A stretch of DNA of 64,000 nt from Daphnia pulex (lineage: Eukaryota > Arthropoda > Branchiopoda > Diplostraca > Daphniidae). This document shows positions 1-64,000 of this stretch, piece after piece. The stretch spans positions 9,982,001 through 10,046,000 of the forward strand of contig NC_060024.1 in assembly GCF_021134715.1 (NCBI RefSeq), written 5' to 3'. The position numbers and the translations under genes are program-made. The notes beneath the pieces were generated by a model. That model saw nothing but the letters and a program-made list of their open reading frames with translations. It made no database searches and was not told the DNA's origin. Each line of letters opens with the position of its first letter. Position 1 is the stretch's first letter.

Positions 1-817
1 ATTTTTTGAGTCATATATGGGAATGCATATATCTTAGTAGTTTACCAACATTGCAGTATCATCAGCAGACATCGTATGTATGAATCCGTATTATATTGAC
101 ACGACATACCCGTGCAAGAAAAACACGCAAATGCCCTATGAGTCAAGCTCCATAATTCTGGAAATGCGGCAAAATCCGGCCGCGCGCGTGCTATTAACCT
201 GCTGCGTTAATTTGCGGGAATCGCCTCAAGTTGCTTGTTTAAGACATTATTAACTTTTGAGCGATGATAGGAGATTCGACTGCGGTGAAACAAGGAACTG
301 CAAAATTATGCAATAAGTGTCGCAGCGATTGAGACCTCTCTGCGTTCTCTGCTGTGCACGTTTGTTACTTATAAGCTCGAGTTGCAAGTCAGGCGACTCG
401 GCTCTCAATTACATTCCGGGGCTTTTCGGCAATCACTAATGACTAGAAAAAGCTGTACCATTATGCGTGCTTTTGACATACATTTCGTTGCTGCAATAAA
501 GAAAATAAAAAATTATGAATTCAAAGATCAGCACTGACGTAATACGTGACGTATACAAGTTGAGGCTAAAAGAAAGAAGTCTCTTGTATGCAATTCATTG
601 ATTTTATTCATTTATCGTTTAAAAAAACATATCCAAAACCGTTACATAACGGAGAACATTATGGGGGCGGGTAGAGGAAATGATTTAAACCTACAACACT
701 ACAGCCAATCAAATATTTTTAAGACAAAATAATTAAAATGTATTAAGTCGCGGTTCCTGTTATCGAATTTCGTTATTGAAGAACTATTCCGTTTCCACCA
801 GTAGTTTTGGAAACTAT
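1..817. other. Intergenic and NXN-1 3' UTR
   Basis: No coding exon is visible in 1-600. The part from about 600 to 817 is the 3' UTR of NXN-1 on the minus strand, with an AATAAA-type signal on that strand near 600-608. The left edge of the window cuts intergenic DNA. Confidence 0.5.
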
Positions 818-1466
818 TCATTCTGCAGCGATGACGGGGGCTGCTTTGGCAGCACGTTTCTTAATGTCCATATCAAGAAACTGCTCGAGAGATGCTAAAA
901 TAGAGCTCAAGTCATTGTTAGAGTTGGTGTTGCTGTTGGAATTCAAGTTGTAGTTGCTTGTTCTAGAAAGGCGAGTAGGTCTGAAGGGGCGACGCTTTGA
1001 ATTAACATCGGACGTTTTTTCTAAGCCCAAGATCTCTGCGTTGTCCTCTTCGGGAACATCATTGTCCTCGTTTTCTGGGGTCGTCTCTGGCTTCTCCTTA
1101 GCAAGACCTTTAGCCCCTTTAGCCCCCAACATTTTCTCGAAGCAAGAGAAGTCGCCGTAAACACAGTCGTTTTGTTCCTCGTTGCCGGTCAGTTGAGACA
1201 AAAGGGAGCTGATGAGGTTGTAGTTGCTGTTGTCATTCGTGTTGGTGTTGATGTTGACGTTGCTGTTACTTGCCAATGGACGAGGCCTATGCATAAACGG
1301 ATGTTGTGGTCTTCCAGCATTGGCCGAAGCCATCATGCAAACCAGAAAAACAATCACTGCTGATGCCTACAAAACATAAAAAATGGCAAGAAAATTGTAT
1401 TAGAATTTGTGCACTAAAACTAGTTAATTTGATTTTTTGTGTTGTGTAATTTACCGAAATTTTCAT
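818..1466 (-). CDS. NXN-1, small secreted Asn-x-Asn-x protein (unrecognised family)
   Basis: Two coding exons: 1466-1455 (ATG AAA ATT TCG, giving MKIS) and 1366-818, with an 88-bp GT-AG intron, phase 0. The product is 186 aa. Residues 1-22 form a signal peptide (MKISASAVIVFLVCMMASANA). The mature chain holds two copies of one module: an alternating Asn tract (SNVNINTNTNDNSNYN, then SNYNLNSNSNTNSNN) followed by a Leu/Ser-rich helix (LISSLLSQL; LSSILASLEQFL). Between them lie a Cys pair (CVYGDFSC), an acidic linker and a KRR site; a KKR site follows the second module. The start was chosen because it completes the signal peptide and sits about 80 bp downstream of a TATA box. I do not recognise the family. 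Secretion is well supported; function is unknown. Dibasic sites would allow prohormone-convertase cleavage, but that is inference. Confidence 0.85.
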
Positions 1467-1547
1467 CTTATTGCTCAAAAAGAGTAGAAAGTAGCTTAAG
1501 AGATGAAGACGATGAGCCTGCTGAATTATTACTGCCGGTTTCATTGC

Positions 1548-1554
1548 TTTTATA
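1548..1554 (-). promoter_or_regulatory. TATA box of NXN-1
   Basis: TATAAAA on the minus strand, followed by GC, 82 bp upstream of the ATG. NXN-2 has the same box in the same place, and the cuticle genes use the same TATAAAAGC form. Confidence 0.7.
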
Positions 1555-1559
1555 CTCGA

Positions 1560-2340
1560 ACGTCCTTATTCTATCATCAAGGTCTCATGGGAGAAGCTTT
1601 ATTTTGAAATCAAAGCTGCGGTTGTTTCATGTAATTATTTAAATCTGAATAGATTTGCTTCATATGTTCTTTCAATTAATTGGCTGACGTGAGCGGAGAA
1701 GGATTCGACTTCGTTGCTTAATAACCACGTTACATGAGATATCAAAATCTCTTACCGCACTATGGTAGTGTATTGCCGGTATTGCTTAAATCAAAAATAT
1801 TATTCTTTTTTTTTCCAAAGGCCATCGGTCAGATCGGTGACTGAGTACACTCAATAAAATTTGCAATAGCGAGTGAACTCGCTAATGGAAATGGAAGTGA
1901 TAACTTTGAATTTAAATTTTGAAAAATTGAATTTTTATAATTTTTTATTTAATTTCTTTGATCCCTGTTTATTTGCGTAAGCAAATTTTTTATTTTTGAA
2001 TTGGCGGGAAGCCCGAGTGAGAACAGGAGTAGGCTACATTTGGCATCGGTGTCAAATTAATGGCTGCACGACCAAATGAAATTAAAAATACGAGGTGTCC
2101 TGCCTCATATCTCTTCGCTCTTCGGTAATTAAAAAAAATGCTTTTTAGCAGAGAAATAACTTAAGAACCAAGAATAAAAGTAGGATAATTATGGAAATTT
2201 TATCAAAGGGAATGAATTGTTCTAAACTTATAAGATCTTTGTTCCTGACTAGCACTTAACATGTTAGCCCACAGTCAATGCATAGCATGCATTTGCCATT
2301 TACTTTGTTTGCAATGTAATTTCATGTTTCCCTTCTTATC
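1560..2340. other. Intergenic, no gene seen
   Basis: Upstream DNA of NXN-1. The first 100-150 bp still resemble the NXN-2 upstream region, so the segmental copy includes the promoter. Beyond that it is AT-rich with no supported exon. Confidence 0.4.
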
Positions 2341-2890
2341 ATTTGTGCAGATTTATTAAATCCAGACTCCTGAGCCAGCAATCAGCATCAACATCAAGTT
2401 TTTCTCATCATCATAACCTGTCTTCAGCAGCTGTGTCAGCTTCATCGATGGGGTATTCATTTTTTGATACTTTTACCTATTTCATCTGTTATGTATTTAA
2501 ATGATTTGCATGACTTGCTTGTGTGCAGTGTGCTTTCTTTATGAAACTTAACAATCGGTCGTTTGTCAAAAATGAATGTCTACCTAGCTATCTCATTTTA
2601 AAATTTTCCTTAAGGTGGCTTCCATAAATATTTTCTGTATCATTAACAATTTCCTAATGTAGGTAAACACCATTTTTTTGATTGGAAGATCCACAAATGA
2701 TTCATCTCTTCTTCACCCTTTAAACACCCTCGTGTACACTCATGTGAGTGTGAGCATTCCTTCTTCATGGTATATGGTGACCCCTTCCTCCTATCCCGCC
2801 TGGCGTTTTCAACTTTTTCTGCAGATGGAGCACTCGGAGATGCCTGGCTGTATTTCCCAGGCTGAAGGTAGGAAACATTTTCCTTATTCC
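2341..2890 (+). repeat. Exon-intron-like cassette, copy 1
   Basis: This segment resembles 28312-28800. Both copies keep a TTTGTGCAG acceptor (ends at 2350 here, 28321 there), an exon-like block ending at a GG|GT donor after a TCATCGAT-containing stretch, a pyrimidine-rich spacer, then a second exon-like block containing ATGGAGCACT and GATGCCTGGCTGT and ending AAG|GTAGG. The reading frames are short and stop quickly. It looks like a dispersed copy of part of a multi-exon gene, perhaps carried by a transposon; the source gene is not recognised. Confidence 0.45.
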
Positions 2891-4899
2891 CTTTTTTATA
2901 TAATTATTTTGGTGGCGTTATTGTTTTTTGTTACAACATCTCCCCGACTGCTGGCTGTTTTGTAAGTTACTCGACTGCTGCACTTGACAGCAAACTACAG
3001 GGAGCATAAACATGTCAATAAGTATGTAAATTGATGAATCATCGCTACGCTCAGCAGTGAGTTATCACTGCTTTCATATCGTAGGGACTCTTGAGCAATC
3101 AATTAGCGGACTTCCATGAAAAGAGGGCGAATCCTCAACATGATCTTCTCCGTTCAGGTGGGTCAGCATAGTTTTACAAAACTGTCTTGCCCTTTCAGGT
3201 CCACTAAAAGTGACTGTAGTCACAATAGGAATAATTCCACCATGAGTGTTATTAGCCAGTGGAACCATTTTACTTTGCAGATTCCGAGTTTTTCGGACAC
3301 AAATTTTGCACAAAAATGTGCCTTGCCTTGCCGACTTTTCCTTTGAAAATTTTGTCCGAATCTTTAAGGTTTAACATTGTATGTGTTGTTTTTGTTTATC
3401 GTTTCTGAAAGTACTCTCTCCAAACACTTTTTTTTTATTATTTCTATTTATGGTCTTACCGAGAATGGATTAGATGAAACCAACAAAAATCTGTCAATGC
3501 ACTTTAAATTTTTATTGCGGAAATTTATAGTATTTTCCCAACTCATGATCCAAAATGACGGAGAATGTGACTTCATTTAAAGAGCTACAATCAAAGTCGA
3601 ACCAAGAAACTGTAAATTTTCGCGTTTGTTACAATTTAAAGTTCATGCAATAGTAACTGGTATCCGCAAGTGATTGGCCAGAATCTGCCAGAATTGACCG
3701 TGAAATTTTAATTTCCGTCAGTCCTGTTCCTAGAGATTTCTTTCCGAAAAATTGCGAAATACTGCTTAACTTACGCTTCAGACTGCCAGCACACATTTTC
3801 CAGTTAAACAGTTAATAGTGGGAAGCTCTTTCGACATAATTTAAATGGGCGCGTATTCCAGTGAACTAGTCTTGGTTTCGCACGAAGATATAATTCTTTT
3901 TGCAGTTTTTCTTCATCAAGATTTTTACTAGTAGGTCATAATTATTAATTTTTATTGTTCTTGTTCCTGTCGCAAAAGCTCATCCGCAATATTAGCTCAG
4001 CGTCGAATTAACAATTGTGCTCTCCATTCTCGCAATAATTTTGTGGATCATTTAAACACATCTTAATTTAAGCACATACAAATGCGTAGTATCATATACT
4101 ATGTATGCACTCAATTTTCCAGAACGAAATTTGGATGACTGCCGAAAACTTGAAACTGTCGCAGAGAAGGTTAAAACTTAAAAGCGAATTGAAACATTTG
4201 ATTTTGTAAGTTTTTTCCCCTTTATTTTATTTTAAAAAATTAGAACCGAGTTGGCACAACAATGCTTTTTCTGCCAGCTGATGTTTTCCATCAACTGAAT
4301 TGCCAAATGTTGATCTATGATCCTGTTTTTATTTTTACTTGAACTAGAGAGTGGTCGATTTCCCGTTTCGGGTAATCCGGAAATAAAGACTAGTCGATTT
4401 GTCACGAGAGGCAGTGAGCATGCAAACAATGCCTTCCCTTTTTGTTAATTATGTAGTTGACTCAGTGGAATGAACACGGTCAACACGGCGAAATTTTGAG
4501 TCTATCGGGGTGGGGGAATAATTGCACTCGGTAGTAATCCAGGTACTCAATAACGGAGCTAGTTTTGGATCATAGGCGAGTACATTCGCTAACCCATTCC
4601 TTGATCAACGAATGCAGTTGGGCTACAAGTTGGTGTTCAAAGAAAGACGTTTCTTGTATGCATTTCATTTATTTGATTAAGTAATTATTGCTTTAAAAAT
4701 CATGTCCACAGGGAACATTATGGAGACAAAAAAAAAAACGACATGATTTTTTTAACAAAACCTAAACACTAGAGCCAATCAAATATTTGTAAAAAAAAAT
4801 AATAATAATAATAATAAAGAAAATATCAAGTCGCGGTTCACCTTGTCGAATGCCATAATTTGAGAAATATTCAGATCCATCAGTAGTTTTGGAAACTAT
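2891..4899. other. Intergenic; weak ORF only
   Basis: No supported gene. A 79-codon minus-strand frame at 3074-3313 has a protein-like composition but no start context, splice partners or family match. The end of the interval, about 4640-4899, is the 3' UTR of NXN-2 on the minus strand. Confidence 0.35.
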
Positions 4900-5540
4900 T
4901 CATTCCGCAGCGATGACGGGGGCTGCTTTGGCAGCACGTTTTTTAATGTCCAAATCAAGAAACTGCTCTAGGGATGCTAAAATAGAGCTCAAGTCATTGT
5001 TAGAGTTGGTGTTGCTGTTGGAATTCAAGTTGTAGTTGCTTGTTCTAGAAAGGCGAGTAGGTCTGAAGGGGCGACGCTTTGAATTAACATCGGACGTTTT
5101 TTCTAAGCCCAAGATCTCTGCGTTGTCCTCTTCGGGAACATCATTGTCCTCGTTTTCTGGGGTCGTCTCTGGCTTCTCCTTAGCAAGACCTTTAGCCCCT
5201 TTAGCCCCCAACATTTTCTCGAAGCAAGAGAAGTCGCCGTAAACACAGTCGTTTTGTTCCTCGTTGCCGGTCAGTTGAGACAAAAGGGAGCTGATGAGGT
5301 TGTAGTTGCTGTTGTCATTCGTGTTGGTGTTGATGTTGACGTTGCTGTTACTTGCCAATGGACGAGGCCTATGCATAAACGGATGTTGTGGTCTTGCAGC
5401 ATTGGCCGAAGCCATCATGCAAACCAGAAAAACAATCCCTGCTGATGCCTACAAAACATAAAAAATGGCAAGAAAATTGTATTAGAATTTGTGCACTAAA
5501 AACTAGTTAATTTGATTTTTTGTTTTACCGAAATATTCAT
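4900..5540 (-). CDS. NXN-2, near-identical paralogue of NXN-1
   Basis: Two coding exons: 5540-5529 (ATG AAT ATT TCG, MNIS) and 5448-4900, phase 0, giving 186 aa. Signal peptide, Cys pair, acidic linker, both Asn-alternating modules and dibasic sites match NXN-1. The visible protein differences are confined to the ends: K2 to N, a Val to Gly and a Gly to Ala around the signal peptide, and one Met to Leu near the C-terminus. A core of about 420 bp, corresponding to 893-1315 of NXN-1, shows no nucleotide difference by eye, while intron, UTRs and flanks clearly diverge. This fits a tandem duplicate homogenised by gene conversion. Confidence 0.85.
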
Positions 5541-5625
5541 CTTATTGCTCAAAAAGAGTTCTGGAAAGTAGCTTAAGAGATGAAGACGATGAGTCTGCTG
5601 AATCATTACTGCCAGTTTCATTGCT

Positions 5626-5632
5626 TTTATAC
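5626..5632 (-). promoter_or_regulatory. TATA box of NXN-2
   Basis: TATAAAA (minus strand) followed by GC, 86 bp upstream of the ATG, the same arrangement as in NXN-1. Confidence 0.7.
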
Positions 5633-5639
5633 TCGAACG

Positions 5640-6277
5640 TCCTCATTCACCCATCAAGGTCTTGTGGGAAAAGCTGGGGAAAAGCTTTATTTTAAAACCA
5701 AAGCAGCGATTATTTCATCTAATTATTTAAATCTGAATAGATTTATTTTGTATGTTCTTCCAATTAATTGCCTCACGTAATGGTAAAATTTCAACTCCCG
5801 CGCTTTTACGTTTCATTAGACACCGAAAACTCTTTCTCGATGGTAATGATACGACGAAGCCAATTAAGCAGATTTTCGCTTAAAACATCCCAAATAATGT
5901 TCATAGCAGTAAGCTTTGCTTTCATATCGTTTTCTGTTGAACTGTCACTCCGAATTCATCGTTAATTTACCATCAAGTAAAGTGAAAAGGAAGTAAAATT
6001 AAACTTGTGTTTTGTTGCTCGTAAAACCAAAGGTTCCTATAATTTTTTTGTAGCAAACTGGAAACTGTCCTCGAGCAATTTTTCGTTTCATAAGCGCTAT
6101 AAAATTTTCATAAAAGTCACATACTCCTTCACAAAGCCGGTCTAGCTCAAACATATTTTGTCAGCGAATCAATATGAAGGCTTTTGTACGGTACGTAAAA
6201 TGTCACATTTTACTGTGTGCTATTCTGAAAGAATTATAACGAAAAATGGCATTGGCATACATTTAACGATCGGTGCT
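5640..6277. other. Intergenic between NXN-2 and NXN-3
   Basis: No supported gene. It separates the minus-strand NXN-2 from the plus-strand NXN-3, so the two promoters face each other outward. An upstream ATG at 6174 is followed by a GTACGT donor-like site, but no acceptor joins it cleanly to the NXN-3 signal peptide. Confidence 0.35.
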
Positions 6278-6592
6278 ATGCGGTTTCATTTTTATACTGC
6301 TCTGTCTGCTTATTTGATATTGGCGATCTGCGTTGTGACTAGCCAAAGCAAAGCTTTTAGAAAATCCAGCACCAATACAAACATCAACACCAATGTCAAC
6401 AGCAACTTCAATCGTGAATTTCTCTCCAGTCAACTGAACTCCATGTTGAGCCAGGGAAAGAAAGGCCAGGCTGTCGCTGGCGTGGCCAGCATATACCGGA
6501 TATCACAGCCCAGCAGGAAGGTCAACAAGCTGCAGATGACACCATGGATGATGGGTCTTTCTTTTGGTGAATCTGCTTTTGCATCTCAATAA
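6278..6592 (+). CDS. NXN-3, secreted Asn-x-Asn-x paralogue, 3' end uncertain
   Basis: The frame from ATG 6278 gives a signal peptide (residues 1-26, core LSAYLILAICVVTSQSKA), then an alternating Asn tract (NTNINTNVNSNFN) and the helix REFLSSQLNSMLSQ, so it carries one NXN module. After about 6480 the annotated frame loses character, whereas a neighbouring frame reads QHIPDITAQQEGQQAADD. With an intron from about 6561 to a CAG near 6608 that neighbouring frame would run into ASQLKVFQALAAKAQEMQ and stop near 6669. Either the gene carries a frame change near 6480-6500 (a decaying copy or a sequence error), or the tail is unusual. The module and signal peptide are secure; the C-terminus is not. 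Confidence 0.55.
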   Translation: MRFHFYTALSAYLILAICVVTSQSKAFRKSSTNTNINTNVNSNFNREFLSSQLNSMLSQGKKGQAVAGVASIYRISQPSRKVNKLQMTPWMMGLSFGESAFASQ

Positions 6593-7180
6593 GACGATTT
6601 CTTTTCAGCTTCATTTCAGCTTCTCAGCTGAAAGTTTTTCAAGCTCTGGCCGCCAAAGCTCAGGAGATGCAATAATCAAAAGTAATAATACAGACCCAAA
6701 AGACCAACTGTATGTCAGGCTAGGCTATCGACAAACTGCGCATATTTTAGCAATCCGATTTTTTTTTTCCGAACTAGAATTCCGCAGAATTCGGTCTGTC
6801 AGAAAATTATTATCTTTGGAATGGAACCTACTTGTTCTTTTATTCTCCACTGATTCAAAAAAATGTGTGTTTGAGCAATATCGGATCGTTTTTCTGCCCA
6901 GATGGGTGAGATGTATGTCTTACAAATACCAGTAGTAGTTATTTTACCAAAAGATCTCTAGTTGTACTTTTTTTTAATAAAAAAAAATAATTTATTTATT
7001 CCTCATTCACTTTCATTTATTGTCATTAGATTTTGTTTCCAAAAATTCAGAATAAAAAGAAGTTGTGGAAGAGGTTGCATTTTTTTTTTGACATTTGGAA
7101 ATGCGCTTGTATCAAAATAATAATTACGATTACCATCAACCATTTTACCCATAGCCGGAATTGATTGAACATTCTTATGT
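6593..7180. other. 3' regions of convergent NXN-3 and NXN-4
   Basis: NXN-3 (plus) and NXN-4 (minus) converge here. The first 80 bp may hold the last NXN-3 exon; from about 6985 it is 3' UTR of NXN-4, with AATAAA-type signals on the minus strand near 6988-7000. Nothing else is seen. Confidence 0.4.
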
Positions 7181-7882
7181 CTATCCTGAACGGGTCTCAG
7201 CCTCTGCAAAAGATCTTATAAAATCCATTTTAGCCGCTTGAAGCTCCGCTGGTTCTTGAACAGCTTGAGGAGAACCAAAAGAATCTAAAGGGATTGGGGA
7301 AAGGAGCGGCGGAACTGCAGGTCCTCTAAAGGCTTCCACGGCAGCCTCGATATCCTCTTTAAAATCTTGTGGCGAACCGTCATCCTTGTTTATACCGTCT
7401 TTTCGATTTTTGATTAGGTCGTTGAAAATATAATCGTAGAGAATAGTGAAATCACCCTTGACAAATGCGGGATCCGCCGAGGTGGAGGGCTCTGACTCGG
7501 GAAGAGCTGCAGGAGGATGTTGTTTCAGCATTGGATGCATTTCGTCTGGCCGTGGGAAGGCAGGAATGGTGTACTGGCCAGAGCATTGCTCATTATTTTG
7601 AAGAACTTCCAACAGGTTAAAAATGTAATTCAACAGCGAACTTATTAAGAAGTTGGCACTCATATTTGTATTGTAGTTGTTGTTGTAGTTTGTGTTGATG
7701 TTGGTGCTGAAAGGTTTCGACTGTGCGGGATTCATGCAGGCGAGCATTAAGGTGCAAGTAGTGACCTGAAAAACACACACACAAAAGTGGGAAACTTATT
7801 TGTCAAATTTCCATATTTTTGGTGACAATTTTGTTATTTCTTTTCGAGCACTTACCACAAATTTCATACTGATGACTGCCAT
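7181..7882 (-). CDS. NXN-4, secreted Asn-x-Asn-x paralogue with long tail
   Basis: Exon 1 is 7882-7856 (MAVISMKFV; translation could also begin at the second Met, 7867) and exon 2 is 7765-7181, with a 90-bp GT-AG intron, phase 0; 203 aa. A signal peptide (core VVTTCTLMLACMNPAQS) is followed by one NXN module: TNINTNYNNNYNTN, then FLISSLLNYIFNLLEVLQ. One Cys sits where NXN-1 has its Cys pair. The remaining 130 residues are Pro/Glu/Asp-rich with no domain I know. The intron interrupts the signal peptide, as in NXN-1 and NXN-2. A TATA box lies 46 bp upstream of the ATG. Function unknown. Confidence 0.8.
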
Positions 7883-7927
7883 CTTTCGGAAACACAAATA
7901 AGGTCGATACCTTGGGAATTTGAATCT

Positions 7928-7936
7928 CTTTATATA
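7928..7936 (-). promoter_or_regulatory. TATA box of NXN-4
   Basis: TATATAAAG on the minus strand, 46 bp upstream of the first ATG. Confidence 0.6.
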
Positions 7937-7939
7937 CAA

Positions 7940-8605
7940 AATTAATAAGAAAGGGGAGGGGGGTAAAAAGGGCTGCTTCAACAAGTATCCAATCAATTGG
8001 CAGTTTTTGTAGACTCCTCCTTGATGAAGTGCCCATGTTGTCACTAAACTCATTACCAACTTGTCCTTGAAAAGATTGGCGTTTTTTGTTGTTGTATATG
8101 CTGAATGCATTTTACTACGCGACCTCTGAGTAACTTTACACCCACGCATAGAGACGATGGAATGAAGGTTAGAGTTTCCTCATCTCCAGTTCTAACGCAA
8201 TTTTCGTATGGGACTTACGAAGTTGACGAGAATTTACCAATCCTTTTTTCGGGTGGGCGGAAGCTATCCAATTTAAAGTGGGTGTGGCGATGTGTCTTTG
8301 AGAATTTAAAAGAAAGTGCACAATAATAATCTCTTCTACAATAATAAGCTCATCTAAAGGATTCTTTTGGCGTTTTGGAGGTCGAATCAATCAAACGAGT
8401 GAGATTATAAGACACCTTTTGGCAATTTGCGTTTAGTAAGAAATGTCTACCCTTGTGAAATAAGTAAATTTGATTTGAACAAAAATCCACGACGACGTAA
8501 TAATTGAATCTGTAATATATGTATTCTTTCAGCTAAAAGATTAAAATGTTGCAGGTCGTGAAGTCGATGAAATAGAAATAGCCAGGTCTTTTACGCAAGC
8601 ACAGA
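7940..8605. other. Intergenic: NXN-4 upstream and peroxidase 3' UTR
   Basis: No exon is supported. The left part is NXN-4 promoter DNA; the right part, up to the stop at 8606, should hold the peroxidase 3' UTR. Confidence 0.4.
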
Positions 8606-11600
8606 CTAGATTTCTTTCCAGTAAGTCAAATCCATTGACGGAATGGAGTCACACGGAACTCTTTGATTCCTGCGAATAAACGGAAAAACATTTTTAAAAG
8701 ACATTTTTTTTTTGTTTTTTTGAAGACGTTAAAATCGATTGCATACGTTTCAATTGGTTGTATCATGGCGCGTGGCTGCATGTTCGTCACCGATCCATCG
8801 TTGTTGTCACAAATGAGTCGAGCCAAGCTCGACCGACGTATCTGGTTGAGTTGGTCTGCAATAAAGTATAGGATCGGTCACTCACTACCACGAATTAATT
8901 TTCATTTGCTTTCATTTCTACCTAATGTGAACGAATGGGGCTGGCCACCAATATCATAAAAGTAGCGATCGCCGTTCTTGGTTCTTTGAAATTGATTGGC
9001 CGTAATACATAGAGCAATGGGGCCCATTAGAGCCCCAGATTGGTACACGCTTAAGTGGTTTTCCAGCAGAGCGCCGATATAGAGATCAATATCGTCCACG
9101 GATTTATAGGCGGCCCTGAGAAGGTCGATGTTCTATGAGAAAGACCGGCGCGTTGTTAGCAAAATGATAACTAAACTCCTCTCGACTTTATCTATTTCTA
9201 TGCATCGTCTGTATGTGCATGCAAGTAGAGACTTTGATTGATAGCATACCTCAGGGAAAAAATCGACTATCAGTTCGTCGAACGATTCAACTTTTTGCAT
9301 TCCACAAAACTCGCGGAACTGGTTGTAGCCTGGAATGCCGTGTTCCCTACCTCGCTGAATGGTGATGGCAACCAAATCGGACCCGTACGCTTTTTGGCCA
9401 CTGAATCAAAGCCATTTCAAACTCAAATAGGCAATTCCAAGTAAATCTTTCGTCGAAAAAATGAACTCACATGTATAAATTGGAGGTCACTTCGCTGCTG
9501 TAGAGAGCGTCGATAGCTTGAGGTGGTTGTTTGGTCAGTCCACGTAGGGCGGAATCGAGAAATTCGGGATCGTCCACAAGGCGGGATGAGTCGAAGAAAT
9601 ATTGACTCAGCGAAAAACTTCTCTCCGTGTCTTCCTGATCAGCTGCGTCGAGAAGACTGAAAGGAAATTGCAATGGTGACAGCTCAATCTGATCGCTCGG
9701 ATTGCCGACAAATAAGAATATCGCATTTGTGTTATATATACTATAGAAATCCTTGGATAGAGGAATGCGTCACGCGGAATGCAGCAGCTGTGAAATCGTT
9801 TGATACCGACGGATCGATAGCCCCATCGTAGCCGTTGCCGTAACCACTGGATGGCAGTGCTAATCCACTATCGGCCATGACTTGAGAGCCTTTATTATCA
9901 AATTAGTTAGTACATTCCCAACATGCGACAGAAACGGAAATGTGAACTCGCCCAATAGTGAGGGAAGATATTCGTTGTAGGTGATGTGTTGCAATTGAGC
10001 AATCACAATTCGGCGTGCTTCCTGGAACAGGGTTTCGTCGTCCCATTGCGGATTGAGTCCTTGAAGCTCCTTGGCGATGCGATTATGTTCCCGTAAAAAT
10101 ATCAATTGGATAGCTGCGAGTTGAGGGTTCTCTTCCACTCGAACATCACCTTGTTCATTAAGATTCAATTAATTCTGAGGGGTGCGGATCGTATATTTCT
10201 TCTCTACGGTACTCTATGGGTTGTAGGAGCAATACATACCTGCTTGAAAGCACACTGCCAGCTCGTGATTAGGTTGGTTTTCGCATCCTGGTGCAATTGG
10301 AAACAATTCCCGGCCATCAACGTTTGACATTTTCATCAGTCCACCAACTCCCGAACGCAAATCATTCGACGTTGTGACATCACTTCCATAAATTTGAGAT
10401 CCGTCCAAATAATGGCTATTGCTGTTTAACTATAGGGGAAGAAATAAATCACTATTACCCTGTTCCCATTTTAGAAATGGGAACCTGAGAAATAAAAAAA
10501 AAAGATAAAGAACACCTGTTCGGCTATCCCGAAGGTGCAGCTCAAATCCAGGCCAACCTTGGAACGAGTAAAGCTCATACAGTTGATGCCATCGTAAGTG
10601 TAAAATGGATCTCCTATTTGTAGGAATTTTTATTAACCAAATTAATTTTTGATTTACTCATTTGTTTTTTACCCTGCGCTATTTCAATAGGCAGGCATTG
10701 GGGGTGCATGTCGTTGGGAGGAAGTAGTTGCCCTTGAGCGTCGCAACAGGCTGGGCTGGATCCATTTTCTGAATTAGAACTCGTTTACAGTGAAAATATG
10801 AAAGTGAAAAATGGGAAAATAATAATACCGAATGTAAAGTCCTCCGAAAGAGTTATGTCACTGTAAATGTAAAAAATGTCTTAATGTATTGACATTAATT
10901 TCTGTGTAAAAAAAAAGGGCTACACATTACTGCGTAATAAACTGGCCGAATGACATGACAGCCAAGGTGACATTAGCCGTTTCGTCGAGCCCATAAATCC
11001 GTATAGTATCAAAGCTAATTTCTCGTGCGTTTTTCAATTCGCTTCCGTCACTTGCCAGCCGAGGTGAATCGATTCCTGTTTCAATTAAGAGTAATTAGGC
11101 TTCCAATTAAAAAAATTAACAAGGTAATATCGCATCGAAATCACCGTTTCCGTAATGAGCTGGTAACAAGCGCTGGAAAATTGTATCACGTTGCCCCCAA
11201 CTCGGTTGCATTAGATTGTTGCAAGAACCGTCAAATGATCTGTATGTATTGACCGTAGGACAGGCAATTGTCTCCGGACAGGTCTTCTCGAGGACTGTAT
11301 CCCTCAGCGACAATTTTGGCAGCACTTTACCAGCCTCGTTCTCATTTAAGTTTATCCTGTCCAATCGAAATAACACACCCAAGGTTATTATATAGATTTC
11401 CACGAAGTACAAGTTATGAGATGACGTCAACCTTTCTTTGAGTTTTTTCGATGCTTCAACGACGCCGAGAGCTTCAACAGTTTTTTGTCGAGACTGATTA
11501 GAACTGCGCTTTTTCTCTAATACGTTTCTGCGTCCCGGGCATTTATTTTTATTGGAAATCAATCCGTCAGAAACTAGTCGCTTTTCAAGTTCAATCATAT

Positions 11601-11912
11601 TCTCAATTTCTCGCAGTCCATCTTGGGCAGCACTTTGTAAGTCACTGATAGCAATGCCATTCACCGAACCTGAATAAGAAACGTATTGAATAGCTTTTCA
11701 ACTATTTTTAATCAATGCAGAAACATCAGGCAACTTACTACTATGAAGGATGGCATTTCTATCAGGAAAATTTACTGACTCCTCACCCAACACACATTGC
11801 TATACATATTGAAAAGCATGATTATTTTCGTAGCGGAAAAGTGAAAGAGTTATACAAGTTGTAATACCTGAGCGAGTAAAGGCAAAAGGAAAATCAACAG
11901 AACAGTTTTCAT
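8606..11912 (-). CDS. Animal heme peroxidase (chorion peroxidase / peroxinectin type)
   Basis: Sixteen exons close as one 740-aa frame: 11912-11868, 11799-11739, 11669-11432, 11356-11145, 11075-10931, 10860-10829, 10768-10673, 10613-10516, 10429-10240, 10149-9952, 9889-9742, 9695-9471, 9400-9250, 9132-8922, 8855-8747, 8669-8606. Residues 1-15 are a signal peptide. Family hallmarks are present: [10 protein letters not shown] at the domain start, distal His234 (GQFITHDITLS), catalytic Arg376 (AGDVRVEEN) with the heme-ester Glu379, LREHNRIA, proximal His583 ([12 protein letters not shown]) and the closing VPCDSIPS. The enzyme should use H2O2 to oxidise phenols or cross-link tyrosines outside the cell (eggshell, cuticle or immunity); the exact role is inferred. 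Oddities: Thr233 replaces the Asp that forms the other heme ester in myeloperoxidase, exon 10 ends at a GC donor, and the intron 11357-11431 is open and 75 nt long. Confidence 0.92.
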
Positions 11913-12004
11913 GGCGGAGTACAACTATGGTACGTATAGTGATATGAAAACTTAACTAGATAGATGCTGGTTACTATCAGACTTACTGTGTGTTTTTTTT
12001 TTTT

Positions 12005-12013
12005 TTTTATATA
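12005..12013 (-). promoter_or_regulatory. TATA box of the peroxidase gene
   Basis: TATATAAAA on the minus strand next to a T-rich run, about 95 bp upstream of the ATG. Confidence 0.55.
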
Positions 12014-12518
12014 CGACGCAAGAGCCGGAACTACAGCCGGTATTGATAAGTTGAATGGGCAAATGCATTATTGATTTTACGTTATCAACCAGGATCTGTG
12101 ACACGCGTAATAAACGACGTGCTATGTTCATATTTATTTAAGCCGGTCCAATAGTCCGCTCATTATTTGAATTTTAGATTAATATGGTGCGATCGCTTTA
12201 GTTTATATTTTAAATGCTATGTACACAATTTTGTTTTTCTTATTTTGGTTTTCCAATTGTCTCTAGTATCTACTAAATCATTAAAATAAATTCACAACGA
12301 ATTGTGTAGAGAAATTAGTGATTGTATTCAAAATTCTTTTTGGTGACGAAGTTGGAAAGGTTTTAATGGAAAGGTGAATCAATCTTTCTACAATTTTACA
12401 ATAGCCTGCGAAACACTCGAGCAGTGAGTGCAGATACCAAGAGTGTTTAGTGTTTATATAACAAATGTTCATTGCTTATGACTAAAATATTGAAATATTA
12501 TTATTACAAATGTGTTAT
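12014..12518. other. Intergenic: peroxidase upstream and cuticle-1 3' UTR
   Basis: Holds the upstream region of the peroxidase gene and, nearer 12300-12518, AT-rich DNA that fits the 3' UTR of the minus-strand cuticle gene. No other gene is seen. Confidence 0.4.
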
Positions 12519-13645
12519 TTAGAATGAAGAAGTCGTGTCTCTCTGGGCGGCGGCGGCGGCTGCGGCGGCTGCGTTAAAAGATCTGAAGAATTCGGCACGG
12601 GCGGCAGCTACGTCGGGTGTTTCCTGAACCTGCTGAGGGAGACCGTACTGGTCCACCACAACGGGTTGATAGCTGCCTGACCAGCTCTTTTGCTGAGGAG
12701 CTACCCAGCTCTTTTCTTGAGGTGCAGCCCAGCTTTTTTGCTGAGGGACGACAACGTTTTGTTGTTGGGGAACGCGAGCAGCTGCCTCTCTGAATGAAGC
12801 GAAGAAAGCATTTCGTGCTGCTTGGACCTCGGGAGTGTCTTGCACTGGCTGGGGCGGGCCATACTGGACTGGTTGAGCAGATGCCCAAGTAGGTGTAGGA
12901 GCGACCCAGGATTTTTGTGCTGCAGGAGCAACCCAGTTGGTTACCGGAGCGGTCCAGGTCTTTTTAGCGGGGACAACAACGTTCTCCTCCTTGGGAACAC
13001 GGGCAGCAGCGATTCTGAAAGTATTGAAAAATTCTGCCTTTGCAGCTGCGACTTCAGGGGTGTCTTGAACAGACTGGGGAAGGCCTGGCTGTGCTTGAAC
13101 AGTGTTCCATCTGGTAGTCGGAGGAGCAGTCCAGGCGATTTGTTGGACAGGCACCGGGGCCGGGACGGATTTCTTTGGCTGGGGAGCTACCCACTGTTCC
13201 TGGTTGGGTGAAGCAGCTCTGGCAGCGGCTAGGGCGGCAGCATGAGCGGCCAAATGAGCAGAACGAGCAGCAGCTACTTCAGGGGTTTCTTGGGTGTAGT
13301 CGTTATCAACACGATAACCGTTTTCATCGGCGATGTAGTTGACGCGGATCTCTCTGCCTTCCGGGTTGATGTAGGCGTAGCTGCCTACTTGGTTTCCTCG
13401 GGCATCCCTGTGAGTCTCAGCCGATTGACCTGGATGAGAATAGCCAAACTTGGCCTGGCCAAATCCGTCTTGCGATTGAAATTGACGGGCAATGTCGCTA
13501 TAGGCTCCCGTGTTGCCCCATGTTTGGCCGGAAACGGCGCAAGCCAACAAAAGAAGCGCTGCCACCTGTCGAGAAATGATTTGTCACTTAAGTGTTTCTA
13601 TGTAACGTTTGAATTTGAAATTGTATGGCTTACCGAAGTCTTCAT
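12519..13645 (-). CDS. RR-type cuticle protein 1 (chitin-binding)
   Basis: Exon 1 is 13645-13634 (MKTS) and exon 2 is 13565-12519, phase 0; 352 aa. The signal peptide is residues 1-17. Residues about 35-100 form the chitin_bind_4 (Rebers-Riddiford, RR) domain: GSYAYINPEGREIRVNYIAD then ENGYR. The rest is low-complexity: Ala-rich segments, three diverged units of about 60 residues containing VQDTPEVAAAKAEFF-like sequence, and Trp-Ala-Pro-Gln-Gln stretches; a run of Ala lies near the C-terminus. RR proteins bind chitin fibres in the extracellular cuticle, and Gln/Lys-rich linkers can be cross-linked. It is divergently paired with cuticle protein 2 across about 910 bp. The 12-nt first coding exon is typical of arthropod cuticle genes. 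Confidence 0.92.
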
Positions 13646-13715
13646 GATTATTCGCGTGCTAAAGGTAGATAAGCACTGGAAAGATTAGTTTGAATTTCTC
13701 AGTGTTGGGATGTGC

Positions 13716-13722
13716 TTTTATA
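13716..13722 (-). promoter_or_regulatory. TATA box of cuticle protein 1
   Basis: TATAAAA (minus strand, followed by GC), 71 bp upstream of the ATG. Confidence 0.7.
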
Positions 13723-14477
13723 CCGATGGACTCGTAGGTGGACTCGCCCTGAGCAAGGTCTCCCTTTCGGGAAGGAACAAAAAATAAAGTTCTTCCGTGT
13801 ACATTCCACTTGAAGGTGGAAATGCCTCCGCCCATCTCACACGACTCCCGCCAGCTAAAATCCACGTATCGAAGGGAGAGAGAGGAACGAGTCTCTTCTC
13901 GTGACTTCTTTGTGTGTGTGTGTGTGAAAGTCGATTTGGATCTCATATAAGGCGACCTTCAATCGAAAAATAATCAAGGCGCTGGATACCAGTCAAACTT
14001 GTTTGTTTTTTTGTCTCTTTTAAACGCGAAAGCAGCAAAAAACCAGAAGCGCGCTGCATCTTGAGAGACTCCCCTTGTGAATCCCTATATAGTGCATGAT
14101 ACCTTTCTCTAGAAGAAGCCATGGGATGTGTGGGGGAACAAGGTCTTCCAATATAAGGTCATTACTTTTACTCTCCCGATTTAGTAAAAAAATGGAAACT
14201 CTCAAGCTTTGTACTACTTGCGGCTAAAAAAGCAAGTTTGACTTTGGGACGTAATCTTTTGGGTGGGGCAGATTTTCGTGTGAAGGAGGTTCCAAAGGCT
14301 ATACACCATTTGACCGATTATTTATGCATATAGTCATGGTGATGTTTGGCGTGTCCCTGAAATCTTTTTGGGATTATTGGGAAGCGTTTCAGAGCTCACC
14401 TTTCATTAAAAAAACAAAAAAACTGTAACACTTCTCGCATTGAGTAGCTAGCGGCTAGCAACTGTCGTCATCGCGGG
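13723..14477. promoter_or_regulatory. Shared divergent promoter region of the two cuticle genes
   Basis: This interval separates the outward-facing TATA boxes of the two cuticle genes. It includes a short GT run near 13910-13925. The head-to-head arrangement suggests shared moult-stage enhancers, but I cannot assign specific receptor sites. Confidence 0.45.
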
Positions 14478-14487
14478 TATATATAAA
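14478..14487 (+). promoter_or_regulatory. TATA box of cuticle protein 2
   Basis: TATATATAAA, 79 bp upstream of the ATG; a TCAGT initiator-like site lies at about 14522, roughly 35-40 bp downstream of the box. Confidence 0.7.
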
Positions 14488-14556
14488 CCGAACGCAATCT
14501 CGAAAAATACAAACCAACCCTCTCAGTGCGATTTCTTCTTCAGCACGCGAATAATC

Positions 14557-15760
14557 ATGAAAACTTCGGTAAGACAATTAGGCGCCAAATTCAAAGATGT
14601 CACTTGAAAAAAGCAATTTTTAATGACGTGTCTTAATTTTTCTACAGGTTGCAGCTATTCTTTTGCTGGCTTGTGCCGTGTCCGGCAGATGGGTTCAGCA
14701 ACCAACGACGAGCGATGTGGCCCGTCAATTCCAATCGCAAGACGGCTTCGGCCAGGCCAAGTTTGGCTATTCTCATCCAGGTCAATCGGCTGAAACTCAT
14801 CGAGATGCCAAAGGAAACCAAGTCGGCAGCTACGCCTACATCAGCCCGGAAGGCAGAGAGATCCGCGTCAACTACATCGCCGATGAACACGGTTATCGCG
14901 TTGACAATGACCACACCCAAGAGACGGCTGAAGTTGCTGCTGCCCGCTCTTCTCACTTGGCCGCCCATGCCGCTGCCCTAGCCGCTGCCAGAGCTGCCAC
15001 ACCCGACCAGGAGCAGTGGGATGCACCCCAGCCGATCAAAAGCAAACCTGTTGTACCGGTGCCCCAACAGCAGAGCTGGTCTGCCCCTCAACAAACCACT
15101 TGGGAAACTCCTCAGAGATCCTGGTCTGCCCCTCAACAAACCACATGGGAAGCTCCTCAGAGATCCTGGGCCGCTGCTGAACCGGTCCAAGTCAACTATG
15201 GCTTGCCCCAACCCGTAGAAGACACCCCCGAAGTCAGAGCAGCCAAAGCGGAATTTTACGCAAGTTATCGGGAGGCTGCTGCTCGCGCACCCCAGGAAGA
15301 GAACGTCATCGCTCCTCAACAGACAAATTGGGACGCCCCTCAACAAAAGAGCTGGACCGCTCCTCAGCAGGACACCTGGTCCGCTCCTCAACAAAACACC
15401 TGGTCCGCCCCTCAACAGAGCACCTGGGTCGCCCCTCAATCAGTTCAACCTTCAACGAGTGACACGGCCCGTCAGTATCAATCTCAAGACGGTTTCGGCC
15501 AGGCCAAGTTCGGATATTCCCACCCTGGCCAATCTGCTGAAACACACCGAGACGCTCAAGGTAACCAAGTTGGCAGCTATGCATACATCAACCCGGAAGG
15601 CAGAGAGATCCGTGTCAACTACATCGCCGATAAAAACGGTTTCCGGGTTGATAACGACCACACCCAAGAAACAGCTGAGGTGGCAGCGGCCCGCTCTTCT
15701 CACATGGCTGCACATGCCGCTGCATTAGCCGCCGCCAAAGCCGCTTCACCAAACCAATAA
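14557..15760 (+). CDS. RR-type cuticle protein 2 with two chitin-binding domains
   Basis: Exon 1 is 14557-14568 (MKTS) and exon 2 is 14648-15760, phase 0; 374 aa with a signal peptide at residues 1-17. Two RR domains occur, at about residues 35-100 and 275-340. They are very alike: both start QSQDGFGQAKFGYSHPGQSA and contain PEGREIRVNYIAD, followed by EHGYR in the first and KNGFR in the second. Between them lie a PVEDTPEVRAAKAEF unit and about a dozen 8-9 residue repeats of the type SAPQQTTWE. An Ala-rich AAHAAALAAA tail follows each domain. Two RR domains could bridge separate chitin fibres (inference). It is the divergent partner of cuticle protein 1; the intron position and signal peptide are shared, so the two arose by duplication. 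Confidence 0.93.
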
Positions 15761-17966
15761 GATCGTCTCCAGCAGCTCAGATTATAGCCTAAACATTTGC
15801 AAACCGTGATACAATTCTTTTTTAATTCCTAGTTGAATTTTTGAAATGTTCCCTCTTTTGGACATGAGAGCGTGCCCATTGGTGTATTTGCTCGTACCAA
15901 CTTTTGTATGCCATGTGTTGACTAAAGGATGACGTGAAAAAACAAAAAAACTTGTTGAAATATCGAATATATCTGTTCGAGTCTGGTGCGGGAGAGAGCT
16001 TCTAATACATGCAAAACAAATTACAGCAATGTCATAATGTTCATGCTGCGCTTGGGAACCTATAGTTAGTAGCTACGGGCTATACATTGAATATATACCT
16101 ATGCGGTGAATGCAAAGAGATGTAGTATGTGCAACAGAATTAGGAATTCTATTACTGTCTTTTTTTATTTGGGATTTAAAAAAAAAAGGAGTTGGCCGTA
16201 AGGAAAAATGCAGTGCAGATTCTTGTTGAAATACCAGAAATTCTATGAAATGTGATTATAAGCCCTTGTAAAATCCGACACAAACTCGGTCTTTATGAAC
16301 GTGATTCTGCAGTTTCTGCACTGATTGGTGCAGTTTCATCAGGTTGAAAAGTGACACAGAGTAGAGCACATGTATGTAACCGTACGTACTCGGTGAAATG
16401 GCTTTTTTGTTTGTTTGAACACCTCGGAAGATTTTCAGTCTGTGAGACCAGTGCCACCTATTGCATTTCTAAACAACCCAATTTTGAAATTACTTGGCGC
16501 GAAATCTTCCTGTAATAAGAAAATAAACTTTTTTAACTAGTTAAATCACAACTACAAAAAAAACTCTTAAAAGTTTATAAAAAATCTTCATAAAATGGCA
16601 GCACTGCTTCCCCTTCAAAGTTCTCACGAAAGTTAGTCTGCAGTGTGTGCAAACTGAACTGCAAAACAGCAAAAATAAAAATCATCCTGTTGGCTCGAAA
16701 GATCAGTAAGGAGAAGATGATGCTGCCTGTTCTACCAAGTGTTGTATCTAAATTCTAGCCATTGAATTGTTATAATGTAGTGTGAGTCTGTCCCGTTTTC
16801 TTTTACTTCTCGATGGCCCAATAGAGGTGTTAGACCTACCTATGGTGTCCCGAACCACACGTGGTTAAAATTAAGCAGTCAAGTCAAGAAAATGTTCGAA
16901 ACAGCCCAGGATTCCCAGATAAAATCGTGCTAGAAGTGAATCATGGGTTATTTCGCCTGGATAGTTTAAAATCTCCATGTTGAAAAAGAAGTGAGCTAGT
17001 ACTACCTCTGGATGTATTGTTCACTTTGCTTTATCGAACCAAAGTCACCCCCAGCACTCATCTCAAATAAAACAATAAGTGTTTGAAATGCCTGTGCTAA
17101 TGAAGAAGTAGTGCTAATGAAGAAGTAGTGCTAAAGAATAAGTTCTTGATGAAGTGAACTCTAAACATTCAGTGTCAACAACTACCTACATTTACTGCCA
17201 GACACTAAACGTTTTACCTGAAAAAGCAAGAATCTCAATCTCTAAATTATGTGGGAATCAACATGGATTATTATTTCTCCTCTCAGGCTCTCAGAATATT
17301 TGGGTTACGACCGATAAAGGCGCAAGTACCGGTTCATTGCAAGAAGCGTCTTTGCGAAGGAACTGGCAGCCAGGAAGAAATTGACGGTGGCGAATAAACT
17401 TATTGCCTTGGAGGGTCGTAACATCGATTCTCTAACAGTTTCTTGCTGTATTGGTGCTTCAAGTTGTGACGCGCACTTTGTTGACTTTCGCCTTATGATG
17501 ATTGGATTCGCTATCAAGAAGGAAAGCGTGGTCCAGTCCAACAGCCACAAAAAAGCTGGAACGGTCGCTGGACAGAAAAAGTGCAACATTTTTCCGTCGG
17601 CTGTTGTCAACAAAATTCTAGTCTATCCTCGAGTACACGTGCCCCAGTTATGCGCCACTGGGAACCTTCTACTACACCTAATACGCGAAGAGGACGGACT
17701 TATAGCAGGCTTTATCAAGGACTGGTGGAGTTTTTGTTGGCGACACCAAGATTTCACGTTTCCGTAAGTTAGCATATAGTCTATAGACTCCCAAGGAAGA
17801 CGTTACTTTGGTATTTCAGTTTATTGATCTTGAATTAAATATGTGGTTTCTATTTCATTAAGACTGATTATCGTAATCCCCCGATAGAATTTTGACTTAA
17901 ACATTTGAAGATGTTATTTCTCTTTCACTGCAAAATCATTTTGTGCTAGCACTTTATTGAAATCAA
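15761..17966. other. Intergenic; cuticle-2 3' UTR, then no supported gene
   Basis: The 3' UTR of cuticle protein 2 occupies the first few hundred bases. A 20-bp unit containing GCTAATGAAGAAGTA is tandemly repeated near 17095-17140. Overlapping frames on both strands at 17280-17770 (128 codons on plus) lack starts, partners and recognisable motifs; a degraded exon is possible but not shown. Confidence 0.4.
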
Positions 17967-18053
17967 GCCTTCTTAGCTCAGTGGTAGAGCGTTGGTCTTG
18001 TATCATTGATGTAAGGGAACCAAAGGCCGGGAGTTCGATCCTCTCAGGAGGCA
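17967..18053 (+). tRNA. tRNA-Thr (anticodon TGT), apparently with a 15-nt intron
   Basis: All cloverleaf arms pair: acceptor GCCTTCT with AGGAGGC (one G-U), D arm GCTC...GAGC, anticodon stem TTGGT with ACCAA, variable loop AGGCC, T arm GGGAG-TTCGATC-CTCTC (one G-U), discriminator A. The anticodon loop reads CTTGTA plus A only if 18003-18017 (TCATTGATGTAAGGG) is removed, exactly the canonical intron site between positions 37 and 38. That places anticodon TGT at 17999-18001. A TTTT run at 18057-18060 would end Pol III transcription. Without an intron the anticodon loop would be 22 nt, so the alternative is a pseudogene with an insertion. Confidence 0.8.
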
Positions 18054-18577
18054 TTGTTTTAGGTTCACAAGTGATTCTATTTACCATTATTTAAGTTGAA
18101 ATAATGAAATGATATTGTCAACAATTACAAATTCAACATAAGTTATTATAATTTATCTACAATATTTGGGTTTTATTTAGTTTAAAAAAAATTATTATCA
18201 GTTTTAGATGAAATAAAAAAGCAGGCGAATTTTTATTGATTTGATAACGAAATTTATTGTCGATACATTTTTATCCAATGTCATTTCTAGTTTCATGTGC
18301 GCTGCAAAACAGTATCAAGATAGCCCTAGGTCCGCAGCTACGAGTTGAGTCTAGCAACTTTCTCCTGTGAGTGTTAATAAGTGCAGTGACCATAAGTGGG
18401 TCAGTTATGTAAAAACCTGATAAAAAAGATGAGCTTTCTCCGCAGCTTTAAACAACACGCTTTCACCACGGCTTCTGCAACCGAAGAAATCGTAGCATTT
18501 CGTAAGTTAAAGTCTCCAAGACAAGTTTACTCTAAAAATTCATTTGAACTGGACTAGTCCGGATCATTGAATTCAAA
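18054..18577. other. Upstream region of Tret-1 with possible upstream coding exon
   Basis: An ATG at 18429 opens 73 nt ending at a GTAAGT donor (18501|18502). Joined to the AG at 18556-18557, it enters the Tret-1 frame and would add about 31 residues before the ATG used here. The implied intron is 56 bp, short but possible. The rest is AT-rich and featureless. Confidence 0.35.
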
Positions 18578-20370
18578 ATGGAATCCGCCATAACTGACAA
18601 CGAAATTGATTTTTCCAAGGCGAACAAGAGACCGCAAATCCTGGCTGCTCTGGCAGGTAATAAATTGAAAATACCAGAAATATCTTTGTTAGACTTAAAT
18701 AAAGTGCCATGGTTTTAATAGCTGCTTTCAGCGCATTTGTGATGGGAACTACATTTGGATGGTCGTCACCCGTTCAGCCACAATTGCAACAGAATTCTAC
18801 CTTGAACACTGTGGTTGATCAGAACAGCACTTGGTACATCGACCTGGATGACGATCAAATGTCTTGGGTAGGTTCACTAATCAACATCGGAGCTTCCGTT
18901 GGAGCCATTTGCGGAGGCTATCTGATGGACAGGTTCGGACGCGTCTTTGTTTTGATGGCCGTGTCAATCCCTTTTTTCACAGGATGGCTCTTCATCGTCT
19001 TGGCCGTCGATCCTTGTAACACAATTGTTTGTTAGCTCATTTTAAGCCATTGTGAATTAAGAAGTTGATTTATTTAGTGATGCTCTACGTTGGACGTTTG
19101 TTGGGAGGACTGGCTGCCGGTATCTGTTGCGCTGTGGCACCTTGTTATATTGGTAAAAATTAATTTTCATATAATTACTGTCGGTACTGTTTGTAATCGA
19201 CTGCAATTCCAGGAGAAATTTCTATACCTGATATTCGTGGAACCGTTGGCTACTTTTTCTCAACCAACATTGGACTGGGAATTTTATTCACTCAGATACT
19301 TGGACTAGGTCTAGATTGGCGATTCATTTCCGGTGTGTGTGCCATCACTCCACTTGTACTTTTCGCTCTTTTATATTTTGTTCCGGAATCTCCCTACTTT
19401 CTCGTCAAAAACAGTACGTATGATGACATAATATCTGATGTTACCAGAAAGTTTTGTAAGTCAGTATAGTATTAATTATACGGTTTGACCTGGGAATCCC
19501 TTCAAGACAAGATGGATAAGGCTGCCAAAAGCTTACAATGGCTCCGAGGAAATCTGTTTAATGTGGAGGCTGAACTGGCTCAGATTAAATCGCGAGTAAT
19601 CGAGGACAAAACTCAACAACTAAACTTGAGGGACTTCTTAAGACCTTGGGCGTACAAACCTATTTTGATAGGAATTGCCGTAATGGTTTTCCAACAGTTT
19701 TCCGGTCTCAACGCAGCCCTGTTTTACTCCGTCGAAATCCTTCAAGTGGCCGGAAGCAATTTAGACGCTCTGGTGTCCGCTGTTGTTGTCATCATTACGT
19801 TGGTATTTATTTACAACAAAATTTACTTGGAAGTTTATTTGTTAATCGTTTCTTTTATCTGTTAAAAATTGCGAAAAGCTCATAGGAAACTTTCTCGGAG
19901 CTGTGGTGGTTGGTCGTCTCGGTCGCCGGCCTCTGTTTATGATTTCTGAAGCGATAGCTTGTCTTTCGATGTGTGTTCTTGGATCCTACTTTTACATCCT
20001 CACCAACGATCCGGAAGCTGCCAAACCCTTGGCTTGGTTACCATTGACATCCTTAATTGTCTTCATTTCCGGAATCGGCATGGGACTAGGACCCCTTCCT
20101 TGGATAATCTCCAGTGAGGTCCTACCTGCCAAAATCCGTGGACAGGGCAGTTCTATTGCTGCTTTGGCCAATTTTGGACTATCGTTTATCGTCACGAAAA
20201 CTTTCATCGATATCCAAAGAGCAGTGACACCGGCAGGTGCCTTTTGGTTCTACGGCGGTTTCTGCCTGTTAGGTATCCTCTTTGCCCTATTCCTTTTACC
20301 CGAAACCAAAGACAAGACCTCTGAGCAAATTGAAGCATTCTTCGTGACTCCCAATCACAACGTTGAATAG
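18578..20370 (+). CDS. Tret-1, Tret1-like facilitated trehalose/sugar transporter
   Basis: Six exons: 18578-18656, 18722-19015, 19078-19152, 19213-19413, 19507-19802, 19879-20370; 478 aa, the usual Tret1 length. It is an MFS sugar_tr transporter with twelve membrane segments at the plasma membrane, moving trehalose or hexoses down their gradient. Signatures in order: FGWSSPVQPQLQ in helix 1, DDDQMSWVGS, GGYLMDRFGR in loop 2-3, PESPYFLVK after helix 6, QQFSGLNAALFY in helix 7, GRLGRRPLF in loop 8-9, LGPLPWIISSEVLP in helix 10 and FLLPETK at the C-terminus. The second Arg of loop 2-3 is Val here. The acceptor of exon 5 (AAG|AC at 19506) is the least certain junction. An AATAAA lies at 20495. 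It is the most divergent member of the tandem array. Confidence 0.9.
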
Positions 20371-21184
20371 CATACAAAACTAATTTTCTCCCACAAAATT
20401 CGATACTCAGTTATGTCAGTGAATCACGATTGAACTATATTTTTCCTGCGACAGGCCTTGCGAAGGAGATTTGTCCAACAATAGAGAATGATGCAATAAA
20501 GTCTAAATCACATTTTAACAGTGACGTTTTCCTTTGGCCTTCTGGGATTAGATTGTATAAACATGGTTGAAGGTTAAAGTAAAAGAATTACTTGTGACAT
20601 TGCTAGAAATATCTGGGTCCATATGGATATTCAACTTGCAACAGGTAAAAATAAATGTGGTTTTAACTATTGATTCTAGTGAAACAGTCGCGCAGGAAAT
20701 GCCGATTTTTCGGTAAATATCTCACAGCTACTAGATGACGTTGACAAAAAAGCTATAGAAACACAAATGCGCAGCATGCATGAATGACGTTTGTCAATTC
20801 GTACGTCATGTTACAGCCCAGAGTGAATGAAGACTATATCCGGTACAGCGACCGCACCGCGCATCTGTGTCTGTAAGGTTACTGAAGAAATCGCGGTTAA
20901 GTTGTGCATGCGCTGGCTACGTGCACGAAGCGAATTACATAAACTTGCGATCTAAAATTGTCACGTAGTCAACTATCCCGGTTACTTACTAGGTATAAGT
21001 AATATTCAAATGTCTGCAGAGCTTACCACTAGACAGTGGACACACATTAACAGGTACATAGTTATAGATATACTTAAAGATAAAATCTATCCGTGTGTAT
21101 TTAATTGTAATATGTAAACCGCTTGACAAGATTATAAATTTTCACTTCTCGGTACTTAATAATCATTACTTAATTTTTTCAATA
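20371..21184. other. Intergenic between Tret-1 and Tret-2
   Basis: Contains the Tret-1 3' UTR with AATAAA at 20495-20500, then promoter-side DNA of Tret-2. No additional gene is seen. Confidence 0.45.
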
Positions 21185-23132
21185 ATGAAGGAAAATATGG
21201 ATGAGCTAAAGAATCCTCCTTGCGTGGCCATTGATCTTGCAGTGAATAACGCCGCGTTCATCGGAGATGATGGGAAAGTAATTGATGTATCCTTAATTGA
21301 TAATAATATACCCCCCAAAATATCACGAAAACAAGAAATCGACTACTCTACGGCAACGAAAACTACGCAGTTTGGAGCTTCACTAGCTGGTAATAAAGTA
21401 ACCAACTTATTGTTCTATAGAGTTGAATAAATTTTTTTCTTTCTTTTAGCTGCTTTCAGTGCGTTCCTTTTGGGAACAACTTTCGGTTGGTCATCACCCG
21501 TTCAGCCACAATTACAACAAGTTTATACAACTTTTCGGATGAATGACTTAAATCAGACAAGTCTATTAAAGACACTGCACTTGGATGGTGATCAAATGTC
21601 TTGGGTTGGTTCGTTATTGAATATTGGCGCTATGATCGGAGCTCTCTGCGGAGGACTTTTAATGGACAAATTTGGCCGTCGATTTGTCCTGATGACGATG
21701 ACCTCACCTTACATCATTGGCTGGCTAATGATAACACTTGCATTCGATCCAAGTAAGCTACTATTTTTTAAGACAATTAATTTTTCTAAATTGAATTTGA
21801 ATTTGTATTTTTGTCTTCAGTTATGTTGTACGTCGGCCGAGTCATCGTTGGATTTGCTGGAGGGGTTTGTGCTGCAATCGCACCTTGCTACATCGGTACT
21901 AGTGTTTTGATATGGCAGTGGCAGTCAGGCTTTAAATTACTTACATGATGTCTTATAGGTGAGGTCTCAACTCCTACCATGCGAGGAACCGCAGGCTTAT
22001 TCTATTCAATGAATCGAGCTTCTGGAATATTGGTTACTTCATGCATGGGGATATGGCTTGACTGGCGTTGGTTATCGGCCATTTGTACAATTCAACCATT
22101 AATTTTACTTGTCGGTTTGTCCTTCGCTCCTGAATCGCCATACTTTTTAATCAAAAAAGGTTAGTTTAATGGTTCCAAAGTTGTTGGTTGTGGCGATTTT
22201 TAAGGCCTTAACGTATTAATTCCAACAGGAAGACAAAATGATGCACACAAAGCTATGCAGTGGCTTCGAGGTCCTAGCTACAGTATTGAAGCAGAAATGG
22301 ATCAAATTAAAACTCGAGTTCTGGACGACTCCCGAGAAGCCCCCAAATTATCCGACTTTTATCAACCCGGGGTGTTTAAACCTATTCTGATTGGAGTAGC
22401 TTTGATGATATTGCAACAGTTCTCCGGATTAAACGCTGCATCGTTCAATGCCTCGGAAATTTTCAGGATTGCAGATTTGGACTTTAATCGTCTTATTGGA
22501 GTAGTTGTAATCAGCGCTGTTCAAGTTTGTTTTTAAAAGAAATTAATTATTTTTTTGTAATTTGACTTTTAATTGCTTTATGCTGGTATTTGAATTAGGT
22601 CGTGGCAGTCGTCTTGTCTTCTTCGGTGCTGGTGAAAAGATTTTATCGAAGAACATTGTTCATAGTGTCTGTCGGATTTGCTTGTATTTCAATGCTCGCC
22701 TTAGGTGTCTTCTTTTACTATCTGGACTCGTCATCCTCACAAAATTTTACCAAATTCAAATGGATTCCTTTGGCATCTTTAATTGTATTTTTCGCTGCTG
22801 TCGGAATGGGTTTAGGGGGTCTTCCTTGGCTCATATCAAGTGAAATTCTTCCTGCTAAATTTCGAGGGCCCGGTAGTTCAATTGTCGCTTTCTCTAATTT
22901 TCTTATGTCATTTATCGTGACAAAGACGTTTATCGATATGCAACGTTTGATGACCCATGCTGGTGTTTTTTGGTTTTATTCCAGCATTTGTTTTGTGGGC
23001 GTTTTATTCGGGTTTTTTCTTTTACCCGAGACGAAAGATAGAACAGCCAATCAGATTCAGGCTTACTTTAAAAGTGATAGAAAATCTGAAGGTTCTGTGT
23101 TTCCCTCTGGAGGTGTCAGGACACCTCTGTGA
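21185..23132 (+). CDS. Tret-2, Tret1-like sugar transporter
   Basis: Six exons at the same positions and phases as Tret-1: 21185-21389, 21450-21752, 21821-21895, 21959-22159, 22229-22524, 22599-23132; 537 aa. The longer N-terminus (about 68 residues before helix 1) includes AAFIGDDGK and EIDYSTATK, shared with Tret-3 and Tret-4. Sugar-transporter signatures are complete: FGWSSPVQPQLQ, MDKFGRRFVLM, PESPYFLIKKG, QQFSGLNAASFN, LGGLPWLISSEILP, FLLPETKDRT. The loop 8-9 GRR is replaced by KRFYRR. Role: facilitated transport of trehalose or hexose at the plasma membrane; substrate not proven. The start was chosen as the first ATG after an in-frame AT-rich stretch. Confidence 0.9.
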
Positions 23133-24714
23133 ACTATTTCAACTTTTCAAGGGACGTATGGAAAAGTGTTCTGCTCAAAGTGAGGTTAGCACTTAGCAGG
23201 TTACCTTATAATGGGTGAGAGAACTAAACTGTAATTTATTAACATGTTTCGCAGTAAATACAGACTTTATGTCGAATCTGTGCTAGTTCAAGCTGAACAA
23301 TATGATTGAAAGACTTCAGTGGTTTTGTGAGTTCCGGTTGCTCACGCGTATAGCAGTGGTCGTCTTATCGAATACGTGCCCACTAGGCTTTAATTACAAG
23401 CTGAATACGCCTCAGCCGCTTTACAAGTTTGGCGTGACAGAGTTCTTTTGTGACATTGTGTGACGTAGGAGACCCCATAAAGTCGTGCAGCTAACATGCA
23501 GGTAAGCTTTTCAAACTAACTTATTGTTTATATGACTTGGCACCAGTTTGTTGAGTCATGACACTGGTCTGTGATGACGGCCCATGGTCAAATAAAACCT
23601 AGAAGTAGTCTATGATACAAAAGGTGTCAACCACAATATAGGCACAATATAGGATGACTTGCGCCTTCTAGTAATATAAGAGTGTCGGTTTTTATTCAAT
23701 ATTTGAAAACACTGAGTTGGGAGAAGGTCAGATTTCTCACTCGTTTCAATTTTGCGGTCTCCAAAAAGAAAAATTCCCCTTTTCCCATGGAAGAAGAATA
23801 CCTCGTTGTAAATTAATTCGTGCTGGGAAAACCACCGAGGTTATGCCGCTTCTTCTACGATGGATTTAATTTGTGATAAATAGCTCAGATGTCTGTCTTC
23901 CAACCGACTGCGTTTATTGCCTTTTTTTAAAAACAGCCGTTCAAAAAGGCTACGTATTTCTGTTCTCTTGTTATTTCCGTTTCTATCGACCTCGAAGCTT
24001 CCTCTTGCTGGACCGTGTCTAATACCCCATTCATGTTGTACTCGGTTGTACTATAGATGTCGAGTAATCGCTATTTTTAATCTGAAAAAGGCTACAAGGT
24101 ACGAGTACGACCAGAAATGTAATTGTATTATACCCAACTTGCGGTTGCTGCAGTCAAGGACTAAGTTTCAGTACGAAATCGATTCGGCCATTAGTTAAGT
24201 GAGAATTTTGTTCATTTTTGATACCTTTCCAAATATGATATCAAATTTCACTTTTCCCACAATAATCGGAACCAAAATTCCAGATTACAGTGAAGGGTCT
24301 TTATTACAAATACGTGGTGCGCCCTGAATTGATTTGGACGAAGGTATAGATGACGATATAGGTAAGATTTAAGCCTTTTCAAAAATAGACTTGTGTATTA
24401 GTCTAAGGGGAGGAGCTCTAAGTTTTATTGGTATACACATGTGCGCTTTTCCATCTGCAAAACAGATGCCAAACAAGTGTAGAGTTTAGGAACATAACAA
24501 ACAAAACATTGACTAAACTATCAGGGGAAATACCGAGCACCTTATAAAAAAAAAAGCCGTAAATCGAGACCGCCAGGTGCTATGAAGTGGAACAACTTGG
24601 GCCGACTATACGTTACGTCGATCGTCAACTAAATAGTTAGAAGAAGCAGCGGAAGAAGATTCAAGGTTTTTGTTGTTTTTGTTTCTTTCCATCCGAGCGT
24701 TAAGTTTACTTTTG
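23133..24714. other. Intergenic between Tret-2 and Tret-3
   Basis: No coding gene is supported. A donor-like ATGCAG|GTAAGC near 23495 could end a non-coding first exon of Tret-3, but nothing confirms it. The frame at 23917-24198 has no splice or family support. Confidence 0.35.
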
Positions 24715-27700
24715 CTACCGGGAAAATCAAATCTCTAACAACCACTGCCAAACGTCAACGTTTTCTATAACATAGCGAGGGCCGAGGGGGGTCTTTATTA
24801 GCGACAGGACCGTGGTTTTCCTGGACCTTCTAGTAAAGCTAGTGGCTTTAAAAACCTATGGCAAACCTCGAAACAAAATTAGAACTTGGTGCGATTTCAG
24901 ACTTACCGGACACATTTTGGTGTTCCTCTTTGGTTCTACGCTAGACACTAGCGTATTTATTACTCAGCAGGTGGACCAATGAATCATAACAGGTAGACCG
25001 ACAAATTTCAGAATAAACTGCCTTAATTGTGATTTTTTGCTAACTAAACGATTAAACTGTGAATTTTACTGGGTTATACTTTTGTTTGGATTTTGTTATT
25101 CAAAAGAAAACCTTTTGCTTTGAAGTTGCGCCGCTTTTCCCCTAGACTACCAGATGCGTGACTCATATGCACACTTTTTTGTAATTGAATATATATGTAG
25201 CCTAATGGAAAAACGACTTTTAAAAACCATTATTCGGCGCGTGTTATTTGCTGTATACGAAATCCCTCGCGTAGTATTCGAGCAACTGTACGTTTGTTAT
25301 GACTTACTTGACACATGAGTAACACTGTGAAATGTTTAGGTTAGCAGGAAAAGTCGCCGATTCAAAAGAAATTTCGGTTATTTCATTTAGAGCAATGGAA
25401 GAAGTGAACTCGGCTTTTGTCGGAGACGATGGGCAAGTGGTGAGCATTGCTGGCGGGCCCGTAACGTCACCAAAAAAACCGTCTGTGAAACACGAAATCG
25501 ACTATTCGACAGCAACCAAAAGACCACAGATAGGAGCTGCTCTTGCCGGTAAAAATTGAACTTATGATATAGAAGACGGTACTATCTAATTTTGTTACTC
25601 ATGCGGATTTTAATTTGCCCGGGTTTGTCTAATTCAATTTGAGAAATTACAGATTTTTCTTGCTCTCATATCTGATTCAAATAGCGGCTTTTAGTGCCTT
25701 CCTACTGGGAACAACGTTAGGTTGGTCGTCACCCGTTCAGCCACAACTGCAACACATTGCTGCTGGGAGTTTCTACCCGAATGATACGCAACTGGCAAAT
25801 ATCTGGCACATAGATCTGGACGATGACCAAATGTCGTGGGTTGGTTCATTGTTGAATATTGGCGCTATGATCGGAGCTCTCAGCGGAGGATTTTTAATGG
25901 ACAAATTTGGCCGTCGATTTGTCCTGATGATGATGAGTGCACCGTACATCATTGGATGGCTGATGATTTCACTTGCTGTCGACTCAAGTGGATTAACTTT
26001 TCTATAGATTTCGGTTGACGACCTTCAAAAGTAATCAAGCCTTTTTTCTCTCTTCCCTATAGGTATGTTATATGTCGGCCGTATTATTGTGGGTTTTTCT
26101 GGAGGCGTTTGTACGGCCATTGCCCCTTGTTATATTGGTATTGATACTTCATTCTTTAATTCCCCCCCCCCCCTAATTGCTTTAACGTACATTATGGCAT
26201 ATAGGAGAGATATCAACCCCCACCATGCGAGGAATAGTGGGTTTTTTCTTTTCGGTCAACCTTGCATCCGGCTTACTGGTGACTAGTGTGATGGGATTAT
26301 GGATGCACTGGCGCTGGTTATCGGTCATTTGTACAATTGAACCCATAATTTTCCTAGTGGGCATGATATGCGTTCCCGAATCGCCATATTTTTTAATAAG
26401 AAAAGGTTTGTGACATTGGTCAACACTAACAGCACAAATTTCAAAACCATTTTGTTTTCTTTTGCAAAGGGAAGCAAAGTGAAGCTTTTGGATCTCTTGT
26501 CTGGCTTCGGGGATCTACCTACAACATTAAAGCAGAATTACATCAAATAGAAACTCGAGTTCTCGAAGATTTCAAAGAAACTTGCAAAATTTCCGACGTC
26601 TGTCAACCGTGGGTGTTTAAACCTATTCTGATCGGAGTAGTTTTGATGTTACTGCAGCAGTTCTCCGGATTGAACGCTTTATCTTTTAATGCCGCAGAGA
26701 TTTTTAGGTTGGCAAATTTCAGCTTTGATCGTCTCATTGGAGTAGTTTTGATAAATGTTGCACAGGTACTTTTTACAAGTATTGGTGATGAGCATTTTTG
26801 GTACTTTATATCGGTATCTTTTTGCCTTTTTGTTTACAGGTTTCAGCGGTGGTTTTTTCTTCCGCCGTACTTGTAAAAAGGCTGAATCGAAGAACGTTGT
26901 TCATCATCTCAGAGGGAATAGCTTGTCTTTCAACGCTTTTAATGGGTTTCTATTTTCATTATTCGGGTCGTCCACATTCTCAGGAGATGGTCAACTTTAA
27001 ATGGATCCCATTGACCGCTATGATTGTCTTTTTTGCGGCCATAGGTTTAGGATTGGGAGCACTTCCGTGGCTCATATCCAGTGAAATTCTACCGCCAAGG
27101 TTCAGGGGACCTGGAAGCTCGATTGTCGCTTTCGCCAATTTTGCGATGTCATTTACAGTCACGAAAACATTTGTCGACATGAAGCGGGTCATGACACACG
27201 CTGGCGTGTTCTGGTTTTACTCTGGGGCTTGTTTTTTGGGCGTTATGTTTGGCTTGTTTCTCCTACCCGAGACGAAAGATCGGACACCACTTCAGATCCA
27301 AGTTTATTTCAGATCCCGAGAGAAGCGTATTTCTTCGTTACCAATTTTGACACCTAAATGATTTCTCTTGAAGTTACTCTACCCATTGATATTTGTTGAT
27401 TGGTAGATGATAGTATATTTAAATAAGACGCAAGTGTCTTTCTCTTGCATCTTTTAATTGCAAAGCAGTCTCATAAGGGAGCTGAATAAAAATTGTAAGA
27501 ATTTTCTGTTTAATTTGAAAGCCCAAATTAAATAAAACTTTGCGTAAACGATATTTTTAAATTTTTTGATAGCTAATCAACCAACCATGTAACCTGTTTG
27601 AAAATTTAAATGAAGATAGGCTATAGGTACTTTTATGGTTTGATTTTTGAATAATGTTTGTGTAATATTGAGAGCAATGTTCAAGCTTCTTATGTATTCT

Positions 27701-27770
27701 ACATTGTTTTTTTAAACTACGTTGTTTAGCTGAATTTAATTTCGGTTTAATTTGTACTGTTCTGTATTTT
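24715..27770 (+). repeat. Tandem segmental duplication, unit 1 (contains Tret-3)
   Basis: The start (24715-24836, containing CAACGTTTTCTATAACATAG and TTTTCCTGGACCTTCTAGTA) recurs at 27772-27898, directly after the 3' flank of Tret-3. The Tret-3 3' flank (27362-27760) in turn resembles the Tret-4 3' flank (31549-31965). The two units are therefore adjacent direct copies. Confidence 0.65.
25332..27361 (+). CDS. Tret-3, Tret1-like sugar transporter
   Basis: Six exons: 25332-25548, 25685-25987, 26063-26137, 26205-26405, 26470-26765, 26840-27361; 537 aa, phases identical to Tret-1 and Tret-2. The N-terminal 70 residues (MFRLAGKVADSKEISVISFR...) may include untranslated leader: an internal Met (MEEVNSAFVGDDG) at 25395 could be the real start, and all Tret-3/4/5 copies conserve both. 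Signatures: LGWSSPVQPQLQ, DDDQMSWVGS, MDKFGRRFVLM, PESPYFLIRKG, QQFSGLNALSFN, LGALPWLISSEILP, LPETKDRT. The exon 2 donor (A|GTGGAT) is weak but kept in Tret-4. The poly-C stretch near 26162-26173 in intron 3 is a likely slippage site. Confidence 0.9.
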
Positions 27771-27898
27771 ACTACCAGGAAAATCAAATCTCCAACAATT
27801 ATTGCCAAATGTTAACGTTTTCTATAACATAGCGAGTGCCGAAGGGGGGGAGGGTCTTTTTAGTGACAAAACCGTTGTTTTCCTGGACCTTCTAGTAA

Positions 27899-29146
27899 TG
27901 CATTTGATTTTCTTTGAATTTGGCGGGTGAAGCGTGTGTAGCGGATTTCTTAAATATCGATATCTTATTTTAAGCCTTGTTAATTAGAATATTTGTGTCG
28001 TCTGCTTTCATTTTGTTTCACAGTTTCGAAAAAGCATAGAGTCGAAGTTTCAGATATTTTTTATCATAGAAAACTGAACGGATCACTGATCTGGAAACAT
28101 GATACGTGACTGCAAAAGAAATAGCAGAACAAAATAAAATGTGGTCGTCATGTGATCGTCGTGTGAACTTTTTTGTGAACTCCTCATGCTCTCCACTCCA
28201 TGATGTTTCTCAGGTAAATAAAACTAAGAATGTGATCATGGAATGATTTTTGGAGCTTATACAAAAGAGTTAAACCTGTTCCAAATTTGTAAAATGTATT
28301 GTAACCTTTACCTTTGTGCAGATTTCAGGCCTGAGCCAGACATCGTAGCCACAACATGTGCAAGCTTTGATACTGACCAGTCATCACCAACAATCTCAGC
28401 ATCATCGATTGGGTAAAATGATTATGTTACTTTTGTTAACCTGTGACCTGCTTTACATAATTAAATGGTGTCTGAAACTTGCATTCAGGGTATTACACGT
28501 AAACCTTACATAATCCTGTTTATCAAAATGAGGGGGTTACCCAGTACCCACTGCCTTTCTAACTTTTTTTTATTACTTGTTGTCTCTGCAATATATTTTT
28601 TTTTGTAACCTTTTATTTTTTTTTATTTTTTTTATAAAAAGCTCCTAGACTAATTGGGAAAACTGTCACCATGTACAATGTGAAAAGGTATATTCACAAT
28701 GTTCCCCTTTTCCTATCCTGCCTGGCGTCAACTTTACTGAGGATGGAGCACTTGTGGATGCCTGGCTGTGGATTTCCCGGGCTTAAAGGTAGGACAATTA
28801 TCTATTCTATTCTTCCTTTTTTTGACTGTTTGGTGGCGTTGGTTATAAATCGTAACGGAGTACGATTATTCCTGAGCTAGACGGTTGACTCTTATTGACT
28901 GCCAGTTTTCTCTTGCCGCTTCTGTTATCTCAATCTGGGATAATTCAATAATTTATTTGTAGACGATTGAACTGCATTGCGAGTTTGCGACTGCACATCA
29001 GGCTTGTTTTATACTTCACAACTTGTGTCTGTGGGCAAACAATCAAATTGAAAAAAATTGTTTAATTTTAAGCACTTCAAACAATGTGCAAAGTCTATAA
29101 AATTGTATGCCCAAGAGGGACCTGCCGCCACACCGGCACCCTCCTC
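27899..29146 (+). mobile_element. Insertion in duplication unit 2 with exon-intron cassette copy 2
   Basis: This 1.2 kb has no counterpart in unit 1. It includes the cassette at 28312-28800 that also occurs at 2341-2890, with matching acceptor, donor and second exon-like block. The insertion arrived after the tandem duplication or was lost from unit 1. I cannot define terminal repeats or a target-site duplication, so the element class is unknown. Confidence 0.4.
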
Positions 29147-29527
29147 GTTACTCGGCAAGTGGGCCAATCATAAGAGGTAGACCGACAGATTTAAGAATAA
29201 ACTGCCTTAATTTTGATTGTTTACGAACTGATAGGTTGAACTGTGAATTTTTTGTATACCAAACGAGGTATACTTTCGTATGGATTTTGTATTCAAAAGA
29301 AAACCTTTTGCTTTGAAGTTGCGCCCCTTTGCCCCTAGACTACCAGATGCGTGACTCATATACACACTTTTTCCTGATTGAAAATATGTGTAGTAGGAAG
29401 CGACGTTTTAAACCCGCGCAGTCGACGCGTATTGCTTGCTATAAGGGGTAAAACGAAATCCCTCGCGTAGTTTTTGAGCAACTGTACGTTTATTATGACT
29501 TACTTGACACATGAGTAACACTGTGAA

Positions 29528-31548
29528 ATGTTTAGATTAGCGGGAAAAGTCGCCGATTCAAAAGAAATTTCGGTTATTTCATTTAGAGCAATGGAAGAAG
29601 TGAACTCGGCTTTTGTCGGAGACGATGGGCAAGTGGGGGACATTGGCGAGCCCGTAACGTCACCAAGAACACCGTCTGTGAAACACGAAATCGACTATTC
29701 GACAGCAACAAAGAGACCACAGATAGGAGCTGCTCTTGCCGGTAAAAATTATTTGATAGAAAACGGTACCATCTAATTTTGCTACTCATGCGAATTTCAA
29801 TTTGCCGGGTTTGTCCAATTCAATTTGAGAAATCACAGATTTTTCTTGCTCTCATATCTGATTCAAATAGCGGCTTTTAGTGCCTTCCTACTGGGAACAA
29901 CGTTAGGTTGGTCGTCACCCGTTCAGCCACAACTGCAACACATTGCTGCTGGGAGTTTCTACCCGAATGATAAGCAACTCGCAAATATTTGGCACATAGA
30001 ACTGGACGATAACCAAATGTCGTGGGTTGGTTCATTGTTGAATATTGGCGGTATGCTCGGAGCTCTCAGCGGAGGATTTTTAATGGACAAATTTGGCCGT
30101 CGATTTGTCCTGATGATGATGTCATGATGAGTGCACCGTACATCATTGGATGGCTGATGATTTCACTTGCTGTTGACTCAAGTGGATTAACTTTAAAATA
30201 GATTTTGGTTGACGGCCTTCAAAAGTAATCAAGCCTTTTTTCTCTCATCCAAAAGGTATGTTGTATGTCGGCCGTGTCATTGTTGGTTTTTCTGGAGGCG
30301 TTTGTACGGCCATTGCCCCTTGTTACATTGGTATTAATACTTCATACCGGTACCTAATTTATTTTTCTTTCGTTGATTTAACGCACGTTATGTCTTATAG
30401 GAGAGATATCAACCCCCACCATGCGAGGAATAGTGGGTTTTTTCTTTACGTTCAACCTGTCATGCGGTGTACTGGTTACTAGTGTGATGGGATTATGGAT
30501 GCACTGGCGCTGGTTATCGGTCATTTGTACAATCAAGCCCATAATTTTCATAGTGGGCATGATATGCGTTCCCGAATCGCCATATTTTTTAATGAGGAAA
30601 GGTTGGTGATATTTGTCAACACTAATAGCACAACTTTCAAAACCCCCTTTTTTTTTCGTTTGCAAAGGGCAGCAAAGTGAAGCTTTTGGATCTCTTGTCT
30701 GGCTCCGGGGATCTACCTACAACATTAAAGCAGAATTACATCAAATAGAAACTCGAGTTCTCGAAGATTCCAAAGAAACTTGCAAAATTTCCGACGTCTG
30801 TCAACCGTGGGTGTTTAAACCTATTCTGATTGGAGTAGCATTGATGGTAGTTCAACAGTTCTCTGGACTGAACGCCTTGTTGTTTAATGCCGCAGATATT
30901 TTTAGGTTGGCAAATTTCAGCTTTGATCGTCTCATAGGCGTAGTTTTGATAAATGTTGCACAGGTACTTTTTACGTAGTATTGTGATTGGCGTCTTAGAT
31001 ACTTATCGGTGTCCTTTTGGTTGCAGGTTTCAGCAGTGGTTTTGTCTTCCGCCGTACTTGTAAAAAGGCTGAATCGAAGAACGTTGTTCATCATCTCAGA
31101 GGGAATAGCTTGTCTTTCAACGCTTTTAATGGGTTTCTATTTTCATTATTCGGGTCGTCCACATTCTCAGGAGATGGTCAACTTTAAATGGATTCCATTG
31201 ACCGCTATGATTGTCTTTTCTATGGCCGTAGGTTTAGGATTGGGAGCACTTCCGTGGCTCATATCCAGTGAAATTCTACCGCCAAGGTTCAGGGGACCTG
31301 GAAGCTCGATTGTCGCTTTCACTAATTTTGCGATGTCATTTACAGTCACGAAAACATTTGTCGACATGAATCGGGTCATGACACACGCTGGTGTGTTCTG
31401 GTTTTACTCTGGGGCCTGTTGTTTGGGCATTATGTTCGTCTTGTTTCTCCTACCTGAGACGAAAGATCGGACACCACTTCAGATCCAAGTTTATTTCAGA
31501 TCCCGAGAGAAGCGTATTTCTTCGTTACCAATTTTGACACCTAGATGA
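29528..31548 (+). pseudogene. Tret-4, Tret1-like transporter with frameshift in exon 2
   Basis: Exons align one to one with Tret-3: 29528-29741, 29871-30181, 30256-30330, 30401-30601, 30668-30963, 31027-31548. Exons 3-6 have identical lengths and phases and would encode complete helices and motifs (PESPYFLMRKG, QQFSGLNALLFN, LPETKDRT). Exon 2 is 8 nt longer than in Tret-3: within the GATGATGATG run at about 30117-30130 an extra TCATGATG shifts the frame and gives an immediate TGA after residue 171. The protein would end after helix 3, so it cannot transport. Everything else is very close to Tret-3, so the break is recent, or it is an assembly or allele artefact. As a slippage-prone repeat, it could also be polymorphic. 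Confidence 0.75.
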
Positions 31549-31965
31549 TTTCTTTTGAAGTTACTTTACCCATTGATATTCATATTTGTTAATTGATCGA
31601 TGGTAGTATTTAAATAACACGCAAGTGTCTTTCTCTTGCGACTTTTGTTTGTAAAGCTGTCTCACAAACAAAGGCGGAATAAAAATGGTAGGAATAGTCT
31701 TATTTACTTTGAAAGGCTAAAATTATACAAACCAAATAGGTAAACGATTTTTGTTTTATTATTTTTTGAAAGCTGACCAACCAACCTGTAACAATGTAAC
31801 CTGTTTGAAAATTAACATGGGAGATGGCCATAGGCTATAGTTACTTTTTTGGTTTGATATTTGAATAACGTTTGTTTGTGTAACATTGAGGCCATTGGCA
31901 AAGCCAATCAAAATTGTTTTTTTAAACAAAAAAGTTGTTAAGCTGAATTTAATTTCGGTTCAGAT

Positions 31966-32267
31966 CTAACTATTTAAAAATCGTGGCAGTTTTCACGGAC
32001 ACGTTCCAATATCCTTTACGTGTCGGGACGAACAAAAATAGATTTCGCCAGGCTTCGCTCGGACTAAACAATGTTAGAAAAAGAGAAACGAAACAACACC
32101 AAAAATAAAAATAAAATCACAAAAGAATTTTTTTTTTACAGACCATGCATTCAGTTGAGTTGCTCGCGGGAAACCTGATCAGTATTTGGGCGACAGCGAA
32201 CAAACCAACATCGTACCATTAAAGTATTTTTGATCCGGATTGATGCTGAATAGCTTGTGAAAAGAAA
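31966..32267. other. MCT-1 upstream region
   Basis: From about 32170 this sequence recurs immediately upstream of MCT-2 (about 35575-35666), so it marks the conserved promoter and 5' UTR of the duplicated MCT pair. No TATA box is obvious. Confidence 0.4.
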
Positions 32268-34177
32268 ATGTTAGCGGAGAATACTAAAAAGTGGCCAAGG
32301 CAATCCAATAAAGAAGAAGAAAAGGCGACTGACGAGTACATCATAGTACCGCCGGATGGAGGATATGGGTGGGTCGTCACGGTGGCCAGTTTTTTGTGCA
32401 TTCTAATTTCAGATGGCATACTCTATTGCTTCGGATTGATCATCTCTGAGGTGGAACGTGTTTTTGACGAACCTGTTGCGAAAGCCGCTTGGATATTTTC
32501 CATTTTCAACGCGATATCATATTTCTCAGGAATGGCAATATTTATCTTATAAGACAACTGAAAATGTAGAACAATTCGTATAACCTTGTGTATGTTTGTT
32601 TTGTATAGGCCCCGTAGCCTCTGCATTGAGCAACCGGTTCGGTTTTCGTGTCGTCGTCATAACGGGCAGTTTATTTGGTTTCGTCGGTCTCCTGACTTCT
32701 GCATTCGCTCAATCGGTGGAAAATTTGTTTTTCACTCTTGGTCTTCTTTTTGGATTTGCAATTTGTTTGGTGTTCACTCCAATAATCGTCAACATCAGCT
32801 TTTATTTCGACAAAAAGCGTGCTCTGGCTACCGGAATCGCCATCTGCGGCTCTGGAGCCGGCACTTTTGTCTTTGCACCTGTTGTTAATTGGCTATTAAA
32901 AACTTATGCACTCAGAGGGACATTTCTCATTCTGGTAAGTGTACGCAGTTATCATGTCATTTGCACTTTCCTAATCACAAGTATCGTGTTATTCTTTGAT
33001 CCCAAAATGTTAATGGGAAACCTTTTTTTTATTTCTACCTTAAAAGAGTGGGATTTATTTGAACTGTGGAGTTTTTGGAGCATTACTCATACCGCTGAAA
33101 TCTCAACGGCGCAACAAGGTGCGATCAGAAACAGTTACACTGTTAGAGCAAAAAGATATCGAAACATTGATGTTCGAGAAATCTCTGATTACAAAAGAAA
33201 TTGAATTTAATTCCAGAAATAATCTAAACTTTTTTGAAGAAGAAAAAGTGGACAGCAAAACAAAGAGGGAAAATGTTAATCAAAAATATTTTTCAAACTT
33301 TTCCAAGTTGTTCAAATTTTCGCTGTTTCGATCTCCGACTTTTGTTGTCATTTGCGTTTCTAGTTTCTTCCAATCTTTCGGATGGTTAGTTCCTTTCATG
33401 TATCTGGCAGGTAATCTAATTTACCTTCTTCAGGATTCTAATTCACCTCCTAATAATTATGTTCTGCAATGTAGCTCATGCGGTTAACATGGGAATACCA
33501 AACGAGAAGGCGTCGTTTCTTCTATCGATTGTGGGAATCTGTAATATGATGGGACGCATTATCAACGGATGGCTTTCTGACCATCCTAAGGTTATACTAC
33601 ACTCAATTTTGTGTTGACAGCAGTCAAATATGTTTTCTTTATACTTACAGGTTAGCGTGCTCTTTCTCAATAATGTGGGTTTGACAGTCTCCGGTTTGTT
33701 GATTGTGGTTTGCCCATTGTGCATCTCGTATTATCAACTTCTTATTTTCTCCATAGCACTTGGCTTATTTACCTGTAAGATTTTGTGTTTGAAAATAAGT
33801 GATGCAACAGGCTAACATACTTCATCTTTTCGTTTTTCTTATTAGCCTGCACCGCTGTAACGCGACCGATTTTACTTGGGGAATATTTAGGGTTGGAAAA
33901 TGTAAACAACGCTTACGGGTTCATGCTCGTTTTTTACGGTGTCGCAACCCTCTTCGGAACTCCTATGGCCGGTACTCGCAGAATATTGACCAATTTAATG
34001 TCATACCTAATGATTATTGTGTTTGTTTTTTTCTATACGGAACATGATTACATAGGTTTACTATATGACACTTTGGGTGATTATCATGGAGCTTTTTATC
34101 TTGCCGGATCTTCCATTCTTCTGTCTGCGTTTGTATGTTATCCGCTAGGCAAAATTAACCACTGGGAGAAGAAATAA
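32268..34177 (+). CDS. MCT-1, SLC16-like monocarboxylate transporter
   Basis: Seven exons: 32268-32529, 32609-32934, 33047-33410, 33475-33590, 33651-33774, 33846-33971, 34056-34177; 479 aa. SLC16 family signatures are clear: PPDGGYGWVV (residues 28-37, start of helix 1) and [20 protein letters not shown] (about 153-172, helices 4-5). Twelve membrane segments with a charged loop of about 70 residues between helices 6 and 7. Such transporters carry lactate, pyruvate, ketone bodies or related substrates, often with H+, across the plasma membrane; the substrate here is unproven. Oddity: intron 1 (32530-32608) begins GAATGG, not GT. Its phase and place equal those of MCT-4, which has GTAAGT. Unspliced reading meets TAA at once, so the exon must be joined through a GA donor for a full product. 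It lies 0.7 kb after Tret-4. Confidence 0.85.
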
Positions 34178-34821
34178 CTTTTCAATATTAGAATGTTAAT
34201 TACTTTTCCACTTCGTGTTTTTTTTTTCGATATAATTTGAAGATAAATGGCTAAGATATGTAAATTTGGAATAATTTTAATTGTTACTTAAAACTTTTAT
34301 TCAAAGATTGCAATCATTAGATAAATAGCCGAATAAGATAAGCAACCAAATGTATTTTAAATAAGGCGAGAATCTTATTATACGACAGTGAAACAAAAAC
34401 TTAAAGCACAGTGCCAACTAATTACTGCAAATTTTTGGTTCTACGCTAGCGGCTAGACACTTGCGTATTTATTACTCGGCAGGTGGGCCAATAAAAAAAA
34501 GGTAGACCGATAGATTTAATTGCTTTAATTTTGATTAATTACTAATTGAATAATATAACTGTGAATTTTACTTAGGTTTACTTTCGTTTGGATTTTTTAT
34601 TCAAAAGAAAACCTACTGCGTTGAAGTTGCGCCACTTTTACTCCAGACCACCAGATGCGTGACTAATAATCACACCTTTTCCTGATTGAAAATATGTGTA
34701 GTAGGAAGCGACGTTTAAAACCATTAGTCGGCTCTTGTTGCTTGCTGTTAGGGAAATACGAAATCACTCGCGTTGTTTTTGAGTAATTGTATGTTTGTAA
34801 GGACTTACATGAAACTGTGAA
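34178..34821. other. Intergenic: MCT-1 3' UTR then Tret-type promoter copy
   Basis: The first 250 bp are AT-rich 3' flank that also resembles the MCT-2 3' flank (37586-37800). From about 34430 the sequence matches the upstream DNA of Tret-3 (24930-25331) and Tret-4, including GGTTCTACGCTAG and AGGTAGACCGA, leading into the Tret-5 relic. Confidence 0.5.
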
Positions 34822-35140
34822 ATGTTTAGATTAGCGGGAAAAGTCACCAATTCAAATGAAATTTCGTTTATTTCATTTAGAGCAATGGAAGAAGTGAACT
34901 CGGCTTTTGTCGGAGACGATGGGCAAGTGGGGGGCATTGGCGGGCCCGTAATGTCACCAAAATCCCCGTCTTTACAACACGAAATCGACTATTCGCCAGC
35001 ACAGATAGGAGCTGCTCTTGCCGGTAAAAATTGCACTTAAGATAAAAGGTGGTACTGATTTAGTTTACCTCATTCTATTTGAGGTATCACAGATTTTTTA
35101 CTCTCATATCTGATTCAAAGGCGGCATTTAGTGCCGTTTA
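34822..35140 (+). pseudogene. Tret-5 relic: first exon and start of second exon only
   Basis: Exon 1 (34822-35023) encodes MFRLAGKVTNSNEISFISFR and continues like Tret-3, with a short in-frame loss near the end (YSPAQIGAALAG instead of the longer STATKRP-containing version), then the GTAAAAATTG donor. A shortened intron follows and exon 2 begins at about 35119 (GCGGCATTTAGTGCC) but breaks off at about 35138 into low-complexity DNA. The remaining four exons are missing. With MCT-2 just downstream, this is what is left of a copied Tret-MCT pair. Confidence 0.8.
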
Positions 35141-35545
35141 CGATCATCGTTAACGAGTGATTTTCTTAACACCGAAAACGATTTACAAAAAAAAAAAAAA
35201 AAAAAACGAAAAATTCGTCATTGTTGTGCAAAATTTCGTTTTCCGTGTTTTATTTTTTATAATGCTATAAATTTCTTTATGAAGCAAAAAAAAACGTTAT
35301 TAAGTCAAAAAGTTAAATGACATTAATTAATCATTATTAATCAGCCAAATCGTTCCATTGCACGGTTGTTGTCATTGCAGACAATTACGTTTCAAGTCTA
35401 AAGAAAAAAATATATTCACTTTCTTGGAAAAAAAAACGAATTGAAAACGATCGTTTCGTTAACGATCGTTTTCATTTTAAAAGAAAAAACGAAATAAAAA
35501 CGAAAATATGAAAAATTAAAAACGAAACTAAAACGAATTTTAAAT
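35141..35545. repeat. Low-complexity AAACGA-rich tract with a palindrome
   Basis: Dominated by A-runs and degenerate AAAACGA / TCGTTTT words, with A18-20 near 35190 and a self-complementary stretch around AACGATCGTTTCGTTAACGA at about 35446-35470. It starts exactly where the Tret-5 exon 2 breaks off and ends before the MCT-2 promoter, so it fills the deletion. Confidence 0.55.
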
Positions 35546-35666
35546 TTACTATTGCGGCAAACACTACGGGTAAACCTGATCAGTATTTTGGCGCGCGAAC
35601 AAACCAACGTTGTACCATTAAAGTATTTTTTATCCGGTTTGGTATTGAATAGCTTGTGAAAAGAAA

Positions 35667-37585
35667 ATGAAAGCGGAGAATACTAAAAAGTGGAGAAGGC
35701 AAACAAACAATGAAGAAGAAAAGGCGACTGACGACTACATCATAGTACCGCCGGATGGAGGATATGGGTGGGTCGTCACGGTGGCCAGTTTTTTGTGCAT
35801 TCTAATTTCAGATGGCATGCACTATTGCTTCGGATTGATCATCTCTGAGGTGGAACGTGTTTTTGACGAACCTGTTGCGAAAGCCGCTTGGATATTTTCC
35901 ATTTTCAACGCGATATCATATTTCTCAGGAATGGCAATATTTATCTTATAAGACAACTGAAAATGTAGAACAATTCGTATAACCTTGTGTATGTTTGTTT
36001 TGTATAGGCCCCGTAGCCTCTGCATTGAGCAACCGGTTCGGTTTTCGTGTCGTCGTCATAACGGGCAGTTTATTTGGTTTCGTCGGTCTCCTGACTTCTG
36101 CATTCGCTCAATCGGTGGAAAATTTGTTTTTCACTCTTGGTCTTCTTTTTGGATTTGCAATTTGTTTGGTGTTCACTCCAATAATCGTCAACATCAGCTT
36201 TTATTTCGACAAAAAGCGTGCTCTGGCTACCGGAATCGCCATCTGCGGCTCTGGAGCCGGCACTTTTGTCTTTGCACCTGTTGTTAATTGGCTATTAAAA
36301 ACTTATGCACTCAGAGGGACATTTCTCATTCTGGTAAGTGTACGCAGTTATCATGTCATTTGCACTTTCCTAATCACAAGTATCGTGTTATTCTTTGATC
36401 CCAAAATGTTAATGGGAAACCTTTTTTTTATTTCTACCTTAAAAGAGTGGGATTTATTTGAACTGTGGAGTTTTTGGAGCATTACTCATACCGCTGAAAT
36501 CTCAACGGCGCAACAAGGTGCGATCAGAAACAGTTACACTGTTAGAGCAAAAAGATATCGAAACATTGATGTTCGAGAAATCTCTGATTACAAAAGAAAT
36601 TGAATTTAATTCCAGAAATAATCTAAACTTTTTTGAAGAAGAAAAAGTGGACAGCAAAACAAAGAGGGAAAATGTTAATCAAAAATATTTTTCAAACTTT
36701 TCCAAGTTGTTCAAATTTTCGCTGTTTCGATCTCCGACTTTTGTTGTCATTTGCGTTTCTAGTTTCTTCCAATCTTTCGGATGGTTGGTTCCTTTCATGT
36801 ATCTGGCAGGTAATCTAATTTACCTTCTTCACGATTTTAATTCACCTCCTAATAATTATGTTCTGCAATGTAGCTCATGCGGTTAACATGGGAATACCAA
36901 ACGAGAAGGCGTCGTTTCTTCTATCGATTGTGGGAATCTGTAATATGATAGGACGCATTATCAACGGATGGCTTTCAGACCATCCTAAGGTTATACTACA
37001 CTCAATCCTGTGTTGTTTACGGCAGTCGAATGTGTTTGCTTTATACTTACAGGTTAGCGTGCTCTTTCTCAATAATATGGGTTTGACAGTCTCCGGTTTG
37101 TTGATTATGGTTTGCCCATTATGCATCTCCTATTATCAACTCGTTATTTTTTCCATAGCCCTCGGTTTATTTACGTGTAAGCTTATCGTGTTTGAAAATA
37201 AGTGATGCAACAGGCTAACATACCTCATCTTTTCGTTTGCTAATTAGCCTGCACCGCTGTAACGCGACCGATTTTACTTGGGGAACTTTTGGGGTTGGAA
37301 AATGTTAACAACGCTTACGGGCTCATGCTCGTTTTTTTCGGAGTCGCAACCCTCTTCGAAACTCCTACGGCTGGTACAGACAAAAATTTTCACAATTAAT
37401 TTAATTTCACAATGATTATTGGCCTTCTTTCCGTCTTTTTCTGTATGGAATATGTTTGCATAGGTTCACTACATGACACTTCGGGTGATTATCATGGAGC
37501 TTTTTATCTTGCTGGATCTTCCATCCTTCTGTCCGCGTTTTTATGTTATCCTCTTGGCAGAATTAATCGCTGGGAGAAGAGATAA
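35667..37585 (+). CDS. MCT-2, SLC16-like transporter, near-twin of MCT-1
   Basis: Seven exons: 35667-35928, 36008-36333, 36446-36809, 36874-36989, 37053-37176, 37248-37373, 37464-37585; 479 aa. Both SLC16 signatures and the loop are as in MCT-1. From about 35823 to 36784 the sequence, introns included, shows no difference from MCT-1 by eye; introns 4-6 and exons 5-7 diverge clearly (for example the C-terminal half of helix 11, with ETPTAG against GTPMAG). Such an abrupt change points to gene conversion of the 5' half. Intron 1 (35929-36007) starts GAATGG as in MCT-1. Role as for MCT-1; no break seen in the frame. Confidence 0.85.
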
Positions 37586-38099
37586 CTTTTTCCAGATTAG
37601 AATGTTTCCACTTCGTTTTTTTTAAAAAGAAATTTCCAACCTCTATATGCCATATCATTTGAAGTTATATAGGCTAAGATAAAAAAATTTAATAATCTTA
37701 ACTGTTACTTTAGAGTTTAGACTTTTATTCACGCATTACAATCATTAGATAAACAGCCAAAAAAGATAAGCAACTAAATGTATAAATAAGACATTGCACA
37801 ACAGTGGAACCAAACTAAAAGCACGGTGCCAACTGGTGCAAACCAGTTATTCGTCCACAGTCCACACGTTGTTCACGAACTTCAAGGCTAAGCGCATCCT
37901 GTTAATTAATAATACATGCCCATTTTCCCCAAAGCCAAAAAAAAAAATTTTAAAAAATAAAAAAAAAAGCAAAATAAAAGACTGGAAGACAAGCTGTCAG
38001 ATCAGTATTCTGACGGTAGTGATTAGACCAACAAGTCTTGTATCTAGTTCAGGTTTAGTCAGTATATAGTCCACAGTAGCAACAGAACCTTAATTTGTA
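37586..38099. other. Intergenic between MCT-2 and MCT-3
   Basis: MCT-2 3' flank, resembling that of MCT-1, then an A-rich stretch near 37935-37980 and the MCT-3 5' region. No gene seen. Confidence 0.4.
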
Positions 38100-40116
38100 A
38101 TGGCTAGCGTTATAAGTGTAGAAAAAAAGTATTCCGGCGACGAAAATGAAACGGAAAAATTTGTCAAAGAAGAAAAGGTGACTTACGAATATGTTACAAT
38201 TCCGCCGGATGGAGGATTTGGCTGGATCATCACGGGGGCCAGTTTGTTATGTCTATTGATTTCGGACGGCATTCTCTTCAGCTTCGGATTGATACTCTCT
38301 GAGTTGAGATACGTTTTTGACGAACCTGCTGTTAAAATTGCTTGGATGTTTTCTATTGAAAACGCAACTTCATTAATCTCAGGAAAGACAAAACATTTAG
38401 ATCTTTTCATTCTCGACTTAATTTGTAATAATGGCTTCTTATCAATTTTACAGGACCGATAGCTTCGGCATTGAGTAATAAGTTCGGATTCCGTGCTGTT
38501 GTCATATCTGGCAGTCTACTGGGTTTCGTGGGCCTTTTGACCTCTACGTTCGCCTTCTCAGTCGGGACCCTGTTTTTCACTCTTGGTGTGCTTTTAGGAA
38601 CTGCCGACGGCTTGGTTTACACTCCAATTGTCGTTGGTGTCGGCTTCTATTTTGATAAAAGACGTGCGCTGGCCACTGGAATCACTCTCTGTGGATCCGG
38701 AGCAGGCGCTTTTGTCTTTGCCCCACTCATATCTTGGCTATTAGAAACCTATGCACTCAGAGGAACATTCCTTATTTTGGTAACTACACTATTTTAATAT
38801 GCTTGTTTGCTGCATTTCAGTAATTATGCTAGCAGTAAAATTAACAATGCGAAAATTCTTTTTCAAAGAGTGGACTTTATCTGAACTGTGCAGTTTTTGG
38901 CTCGCTGCTAATTCCTGTCAAACCTGTTCGACGAAAGAAAATAGTGGAAGATGTCAGCCTCAATCTTCTGCCGCCTGACGGCATAGGGCCATCAGCAATT
39001 GAAAATCCGCCAACACCGAATGACGTGAAAGGGAATAATAAAGGAGAACAAGCGCAATCGAATATGGATATCTCCATAACAGAAAATCAGGTTTGGGTTT
39101 CCTTTTGATTTAATGATCGAAATGGCACAAGAGCTTAACTTATATTTCTAACTACGATTTACTGAAGCCTGTAACAAACGCAAATGAAAAGTTATCCATC
39201 AAAAAATGTTTTTTCAGCATCCTTAACTTGTTCAAATTCTCGTTGTTTCGGTCACCAACCTTTGTCGTTATATGCGCTTCAAGTTTTTTCCAATCTATCG
39301 GATGGTTTGTACCATCCATGTATATAACAGGTAAGGACAATTTTGAGCCGATTGTTTAATAAGTAACAGTTTTTTAAAGATTTTTCACCCTATGCAAAGC
39401 TCATGCGGTAAACATGGGGGTACCGAAAGAAAAGGCGTCTTTCCTGCTATCAATTCTTGGAATATCTATCATGATAGGACGCATATTAATTGGATGGATC
39501 TCTGACCATCCTAGGGTGTGTATTTCATGCTTGAAAAGCTATTTTCAAAAATGCAATCCTAACGACACATTATTATTTTTTATACAGGTCAGCGTATTGT
39601 TGCTGAATAACATCGGCTTGACAATCTCAGGTTTATTGATTTTGCTGTGCCCATCAATATTAGTCTCGTACGAGTTGCTAGCCCTTTTCTCCACCATACT
39701 GGGACTCGCCGCGTGTAAATAAATTTCATTTCAATCTATTGTTTGAAAGTATAATAGAAGATAGCTTTGCATTTTAAAAAATAGCCTGCACAACAGCTAC
39801 AAGATCAATTTTACTTGGGAAGCTTTTGGGTTTGGAAAATGTGAATAACAGTTACAGCTTCATGCTAGTGTTTCATGGAGTAGCTACCGTCATTGGAATC
39901 CCTTTAGCCGGTATCTACGCAATAATTAAATTTTCTTTCTTAGATTTAAGTTCTTAATTTATGTTTTCTTTTGTGCTTTAAATGACAGGATTGCTATTTG
40001 ATATTTTTGGTGACTTCCACATTACCTTCTATTTTGCTGGTTTTTCCGTTCTACTTTCCGCGTTTATTTGTTATCCTCTTGGAAGGATTAACCGTTGGGA
40101 GAAAATGCGCAGTTAG
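38100..40116 (+). CDS. MCT-3, SLC16-like monocarboxylate transporter
   Basis: Eight exons: 38100-38382, 38454-38779, 38869-39090, 39168-39330, 39400-39515, 39588-39714, 39785-39910, 39989-40116; 496 aa. Signatures: IPPDGGFGWIIT at the start of helix 1 and YFDKRRALATGITLCGSGAG in helices 4-5. The loop between helices 6 and 7 is split by an extra intron (39091-39167) that MCT-1 and MCT-2 lack. Intron 1 (38383-38453) begins GAAAGA: the same non-GT type and site as in MCT-1, although the intron sequences no longer align, so this is separate evidence that the GA donor is kept. AATAAA sites lie at 40125-40135. A divergent member of the local MCT array; substrate unknown. Confidence 0.85.
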
Positions 40117-41337
40117 GAGGGAAACGAATAAATAAAATTTAAAAAAAAAACAACGAAAATAACGACCGAACGGCACGCAATATATCCTACAGGTATTTTG
40201 CCCTCCTCGTCTCTCCACCCAACTTGGAATACGAGAAGGCCTATAGTGGCAAAACGGGGCTATATTGACTTGTTGCTCTTTTGTGTCCTATATGTATATC
40301 TTATTCGTATTTTCCCCTATACATTCTAATACACGACCGCAGTTTTATTCTCTGACTCTCGCAGTGCTTTTGTAACAATTTCGTTTGCCTAATGCCTATC
40401 TCTTATTTTCTATATGAAGCCAGAGGAGAAATTATATAGAATATAGATGTCGAACTCTTCTCTCGCCAGCCTGTAGCGTCCTTATCATCATTAAACCTCT
40501 CAACCTCTGCCGAGTAGTAAAGGGTATTTAATGTCGTTCAAAAAAATTTAAATTGGTTGTATTACATTTGTGGAAAAAAAATCACAAACAGGCCTTCGGC
40601 TTTGGGTACCTTGCTACGCAGGTAAAAGCTGACAATTATCGAGACTTTCAAGTTACAGAGGTGTCCAATAGATGGCACGAATCCTCGTTTTTCATGTAAT
40701 GGCCGATTGTTGATTTCTTGTCAAAAGTTTTCCTACTTTTCCACGAAAATTACCGATGAATTCATAGGTAAATGAACCAACTTATGTGTATTTCTGTGCA
40801 ATTTGTTGGTAATGTGATTTTTGCCGTATTTGTGTTTTATCATCTTTAAAAATTTCTCATTCTATTTCTAACCTTTAGGAAGGAACGGGAAAGGATCGAA
40901 ACGGTGATGAAGTAGCCTACTGCCTAACCTACCATCAACTCTTTCATTAAAAATCATTGTTCTGTTGAATGCAGGGAGTTTCTTTTTATCTTGCTAGGTC
41001 AACAACCCTAGTGACATACATTATTTTTTCCGAACACATTTTTCTACAAATTATGCATCGACAGACAAGTATTATTCTTCCTTTATAAATTTATTTTTAT
41101 TTGATGTCATAAACAGTATTTTCTGTCAACTGTCATAGAGAAAGCTATGGGAACATAATCAAGGCCATGGGTAATCTCCATGTTTATAACATTAACTTTG
41201 GGGAAGTCACATGAAAATATGCAGGGCAACATGTGTTGTATTTTTCTGAATATTTTAGTCAAGCAGTAGGTCGCAATTAACTTTAGTTTATTGCATTAAT
41301 GTTGTAATATTTATTGACACATTTATTTAGATTCAAC
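40117..41337. other. Intergenic after MCT-3
   Basis: MCT-3 3' UTR, then no supported gene. A short sequence near 40585-40620 (containing CAAACAGGCCTTCGG) recurs in similar form near 41640-41675. A possible non-coding first exon with a GTAAAT donor near 40770 could belong to the exon at 41338. Confidence 0.35.
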
Positions 41338-41426
41338 ATGACTAACTGTTTGCTGCCAAAGTTAGTTGGAACTCTAACTCAAACAAAGCCACAGACAGGA
41401 AAATTATTCTTTTCTTCCAGAAAATT
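41338..41426 (+). CDS. Possible orphan first coding exon (mitochondrial-type leader)
   Basis: After a TTTATTTAG acceptor an ATG opens a frame of 29 codons (MTNCLLPKLVGTLTQTKPQT...) ending in SSRKL at a good GTAAGT donor. The basic, Ser/Thr-rich, acid-free composition would suit a mitochondrial targeting peptide. No following exon can be linked: the next 4.5 kb is repeat DNA. It may be a gene start cut off by the inverted duplication, or chance. Confidence 0.3.
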
Positions 41427-41785
41427 GTAAGTTTTATTATTTTTCTTGTCCCCCCATACTTTCTGTTATTATTATAGATTTTTATGTTGCAAAAGTTAAG
41501 AAAAGTCTGAAATAGCAAACTAAATCATTTGTTTGTTGAGTCATAAGGAAAGCTGCTGGAGTAATCGCACTTGATTTGTTTCGTGCCAGCTAGTGAAAGG
41601 CGGGACAAATTCAAGTTGAAGTCAGCTTATTTGCAAACAAATCGCAAACAGACCTTCGGGTACTTTGCTACTCTGCCCAGTCGTCCGTGGATGCTAAGGA
41701 CTGTCACTAGGTAGTTAAAATTAGTCCACTAGACGACGCGGGTGTCTTCGTTAGTCGTTCGAGAGGCGCATGAAAGGAGGCGAGT

Positions 41786-42430
41786 CGCGAGTGTCTTCGT
41801 GAGGGAGAAATATTTGCCATTTGTTTACGAGACGCTGACTGGAAGTGTATTCCAAATTCATTACGGAATTGAGTTGTCGATCTAAATTTTCAGCCAAATG
41901 TAATTGGTAATGCTAGTTTGGATTCTTAAATTTAATTAATCTTTGACGTCTCTGTCTGAATTTACAGGCAATCTGGCATATAATTTCACTTGGCTAAATA
42001 ATGTAACCACTTTGGTCGAAACTTTTGTCGAAATGTCGGCCATGGTTTTAGCTGCACCCATACGGCTCTACTTCTCATCTCGTGCTGTAACATTTCAGAG
42101 CTAGTAAAGAAATGTTGTTGGATCAATTTCCCTTCAATAATGTAATAGGTTTTATTAGTTGATTTTCAGGTCAGAGATGGAAATCCCTTTGCTCAACTGA
42201 TGCAGAGATTGAGGACATGAGAAAAGTCTGAGCTTCATGGATGTTGTATCTTTAATGTGGTTTTGTTGCAGCCAGCTGGTGATGAGAAAGATGTGTGTGA
42301 GTCAAGTTGAGCTGAAGGCCTGCAGCTGCAGCATGCAGTTTATGGAGCTGGTGTTATCCCAAGTGTCACTGCAGGAAAACATCTTGAATTGGTAAATTGA
42401 TTGATATTATTGATTGTAACTTGGGAAGTC
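41786..42430 (+). repeat. Left arm of large inverted duplication
   Basis: From CGCGAGTGTCTTCGTGAGG to GATTGTAACTTGGGAAG this arm matches, in reverse complement and with many small changes, 45707-46367. Matching landmarks include TTTGACGTCTCTGTCTGAAT, CAGGCAATCTGGCATA and CAGCCAGCTGGTGA. No coding frame runs through it. Confidence 0.7.
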
Positions 42431-43475
42431 TTGTGTGTGTGTGTGTTTTTTTTTTTTAAATTTTGTATTCAACTGACAAGTTTAACTCTTATGTGATGTA
42501 GAAAATTAAGGGTAATATTTCTTCCTCAATTGTTTCTTCAAAGATAGCTGCATTGTTGGTCAGCTTTCACTGAGTTAGTGATTTCCTTCCAATCAAGCTA
42601 GAACAAAAAATTCCCACTCAGTATTACCAAGTTTATAACACATTGGAAGTTGATGAACAGGATTCTTTTCTGGTTTCTTTTTCAATTTCAGTTAATTGTT
42701 AATTGTAAATTAAGCAAATTTATTATCAGTATCCTCTTCACATTTAAAAATGTTATTGTTTCATTAATGTTCTTTTGCTTTTTAGGAGTTCATGGTCAGT
42801 TGGAGCTGTTTGGTGTACAGTGATTTTGCAGTCCCTTTCCAGTTGAGAGATGCTCTGAAATGGAGCTTGTGCAGACTTGCAGTTCAACATCACACTTAAA
42901 TGAGTTGATTTTCATTTGTCTATGTTGGTGTTCATGCAGTGTTGAACAGTTGGGTTTTATAGTCAATTCTGCCTGATGGCTGTCGGTCTTATTTTATCCG
43001 TCTCTTGCTACCTGTGCCGGCGTTGAGGTAAAGCTTGATGTTTCGTTCAGTTATTGACTTTTAATTAAAGTCTATTCTTTTTTCAGTTGAATCGTTTGCT
43101 GCCGTTCCATAGACTTGATCCATTGGTTAAACTGAGGAGAGGTTGCTGAAATTCAAGACTCGTCAATAAATTATGTAGATGTAGACAAATTACAAGTGCA
43201 TATCTGGGCTCTCTTCTTCAGTGGCCCCGTTTCCCTAAATAACCACTAACCAACGCCCGCCGGTGGTCACTCACTCGCTGTGAAACCAGGAGGAGGGGAG
43301 GGCTCTGGTCGAACGGGGACTTGGAAGGCGCATGATCCGACGAAAACTTTTAGAGGGTCATGAGTCTAACCCGGAAGCCTATTATGACTAATCGCTCCCC
43401 AGTAAAACTTGCCTCGCACTCTTCTCTCTTCTTCCATTTCCAGGTAATCTCCCTGGATCTACGCCGACACTGCAT
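42431..43475. other. Spacer within the inverted duplication
   Basis: AT-rich DNA with a GT/T run near 42434-42460. No supported gene. Confidence 0.35.
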
Positions 43476-43996
43476 GTGCGAGTTTAAGCAAGCAATCCGC
43501 CACCCAATTTGACAAAAAAGTGATAGTTTGTTTTCACGGAAATTGCGTCGGACGGTTATAACATTTCTAGTTCAACAATCTCATGTAGAAATTTGCATCT
43601 AGTCTACTGGTACAAATTGTGATTCTTTAAGCTTGATTAATTCAGGTGATGTGTTAAAAGCAATTGTGGGTAGCTAAACAATTGAACTAATCACCTTTTT
43701 CTGAATATTTTGGTTTTAGATCACTTTGTTGTTTTTAGATTTTCTTGTGATCTATCTTCAAAATATTCTGAAAAAGCGAATGAGTTCAATTTATTGGCTA
43801 CTCATAATTTTTTTAACACATCTCCTAAATAATCAAGCTTAAAGAATCGCAATTTGCACCAGTAGACTAGATGCAAATTTCTACATGAGATTGTTGAACT
43901 AGAAATGTTATAACCGTCCGACGCAATTTCCGTGAAAACAAACTATCACTTTTTTGTCAAATTGGGTGGCGGATTACTTGCTTAAAAGCCTCGCAC
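43476..43996. mobile_element. Foldback (long-TIR) non-autonomous DNA element
   Basis: The two halves, about 43476-43725 and 43748-43996, are inverted copies of each other: GTGCGAG...CAATCCGCCACCCAATTTGAC at the left and GTCAAATTGGGTGGCGGATT...CTCGCAC at the right, meeting at GATCAC-loop-GTGATC with a loop of about 22 nt. There is no coding capacity. A near-complete palindrome of this size fits a foldback or MITE-like DNA element. I could not find a clear target-site duplication, so the exact ends are uncertain by a few bases. Confidence 0.7.
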
Positions 43997-44142
43997 AAGA
44001 AAAATTGTCTCGAACCGGACGCTCTGCTTAATGAATTGTTTATTTTGTAAGTGTTCCAGAATAAATATGTTATTTATATACTAGCAAGATAGTTTATTTA
44101 TTCAACAATAACATTTACATATTATAGATATTTGTGGGGAAA

Positions 44143-44232
44143 TGGGGGTTTAAGGAATAGATGTTGGTGGAAGTTATGGGGTTTAAGGAATGGATGTTGG
44201 TGGATGTCATGGGGTTTGAGAAATAGATGTGG
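44143..44232. repeat. Short tandem repeat, about 37-bp unit, 2-3 copies
   Basis: Units of the form GGGGTTTAAGGAATRGATG followed by TTGGTGGA and a short spacer recur in direct orientation; the last copy is diverged. Confidence 0.6.
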
Positions 44233-44430
44233 TTATATAGGTGAGGTATATGGATGTGATAGACAAAGGATTTTATTTCTACCTTATTAAAACAAACCAC
44301 GACTTCTTCTAGTTAATGAAAATTAATTGCCCCCTCCCCAATCTCCTCCTCGCTGGTTTCCCAATCGCGAGGACATGTTTATTATTTGTTCAACGTAAAA
44401 ATTCCCCGTATTACTATTTTTTGTCATTCT

Positions 44431-44641
44431 CAACATATAAACGGTTAACTTCATAGACGCAAATAGCAATTAAATAAAATACTGGATGTAACTTATGTAG
44501 CACAACACCAGCGATTCAACACCAAGGAACTTTTCTGTTCCTTTTTCAACATATAAACGGTTAACTGCATGGACACAAATAACAATTAAAAATGGATGTA
44601 ACTTTTGTGGACAACACCAGCAGTCCGGCACCAAGGAACAG
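44431..44641. repeat. Direct repeat, two copies of about 100 bp
   Basis: CAACATATAAACGGTTAACT at 44431 recurs at 44547, and both copies continue through GGATGTAACTT, ACAACACCAGC and CACCAAGGAAC. Confidence 0.65.
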
Positions 44642-45108
44642 CAACAGCATAACTCGATGCAAAAAATCTTTCACCAGTATAGGCTGCAACAACATATGCC
44701 ATATTGGACAGCAACATCACTGCTACGTAAACATAAACCTATAACCAAAATGAAATTAATGTTTGATCAATGGAAATTTTGTATAAATTTTAAAAAAATC
44801 ACTTCAAATGGAGTTCACACAAATATTCTATGGCAACACTATCTGATAACTATAGTTTAAACAAAAATTTACATGAAACTAGATTACTCATTTAAGATTT
44901 CAATACAAATTCATTTGAAATTTGTAGTGCTCTGCAGCGAAACAAAAACATTCTTCTACAGTATCTGCCTATCTTGTTAACCAATTCCCCTTAAACAATC
45001 CATAACTCAATTTACATATGATCAAAGGAAAGAGCTGTTGACATGATGAAATCCCCAAATGTTAAAATTAAACAATGTAAGCAATTATAGTAGTCCAAGC
45101 ATGATACT
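44642..45108. other. Spacer, no gene
   Basis: AT-rich DNA between the direct repeat and the right-hand copies of the duplicated unit. No supported exon. Confidence 0.35.
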
Positions 45109-45420
45109 TCCCAAGTTAGAACTTATAATTTTTATCAAATTACCATTTCAAGGAGTCTTCTTGCAGTTCTACTAGATGTCCAACATTTCGGCAACCACAA
45201 TGCAGCATGATCCAGCGTCAACTTAGATATAGCTGATCCCAAAAGACTTGAAGCATGGGACTCTCCCACACTCCAGGACAACATCAGCACCAAAGACTGC
45301 ATGCAACAGCTCAATTTAATCACACCTTTCACTGGATGACTGCAGCGAATCCATGCGCACATTAGACTGCAACAAAGAAGCGCAGACTTCACCCGGCTAT
45401 TGAAAAACAAAAACAAGTTA
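45109..45420 (-). repeat. Third, diverged copy of part of the duplicated unit
   Basis: Begins CCCAAGTTAGAAC and continues through TATCAAATTACCATTTCAAG and ATTTAATCACACCTTTCACT, parallel to the inner end of the right arm (45707-45850). It lies in direct orientation to the right arm and is more diverged from it than the left arm is. Confidence 0.5.
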
Positions 45421-45706
45421 CTAACAAGGAACAGAATCTCATGTGACATAACAAATCGACAGAAGTATGAAGTTAAACTATACAATCTCTCAGAATTACC
45501 TTGATAAATCTTACAAAGGAATTTGTAGTTGTCAAGTTTTCCAACTTGAAAATAACAAATGTAATCCACATTTCCATAATGGTCTTAACTCATAATTGCA
45601 ACAGAGAAGCAAAGGGGTCTACTCTCAAGTCATTAACTAAATCTGTAGCGATCAACTATCAGTTGAATGCAAAATTAAAAAAACAAAACAAAAAAAAACA
45701 TAAGAT

Positions 45707-46367
45707 TTCCCAAGTTACAACCAATAATATCAATCAAATTACCAATTCAAGAAGTTTTCCTGCAGTTACACTTGGGATAGCACCAGCTCGATAAACTGCA
45801 TGCAGAAGCTGCAACTCAACCATGACTCGATCACACCTTTCACCAGCTGGCTGCAACAAAACCACATTAATGATACTACAGCCATGAAGCTCAGACTTTG
45901 TCGTGTTCTAAATTTCTGCAACAGTTGAGCAAAGGGATCTCCATTTCCGGCATGAAAATCAACTAATAAAACCTATTACATTATTGCAGAGAAATTGATC
46001 CAACAAAATTACTTTACTAGCTCTGAAGTGTTTCTGCACGAGATGAGACGTACAGCTAACAATGGCCGACATTTCGACAAGATGGACATTGGACAGCAGT
46101 TTCGACCCACGTCATCACATTTGGCCAAGTGAAATTCTATGCCAGATTGCCTGTAAATTCAGACAGAGACGTCAAAGATTAATTTTAAGAATGATTTTAA
46201 GAATGATTTTAAGAATGATTAAATTTAAGAAATCCAAACTAGCATTACCAATTACATTGCTGAAAATGTAGATCGACACCTCAATTCCGTAATCAATTTA
46301 GAATACACCTTCAGTCAGCGTCTCGGAAACGAATGGCAAATATTTCTTCCTCACGAAGACACTCGCG
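45707..46367 (-). repeat. Right arm of large inverted duplication
   Basis: Reverse-complement partner of 41786-42430, ending TCACGAAGACACTCGCG. It carries a local expansion absent from the left arm: three tandem copies of a 12-bp unit (TTTTAAGAATGA) at about 46182-46218. Confidence 0.7.
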
Positions 46368-46409
46368 TCACCTGGCGGATGATGGGGGGACAATCCGCCG
46401 TTATGGCGA

Positions 46410-46690
46410 CCGTAGAACTCCAAAGACAGAAGAACTCCACCGACAATAGAACCCCAATATTTTAAATCATTTCTAAAAATTTCTTTATATGCGACAGTAG
46501 AACTCCAAAGACATAAGAACTCCTTTTTTAAATATTATTAAAAATACCCGGCAATATAACTCCAGTGCCCGACAGTAGAACTCCACTACGCGACAATAGA
46601 ACTCCAATAAATTCTTTAATTATTTTCATGTTCGACAATACAACTCTATTGAATTTTAAATATTTTAAATGTCCGACAATAGAACTCTAA
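46410..46690 (+). repeat. Interspersed motif array (YGACARTAGAACTCCA)
   Basis: About ten degenerate copies of a 16-17 bp motif, for example CGACAGTAGAACTCC, GCGACAATAGAACTCC and TCGACAATACAACTC, separated by unrelated AT-rich spacers of 0 to about 40 bp. Spacing is irregular, so it is not a simple satellite. Purpose unknown. Confidence 0.6.
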
Positions 46691-48301
46691 AAAGCACATG
46701 ATAATGATGCCATGATACAAAGACGATTTCACACTCCTGGTTCTTTCATGTTGTCAGACTAGATGATTAACACGGTTTTAGTATACTTCTCCATCTCCAC
46801 GTGCCTACAACCCAAGTGATCGACTTGTAACAAACTACAACAACAAATCGACAATTGAAATTTAGCAGACAGAACTAAACACAATGTTGTAAAATCGCTT
46901 GAATCCGCTCCGGCGACAAGACGGCGCGGTTATGTATTGCCACAATGTTCCGGCAAAACAAAAAAATTTCGGAATACTACGGCCACTTTTTAGTTGGTTT
47001 TGTCCGAGGAGAAGCGGAAGCCGCTGATACTGTCAAAACCAATGTGATTTAGCTATATTTTTGGAGGAATGCAACATGTTGATTTTGTTACTCTCATTCA
47101 AAGCGCAAACGCATTTCTTTAATCCACATTGGATACTTTTTTTTCTCGTTTCCTTCGTATTGAAATGGTTAAAAAGTTGGTCACTTCCGTTTAGGAGATG
47201 CACCTGTGCCGCAACGTCCAAACACTTGCGCGGGAATACTAAACAGATTTAGGCGCATATCCGCTTGACAAGTGTACAGGTGTGGTCACGAAAGGCTTTG
47301 GCGGCGCTCTCTTTTGTTGGTCTATTTGACGACATACAAAACTGCCGGTGCATCTGTGAGAGGGTTGAATAACACCGTTCTTTTCCCCTGAAACTTTTCA
47401 GATATTTCAGTAGTGTAAATTATATTTAAGCGTGCCAACACGGTTACACTAGAAGGAAGGCAAGGTGTGTACGGTCATTTAGCAAATAATGGAGAATGAA
47501 TCAAGACAACATTGACACACAATAAACCACTTCGATACAAAATTGAAAGAGAAAAATAATAAAAAAAAAATAACAAAAAAGTATTCAACATAGCTGAATT
47601 ATTTTACACAGCATGATATTGATTTCCTGTAAAATTGTCATTCGTCTCTCCCCCAGGATTTCAATTAACGAATATCGTATAGTAACTAATTACTATTAAA
47701 TGCAATACAGAACACAGCAATCATTCCCAAAAATAACTTCCCCAATTTCAATGAATGCCCTGATACCATTTATATTAGATGTGCATTTTTTTTTTAACTT
47801 TTTTTTTCAAATCTAAGATATGTAGTAGTCACTTTCAAAAATGTTTTTTAGGGCTGAGCATTCAAAAGAAATCTATGTCCTTTGTGTTTTTGATGTTTCA
47901 ATTAAGTTGCAAAAATAAGATTTATAATTACAGTCGAAATTTCCATCACGAAAAACGGTAAAAGACACTCACCGGGATAAGTCATCCTCGCACACAATTG
48001 TTACACTGCACTAATAACAAGTCTTCATAACCGCAATTCATTTAGCATGTATAGCATTATAACTGGGAGAAACTGAAAAGGATCAAAAAGGAAAAATGGT
48101 GGATGAGGTTCGTCCATATGTTGTCAACATTTTTTCAGTGGCTGGCGATTTTGTCTTCTAGAAATTTCGTAAATATTATGTATATATACTGTTATAATAA
48201 TAGTTCAATGCACTATAGGAGGCACGATAGGGGGGGGGGGAGTACGAAACCATTTTGAAAGCAAAAAAAAAAAAAAAACGAAAAAATTAATTTCGTTATT
48301 C
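46691..48301. other. Intergenic; one small ORF and MCT-4 3' UTR
   Basis: A 35-codon ORF at 46945-47052 (starts MFRQNKKISEYYGHFLVGFV) has coding-like composition but no partner exon or recognised family. The stretch from about 48050 to 48301, with G- and A-runs near 48228-48290, is likely MCT-4 3' UTR on the minus strand. Nothing else is supported. Confidence 0.35.
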
Positions 48302-50912
48302 TTATGCAACAGCAACTGGTGCCGGTTCAGGAACCGGCTTAACTTTTTGCTTGTTGTGTTGGGTGGCATTGTTCCGCTTCTTCTCCCATCGGTTGATGTA
48401 ACCGAGCGGGTAACAGAGGATGCCGGAGATGAGAATCATAGATCCAGACAAGTAGAACGAAGCGTCATAATCGTTCGTGGCATCGTAAAACATACCTTGA
48501 ATTAAAAGTGTTCAACCGAAAATGATTTTTTAAAAGATTCATTCAAAATAAAAAATACAAAAAATGAATAAAACATTGAACGTACTGGCCAAGGGACCGC
48601 CCACCGTGGCGGAAACACCAGTAAACATCAAACAAAGTCCAAACGCGTTAGTCAGATTCTCCAAACCGAGTAGTTCCACCATGAGGATGGAACGGAGAGA
48701 GGCGAAGCAGGCTGCAATATAATCCATCAAAAACGGATGATATGATTTGACATTCATTGTAAAAATTTAAAAGAAAAATAGCCACAAACCGATCGATAAG
48801 CCAAATAGGCATGCGTAGACGATAAGCATCTCGTAGGCGGGGAAGAATGGAGTTGCGATGGTCACAACTCCTCCGAGAGTCAGGGCGGCGTTGTTGACCA
48901 TCAGAACGTTGACTTTGGGATGATCGGAAAGGGCTCCGCAAACAACGCGACCCAAAGTGTTGGTGATGCCGATGATGGAGAGCAAGAAAGAGGCCGATTC
49001 CTTGTCGGCTCCGAGCTGCTCGGCTCTGGCGGCTAAGAACATGAACGGCACGAAGAAGCCGAGGAAAGTGATGAAACTGGCAAAGCAGAGCAGATTGAAC
49101 GTGGGAGATTTGAAGAGAGAAAATTGAATCAGCGAGGAAACGGCTCGCACGCATCCGTTCGATTTCTTCTTTCCGTCCGTTTCCTCGACGATTTCCGGAA
49201 TCTAAAAATAATAAAAACAAGAATTATTATTCGTTCAATTGTGAATCAATAAATAATAATAATACCCTAGTGACGGATGCGTGATAGCTGGCGGGGTTTT
49301 CTCTGTACTGCGGTAGACGCTGTAAACTGCCCGTGTAGAAAGCGTCGTCTCGATTCAACGGCTGGACTTCGTCTTGATTGGCCAGCGAGCGTTTGCTGCC
49401 GGCAGCTGCCAATAGGAGCGGAGTCTCCTTCTCCTTCTTGCCGAGTGAACTGGCCGAATCGGTTAATGTCGACGACCGTTTGGCTTTGATGCCGACCAAC
49501 TTGACGGTGTTATTCAGTGAATTGGTCGACGAGTGAAAGTGGTCCGTCTGCTGCTGCTGGTTCATTGTTTCCTGCTGCTCATCGTTGCGCAGCTTCTCGT
49601 CCCGCTCTCGCTTGATCCTCACCATCAACGGCGTTCCAGCCGAGACTTCTTCGTCGGCCAATTGGCGCCGGGTCACTTTGCTCTTCTTCGTCGGCTCCAA
49701 CGGCCGAAACATGGCCCCGAAAATGGCGCAGTTCAATACCAAACCAGCCTGTTTTTAAAAAGAAATAACACATCTAATTGCAATTAAGCAAATTCATAGA
49801 ACTAAACGCCACACACTCGAGGCTATGAAAGTCCGCATAAACAATTCCGGCAAAGTGGAGGGTATACAAGATTATGCAAAATATATACAGCACAAACAAA
49901 CTGCTGGCCGTCTGTTTATGGAGTTGCGAAGCCATCAAAGATTTCGTTGTGCAAAATAAACGAAAAAGAAAAATAAATAAATGTTTTTCTCTTACGTGGA
50001 TGAGAAGTGTTCCGCGCCATCCGTAATAGCCGAGGAGCCAGGTGGTGAAAGGGGCCAGGACGAAGGTCCCGATTCCGGAGCCGCAGACGGCGATGCCGGT
50101 GGCAAGGGCTCGCCTCTTCTCAAAGTAGAAACCGACGGCGACGACGGCTGGAACGTAGACCAGACCCATGCCAATGCCACCCAATACGCCGATGAAGACG
50201 TAGAGGAACTCGACGGACATGGCCAGCGAGGCGACGGCAAAGCTTAAGCCGGCCACGACGCTCCCGGCGCACGCCACCGTCCGAAAACCGAACCGAGTCG
50301 CCAACGATGACACGAAAGGTCCTGTACACATAAATTTTTGTTTTTTTGTTTGAGCGCGGGACACGCGTCACATTTTTAGTCACGCTAGTTCAGATTACAC
50401 GGCACAGACAAGATTACAGTTATATATATATAGCTATAGATACATTGGTAGACAAACTTTGGTATCCGTGACCATATTCAAAAACAAACCAAAACAATTG
50501 CCCAACATATTTCGCGTCAAAATCGTCCCAGCATTCCTTCACGTTCGACAAGACAAACGGTTCGGCATTTTTTAAACGACGACTACCCAATTTGGTGTCG
50601 AGAGAGTCAAATTATTATGGTCAGAAAAAGGAACTTACCGGCCAAGAGGTAAAAGCCGGCCAGGAGAGATGCCACCCATGAGACGGTGGAGACGGGAACT
50701 TCGAAACTTTCGGCCAAATTGGTGACGACCAGTCCGAACGAAAAGATGATACCGTCGACGATGATGTTGCAGAAGAAGGAGGCGATCATAACGACCCAGC
50801 CCCATCCGCCATCCGGCGGAACTATGTGAGCTGGTCCGTCATCCGAATCTTCTTCCACCATTTCGCCATTCTTCATCTCTTTCAATTCCACTGCAGATTT
50901 GTTCGTCGCCAT
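48302..50912 (-). CDS. MCT-4, SLC16-like monocarboxylate transporter, long loop
   Basis: Six coding exons: 50912-50639, 50321-49996, 49748-49266, 49201-48790, 48711-48586, 48495-48302; 604 aa. Signatures: [12 protein letters not shown] (residues 31-42) and [20 protein letters not shown]. The loop between helices 6 and 7 is about 170 residues, rich in Lys/Glu/Ser with a short Gln run (MNQQQQ) and a DAFYTGSL motif also seen in MCT-5 (DVFYTGSV). The tail ends PVPEPAPVAVA. Intron 1 (50638-50322) has a normal GTAAGT donor at the position where MCT-1/2/3 have GA. A 3' splice site at 50963 just upstream of the ATG suggests a 5' UTR intron whose donor may be at 53779. Plasma-membrane solute carrier; substrate unproven. 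Confidence 0.92.
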
Positions 50913-53900
50913 TTTAACTATGTTTTATTCAAATATCAATCAAGTTGGAAAAACAAACAATCCTGAAATTGGAAAGAATAGAAACGTTAATTGAGCGGTT
51001 CATTCCGGTTCAAGACTATCGACTTAGTTCTCTGTTATTGTTAGATTAGAGTTTGAAACAAACAAAGTCAATATTACACGGAGAAAAGCAAAGAGAGCTA
51101 AATAAGATGCAAAGTTCAGAGTACGTGGTGTATATATCCTTCAATAGGTTCCTGTTTAAACAACTAACAAGATTAACAATTTGACGCCGTCGACGTGTTG
51201 CCATGACAATCGTCTATCTACTATAACACGATCACATAAATTGTAGACAACTGTATACGTGTCATCCTCGAAATTTTAGCTTTCAATACGTGTCTAATTA
51301 CACAATCTAGAGGTGCATTTCACATAGTTGGAATTGTACCAAAGCTCTCAAAAGTCTTCGTAATCTTTCTCAAATAAACTTTTGACACTTGCAGCCTTCC
51401 GCTGAAAATGAAATTTTTATTATTTTTCAAACAACGCCGGGAGAGAAAGGATTCACGAAAAAAATAAACAGCTTTTCAAAGCTTAACTGTCTATCAAAAG
51501 AAATATTATTTCAATAGGTGGGATTTAAAAAGAAGAAAGAGCAGCCATTTTTGTTTTCTTTGCTCCGGGGCTGATTATAAAGGCAGTTATACTTTTATAC
51601 GTATACATTTTTCAAACGACAAAAGAGATAACGGAATTTCGGTTCACATCCTTTTTTTTATGGGTTTTTTCTTCTTCTTCTTTTCGGTTACGTATATTTT
51701 GTTCTCCCCCCAGTACGTATATATAAGAGGGAGGGTTGTGCGCGTGTGTGTGTAGAGGATGAGTCGAGGGTTCGAAAAAATTGTTTGTCTGACCTACTTT
51801 TATTTTCCAAACGCCAAGAAAGAAAGAAAAAAGGGAAGGGGGAGCAGCCCGGCGTGATGGGTTTCTGCTGTGGCGCTTTATAATATTCGGTGCCGTAATA
51901 TCCCCCACCCTCCTCGAATTCTCTCAGCACGTGTAAGGCCGCTGTACTAGTCGTAACCTCCCCCCTCCATCGCTGTTTTTCATTTTTTCTCCAGTACATC
52001 CGCACTCGGGGGGAAACTATCTATCCCTCCCCACCGCCGCATTTTCGGTTTTCTTTTTTCTCAAAACTTCGATCGATCTACCAATTTGTGATGAAACAAA
52101 TTTTTAACGACCCCCAGACATTTTTTTAGTTTTTCGAAACTGCGGAACGGAATATTTTTAAAGAGCGTCTCTAAAAGTCACGCATGTTGGCCCACCCCCC
52201 AGTGTCGTGAGTGAGTCTATTATTAGACCCACAACCTCGTTCTCTTTTTCTCGCTCTTTGTTTTCCTCTTCTGCAGGTGTGTAGTGGCCAAAAGTCGTTG
52301 GCGAAACGAAATGCATGCGGGCAGCAACTAAGCGAATTCGATTCCATTTCAGAGTGGGAAATCAATACGAGGAAAAGATATTCATTTTCTTCTATAAACC
52401 GAGGTATTTTAAAAAAACAAAAACAGAAAGGGCATAGAGTATCACCGTATACACGTAGAAAGTCGTCCCCTTTTCTTCCCCCTACAGCTAGTCGAAAAAA
52501 ACAAAAAGAAAATGTCACGATATAAAAGAGAAACCCCGATGGAATGAGTCACGACACGCTAGATGCGGTACCAAACGAATCGAGTCCCCTCTTCTTCTTC
52601 TTTTTCCTATTGGCGCCCCTCTTGTGTTACCCGAAGAAGAAAGAAGAAACCAACCAGGAAAAGAGTAGAGGGGATGTTTTTTATCCGGGGCTAAAAACAA
52701 AAGAAACGACTGACGAATTCAATCCATTCCGACATTCGATCTTATTTTTTTCTTTTTTCTCGCTTTGGGTTACGTTAGAACTTCACAGCTAGTTGAAAAT
52801 TGCCCAAGAGGGAAATAACGAGCTCTACAAGTTGTGAAACTTGTTGGCAAAGTCAAAAAATAAATCGGAAAATGTTTTTTTTTCTTATTTAATGGGAAAC
52901 AAAATAAGATAAAATAACCAGCATGAGTGTTGCGACATCACGGACAATTAAAGTCTAGACAGATACACGCCCATTGCTCTGCTGCGCTTTGATTTTCGAA
53001 AATGTTTGGGTCTCTCTCCTCGTTCCGGGAGATTGTAAAAACGATGTGGGATAGAAAATGGCGTGCTGATTCGAGGCTCCGGGCGTCGCCTTTCACTCGT
53101 TCACGCACATTACGTGCAGCATTGTGTAAAAGGCGAATGGGAGGGAAAACTGGTCGATGGCGTATACACACAAAAAAATGTCCTCGCTTTTATTTCTTCC
53201 CTGGGCAGGGAATGAAAATTGAATAGATAGCCAAAATAAGAGTGTCAAATAATTAAAACACCCGGTTCGAATTCAGCAATTGACAAAAGAATTGAATCGT
53301 GTCTGCTGGGCCAATAGAAATGAGCAGGCGATTGCATCATCATCAGCAGCTCAGCGATTCGAATCAAGCGAAAACTTTCAATCGATTACTGTGCACACGG
53401 TTGGTGGTGGTGGTTTATCGGTTTTCGTGTCCTAGCAGACGGCGAAACGGCGCCGGTTTCACTAGCGAGACCACGTGAAATTCGAGACAGCCAAAAATGA
53501 CTAAGAGAATTCACGAAAAAACGAAAAGGTTATCGTCGATTTCCCAATGTGAACTCAACTCACATCAAAAACAAAACAAACGACGATGGAGATGAATGAA
53601 ATAAACCGCTGTGAAAGATAACCAGTTTCCGCAACCGCGTGAAATTATAATAATAATAATAACGCAATCAAAAAAGAAGAAGAAGAGAATTAAGAAGAAA
53701 AAAAAGGGAAAACTCTTCAAACAAAATGAAAGCGAACGAATCACGACAAATGCACATCGCAGTTGAGAGAGAAACTTACAGTCATCAGCTGCCTTGAACC
53801 ACGACCCTATGTAGTAGATATGTCAAGACAACACAATGCCACTGAAAAAAAAACGATAATAAATCGTGACGGGAAGTGTCGATTCCAACAAAGCAACACA

Positions 53901-55508
53901 ACAAACACACGAACGAACGAACGGAAAAACACACCAACAAAAAGAGTCGAGGGAAACCAGTGGAGGCACAGGCGGCCCCGTCGAATGCAACAGCCAGACT
54001 GACGTGAATCGGGAACGACTTGTGTGTAGTCGGTGGCGGCGTCTGCTATATACGGGCAAATGGCGGTGTGTATAGCAGTAGTAGTAGTAGTCTACTAGGG
54101 CTTTTTTTTCTGTTTTGTATTACGTCGTCCAGTCTCTTCTGTGCTGCTGCCGCCAAACCCCTCTTCTTCTCTCTCCCTAGTAGTAAATCCCCCACCCTTC
54201 ATCGCTGTCTTCCTTTAGCCGAAACGCGCAGAAAATCGATCCTGCGTTGCAACGTTTATAATCCCCCCCTCTGGCGTTTTTCTATAGTTCACTGGGAATG
54301 GAGAAAAATTTTTGCTGCTTTCCAGGATCGATACATGTCGGGACTTTTGAAGGGTTTGACTTGGAAGAAGAAGAATCGATTTTAATGATGAATTATGCAA
54401 TAACTCTTCCGTAACTAGATCCTGATCAAGTTATAAACAGTTTGATCCTATTCAGGCCGTATACTCCCTTCCCGTTCGTTGGGGTTTTCCTCGCAGAGTG
54501 AAATTTTATGATATCTATTATTTATATTGTTGTTTTCTTTTGTTGATCTATTGTATTATATTTTCTCTCCTTTCATTCCTTAATTTCAGACATTCAACAC
54601 CCGATTGAGCATAAACTATTTCAACCTTTCAAAAGGTTTTGCAGCAAATTATTACATTGATCAGCTCGACAATGAAATGAATATATTGTTTTCGTTTTTC
54701 TTTTTTCCCCCTTTCGCTTCGACGAAACAATATGACATCAACAACTTTCTCTGATTGCGGGCGAAAAAACAGGAAGGAACATCCATCTTTTCTCTTCGAC
54801 TACCAACAATGACAGCCAACAATAAAATTTCGCAAATGATTTTTTGCGCTGCTGATTGAAAAATAAAAAGAATAGATCACTAAATATGAACATCCAGATG
54901 AAAACGATGCGGATTGATTGACCAATAACAGCATATTTTATAGTAGAAGATGAAACAGGATACGGAGAAGGAGGCGATATTATAGACGACCGTCGCACGC
55001 CGACTGGTAGAGGGGAAGAGAGAGAGAGGAAATTGCGAACCATAACAGTCAATTATTTAGTCATTCATTTGTTTTTTGTTTTGTTTTGTTTTTCAAGATG
55101 ATGATAGATGCGTACAGGAAGAAGTCGCAGACCGGTTTCAACTAGCACTGCACTTATTTGGCGTTTCCTGTCGGTTCGGTTTAAATTCGTCACGTTGTAA
55201 TCAAATGCAAATGATGGGATTGTGTTGTAGTTTTTTTTTAATGAATCATATCAAAAGTTTTTTCTGTGAATGAAAAAAGAAAAATCGAGTAGCCTTTAGA
55301 CATAAAGGGATCCACACGACGACGGATGATACGTCAATTTTCAGCTTTGCCTTTTTTTTTATAGAAATCTACAAATCATCCGAATTTCATGTTCAGAATT
55401 GACTAATATAATCTGATATTAACTTTAACCTAAAAACAAAAAAATAATAAACAAAAAACAAAAAAAAAAACAATTTGAAATATTTAGACCGATGAATGTA
55501 TCGATCGC
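50913..55508. other. MCT-4 5' region and intergenic DNA, no coding gene
   Basis: A CAG acceptor at 50963-50965 and a GTAAGTTTC donor at 53771-53779 (minus strand) are candidates for a 2.8-kb 5' UTR intron of MCT-4, with the first exon at about 53780-54050. The sequence is rich in pyrimidine/purine runs, which produce many chance frames on both strands; none has domain, splice or start support. From about 55270 to 55508 it is MCT-5 3' UTR. Confidence 0.4.
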
Positions 55509-58500
55509 CTATGTTTGAACGGCCCGTGGTGAACCTTCACTGGATTTAAGTTGTTTCATTTCACCTGTGAAAGAAATAAAAAAATTTGTTTTCATTTTGA
55601 ATTGAAACTTGTGTAAAGTAAAACTAGAACGCCGGTATGAATAAACATGACACGACGAATCGATGGGATTTCGATGGATTTCCTGGTGTCTGGTGGTCCC
55701 GCAATAATTTTTTCTCCCCCAGAAATTCTCAATAGAGATGATTCATTTAATACCTGCTGATTTAGCAAGTTCGGCGTCTTCCTTGCGCTTGACCCAGCGC
55801 CGGACCAATGGCACCATGAAGGAAATGGCCGACGAGATGAAGAGGAAAATGCCGGCCAACCAGAAGGGAACGTCGTAACTCTGCGTCATATCAAAGACGG
55901 AACCTACGACCAAAAAAGTCAAAAGAAAGAAATGGAAAATGAAGTTGTCGGATCAAACAAACAAAGTCCAAAATCAATTTACCGGCTAGCGGAGGTCCGA
56001 CAATGGCGGCGACGCCTCTCAGCAAACACAAAAGTCCGAACGCGTTGGTGAGTTGTGCAATGCCCAGCAAATCGACCAGGACGATGGAAGTGAGTGCAAT
56101 GAAAGCCGCTGTAAAAAGAAAAAAGGAATTCTTAAAGAAATTCTAACTGAAATCAACTCGTGTGGGCGGGTGACGTACAGGAAAAGAGGCCGAAACAGCC
56201 AGAGGCGATGCAGAATCCGACGTAATCGTAGCAGAATGGCACGCAGAAAACGGCCACTCCACTCACGGCGATACAGACGTTGGTGACGAAGAGGGAATCG
56301 ACGGCCGGGAAGTCGGAAATGTAGCCGGAAATGAGACGGCCCACAGTGTTGGTGATGCCAATAATCGAGAGGAGAAAGGCGGCCGTTTCTTCGTCGATAC
56401 CCTGAGAATTAATTTAATCAGTTATTTTATAATCCCCCGTGAAATTATCGTGAATCATAATCCAGTCGGCTCTAATTTACTTTGGTGGTGGCGGCGTCGA
56501 TGATGTAGACGAACGGGACGTAGAATCCCAACATGCCAAAGACGTTGGAGACGCCGAGGAAGAGGAAGACGGGATCTTTCATCAAGGAGAAATCCATAAG
56601 GCCGGAAATTTCTTTGCGCGCCGATTCCGGTATGCAACGGCAGCAGCCGCCGCCGGATTTCTTTCCGGCTTTGCCAGACTGAACGGCTTTGGGGATCGAT
56701 ACAATACTTTGGCGGTAGGAGCCCAGTGATTTCTGGCTCTGATATTCTGGCAGATTGGTGACGCTGCCCGTGTAGAAGACATCTTTACGGGCCAGCGGGC
56801 GGGCCAAATCCTTCTTGGAAGCCGATAAGCTGCTCACATCATCTTTACTGCCACAGGCGCCAGCCGAACGGCGCTTCACGTTGCTCGCTTCGCCATTCGA
56901 GACGCTGGTGCGGCTTCCCCTTAATGCGGCCGCAGCTTTGCCTATCAGATACACCCGTCACGCGGAATGAAAATTGAATTATACAAATGGCCGGAATAAA
57001 AAAGAAAAAGGAAAAAATCTATTTTTGGATAGTTACCGTCTTCAAGGAGTTTGTCACTTTCTTTGGTGTCGTCTTCTAAATTATCTTTGAGTTGCGAGTT
57101 TTTCATTTGTTTGTCTTCCTTTTTCTCCTGGGACTGGGCGGCATCGCCGTTGGAAGGATCGCCTTTAGCTTCGCTGATGGTCGGCATGCGGGTGGCAGCG
57201 TGAGCTCCTGACAGCTGACAAAATGGGAGGGAAAAAATAAAGAAAAAAAAAAGAGAATCAAGTCGAATTCCGGTACAGTCGTGTAGTCGAAAATCACCTC
57301 ATCCAGATCGAAACTCGAGTGCACTCCGGGATCGACGTTGACAGGCACTTTGAGCCTTTTTTCGTAGGAACCGTCTGGCAACTGGACTGTGAAATATTGG
57401 GAGCCCATGAGAGAGCCGCGCTCCAGCTGGGCGGCTTTATCCTCCGCCATCCGCTGCAGTAAAGGTTTGCACTTTTTCTTAGGCGCCTCAAGGGGCCTCA
57501 TCAAGGAACCGAAAACCTGTCAGTCGTGAAGAGAGAGTAAGGAAAAAAAAGAGGATTGTCATGAGAATTGGATTGATTTCGCACGGAGATTGACAGAAAA
57601 ACTCACGGCGCAGTTGAAGATGATGCCGGCCAGGATGAGATTTGCTCCTTTCCAGTCGTAGTGTTCCAGCAGCATGGCCGCCAGCGGTGCGAAGACGAAG
57701 GTACCGAAACCGGATCCACAGACGGCGATGCCCGTGGCCAGGGCTCGTTTCTTTTCAAAGTAATAGCCGACGGAGACGATGGCCGGCAGGTAGATGAGTC
57801 CGAATCCGATTCCGCCGACGATGCCGTAGGTGACCATGAGCATGGCCACCGAATTGGACAAGGTAGACAGGGCGAAAGCGGCCATGCCGATGACGCTGCC
57901 CATAATACAAGTTGTCCGGCAGCCGAATTTGTTGGTGAGGGCCCCGACGATGGGTCCGCAGCTCAGGTAGACGCCGGCCAGGAGCGAGCCGACCCAGGCC
58001 ACTGTTCCTTTGCCTTCGTTGAAGTAGATGACGAATTTCGGGAGGAAGACGCCGAAAGTGTAGGCAATTCCGTCGACGATGAGATTGCAGAGGAAGGAAG
58101 ACATGACGATCACCCATCCCCATCCACCGTCCGGCGGAATCGGAATATCGTGTATCTATTTAAGAAAGACAAAATTAAAACAAAACCAAATGCAAATGCG
58201 TATAGGAAAAATGAATTGAATACCTCACAGATGTCTTCTCCATCGCATTCCGGGCTGGTTGCTTCTGGATCCGCTCTTTTGGCATCTTGTTTACTCTCGC
58301 CGGCCTGTTTTTTCCGGAATGCAAAAGAGAAAATGGCTTTAAGGTTTACAGCTGCACACATTAGACGAGAATGTCTGTTTTGATGTTAATGAGCCAACAT
58401 GAAACTTGGAAAGGATCTTTTCTCTTTCCCTCCGTCTATTATCCGACCCCTGGATGACCCTGATTGCCTTCAGGCTTCGTAGTTCACATCCATCAAACAG

Positions 58501-60388
58501 CCAAAGAACGCACGCCATCCGCCCCCACACGGCACATATACTGCGCGTATACAAACTGTTCATCCCTCCCACCAGATTCCTAATAGAATCGTGTGTCGAG
58601 CGGATAGGACAGTGACCCTGTCCTTTGTGATCCACCCATAGAATCCTACATATACATCCGTTGAAAAGGACGCCATCTTCTTTTGTACAGCGCTGCTATT
58701 AGGGCTGTAGCTACATATCTGAAACTAAGTAGGTATTTCATTATAAAGTTACACTACACACTGTGTGCGTATAGACGTGCCAGCAGCAGCTGACGTCTTG
58801 GAAGATGTCCTGCACAAGTCCCCCCCCTCTCTCCCGGATAGTGTTTCACAATAGGAATGACGTGGGAGAAAAACGTTTGAGCGGCTCCCATCCAGTGCGG
58901 AACAAGAAGAAGCTGCCGGGAAGTCGAAAAATGGCGAAGCGTGTGAGATGTTTGAACCGAGTTAGTACCGCACTCTTTTCTCTCTCGCACCAATTTTGAT
59001 CACGTCGTCAAATTCCAATCTCCATCGTAATGATAACGACGGGCAAGTCTATGGGTCAAGTGATCGCGGACATTTGACCGGGCGTCAGATTTTCATGATG
59101 CCGGCGCACCACAAACCCCAACAATCAGCATCTTCTCGCGTGATCTTTCGAGCGGGTGAGTTCAAATTCGAACCTTTTTTTTCTTTTTCGTCAGCTCCAA
59201 TTTGAAATGGATTGAGAATTATCGTGGTGGTGGTGGTGGTGGTGGCATGGGATATCCATCCGTCGTCGTCAAGTCATTTGATATTACACACATGAAACCA
59301 TATTTTTTGGTTCTCCCTTTTGACTCTCTCATCATCTTTTGTTTCATTTTTTAGCTACTGGAAAAGATTCTATTCTATCAACTGGCCGGCCGCAAAAGAA
59401 TGAAAACTATCGGATAACATTTGAAGGAAAGGCCTTTTTAGTTTTTTCCAACCATACTTTTGTGGTTAGGAACAGAAAAATGGCCGCTGCGGGTCGGATT
59501 ACTTTTTTTCATTTTTGTTTTTCCTCATTTTCACGAGTTTCACCTTGCCAAGGAGGAGTGGGGTGGAGAATTAGAAATTGTGCGTAACATCCACTGCTGT
59601 GTGTAGAGAGAGAGAGACGAACTGGTTCCTTTTAATCACGTGCCCTTTCCGTGGCTGGCATTTGAATGACAATCAACAGCAGCAGGTGAAAGGGTCCTCT
59701 TCTATGTACACAATAACGAACCGAAAAACTTTGGACCTTTGATTGTCCTACGTGGTTTTTTCCCGACAAGACAGGGAATTTCGGAAGGACCTTGTTAATA
59801 AGCCAACGTGAATTGTTTACTCAAAACGACAATTGACGTGAATTCGGCGAAAAAAACAATATCTCCTTGATTTGTCCTCGGATACTATTTGAAATGGCAA
59901 GTTGTGGTTGTTGTTGTTGTTTTTTCCCGAAAAGTCATTAGCGACCGAAAGTTTTTCCTAATGAACAGAGGGTGTATAGCGCGTTGGCCTTTTAAGGTGA
60001 AAACCGGCGATCAAATAAATCAATCAAGCGGGTCAAGATTAGGAAACCCAGACGTTCGGCGCTCAATTAGTTGGGACGAAATGCCTGCCGAGGAGCCAGC
60101 GGTCGCGTGTCATTATTACGCCCCGCACAAGGGAGAGAAAAAATGTGGTCTAGAGAGTCTAGAAATAGTATGAAATACAAATTGTGTTTGTACGGGGAAA
60201 ACCGGTTGCGATCAAGATTGATCAGCCGGGAGCCGGTAAATAGGAAAAAAACAACCAAAATTGACCGACTCCCAGGAATTACTTAGAGAAAAGAAAGAAA
60301 GACACAATGAACAATAGGCAGTTGAGGGGGGTCTAGAATTTCTCAAATATGAAATTGGTCTTACCTGTCTCGTATCTTTACTAGCCAT
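55509..60388 (-). CDS. MCT-5, SLC16-like monocarboxylate transporter with large loop
   Basis: Ten coding exons: 60388-60365 (MASKDTRQ), 58304-58224, 58155-57607, 57516-57298, 57214-57037, 56941-56481, 56401-56179, 56108-55983, 55903-55754, 55564-55509; 688 aa. Signatures: [12 protein letters not shown] (about 40-51) and [20 protein letters not shown]. The helix 6-7 loop is about 270 residues, acidic and Lys-rich, with [14 protein letters not shown] near its end, shared in form with MCT-4, and a Cys pair (CCRC) before helix 7. The intron that splits helix 2 from helix 3 in the other MCTs is absent. The junction at 57214 was set to the first CAG because only it keeps the frame. An alternative ATG exon at 63053-63055 would give an N-terminus starting MAGESKQ. 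Substrate unproven. Confidence 0.9.
59224..59246. repeat. GGT trinucleotide microsatellite
   Basis: About seven uninterrupted GTG/GGT units inside MCT-5 intron 1. Confidence 0.85.
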
Positions 60389-63052
60389 GATTTCCTATCT
60401 CTCTTTTTAATTCAAAAGTTTAAAGTCTGTGTGTTTTTTTTTTCGATAACGATAGTTATTGTGAGGGATCACCTTCCTTAATTTGAAAGATAAAATTGTT
60501 TCACTGGGAAATTCACTGGACACACAATAACTATCGGTACCACAGATACAACACCAAAAGGCTGTACGAGTTTAACTAAATATTTTTTCTTTTTTTCACG
60601 AAGGAGGAAGGAAAAACAAAACGAAAAAAAAAAACGGAATTTCAACGAAAACGTTGGCCCGGGGGGTTGAAGAGGGAGGGAGGTAGTAGCGTGTACAGAG
60701 CGCAGAGCCGAGTTTTCAGAGCGACCGAAACATCATGGCTGCAGCCCAGAGACTGACGCAACTTGCTCCTGTTGTAACTCACTCGGTCGCCCAACACACG
60801 CAGTCAGTAAGAGGGGGAAGGGTCTGAACGATACTACACACACACACAAACGCATAGATAGGAGGAAAAAAACCGAAAGGGAGAAGGAGGGGGAGAGAAA
60901 CGCTCATATGGAAGACAACAAAAAAAAAACCGGTTTCGGCCTCCCGCTCCCCCCCCACTCCCATGGCTTGGGGATCAGCCAACGGAGACTGACGCAACTC
61001 CCCCCTTCCCGTTATAAACATATGCGTGCTGCGCGCTCCCGTTTCCACCCCGCGATTGTACCTCATTCCCCTCCTCCTCCTTTTTCTCCCCTCCTTTCTC
61101 ATTTTCGTTCGTCTACCACTGAAGCGACATGGCGGCCATCGGGCGAACTAACAAGACAGACTAGTGTGTGTTATATTAAAAAAGAAGAAGAAGAAATGAG
61201 AAGAAGAAAAAGTTGCTGGGTGTGTGTGTGGGCGAGCCATCCATTGGGTTTAGATATCACAGTGCGAGTCACATTTAATAACTCAATAATCGATTGCAAG
61301 TTCTTTTTTTTTCTTCTTCTTCCGTTCAATTCCCTTGAGAAATAAAACGGGATGTTATTACTAACCGGCATCCGGTCACTGTCAAACCGTCCCCGATCAA
61401 ATTGATACTCGACAATTTCGAGTCCAACATTTCAGTTTGTTTTAAAGAAGATGAAAGAAAGAAAAAGAGAAGAGGATAATCGGATCGTGTAACGTATCAC
61501 GTGGAGGTGTTGAAAAAAGAAAGGCGTGAGAGAATGTGCGTGAGTGCAGCCGCCGAGTCTAAACAGCAACCTCAGAGCGACGCTCCATTCATGACTGAAA
61601 AAAATTCTTGTTTCAAACGAAAGAATAAAAAAGTTTTTCAAGTACTTTTTATTTTCCTCGTGACATTTTAAACGATAAAATAATTCCCGCCAGAGGAAAG
61701 GAAAAAAAAAAAGGGAACGTCGTAACACTGTCAAACAAAAGTCAAATAGTTCAACCGGAACCGGCAGCGATATACACACAAGATTGGGCATCCAGCCAAG
61801 TCGTCTAGCTCTTAAAAAGGATCCTGCGACGCGGAAAAGAAGAAAAAAGGAAGAAAAGTAACTTGTAATAAAATGTTGCTAAGGATTCTCAGCGTCACTG
61901 GTGGTGAGGGGGTGCAAGGCGATTGACGCGTTCACTTTATTGATTCAGTCGCGGTTAAACGAGTCAATAACATATGCCTTTCAAGTTGAGTTTGAAATGT
62001 TGTGTGTGTGTGTTATCGCTCAAACTTAAATCACTTTGGAGGGGGGTGAAAAAACAACAATTTGTGGGCCGTTATTACATTTTTACATCGGAGGAGTCTA
62101 GCCGACAGGCCGGTCCGATAGGTCACAGCACGCGGACCTTGGAACCTCGTGTTTCATATGTATGTAATCTCGGGACAAGCGAACGAGAGCGAGAAAAACA
62201 AGCTGCCGATCCTGGGACAATCTCATTGAAAAAAGACAAAAGAAGAATATTATAAGAGAAAAAAGAACCCAACTTTATTCGATATCAGCTATTCTGCTGT
62301 CACTGACACAAAAACATCCTCCATCATCCCTCCTTTGTCTCTCCCCATTTTCTTGGATCGGCTCCCAAGTCAACGTCGACGCAAAATCTCGCAAATGCTA
62401 CATACGAGATGACTTGCATTAGATTTAACTGATGCAAAGCGGAAGAGAGTTTAAGGGGGGGAAACAACGTTTACACAGACGGCAGTGTGGTACCGAATTA
62501 GAATGTGTGGAGGCTCGCCCATGGTTCGTCGCGGTATGCGGGTGTTGCGTTTATTTTTACCGAAATCATGCCAACAAGCACGGGAGAGAGACAACGACGT
62601 CAGCAGTCCCTTTTTTAGAGGCGAAGGAGGGGGGTAGAGAAATTCACGTGGGTCGGCGTCGATGACGACAACGCGGCGGTGAATATAAATTGTATTCCAC
62701 TTGACTATATATCTCATCGACCTAATTCAATGTAGGTAGACAGGCAACTACTATAATAATAGCTGAATCGCATCCAACTATTTCCTTTTGCTCCTTCGTC
62801 GTCAACGGCACGAAAATTCAGCCAATCAATTGGCGGCGAATTCAAGGCTAATTGGTCGGAACGAAGGATTAGATTGCCAAAGAGATGGAATGAGTGCACT
62901 TGTGATGATAACTAGTCCAATTCAGACAAATTAATTCCCATTTTAAAAAGAGAGGGAAAATAGTACGATAAAAATCCAATATTTTAGATGATGGCAATCT
63001 GTTCCTTCACACACACACACACGCCAATGATGACAAATTGGACAGCACTTAC
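60389..63052. other. MCT-5 upstream region (intronic for the alternative start)
   Basis: No coding exon is supported. Immediately upstream of the 60388 ATG lies a purine/pyrimidine-rich, partly GC-rich stretch (60590-61130) that could be the proximal promoter. Chance frames occur on both strands. Confidence 0.4.
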
Positions 63053-63055
63053 CAT
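63053..63055 (-). other. Possible alternative first coding exon of MCT-5, ATG only
   Basis: ATG immediately followed by GTAAGTGC (minus strand). Joined in phase 0 to exon 2 at 58304 it would start the protein [10 protein letters not shown], skipping [15 protein letters not shown]-type box lies at 63332-63337 on the minus strand. An exon that contributes only its start codon is unusual but known in eukaryotes. No transcript evidence is available here. Confidence 0.4.
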
Positions 63056-64000
63056 CGTTTGCGAGTCTTCTATTCACTGTCGGATTGTAGTGTAGGTGGT
63101 TCGGCGGGTTTCTATTTCTCTTTTCTTTTGTGGCTACTTTTAGAACATGACTCGTTCAAAAAACCTTTTTTGAACTGGAAAGAAGAAAGGCGCACTTGAT
63201 GATTCTGATCCGCCGTGCGAAGGGTTCGACGTCGCCGACTAGCACTGATTGACAACGACGCTCTACACGAAGCGCCTAGACCAGATTTCCAGTATCTCCG
63301 GCCAAGGACTATCGGGCGCGTTCGTGATGTGTTTATACCGACGTCACGGGAGGCGGAGTGCGGAGTCAGCTGATGCGCCCAATTCGATTGATACATCTAA
63401 GATTCTCAGAGAGAGAGAGAGAGAAATCTCCCGGCAAAGAGCGATCGAAGGCTGGACGGAGGACTTGCGCAGATCGCTGTTGTTTGTGTGTGTGTGTGTG
63501 TCGCTCGACTATTGTTTAATTCCCAGTCCTTTGTGGTGCCCCTTAAAACTGGCCGACGAACGCGTGCACTGAAATCACGACTACAAATATCGTAATGGCG
63601 TCATTTCCCCCATCACACCACTTTACAAGATGCAACTAATGTACGACAAGACCCTGGGTTATTGCTCTAGGATACACTCAAGCCCTTCATGCACTTTGTA
63701 TAATAAAAGATGTGATTTGAACAAACGAATCTTTTCCCTTTTTAAAATTTCGTCGTTCGGCAAACAATCGATCCGGGCGACCCACTCACCACTTGGAACC
63801 GGAATGTTTGCTAACAGTCCACGACATTCCCGCCTAGAGATTTATTTCGCGCAGAGATGGAAGAAAAACAACAACAACAAGGACGTCTCTATCAAACGGC
63901 GCGTGATGGACAGCATATTATCAAATATAATTCCCATTTTTCTATCGTTTTGTATGTTAGTGGAGGCGCTGCCCAGCTCAACGATTCTTTTAAACGGCTG
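63056..64000. other. Possible distal promoter of MCT-5; otherwise no gene
   Basis: Contains the TATA-like site at 63332-63337 (minus), a GA run at 63410-63424 and a GT run at 63486-63502. No coding exon is supported up to the window edge. Confidence 0.35.

Follow-up and report, generated by a model that had tools for sequence, protein, structure and literature searches.

A probable noncanonical GA-AG intron at a common site in three SLC16-like transporter genes of Daphnia pulex

The window, that is, the whole 64-kb stretch of Daphnia pulex DNA analysed here, carries an array of transporter genes. On the forward strand lie the SLC16-like gene MCT-1 (32268..34177) and MCT-2 (35667..37585), each with seven coding exons and a product of 479 aa, and MCT-3 (38100..40116), with eight coding exons and a product of 496 aa. 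MCT-4 (48302..50912; six coding exons, 604 aa) and MCT-5 (57559..58155) are on the reverse strand, the latter being a single open frame that reads through the exon 1-exon 2 junction site of its relatives with no intron. The MCT-1 product matched Pfam MFS_1 (3.8e-44), MCT2 in the PDB (2.2e-51) and, in all, 15 sequences of solved structures, of which the best 12 were MCT2, MCT10, MCT1 and MCT8. MCT-3 also matched MFS_1 (1.1e-40), and the kinship of MCT-2 and MCT-3 to MCT-1 was established by alignment. From similarity over most of their length and the MFS_1 domain, all three are predicted members of the SLC16 monocarboxylate transporter family. Another transporter copy in the same array, D, is frameshifted and thus a pseudogene, and a remnant of the 5' part of that transporter gene lies near 34884. 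No snRNA gene was detected in the window with Rfam at gathering thresholds; one tRNA was found.

Intron 1 of MCT-1 (32530..32608, forward strand) is 79 nt long, in phase 1, with the borders CAG|GAATGG...TATAG|GCC. The corresponding intron of MCT-2 (35929..36007, forward strand; CAG|GAATGG, phase 1) is identical to it, and that of MCT-3 (38383..38453, forward strand) has 71 nt, is likewise in phase 1 and reads CAG|GAAAGA...TACAG|GAC. A sequence-only reading of this DNA had given these coordinates, the GA starts, the AG ends and the phase, all of which were found again on re-reading. With intron 1 spliced out, MCT-1, MCT-2 and MCT-3 encode open proteins of 479, 479 and 496 aa, with no internal stop; with intron 1 kept, translation ends after 94, 94 and 120 aa. 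Once it is removed, there is no stop or frameshift elsewhere in the three genes; the earlier reading had likewise taken them to be otherwise intact. The alignment of MCT-1 with solved MCT2 runs over the exon 1-exon 2 junction with no gaps. In MCT-4 the same codon is interrupted, likewise in phase 1, by a GT-AG intron (50322..50638, reverse strand; 317 nt) with the borders CCG|GTAAGT...ACAG; this agreement, pointed out previously, could be seen both in the sequence and in the protein alignment. Intron 1 of MCT-1, MCT-2 and MCT-3 is therefore very probably a real intron of a rare kind; the reading frame, protein homology and the GT-AG intron of MCT-4 at the same site give good support to its assignment as noncanonical GA-AG.

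Among the donors of 44 introns modelled in eight genes of the window, 41 are GT and three, those of intron 1 in MCT-1, MCT-2 and MCT-3, are GA. The figure of 41 is a count of donors; it takes in five introns from pseudogene D, the introns of MCT-2, which for the most part duplicates MCT-1, and also intron 5 of transporter A, where the donor is GT, the acceptor as modelled breaks the frame and an in-frame AG can be seen by eye a few bases upstream. The context AG|GNA is present at all three GA donors, two of them independent, and at 6 of the 41 GT donors. Outside position +2, the GA donors match the consensus at 6, 6 and 7 of 8 positions, against a mean of 4.9 for GT donors. However, 9 of 31 GT donors (MCT-2 and D left out) reach at least six matches, so the GA sites can be considered good but not outstanding. 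Computed pairing with the U1 5' end gave -4.6 and -6.4 kcal/mol for the GA donors, within the range of -2.1 to -12.0 kcal/mol for 12 native GT donors.

Since the intron site is common to MCT-4, where it is GT-AG, a T-to-A change at +2 is likely to have taken place in the ancestor of MCT-1, MCT-2 and MCT-3, and would have followed the split of that lineage from MCT-4. The GA donors of MCT-1/2 and MCT-3 are thus likely to be related by common descent. The sequence-only reading had concluded that the loss of the donor T was inherited; this stands as the simplest reading, but the GA donors could also go back to two separate changes or to a conversion long ago. MCT-1 and MCT-3 are old paralogues (dS ~1.4, saturated; dN/dS 0.18), and their first introns align no better than shuffled sequences (whole-intron p 0.31), as had been proposed. 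Because they are unalignable, no intronic trace of common descent is left, and nothing beyond shuffles was found in any of the six introns comparable between MCT-1 and MCT-3. Scans of viral contigs for orthologues were likewise unproductive, with no matches to the donor region and four pattern matches in the search for relatives of MCT-1, none of which encodes one.

The unalignable introns would suit independent +2 changes in MCT-1/2 and MCT-3, each in a strong CAG|G context, and one position in common among six comparable introns is not by itself decisive. Nevertheless, we regard this history as rather unlikely. GA donors make up ~0.02% of Drosophila introns (12/60,223, in the available part of PMC4528330), so that two hits at one position would require a local cause, while a single change on the common branch is simpler. 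The question concerns history only, and either answer is compatible with GA-AG splicing.

Another consideration is whether the GA changes are disabling, such that MCT-1/2 and MCT-3 would have become pseudogenes or null alleles too recently to have acquired further lesions. The array does hold dead copies, namely the frameshifted transporter D and the 5' remnant, and the differences between MCT-1 and MCT-2 in exons 1-3 (3.5 synonymous, 8.5 nonsynonymous changes) show no synonymous excess. MCT-1 and MCT-2 do not differ at all across exon 2 and the two introns that flank it, and differ by 8-11% in exons 5-7, a pattern that is the mark of recent conversion or mosaic duplication. The two had already been described as near-identical at intron 1 and given a single count; the identity in fact extends unbroken from intron 1 through intron 2. 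As the block holding the GA donor was recently homogenised, there is little direct evidence that MCT-1/2 have been under constraint since they acquired that donor. Against loss of function, the lesion is common, at one site, to three genes in two lineages with saturated dS between them, no other stop or frameshift has accumulated, and exons 4-7 of MCT-1/2 are constrained (dN/dS 0.26; p 1.2e-4 by Fisher test on back-calculated site numbers). A crude simulation of neutral substitution in a gene of this size left 1 of 300 runs stop-free at K 0.1; at K 0.02 about one-third were, so a very recent loss could still be accommodated. On balance, we consider that these genes are improbable candidates for pseudogenes.

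Splicing might instead use another, canonical junction and change the protein around the helix 2-3 region. We enumerated in-frame joins in a range that reached 90 nt back into exon 1 and 120 nt forward into exon 2, and found open GT-AG joins in all three genes (two in MCT-1, two in MCT-2, eight in MCT-3), and three open GC-AG joins, in MCT-3 only. In MCT-1 and MCT-2, both GT-AG joins use a donor 72 nt upstream, with the loss of 24 or 27 residues. With one exception, these joins cost the protein 16 residues or more; that exception, in MCT-3 (38425-38462), is in-frame and open, adds 11 residues and keeps nearly all others, but requires an intron of 38 nt, shorter than every modelled intron (the shortest of the 44 is 60 nt). 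The earlier claim that no nearby GT gives an open join needs correcting: MCT-1 and MCT-2 have open joins via the donor 72 nt upstream, and in MCT-3 the 38-nt candidate had been overlooked. In six scans over a narrower range (MCT-1 and MCT-3, each against MCT2, MCT-4 and MCT-5), no GT-AG, GC-AG or AT-AC join restored frame and homology as well as GA-AG. The best GT-AG join of MCT-3, 38425-38462, scored 26, 30 and 31 points under GA-AG against MCT2, MCT-4 and MCT-5, and MCT-1 had no GT-AG join in that range. Joins with no recognised borders outscored GA-AG in three of the six scans, by 1 point (MCT-1 against MCT-4), by 5 (MCT-3 against MCT2) and by 11 (MCT-1 against MCT-5, where six joins or more came out ahead of GA-AG). 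MCT-1 and MCT-3 also lack any common donor-acceptor pair among the canonical joins, and use of such a junction appears very unlikely.

U12-type donors follow an RTATCCTT-like consensus. Although a U12-type GA-AG intron has been reported in zebrafish actr10, assignment of these introns to the U12 or the Ire1/HAC1 type rather than to the U2 type is extremely improbable: the donors GAATGGCA and GAAAGACA fit the U12 consensus at 3/8 and 2/8 positions by hand count, on which the U12 class was rejected, and the HAC1-type intron of Drosophila Xbp1 has CA-TG borders (in the available part of PMC4528330), against the AG ends here.

We therefore infer, with considerable confidence in the joint explanation, that intron 1 of MCT-1/2/3 is a U2-type intron of the major spliceosome with A for T at donor position +2, probably of single origin and recognised as follows. 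The remainder of the donor would make up for the change: the exon-end CAG and intron positions +1 (G), +3 (A) and +5 (G) stay complementary to U1, so that U1 and then U6 could still dock; the acceptor step would use a normal AG. A probable side effect would be less efficient splicing, with part of the transcript keeping intron 1 and stopping early. We think it doubtful that the GA donor has been retained since before the split of MCT-1/2 from MCT-3 because weak splicing is useful; if so, intron 1 would be a built-in slow intron that limits transporter output via intron retention and decay, perhaps adjustably.

Among the matches listed in the Daphnia, Cladocera and crustacean splicing literature, seen in part, we recognised none that reports a Daphnia gene with a GA-AG intron, and there is no GA-AG content in the available portions of PMC7318467 or of a tunicate paper (PMC13326754). 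According to the accessible text of PMC4202315, a study of D. pulex neointrons, 118 of 120 introns are GT-AG, one is GC-AG and one GG-AG, and its authors propose that splicing is relatively stringent in Daphnia. A Daphnia magna isoform study, as far as its text was available, discarded noncanonically spliced isoforms (PMC11061156). Genes like MCT-1/2/3 would be broken by gene-finders and read filters in which GT or GC is compulsory. What is probably a long-lived GA-AG intron here stands among genes whose donors, as modelled, are otherwise GT, and a GT-AG paralogue at the same site permits direct comparison.

GA-AG introns are a kind already known, to which MCT-1/2/3 adds a case. The sequence-only reading had called GA 5' splice sites extremely rare and named one, in vertebrate FGFR genes. 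That rarity claim is outdated, and a view of GA donors as known essentially from FGFR genes is wrong: they form a documented class in Eurytemora and occur in Drosophila, the tunicate Oikopleura, Trema and human minigenes. The GA donor of vertebrate FGFR1-3 (Brackenridge 2003, as described in PMC5714493 and PMC7072748) also occurs in paralogous genes, but serves alternative splicing and is said to need a canonical donor that lies six nt upstream. MCT-1, MCT-2 and MCT-3 have no such site, since their first exons contain no GT within the final 20 nt, and their sequence gives no sign of an alternative isoform; an FGFR-type site was accordingly rejected. In Trema orientalis the functional gene SYMRK likewise has one donor turned GA, which makes its intron 12 GA-AG; however, the excerpt consulted describes a change from GC to GA within the species (PMC10668435), whereas the MCT change was probably from T to A and is common to old paralogues. 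A human ATM minigene with c.6347+2T>A is also still spliced, but yielded, in the portion of the report available, only 12% full-length transcript and was the one of six +2T>A variants tested that worked (PMC12805630).

Closer parallels come from arthropods. In Drosophila melanogaster, the accessible text of PMC4528330 gives 12 GA-AG introns, 8 of them in coding sequence and 7 with no similar alternative splice, which resemble the MCT introns as rare, lone GA-AG introns in an arthropod genome where GT-AG is otherwise the rule; RNA-Seq supports the junctions of all 12, whereas the MCT introns are called from sequence, and in that text no sharing between paralogues was seen. In the copepod Eurytemora affinis, GA donors were found in 31 of 297 sampled introns, in the same AG|GAA context (Robertson 2017, PMC5714493), and GA or GG donors in 36 of the 297, from ten focus genes, with AG obligate and A at +3 near-obligate. 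The phenomenon is likely genome-wide there, and in five ionotropic receptors aligned with those of other arthropods the GA/GG introns are unique and recent (PMC5714493). The MCT case differs as one site among 44 introns, with GT-AG in a paralogue. It shares with Eurytemora the GA-AG borders, the requirement for removal to give a full-length protein and the lack of a close canonical donor, as well as an exon ending in AG and an A at +3, found as CAG|GAA at all three GA donors.

In the three tandem SLC16-like transporter genes MCT-1 (32268–34177, +), MCT-2 (35667–37585, +) and MCT-3 (38100–40116, +), the coordinates, GA-AG borders and phase 1 that the sequence-only reading had claimed for intron 1 were all confirmed: CAG/GAATGG...TATAG in MCT-1 (32530–32608) and MCT-2 (35929–36007), and CAG/GAAAGA...TACAG in MCT-3 (38383–38453). 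The remaining introns of these genes are GT-AG in 16 of 16 cases. Splicing out intron 1 yields products of 479, 479 and 496 aa, respectively, with no internal stops, and retaining it leads to a stop after 94, 94 and 120 aa. The alignment of MCT-1 with MCT2 is gap-free across the exon junction. Matches to Pfam MFS_1 were found for MCT-1 (3.8e-44) and MCT-3 (1.1e-40), and the solved relatives nearest to MCT-1 are monocarboxylate transporters 2, 10, 1 and 8. Judged from sequence, all three are probably genuine, working U2-type introns with GA-AG borders.

Alternative joins were scored against MCT2 (PDB 9l0b stretch), MCT-4 and MCT-5, for MCT-3 and for MCT-1, which also represents MCT-2, being the same in intron 1 and exon 2. 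Every donor position from 45 nt before the intron start was paired with every acceptor position to 45 nt past its end, irrespective of dinucleotides, giving 9,289 joins in MCT-1 (1,647 open) and 8,109 in MCT-3 (2,203 open). The GA-AG join had the joint top score in three of the six scans, where it was the sole AG-ending join among the tied joins listed; in the other three, a join without recognised borders beat it by 1, 11 and 5 points. All GT-AG, GC-AG and AT-AC joins in the six scans fell at least 9 points below GA-AG. A wider scan found in-frame open GT-AG joins in MCT-1 (2), MCT-2 (2) and MCT-3 (8), and three GC-AG joins, all in MCT-3. With a single exception, these joins lose at least 16 residues and were rejected; the exception, which the sequence-only reading overlooked, is a 38-nt intron in MCT-3 adding 11 residues, also rejected. 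Open AT-AC joins numbered 19, 19 and 16 in MCT-1, MCT-2 and MCT-3, and ATATCC, the U12 donor consensus, was absent from the best three listed per gene.

The GA donors were compared with the others among 44 introns from MCT-1 to MCT-4 and sugar-transporter copies A–D, eight genes in all, in a tally that rests on donors, not acceptors. There were 41 GT and 3 GA donors, with GT in 20 of 20 modelled introns of the sugar-transporter copies. AG before the cut with A at +3 was found at 3 of 3 GA donors versus 6 of 41 GT donors, and consensus matches outside +2 numbered 6, 6 and 7, compared with 4.9 on average for GT donors. For an assumed sequence of the 5' end of U1, the pairing energies calculated for the GA donors were −4.6 and −6.4 kcal/mol; 12 native GT donors span −2.1 to −12.0 kcal/mol, which includes both values. 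A mismatch at +2 could be tolerated because the rest of the donor pairs well with U1; the context of the GA donors, at two independent sites, would fit such tolerance and offers modest evidence for it.

MCT-4 and MCT-5 lie beyond these genes in the window (−). As previously noted, MCT-4 has a GT intron (317 nt, GT-AG, CCG/GTAAGT) at the same codon and phase, and GT is therefore likely the ancestral donor; in MCT-5 the frame is continuous through the site, with no intron. MCT-1 and MCT-3 share 62.6% identity, with a dN/dS of 0.18 at a saturated dS of ~1.4, so both lineages retained function through most of the period after their split. Their introns align no better than chance in six of six pairs, which agrees with the claim that intron 1 of MCT-3 is no longer alignable with that of MCT-1. 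A single GA origin is therefore something we infer, as the simplest reading. MCT-1 and MCT-2 show 0 differences from intron 1 through exon 2 to the end of intron 2, and their donors do count once, as had been argued; exons 5–7 diverge by 8–11%. Conversion or mosaic duplication explains this sharp boundary. Exons 4–7 are constrained (dN/dS 0.26, Fisher p 1.2e-4), and the 3.5 synonymous and 8.5 nonsynonymous changes in exons 1–3 are too few to judge constraint there.

The sugar-transporter copies lie at 18578–20370 (A), 21185–23132 (B, frame intact), 25395–27361 (C, frame intact) and 29591–31548 (D, +, a pseudogene with an exon 2 frameshift). A 5' remnant of the same transporter precedes MCT-2 (34884–35100), and the array therefore looks like a repeated transporter plus MCT unit with the transporter part-deleted. 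In the whole 64-kb window, the only Rfam match at gathering thresholds was a tRNA gene (17967–18053, +). Two near-identical, Asn-rich open frames of 182 aa with hydrophobic starts lie at 818–1366 (−) and 4900–5448 (−), and frames with shorter Asn-rich stretches at 6146–6592 (+) and 7181–7795 (−). Two long frames in divergent orientation, 12519–13583 (−) and 14627–15760 (+), the second with a repeated domain, are candidate cuticle-protein genes.

What remains of interest is the probable age of the GA donor, common to paralogues split by saturated synonymous divergence. There is a small chance that a putatively weak GA donor was retained for regulation.

The supposed near-uniqueness of GA donors falls, since they are known from a copepod, a tunicate, a fly, a plant and human. 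Of 297 introns in the copepod Eurytemora affinis, Robertson found 31 with a GA donor and 5 with a GG donor, with AG before the cut obligate and A at +3 almost always (PMC5714493); GA-AG combinations are described as numerous in Eurytemora and Oikopleura (Frey and Pucker, PMC7072748). Among ~60,223 introns FlyBase has 12 of the GA-AG type (PMC4528330); each of the 12 has junction support, and 8 lie in coding sequence. In Trema, a SYMRK allele uses a GA donor (PMC10668435). For human ATM, a minigene with +2T>A gives 12% full-length product, with five of six +2T>A variants in that study failing (PMC12805630). These last two cases show that a GA donor can be usable by the ordinary spliceosome. A U12-type case is reported in zebrafish (PMC2831892), and D. 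pulex neointrons have GT-AG borders almost throughout, the exceptions being a single GC and a single GG donor (PMC4202315). The GA-AG introns of MCT-1, MCT-2 and MCT-3 belong to an already known kind of intron.
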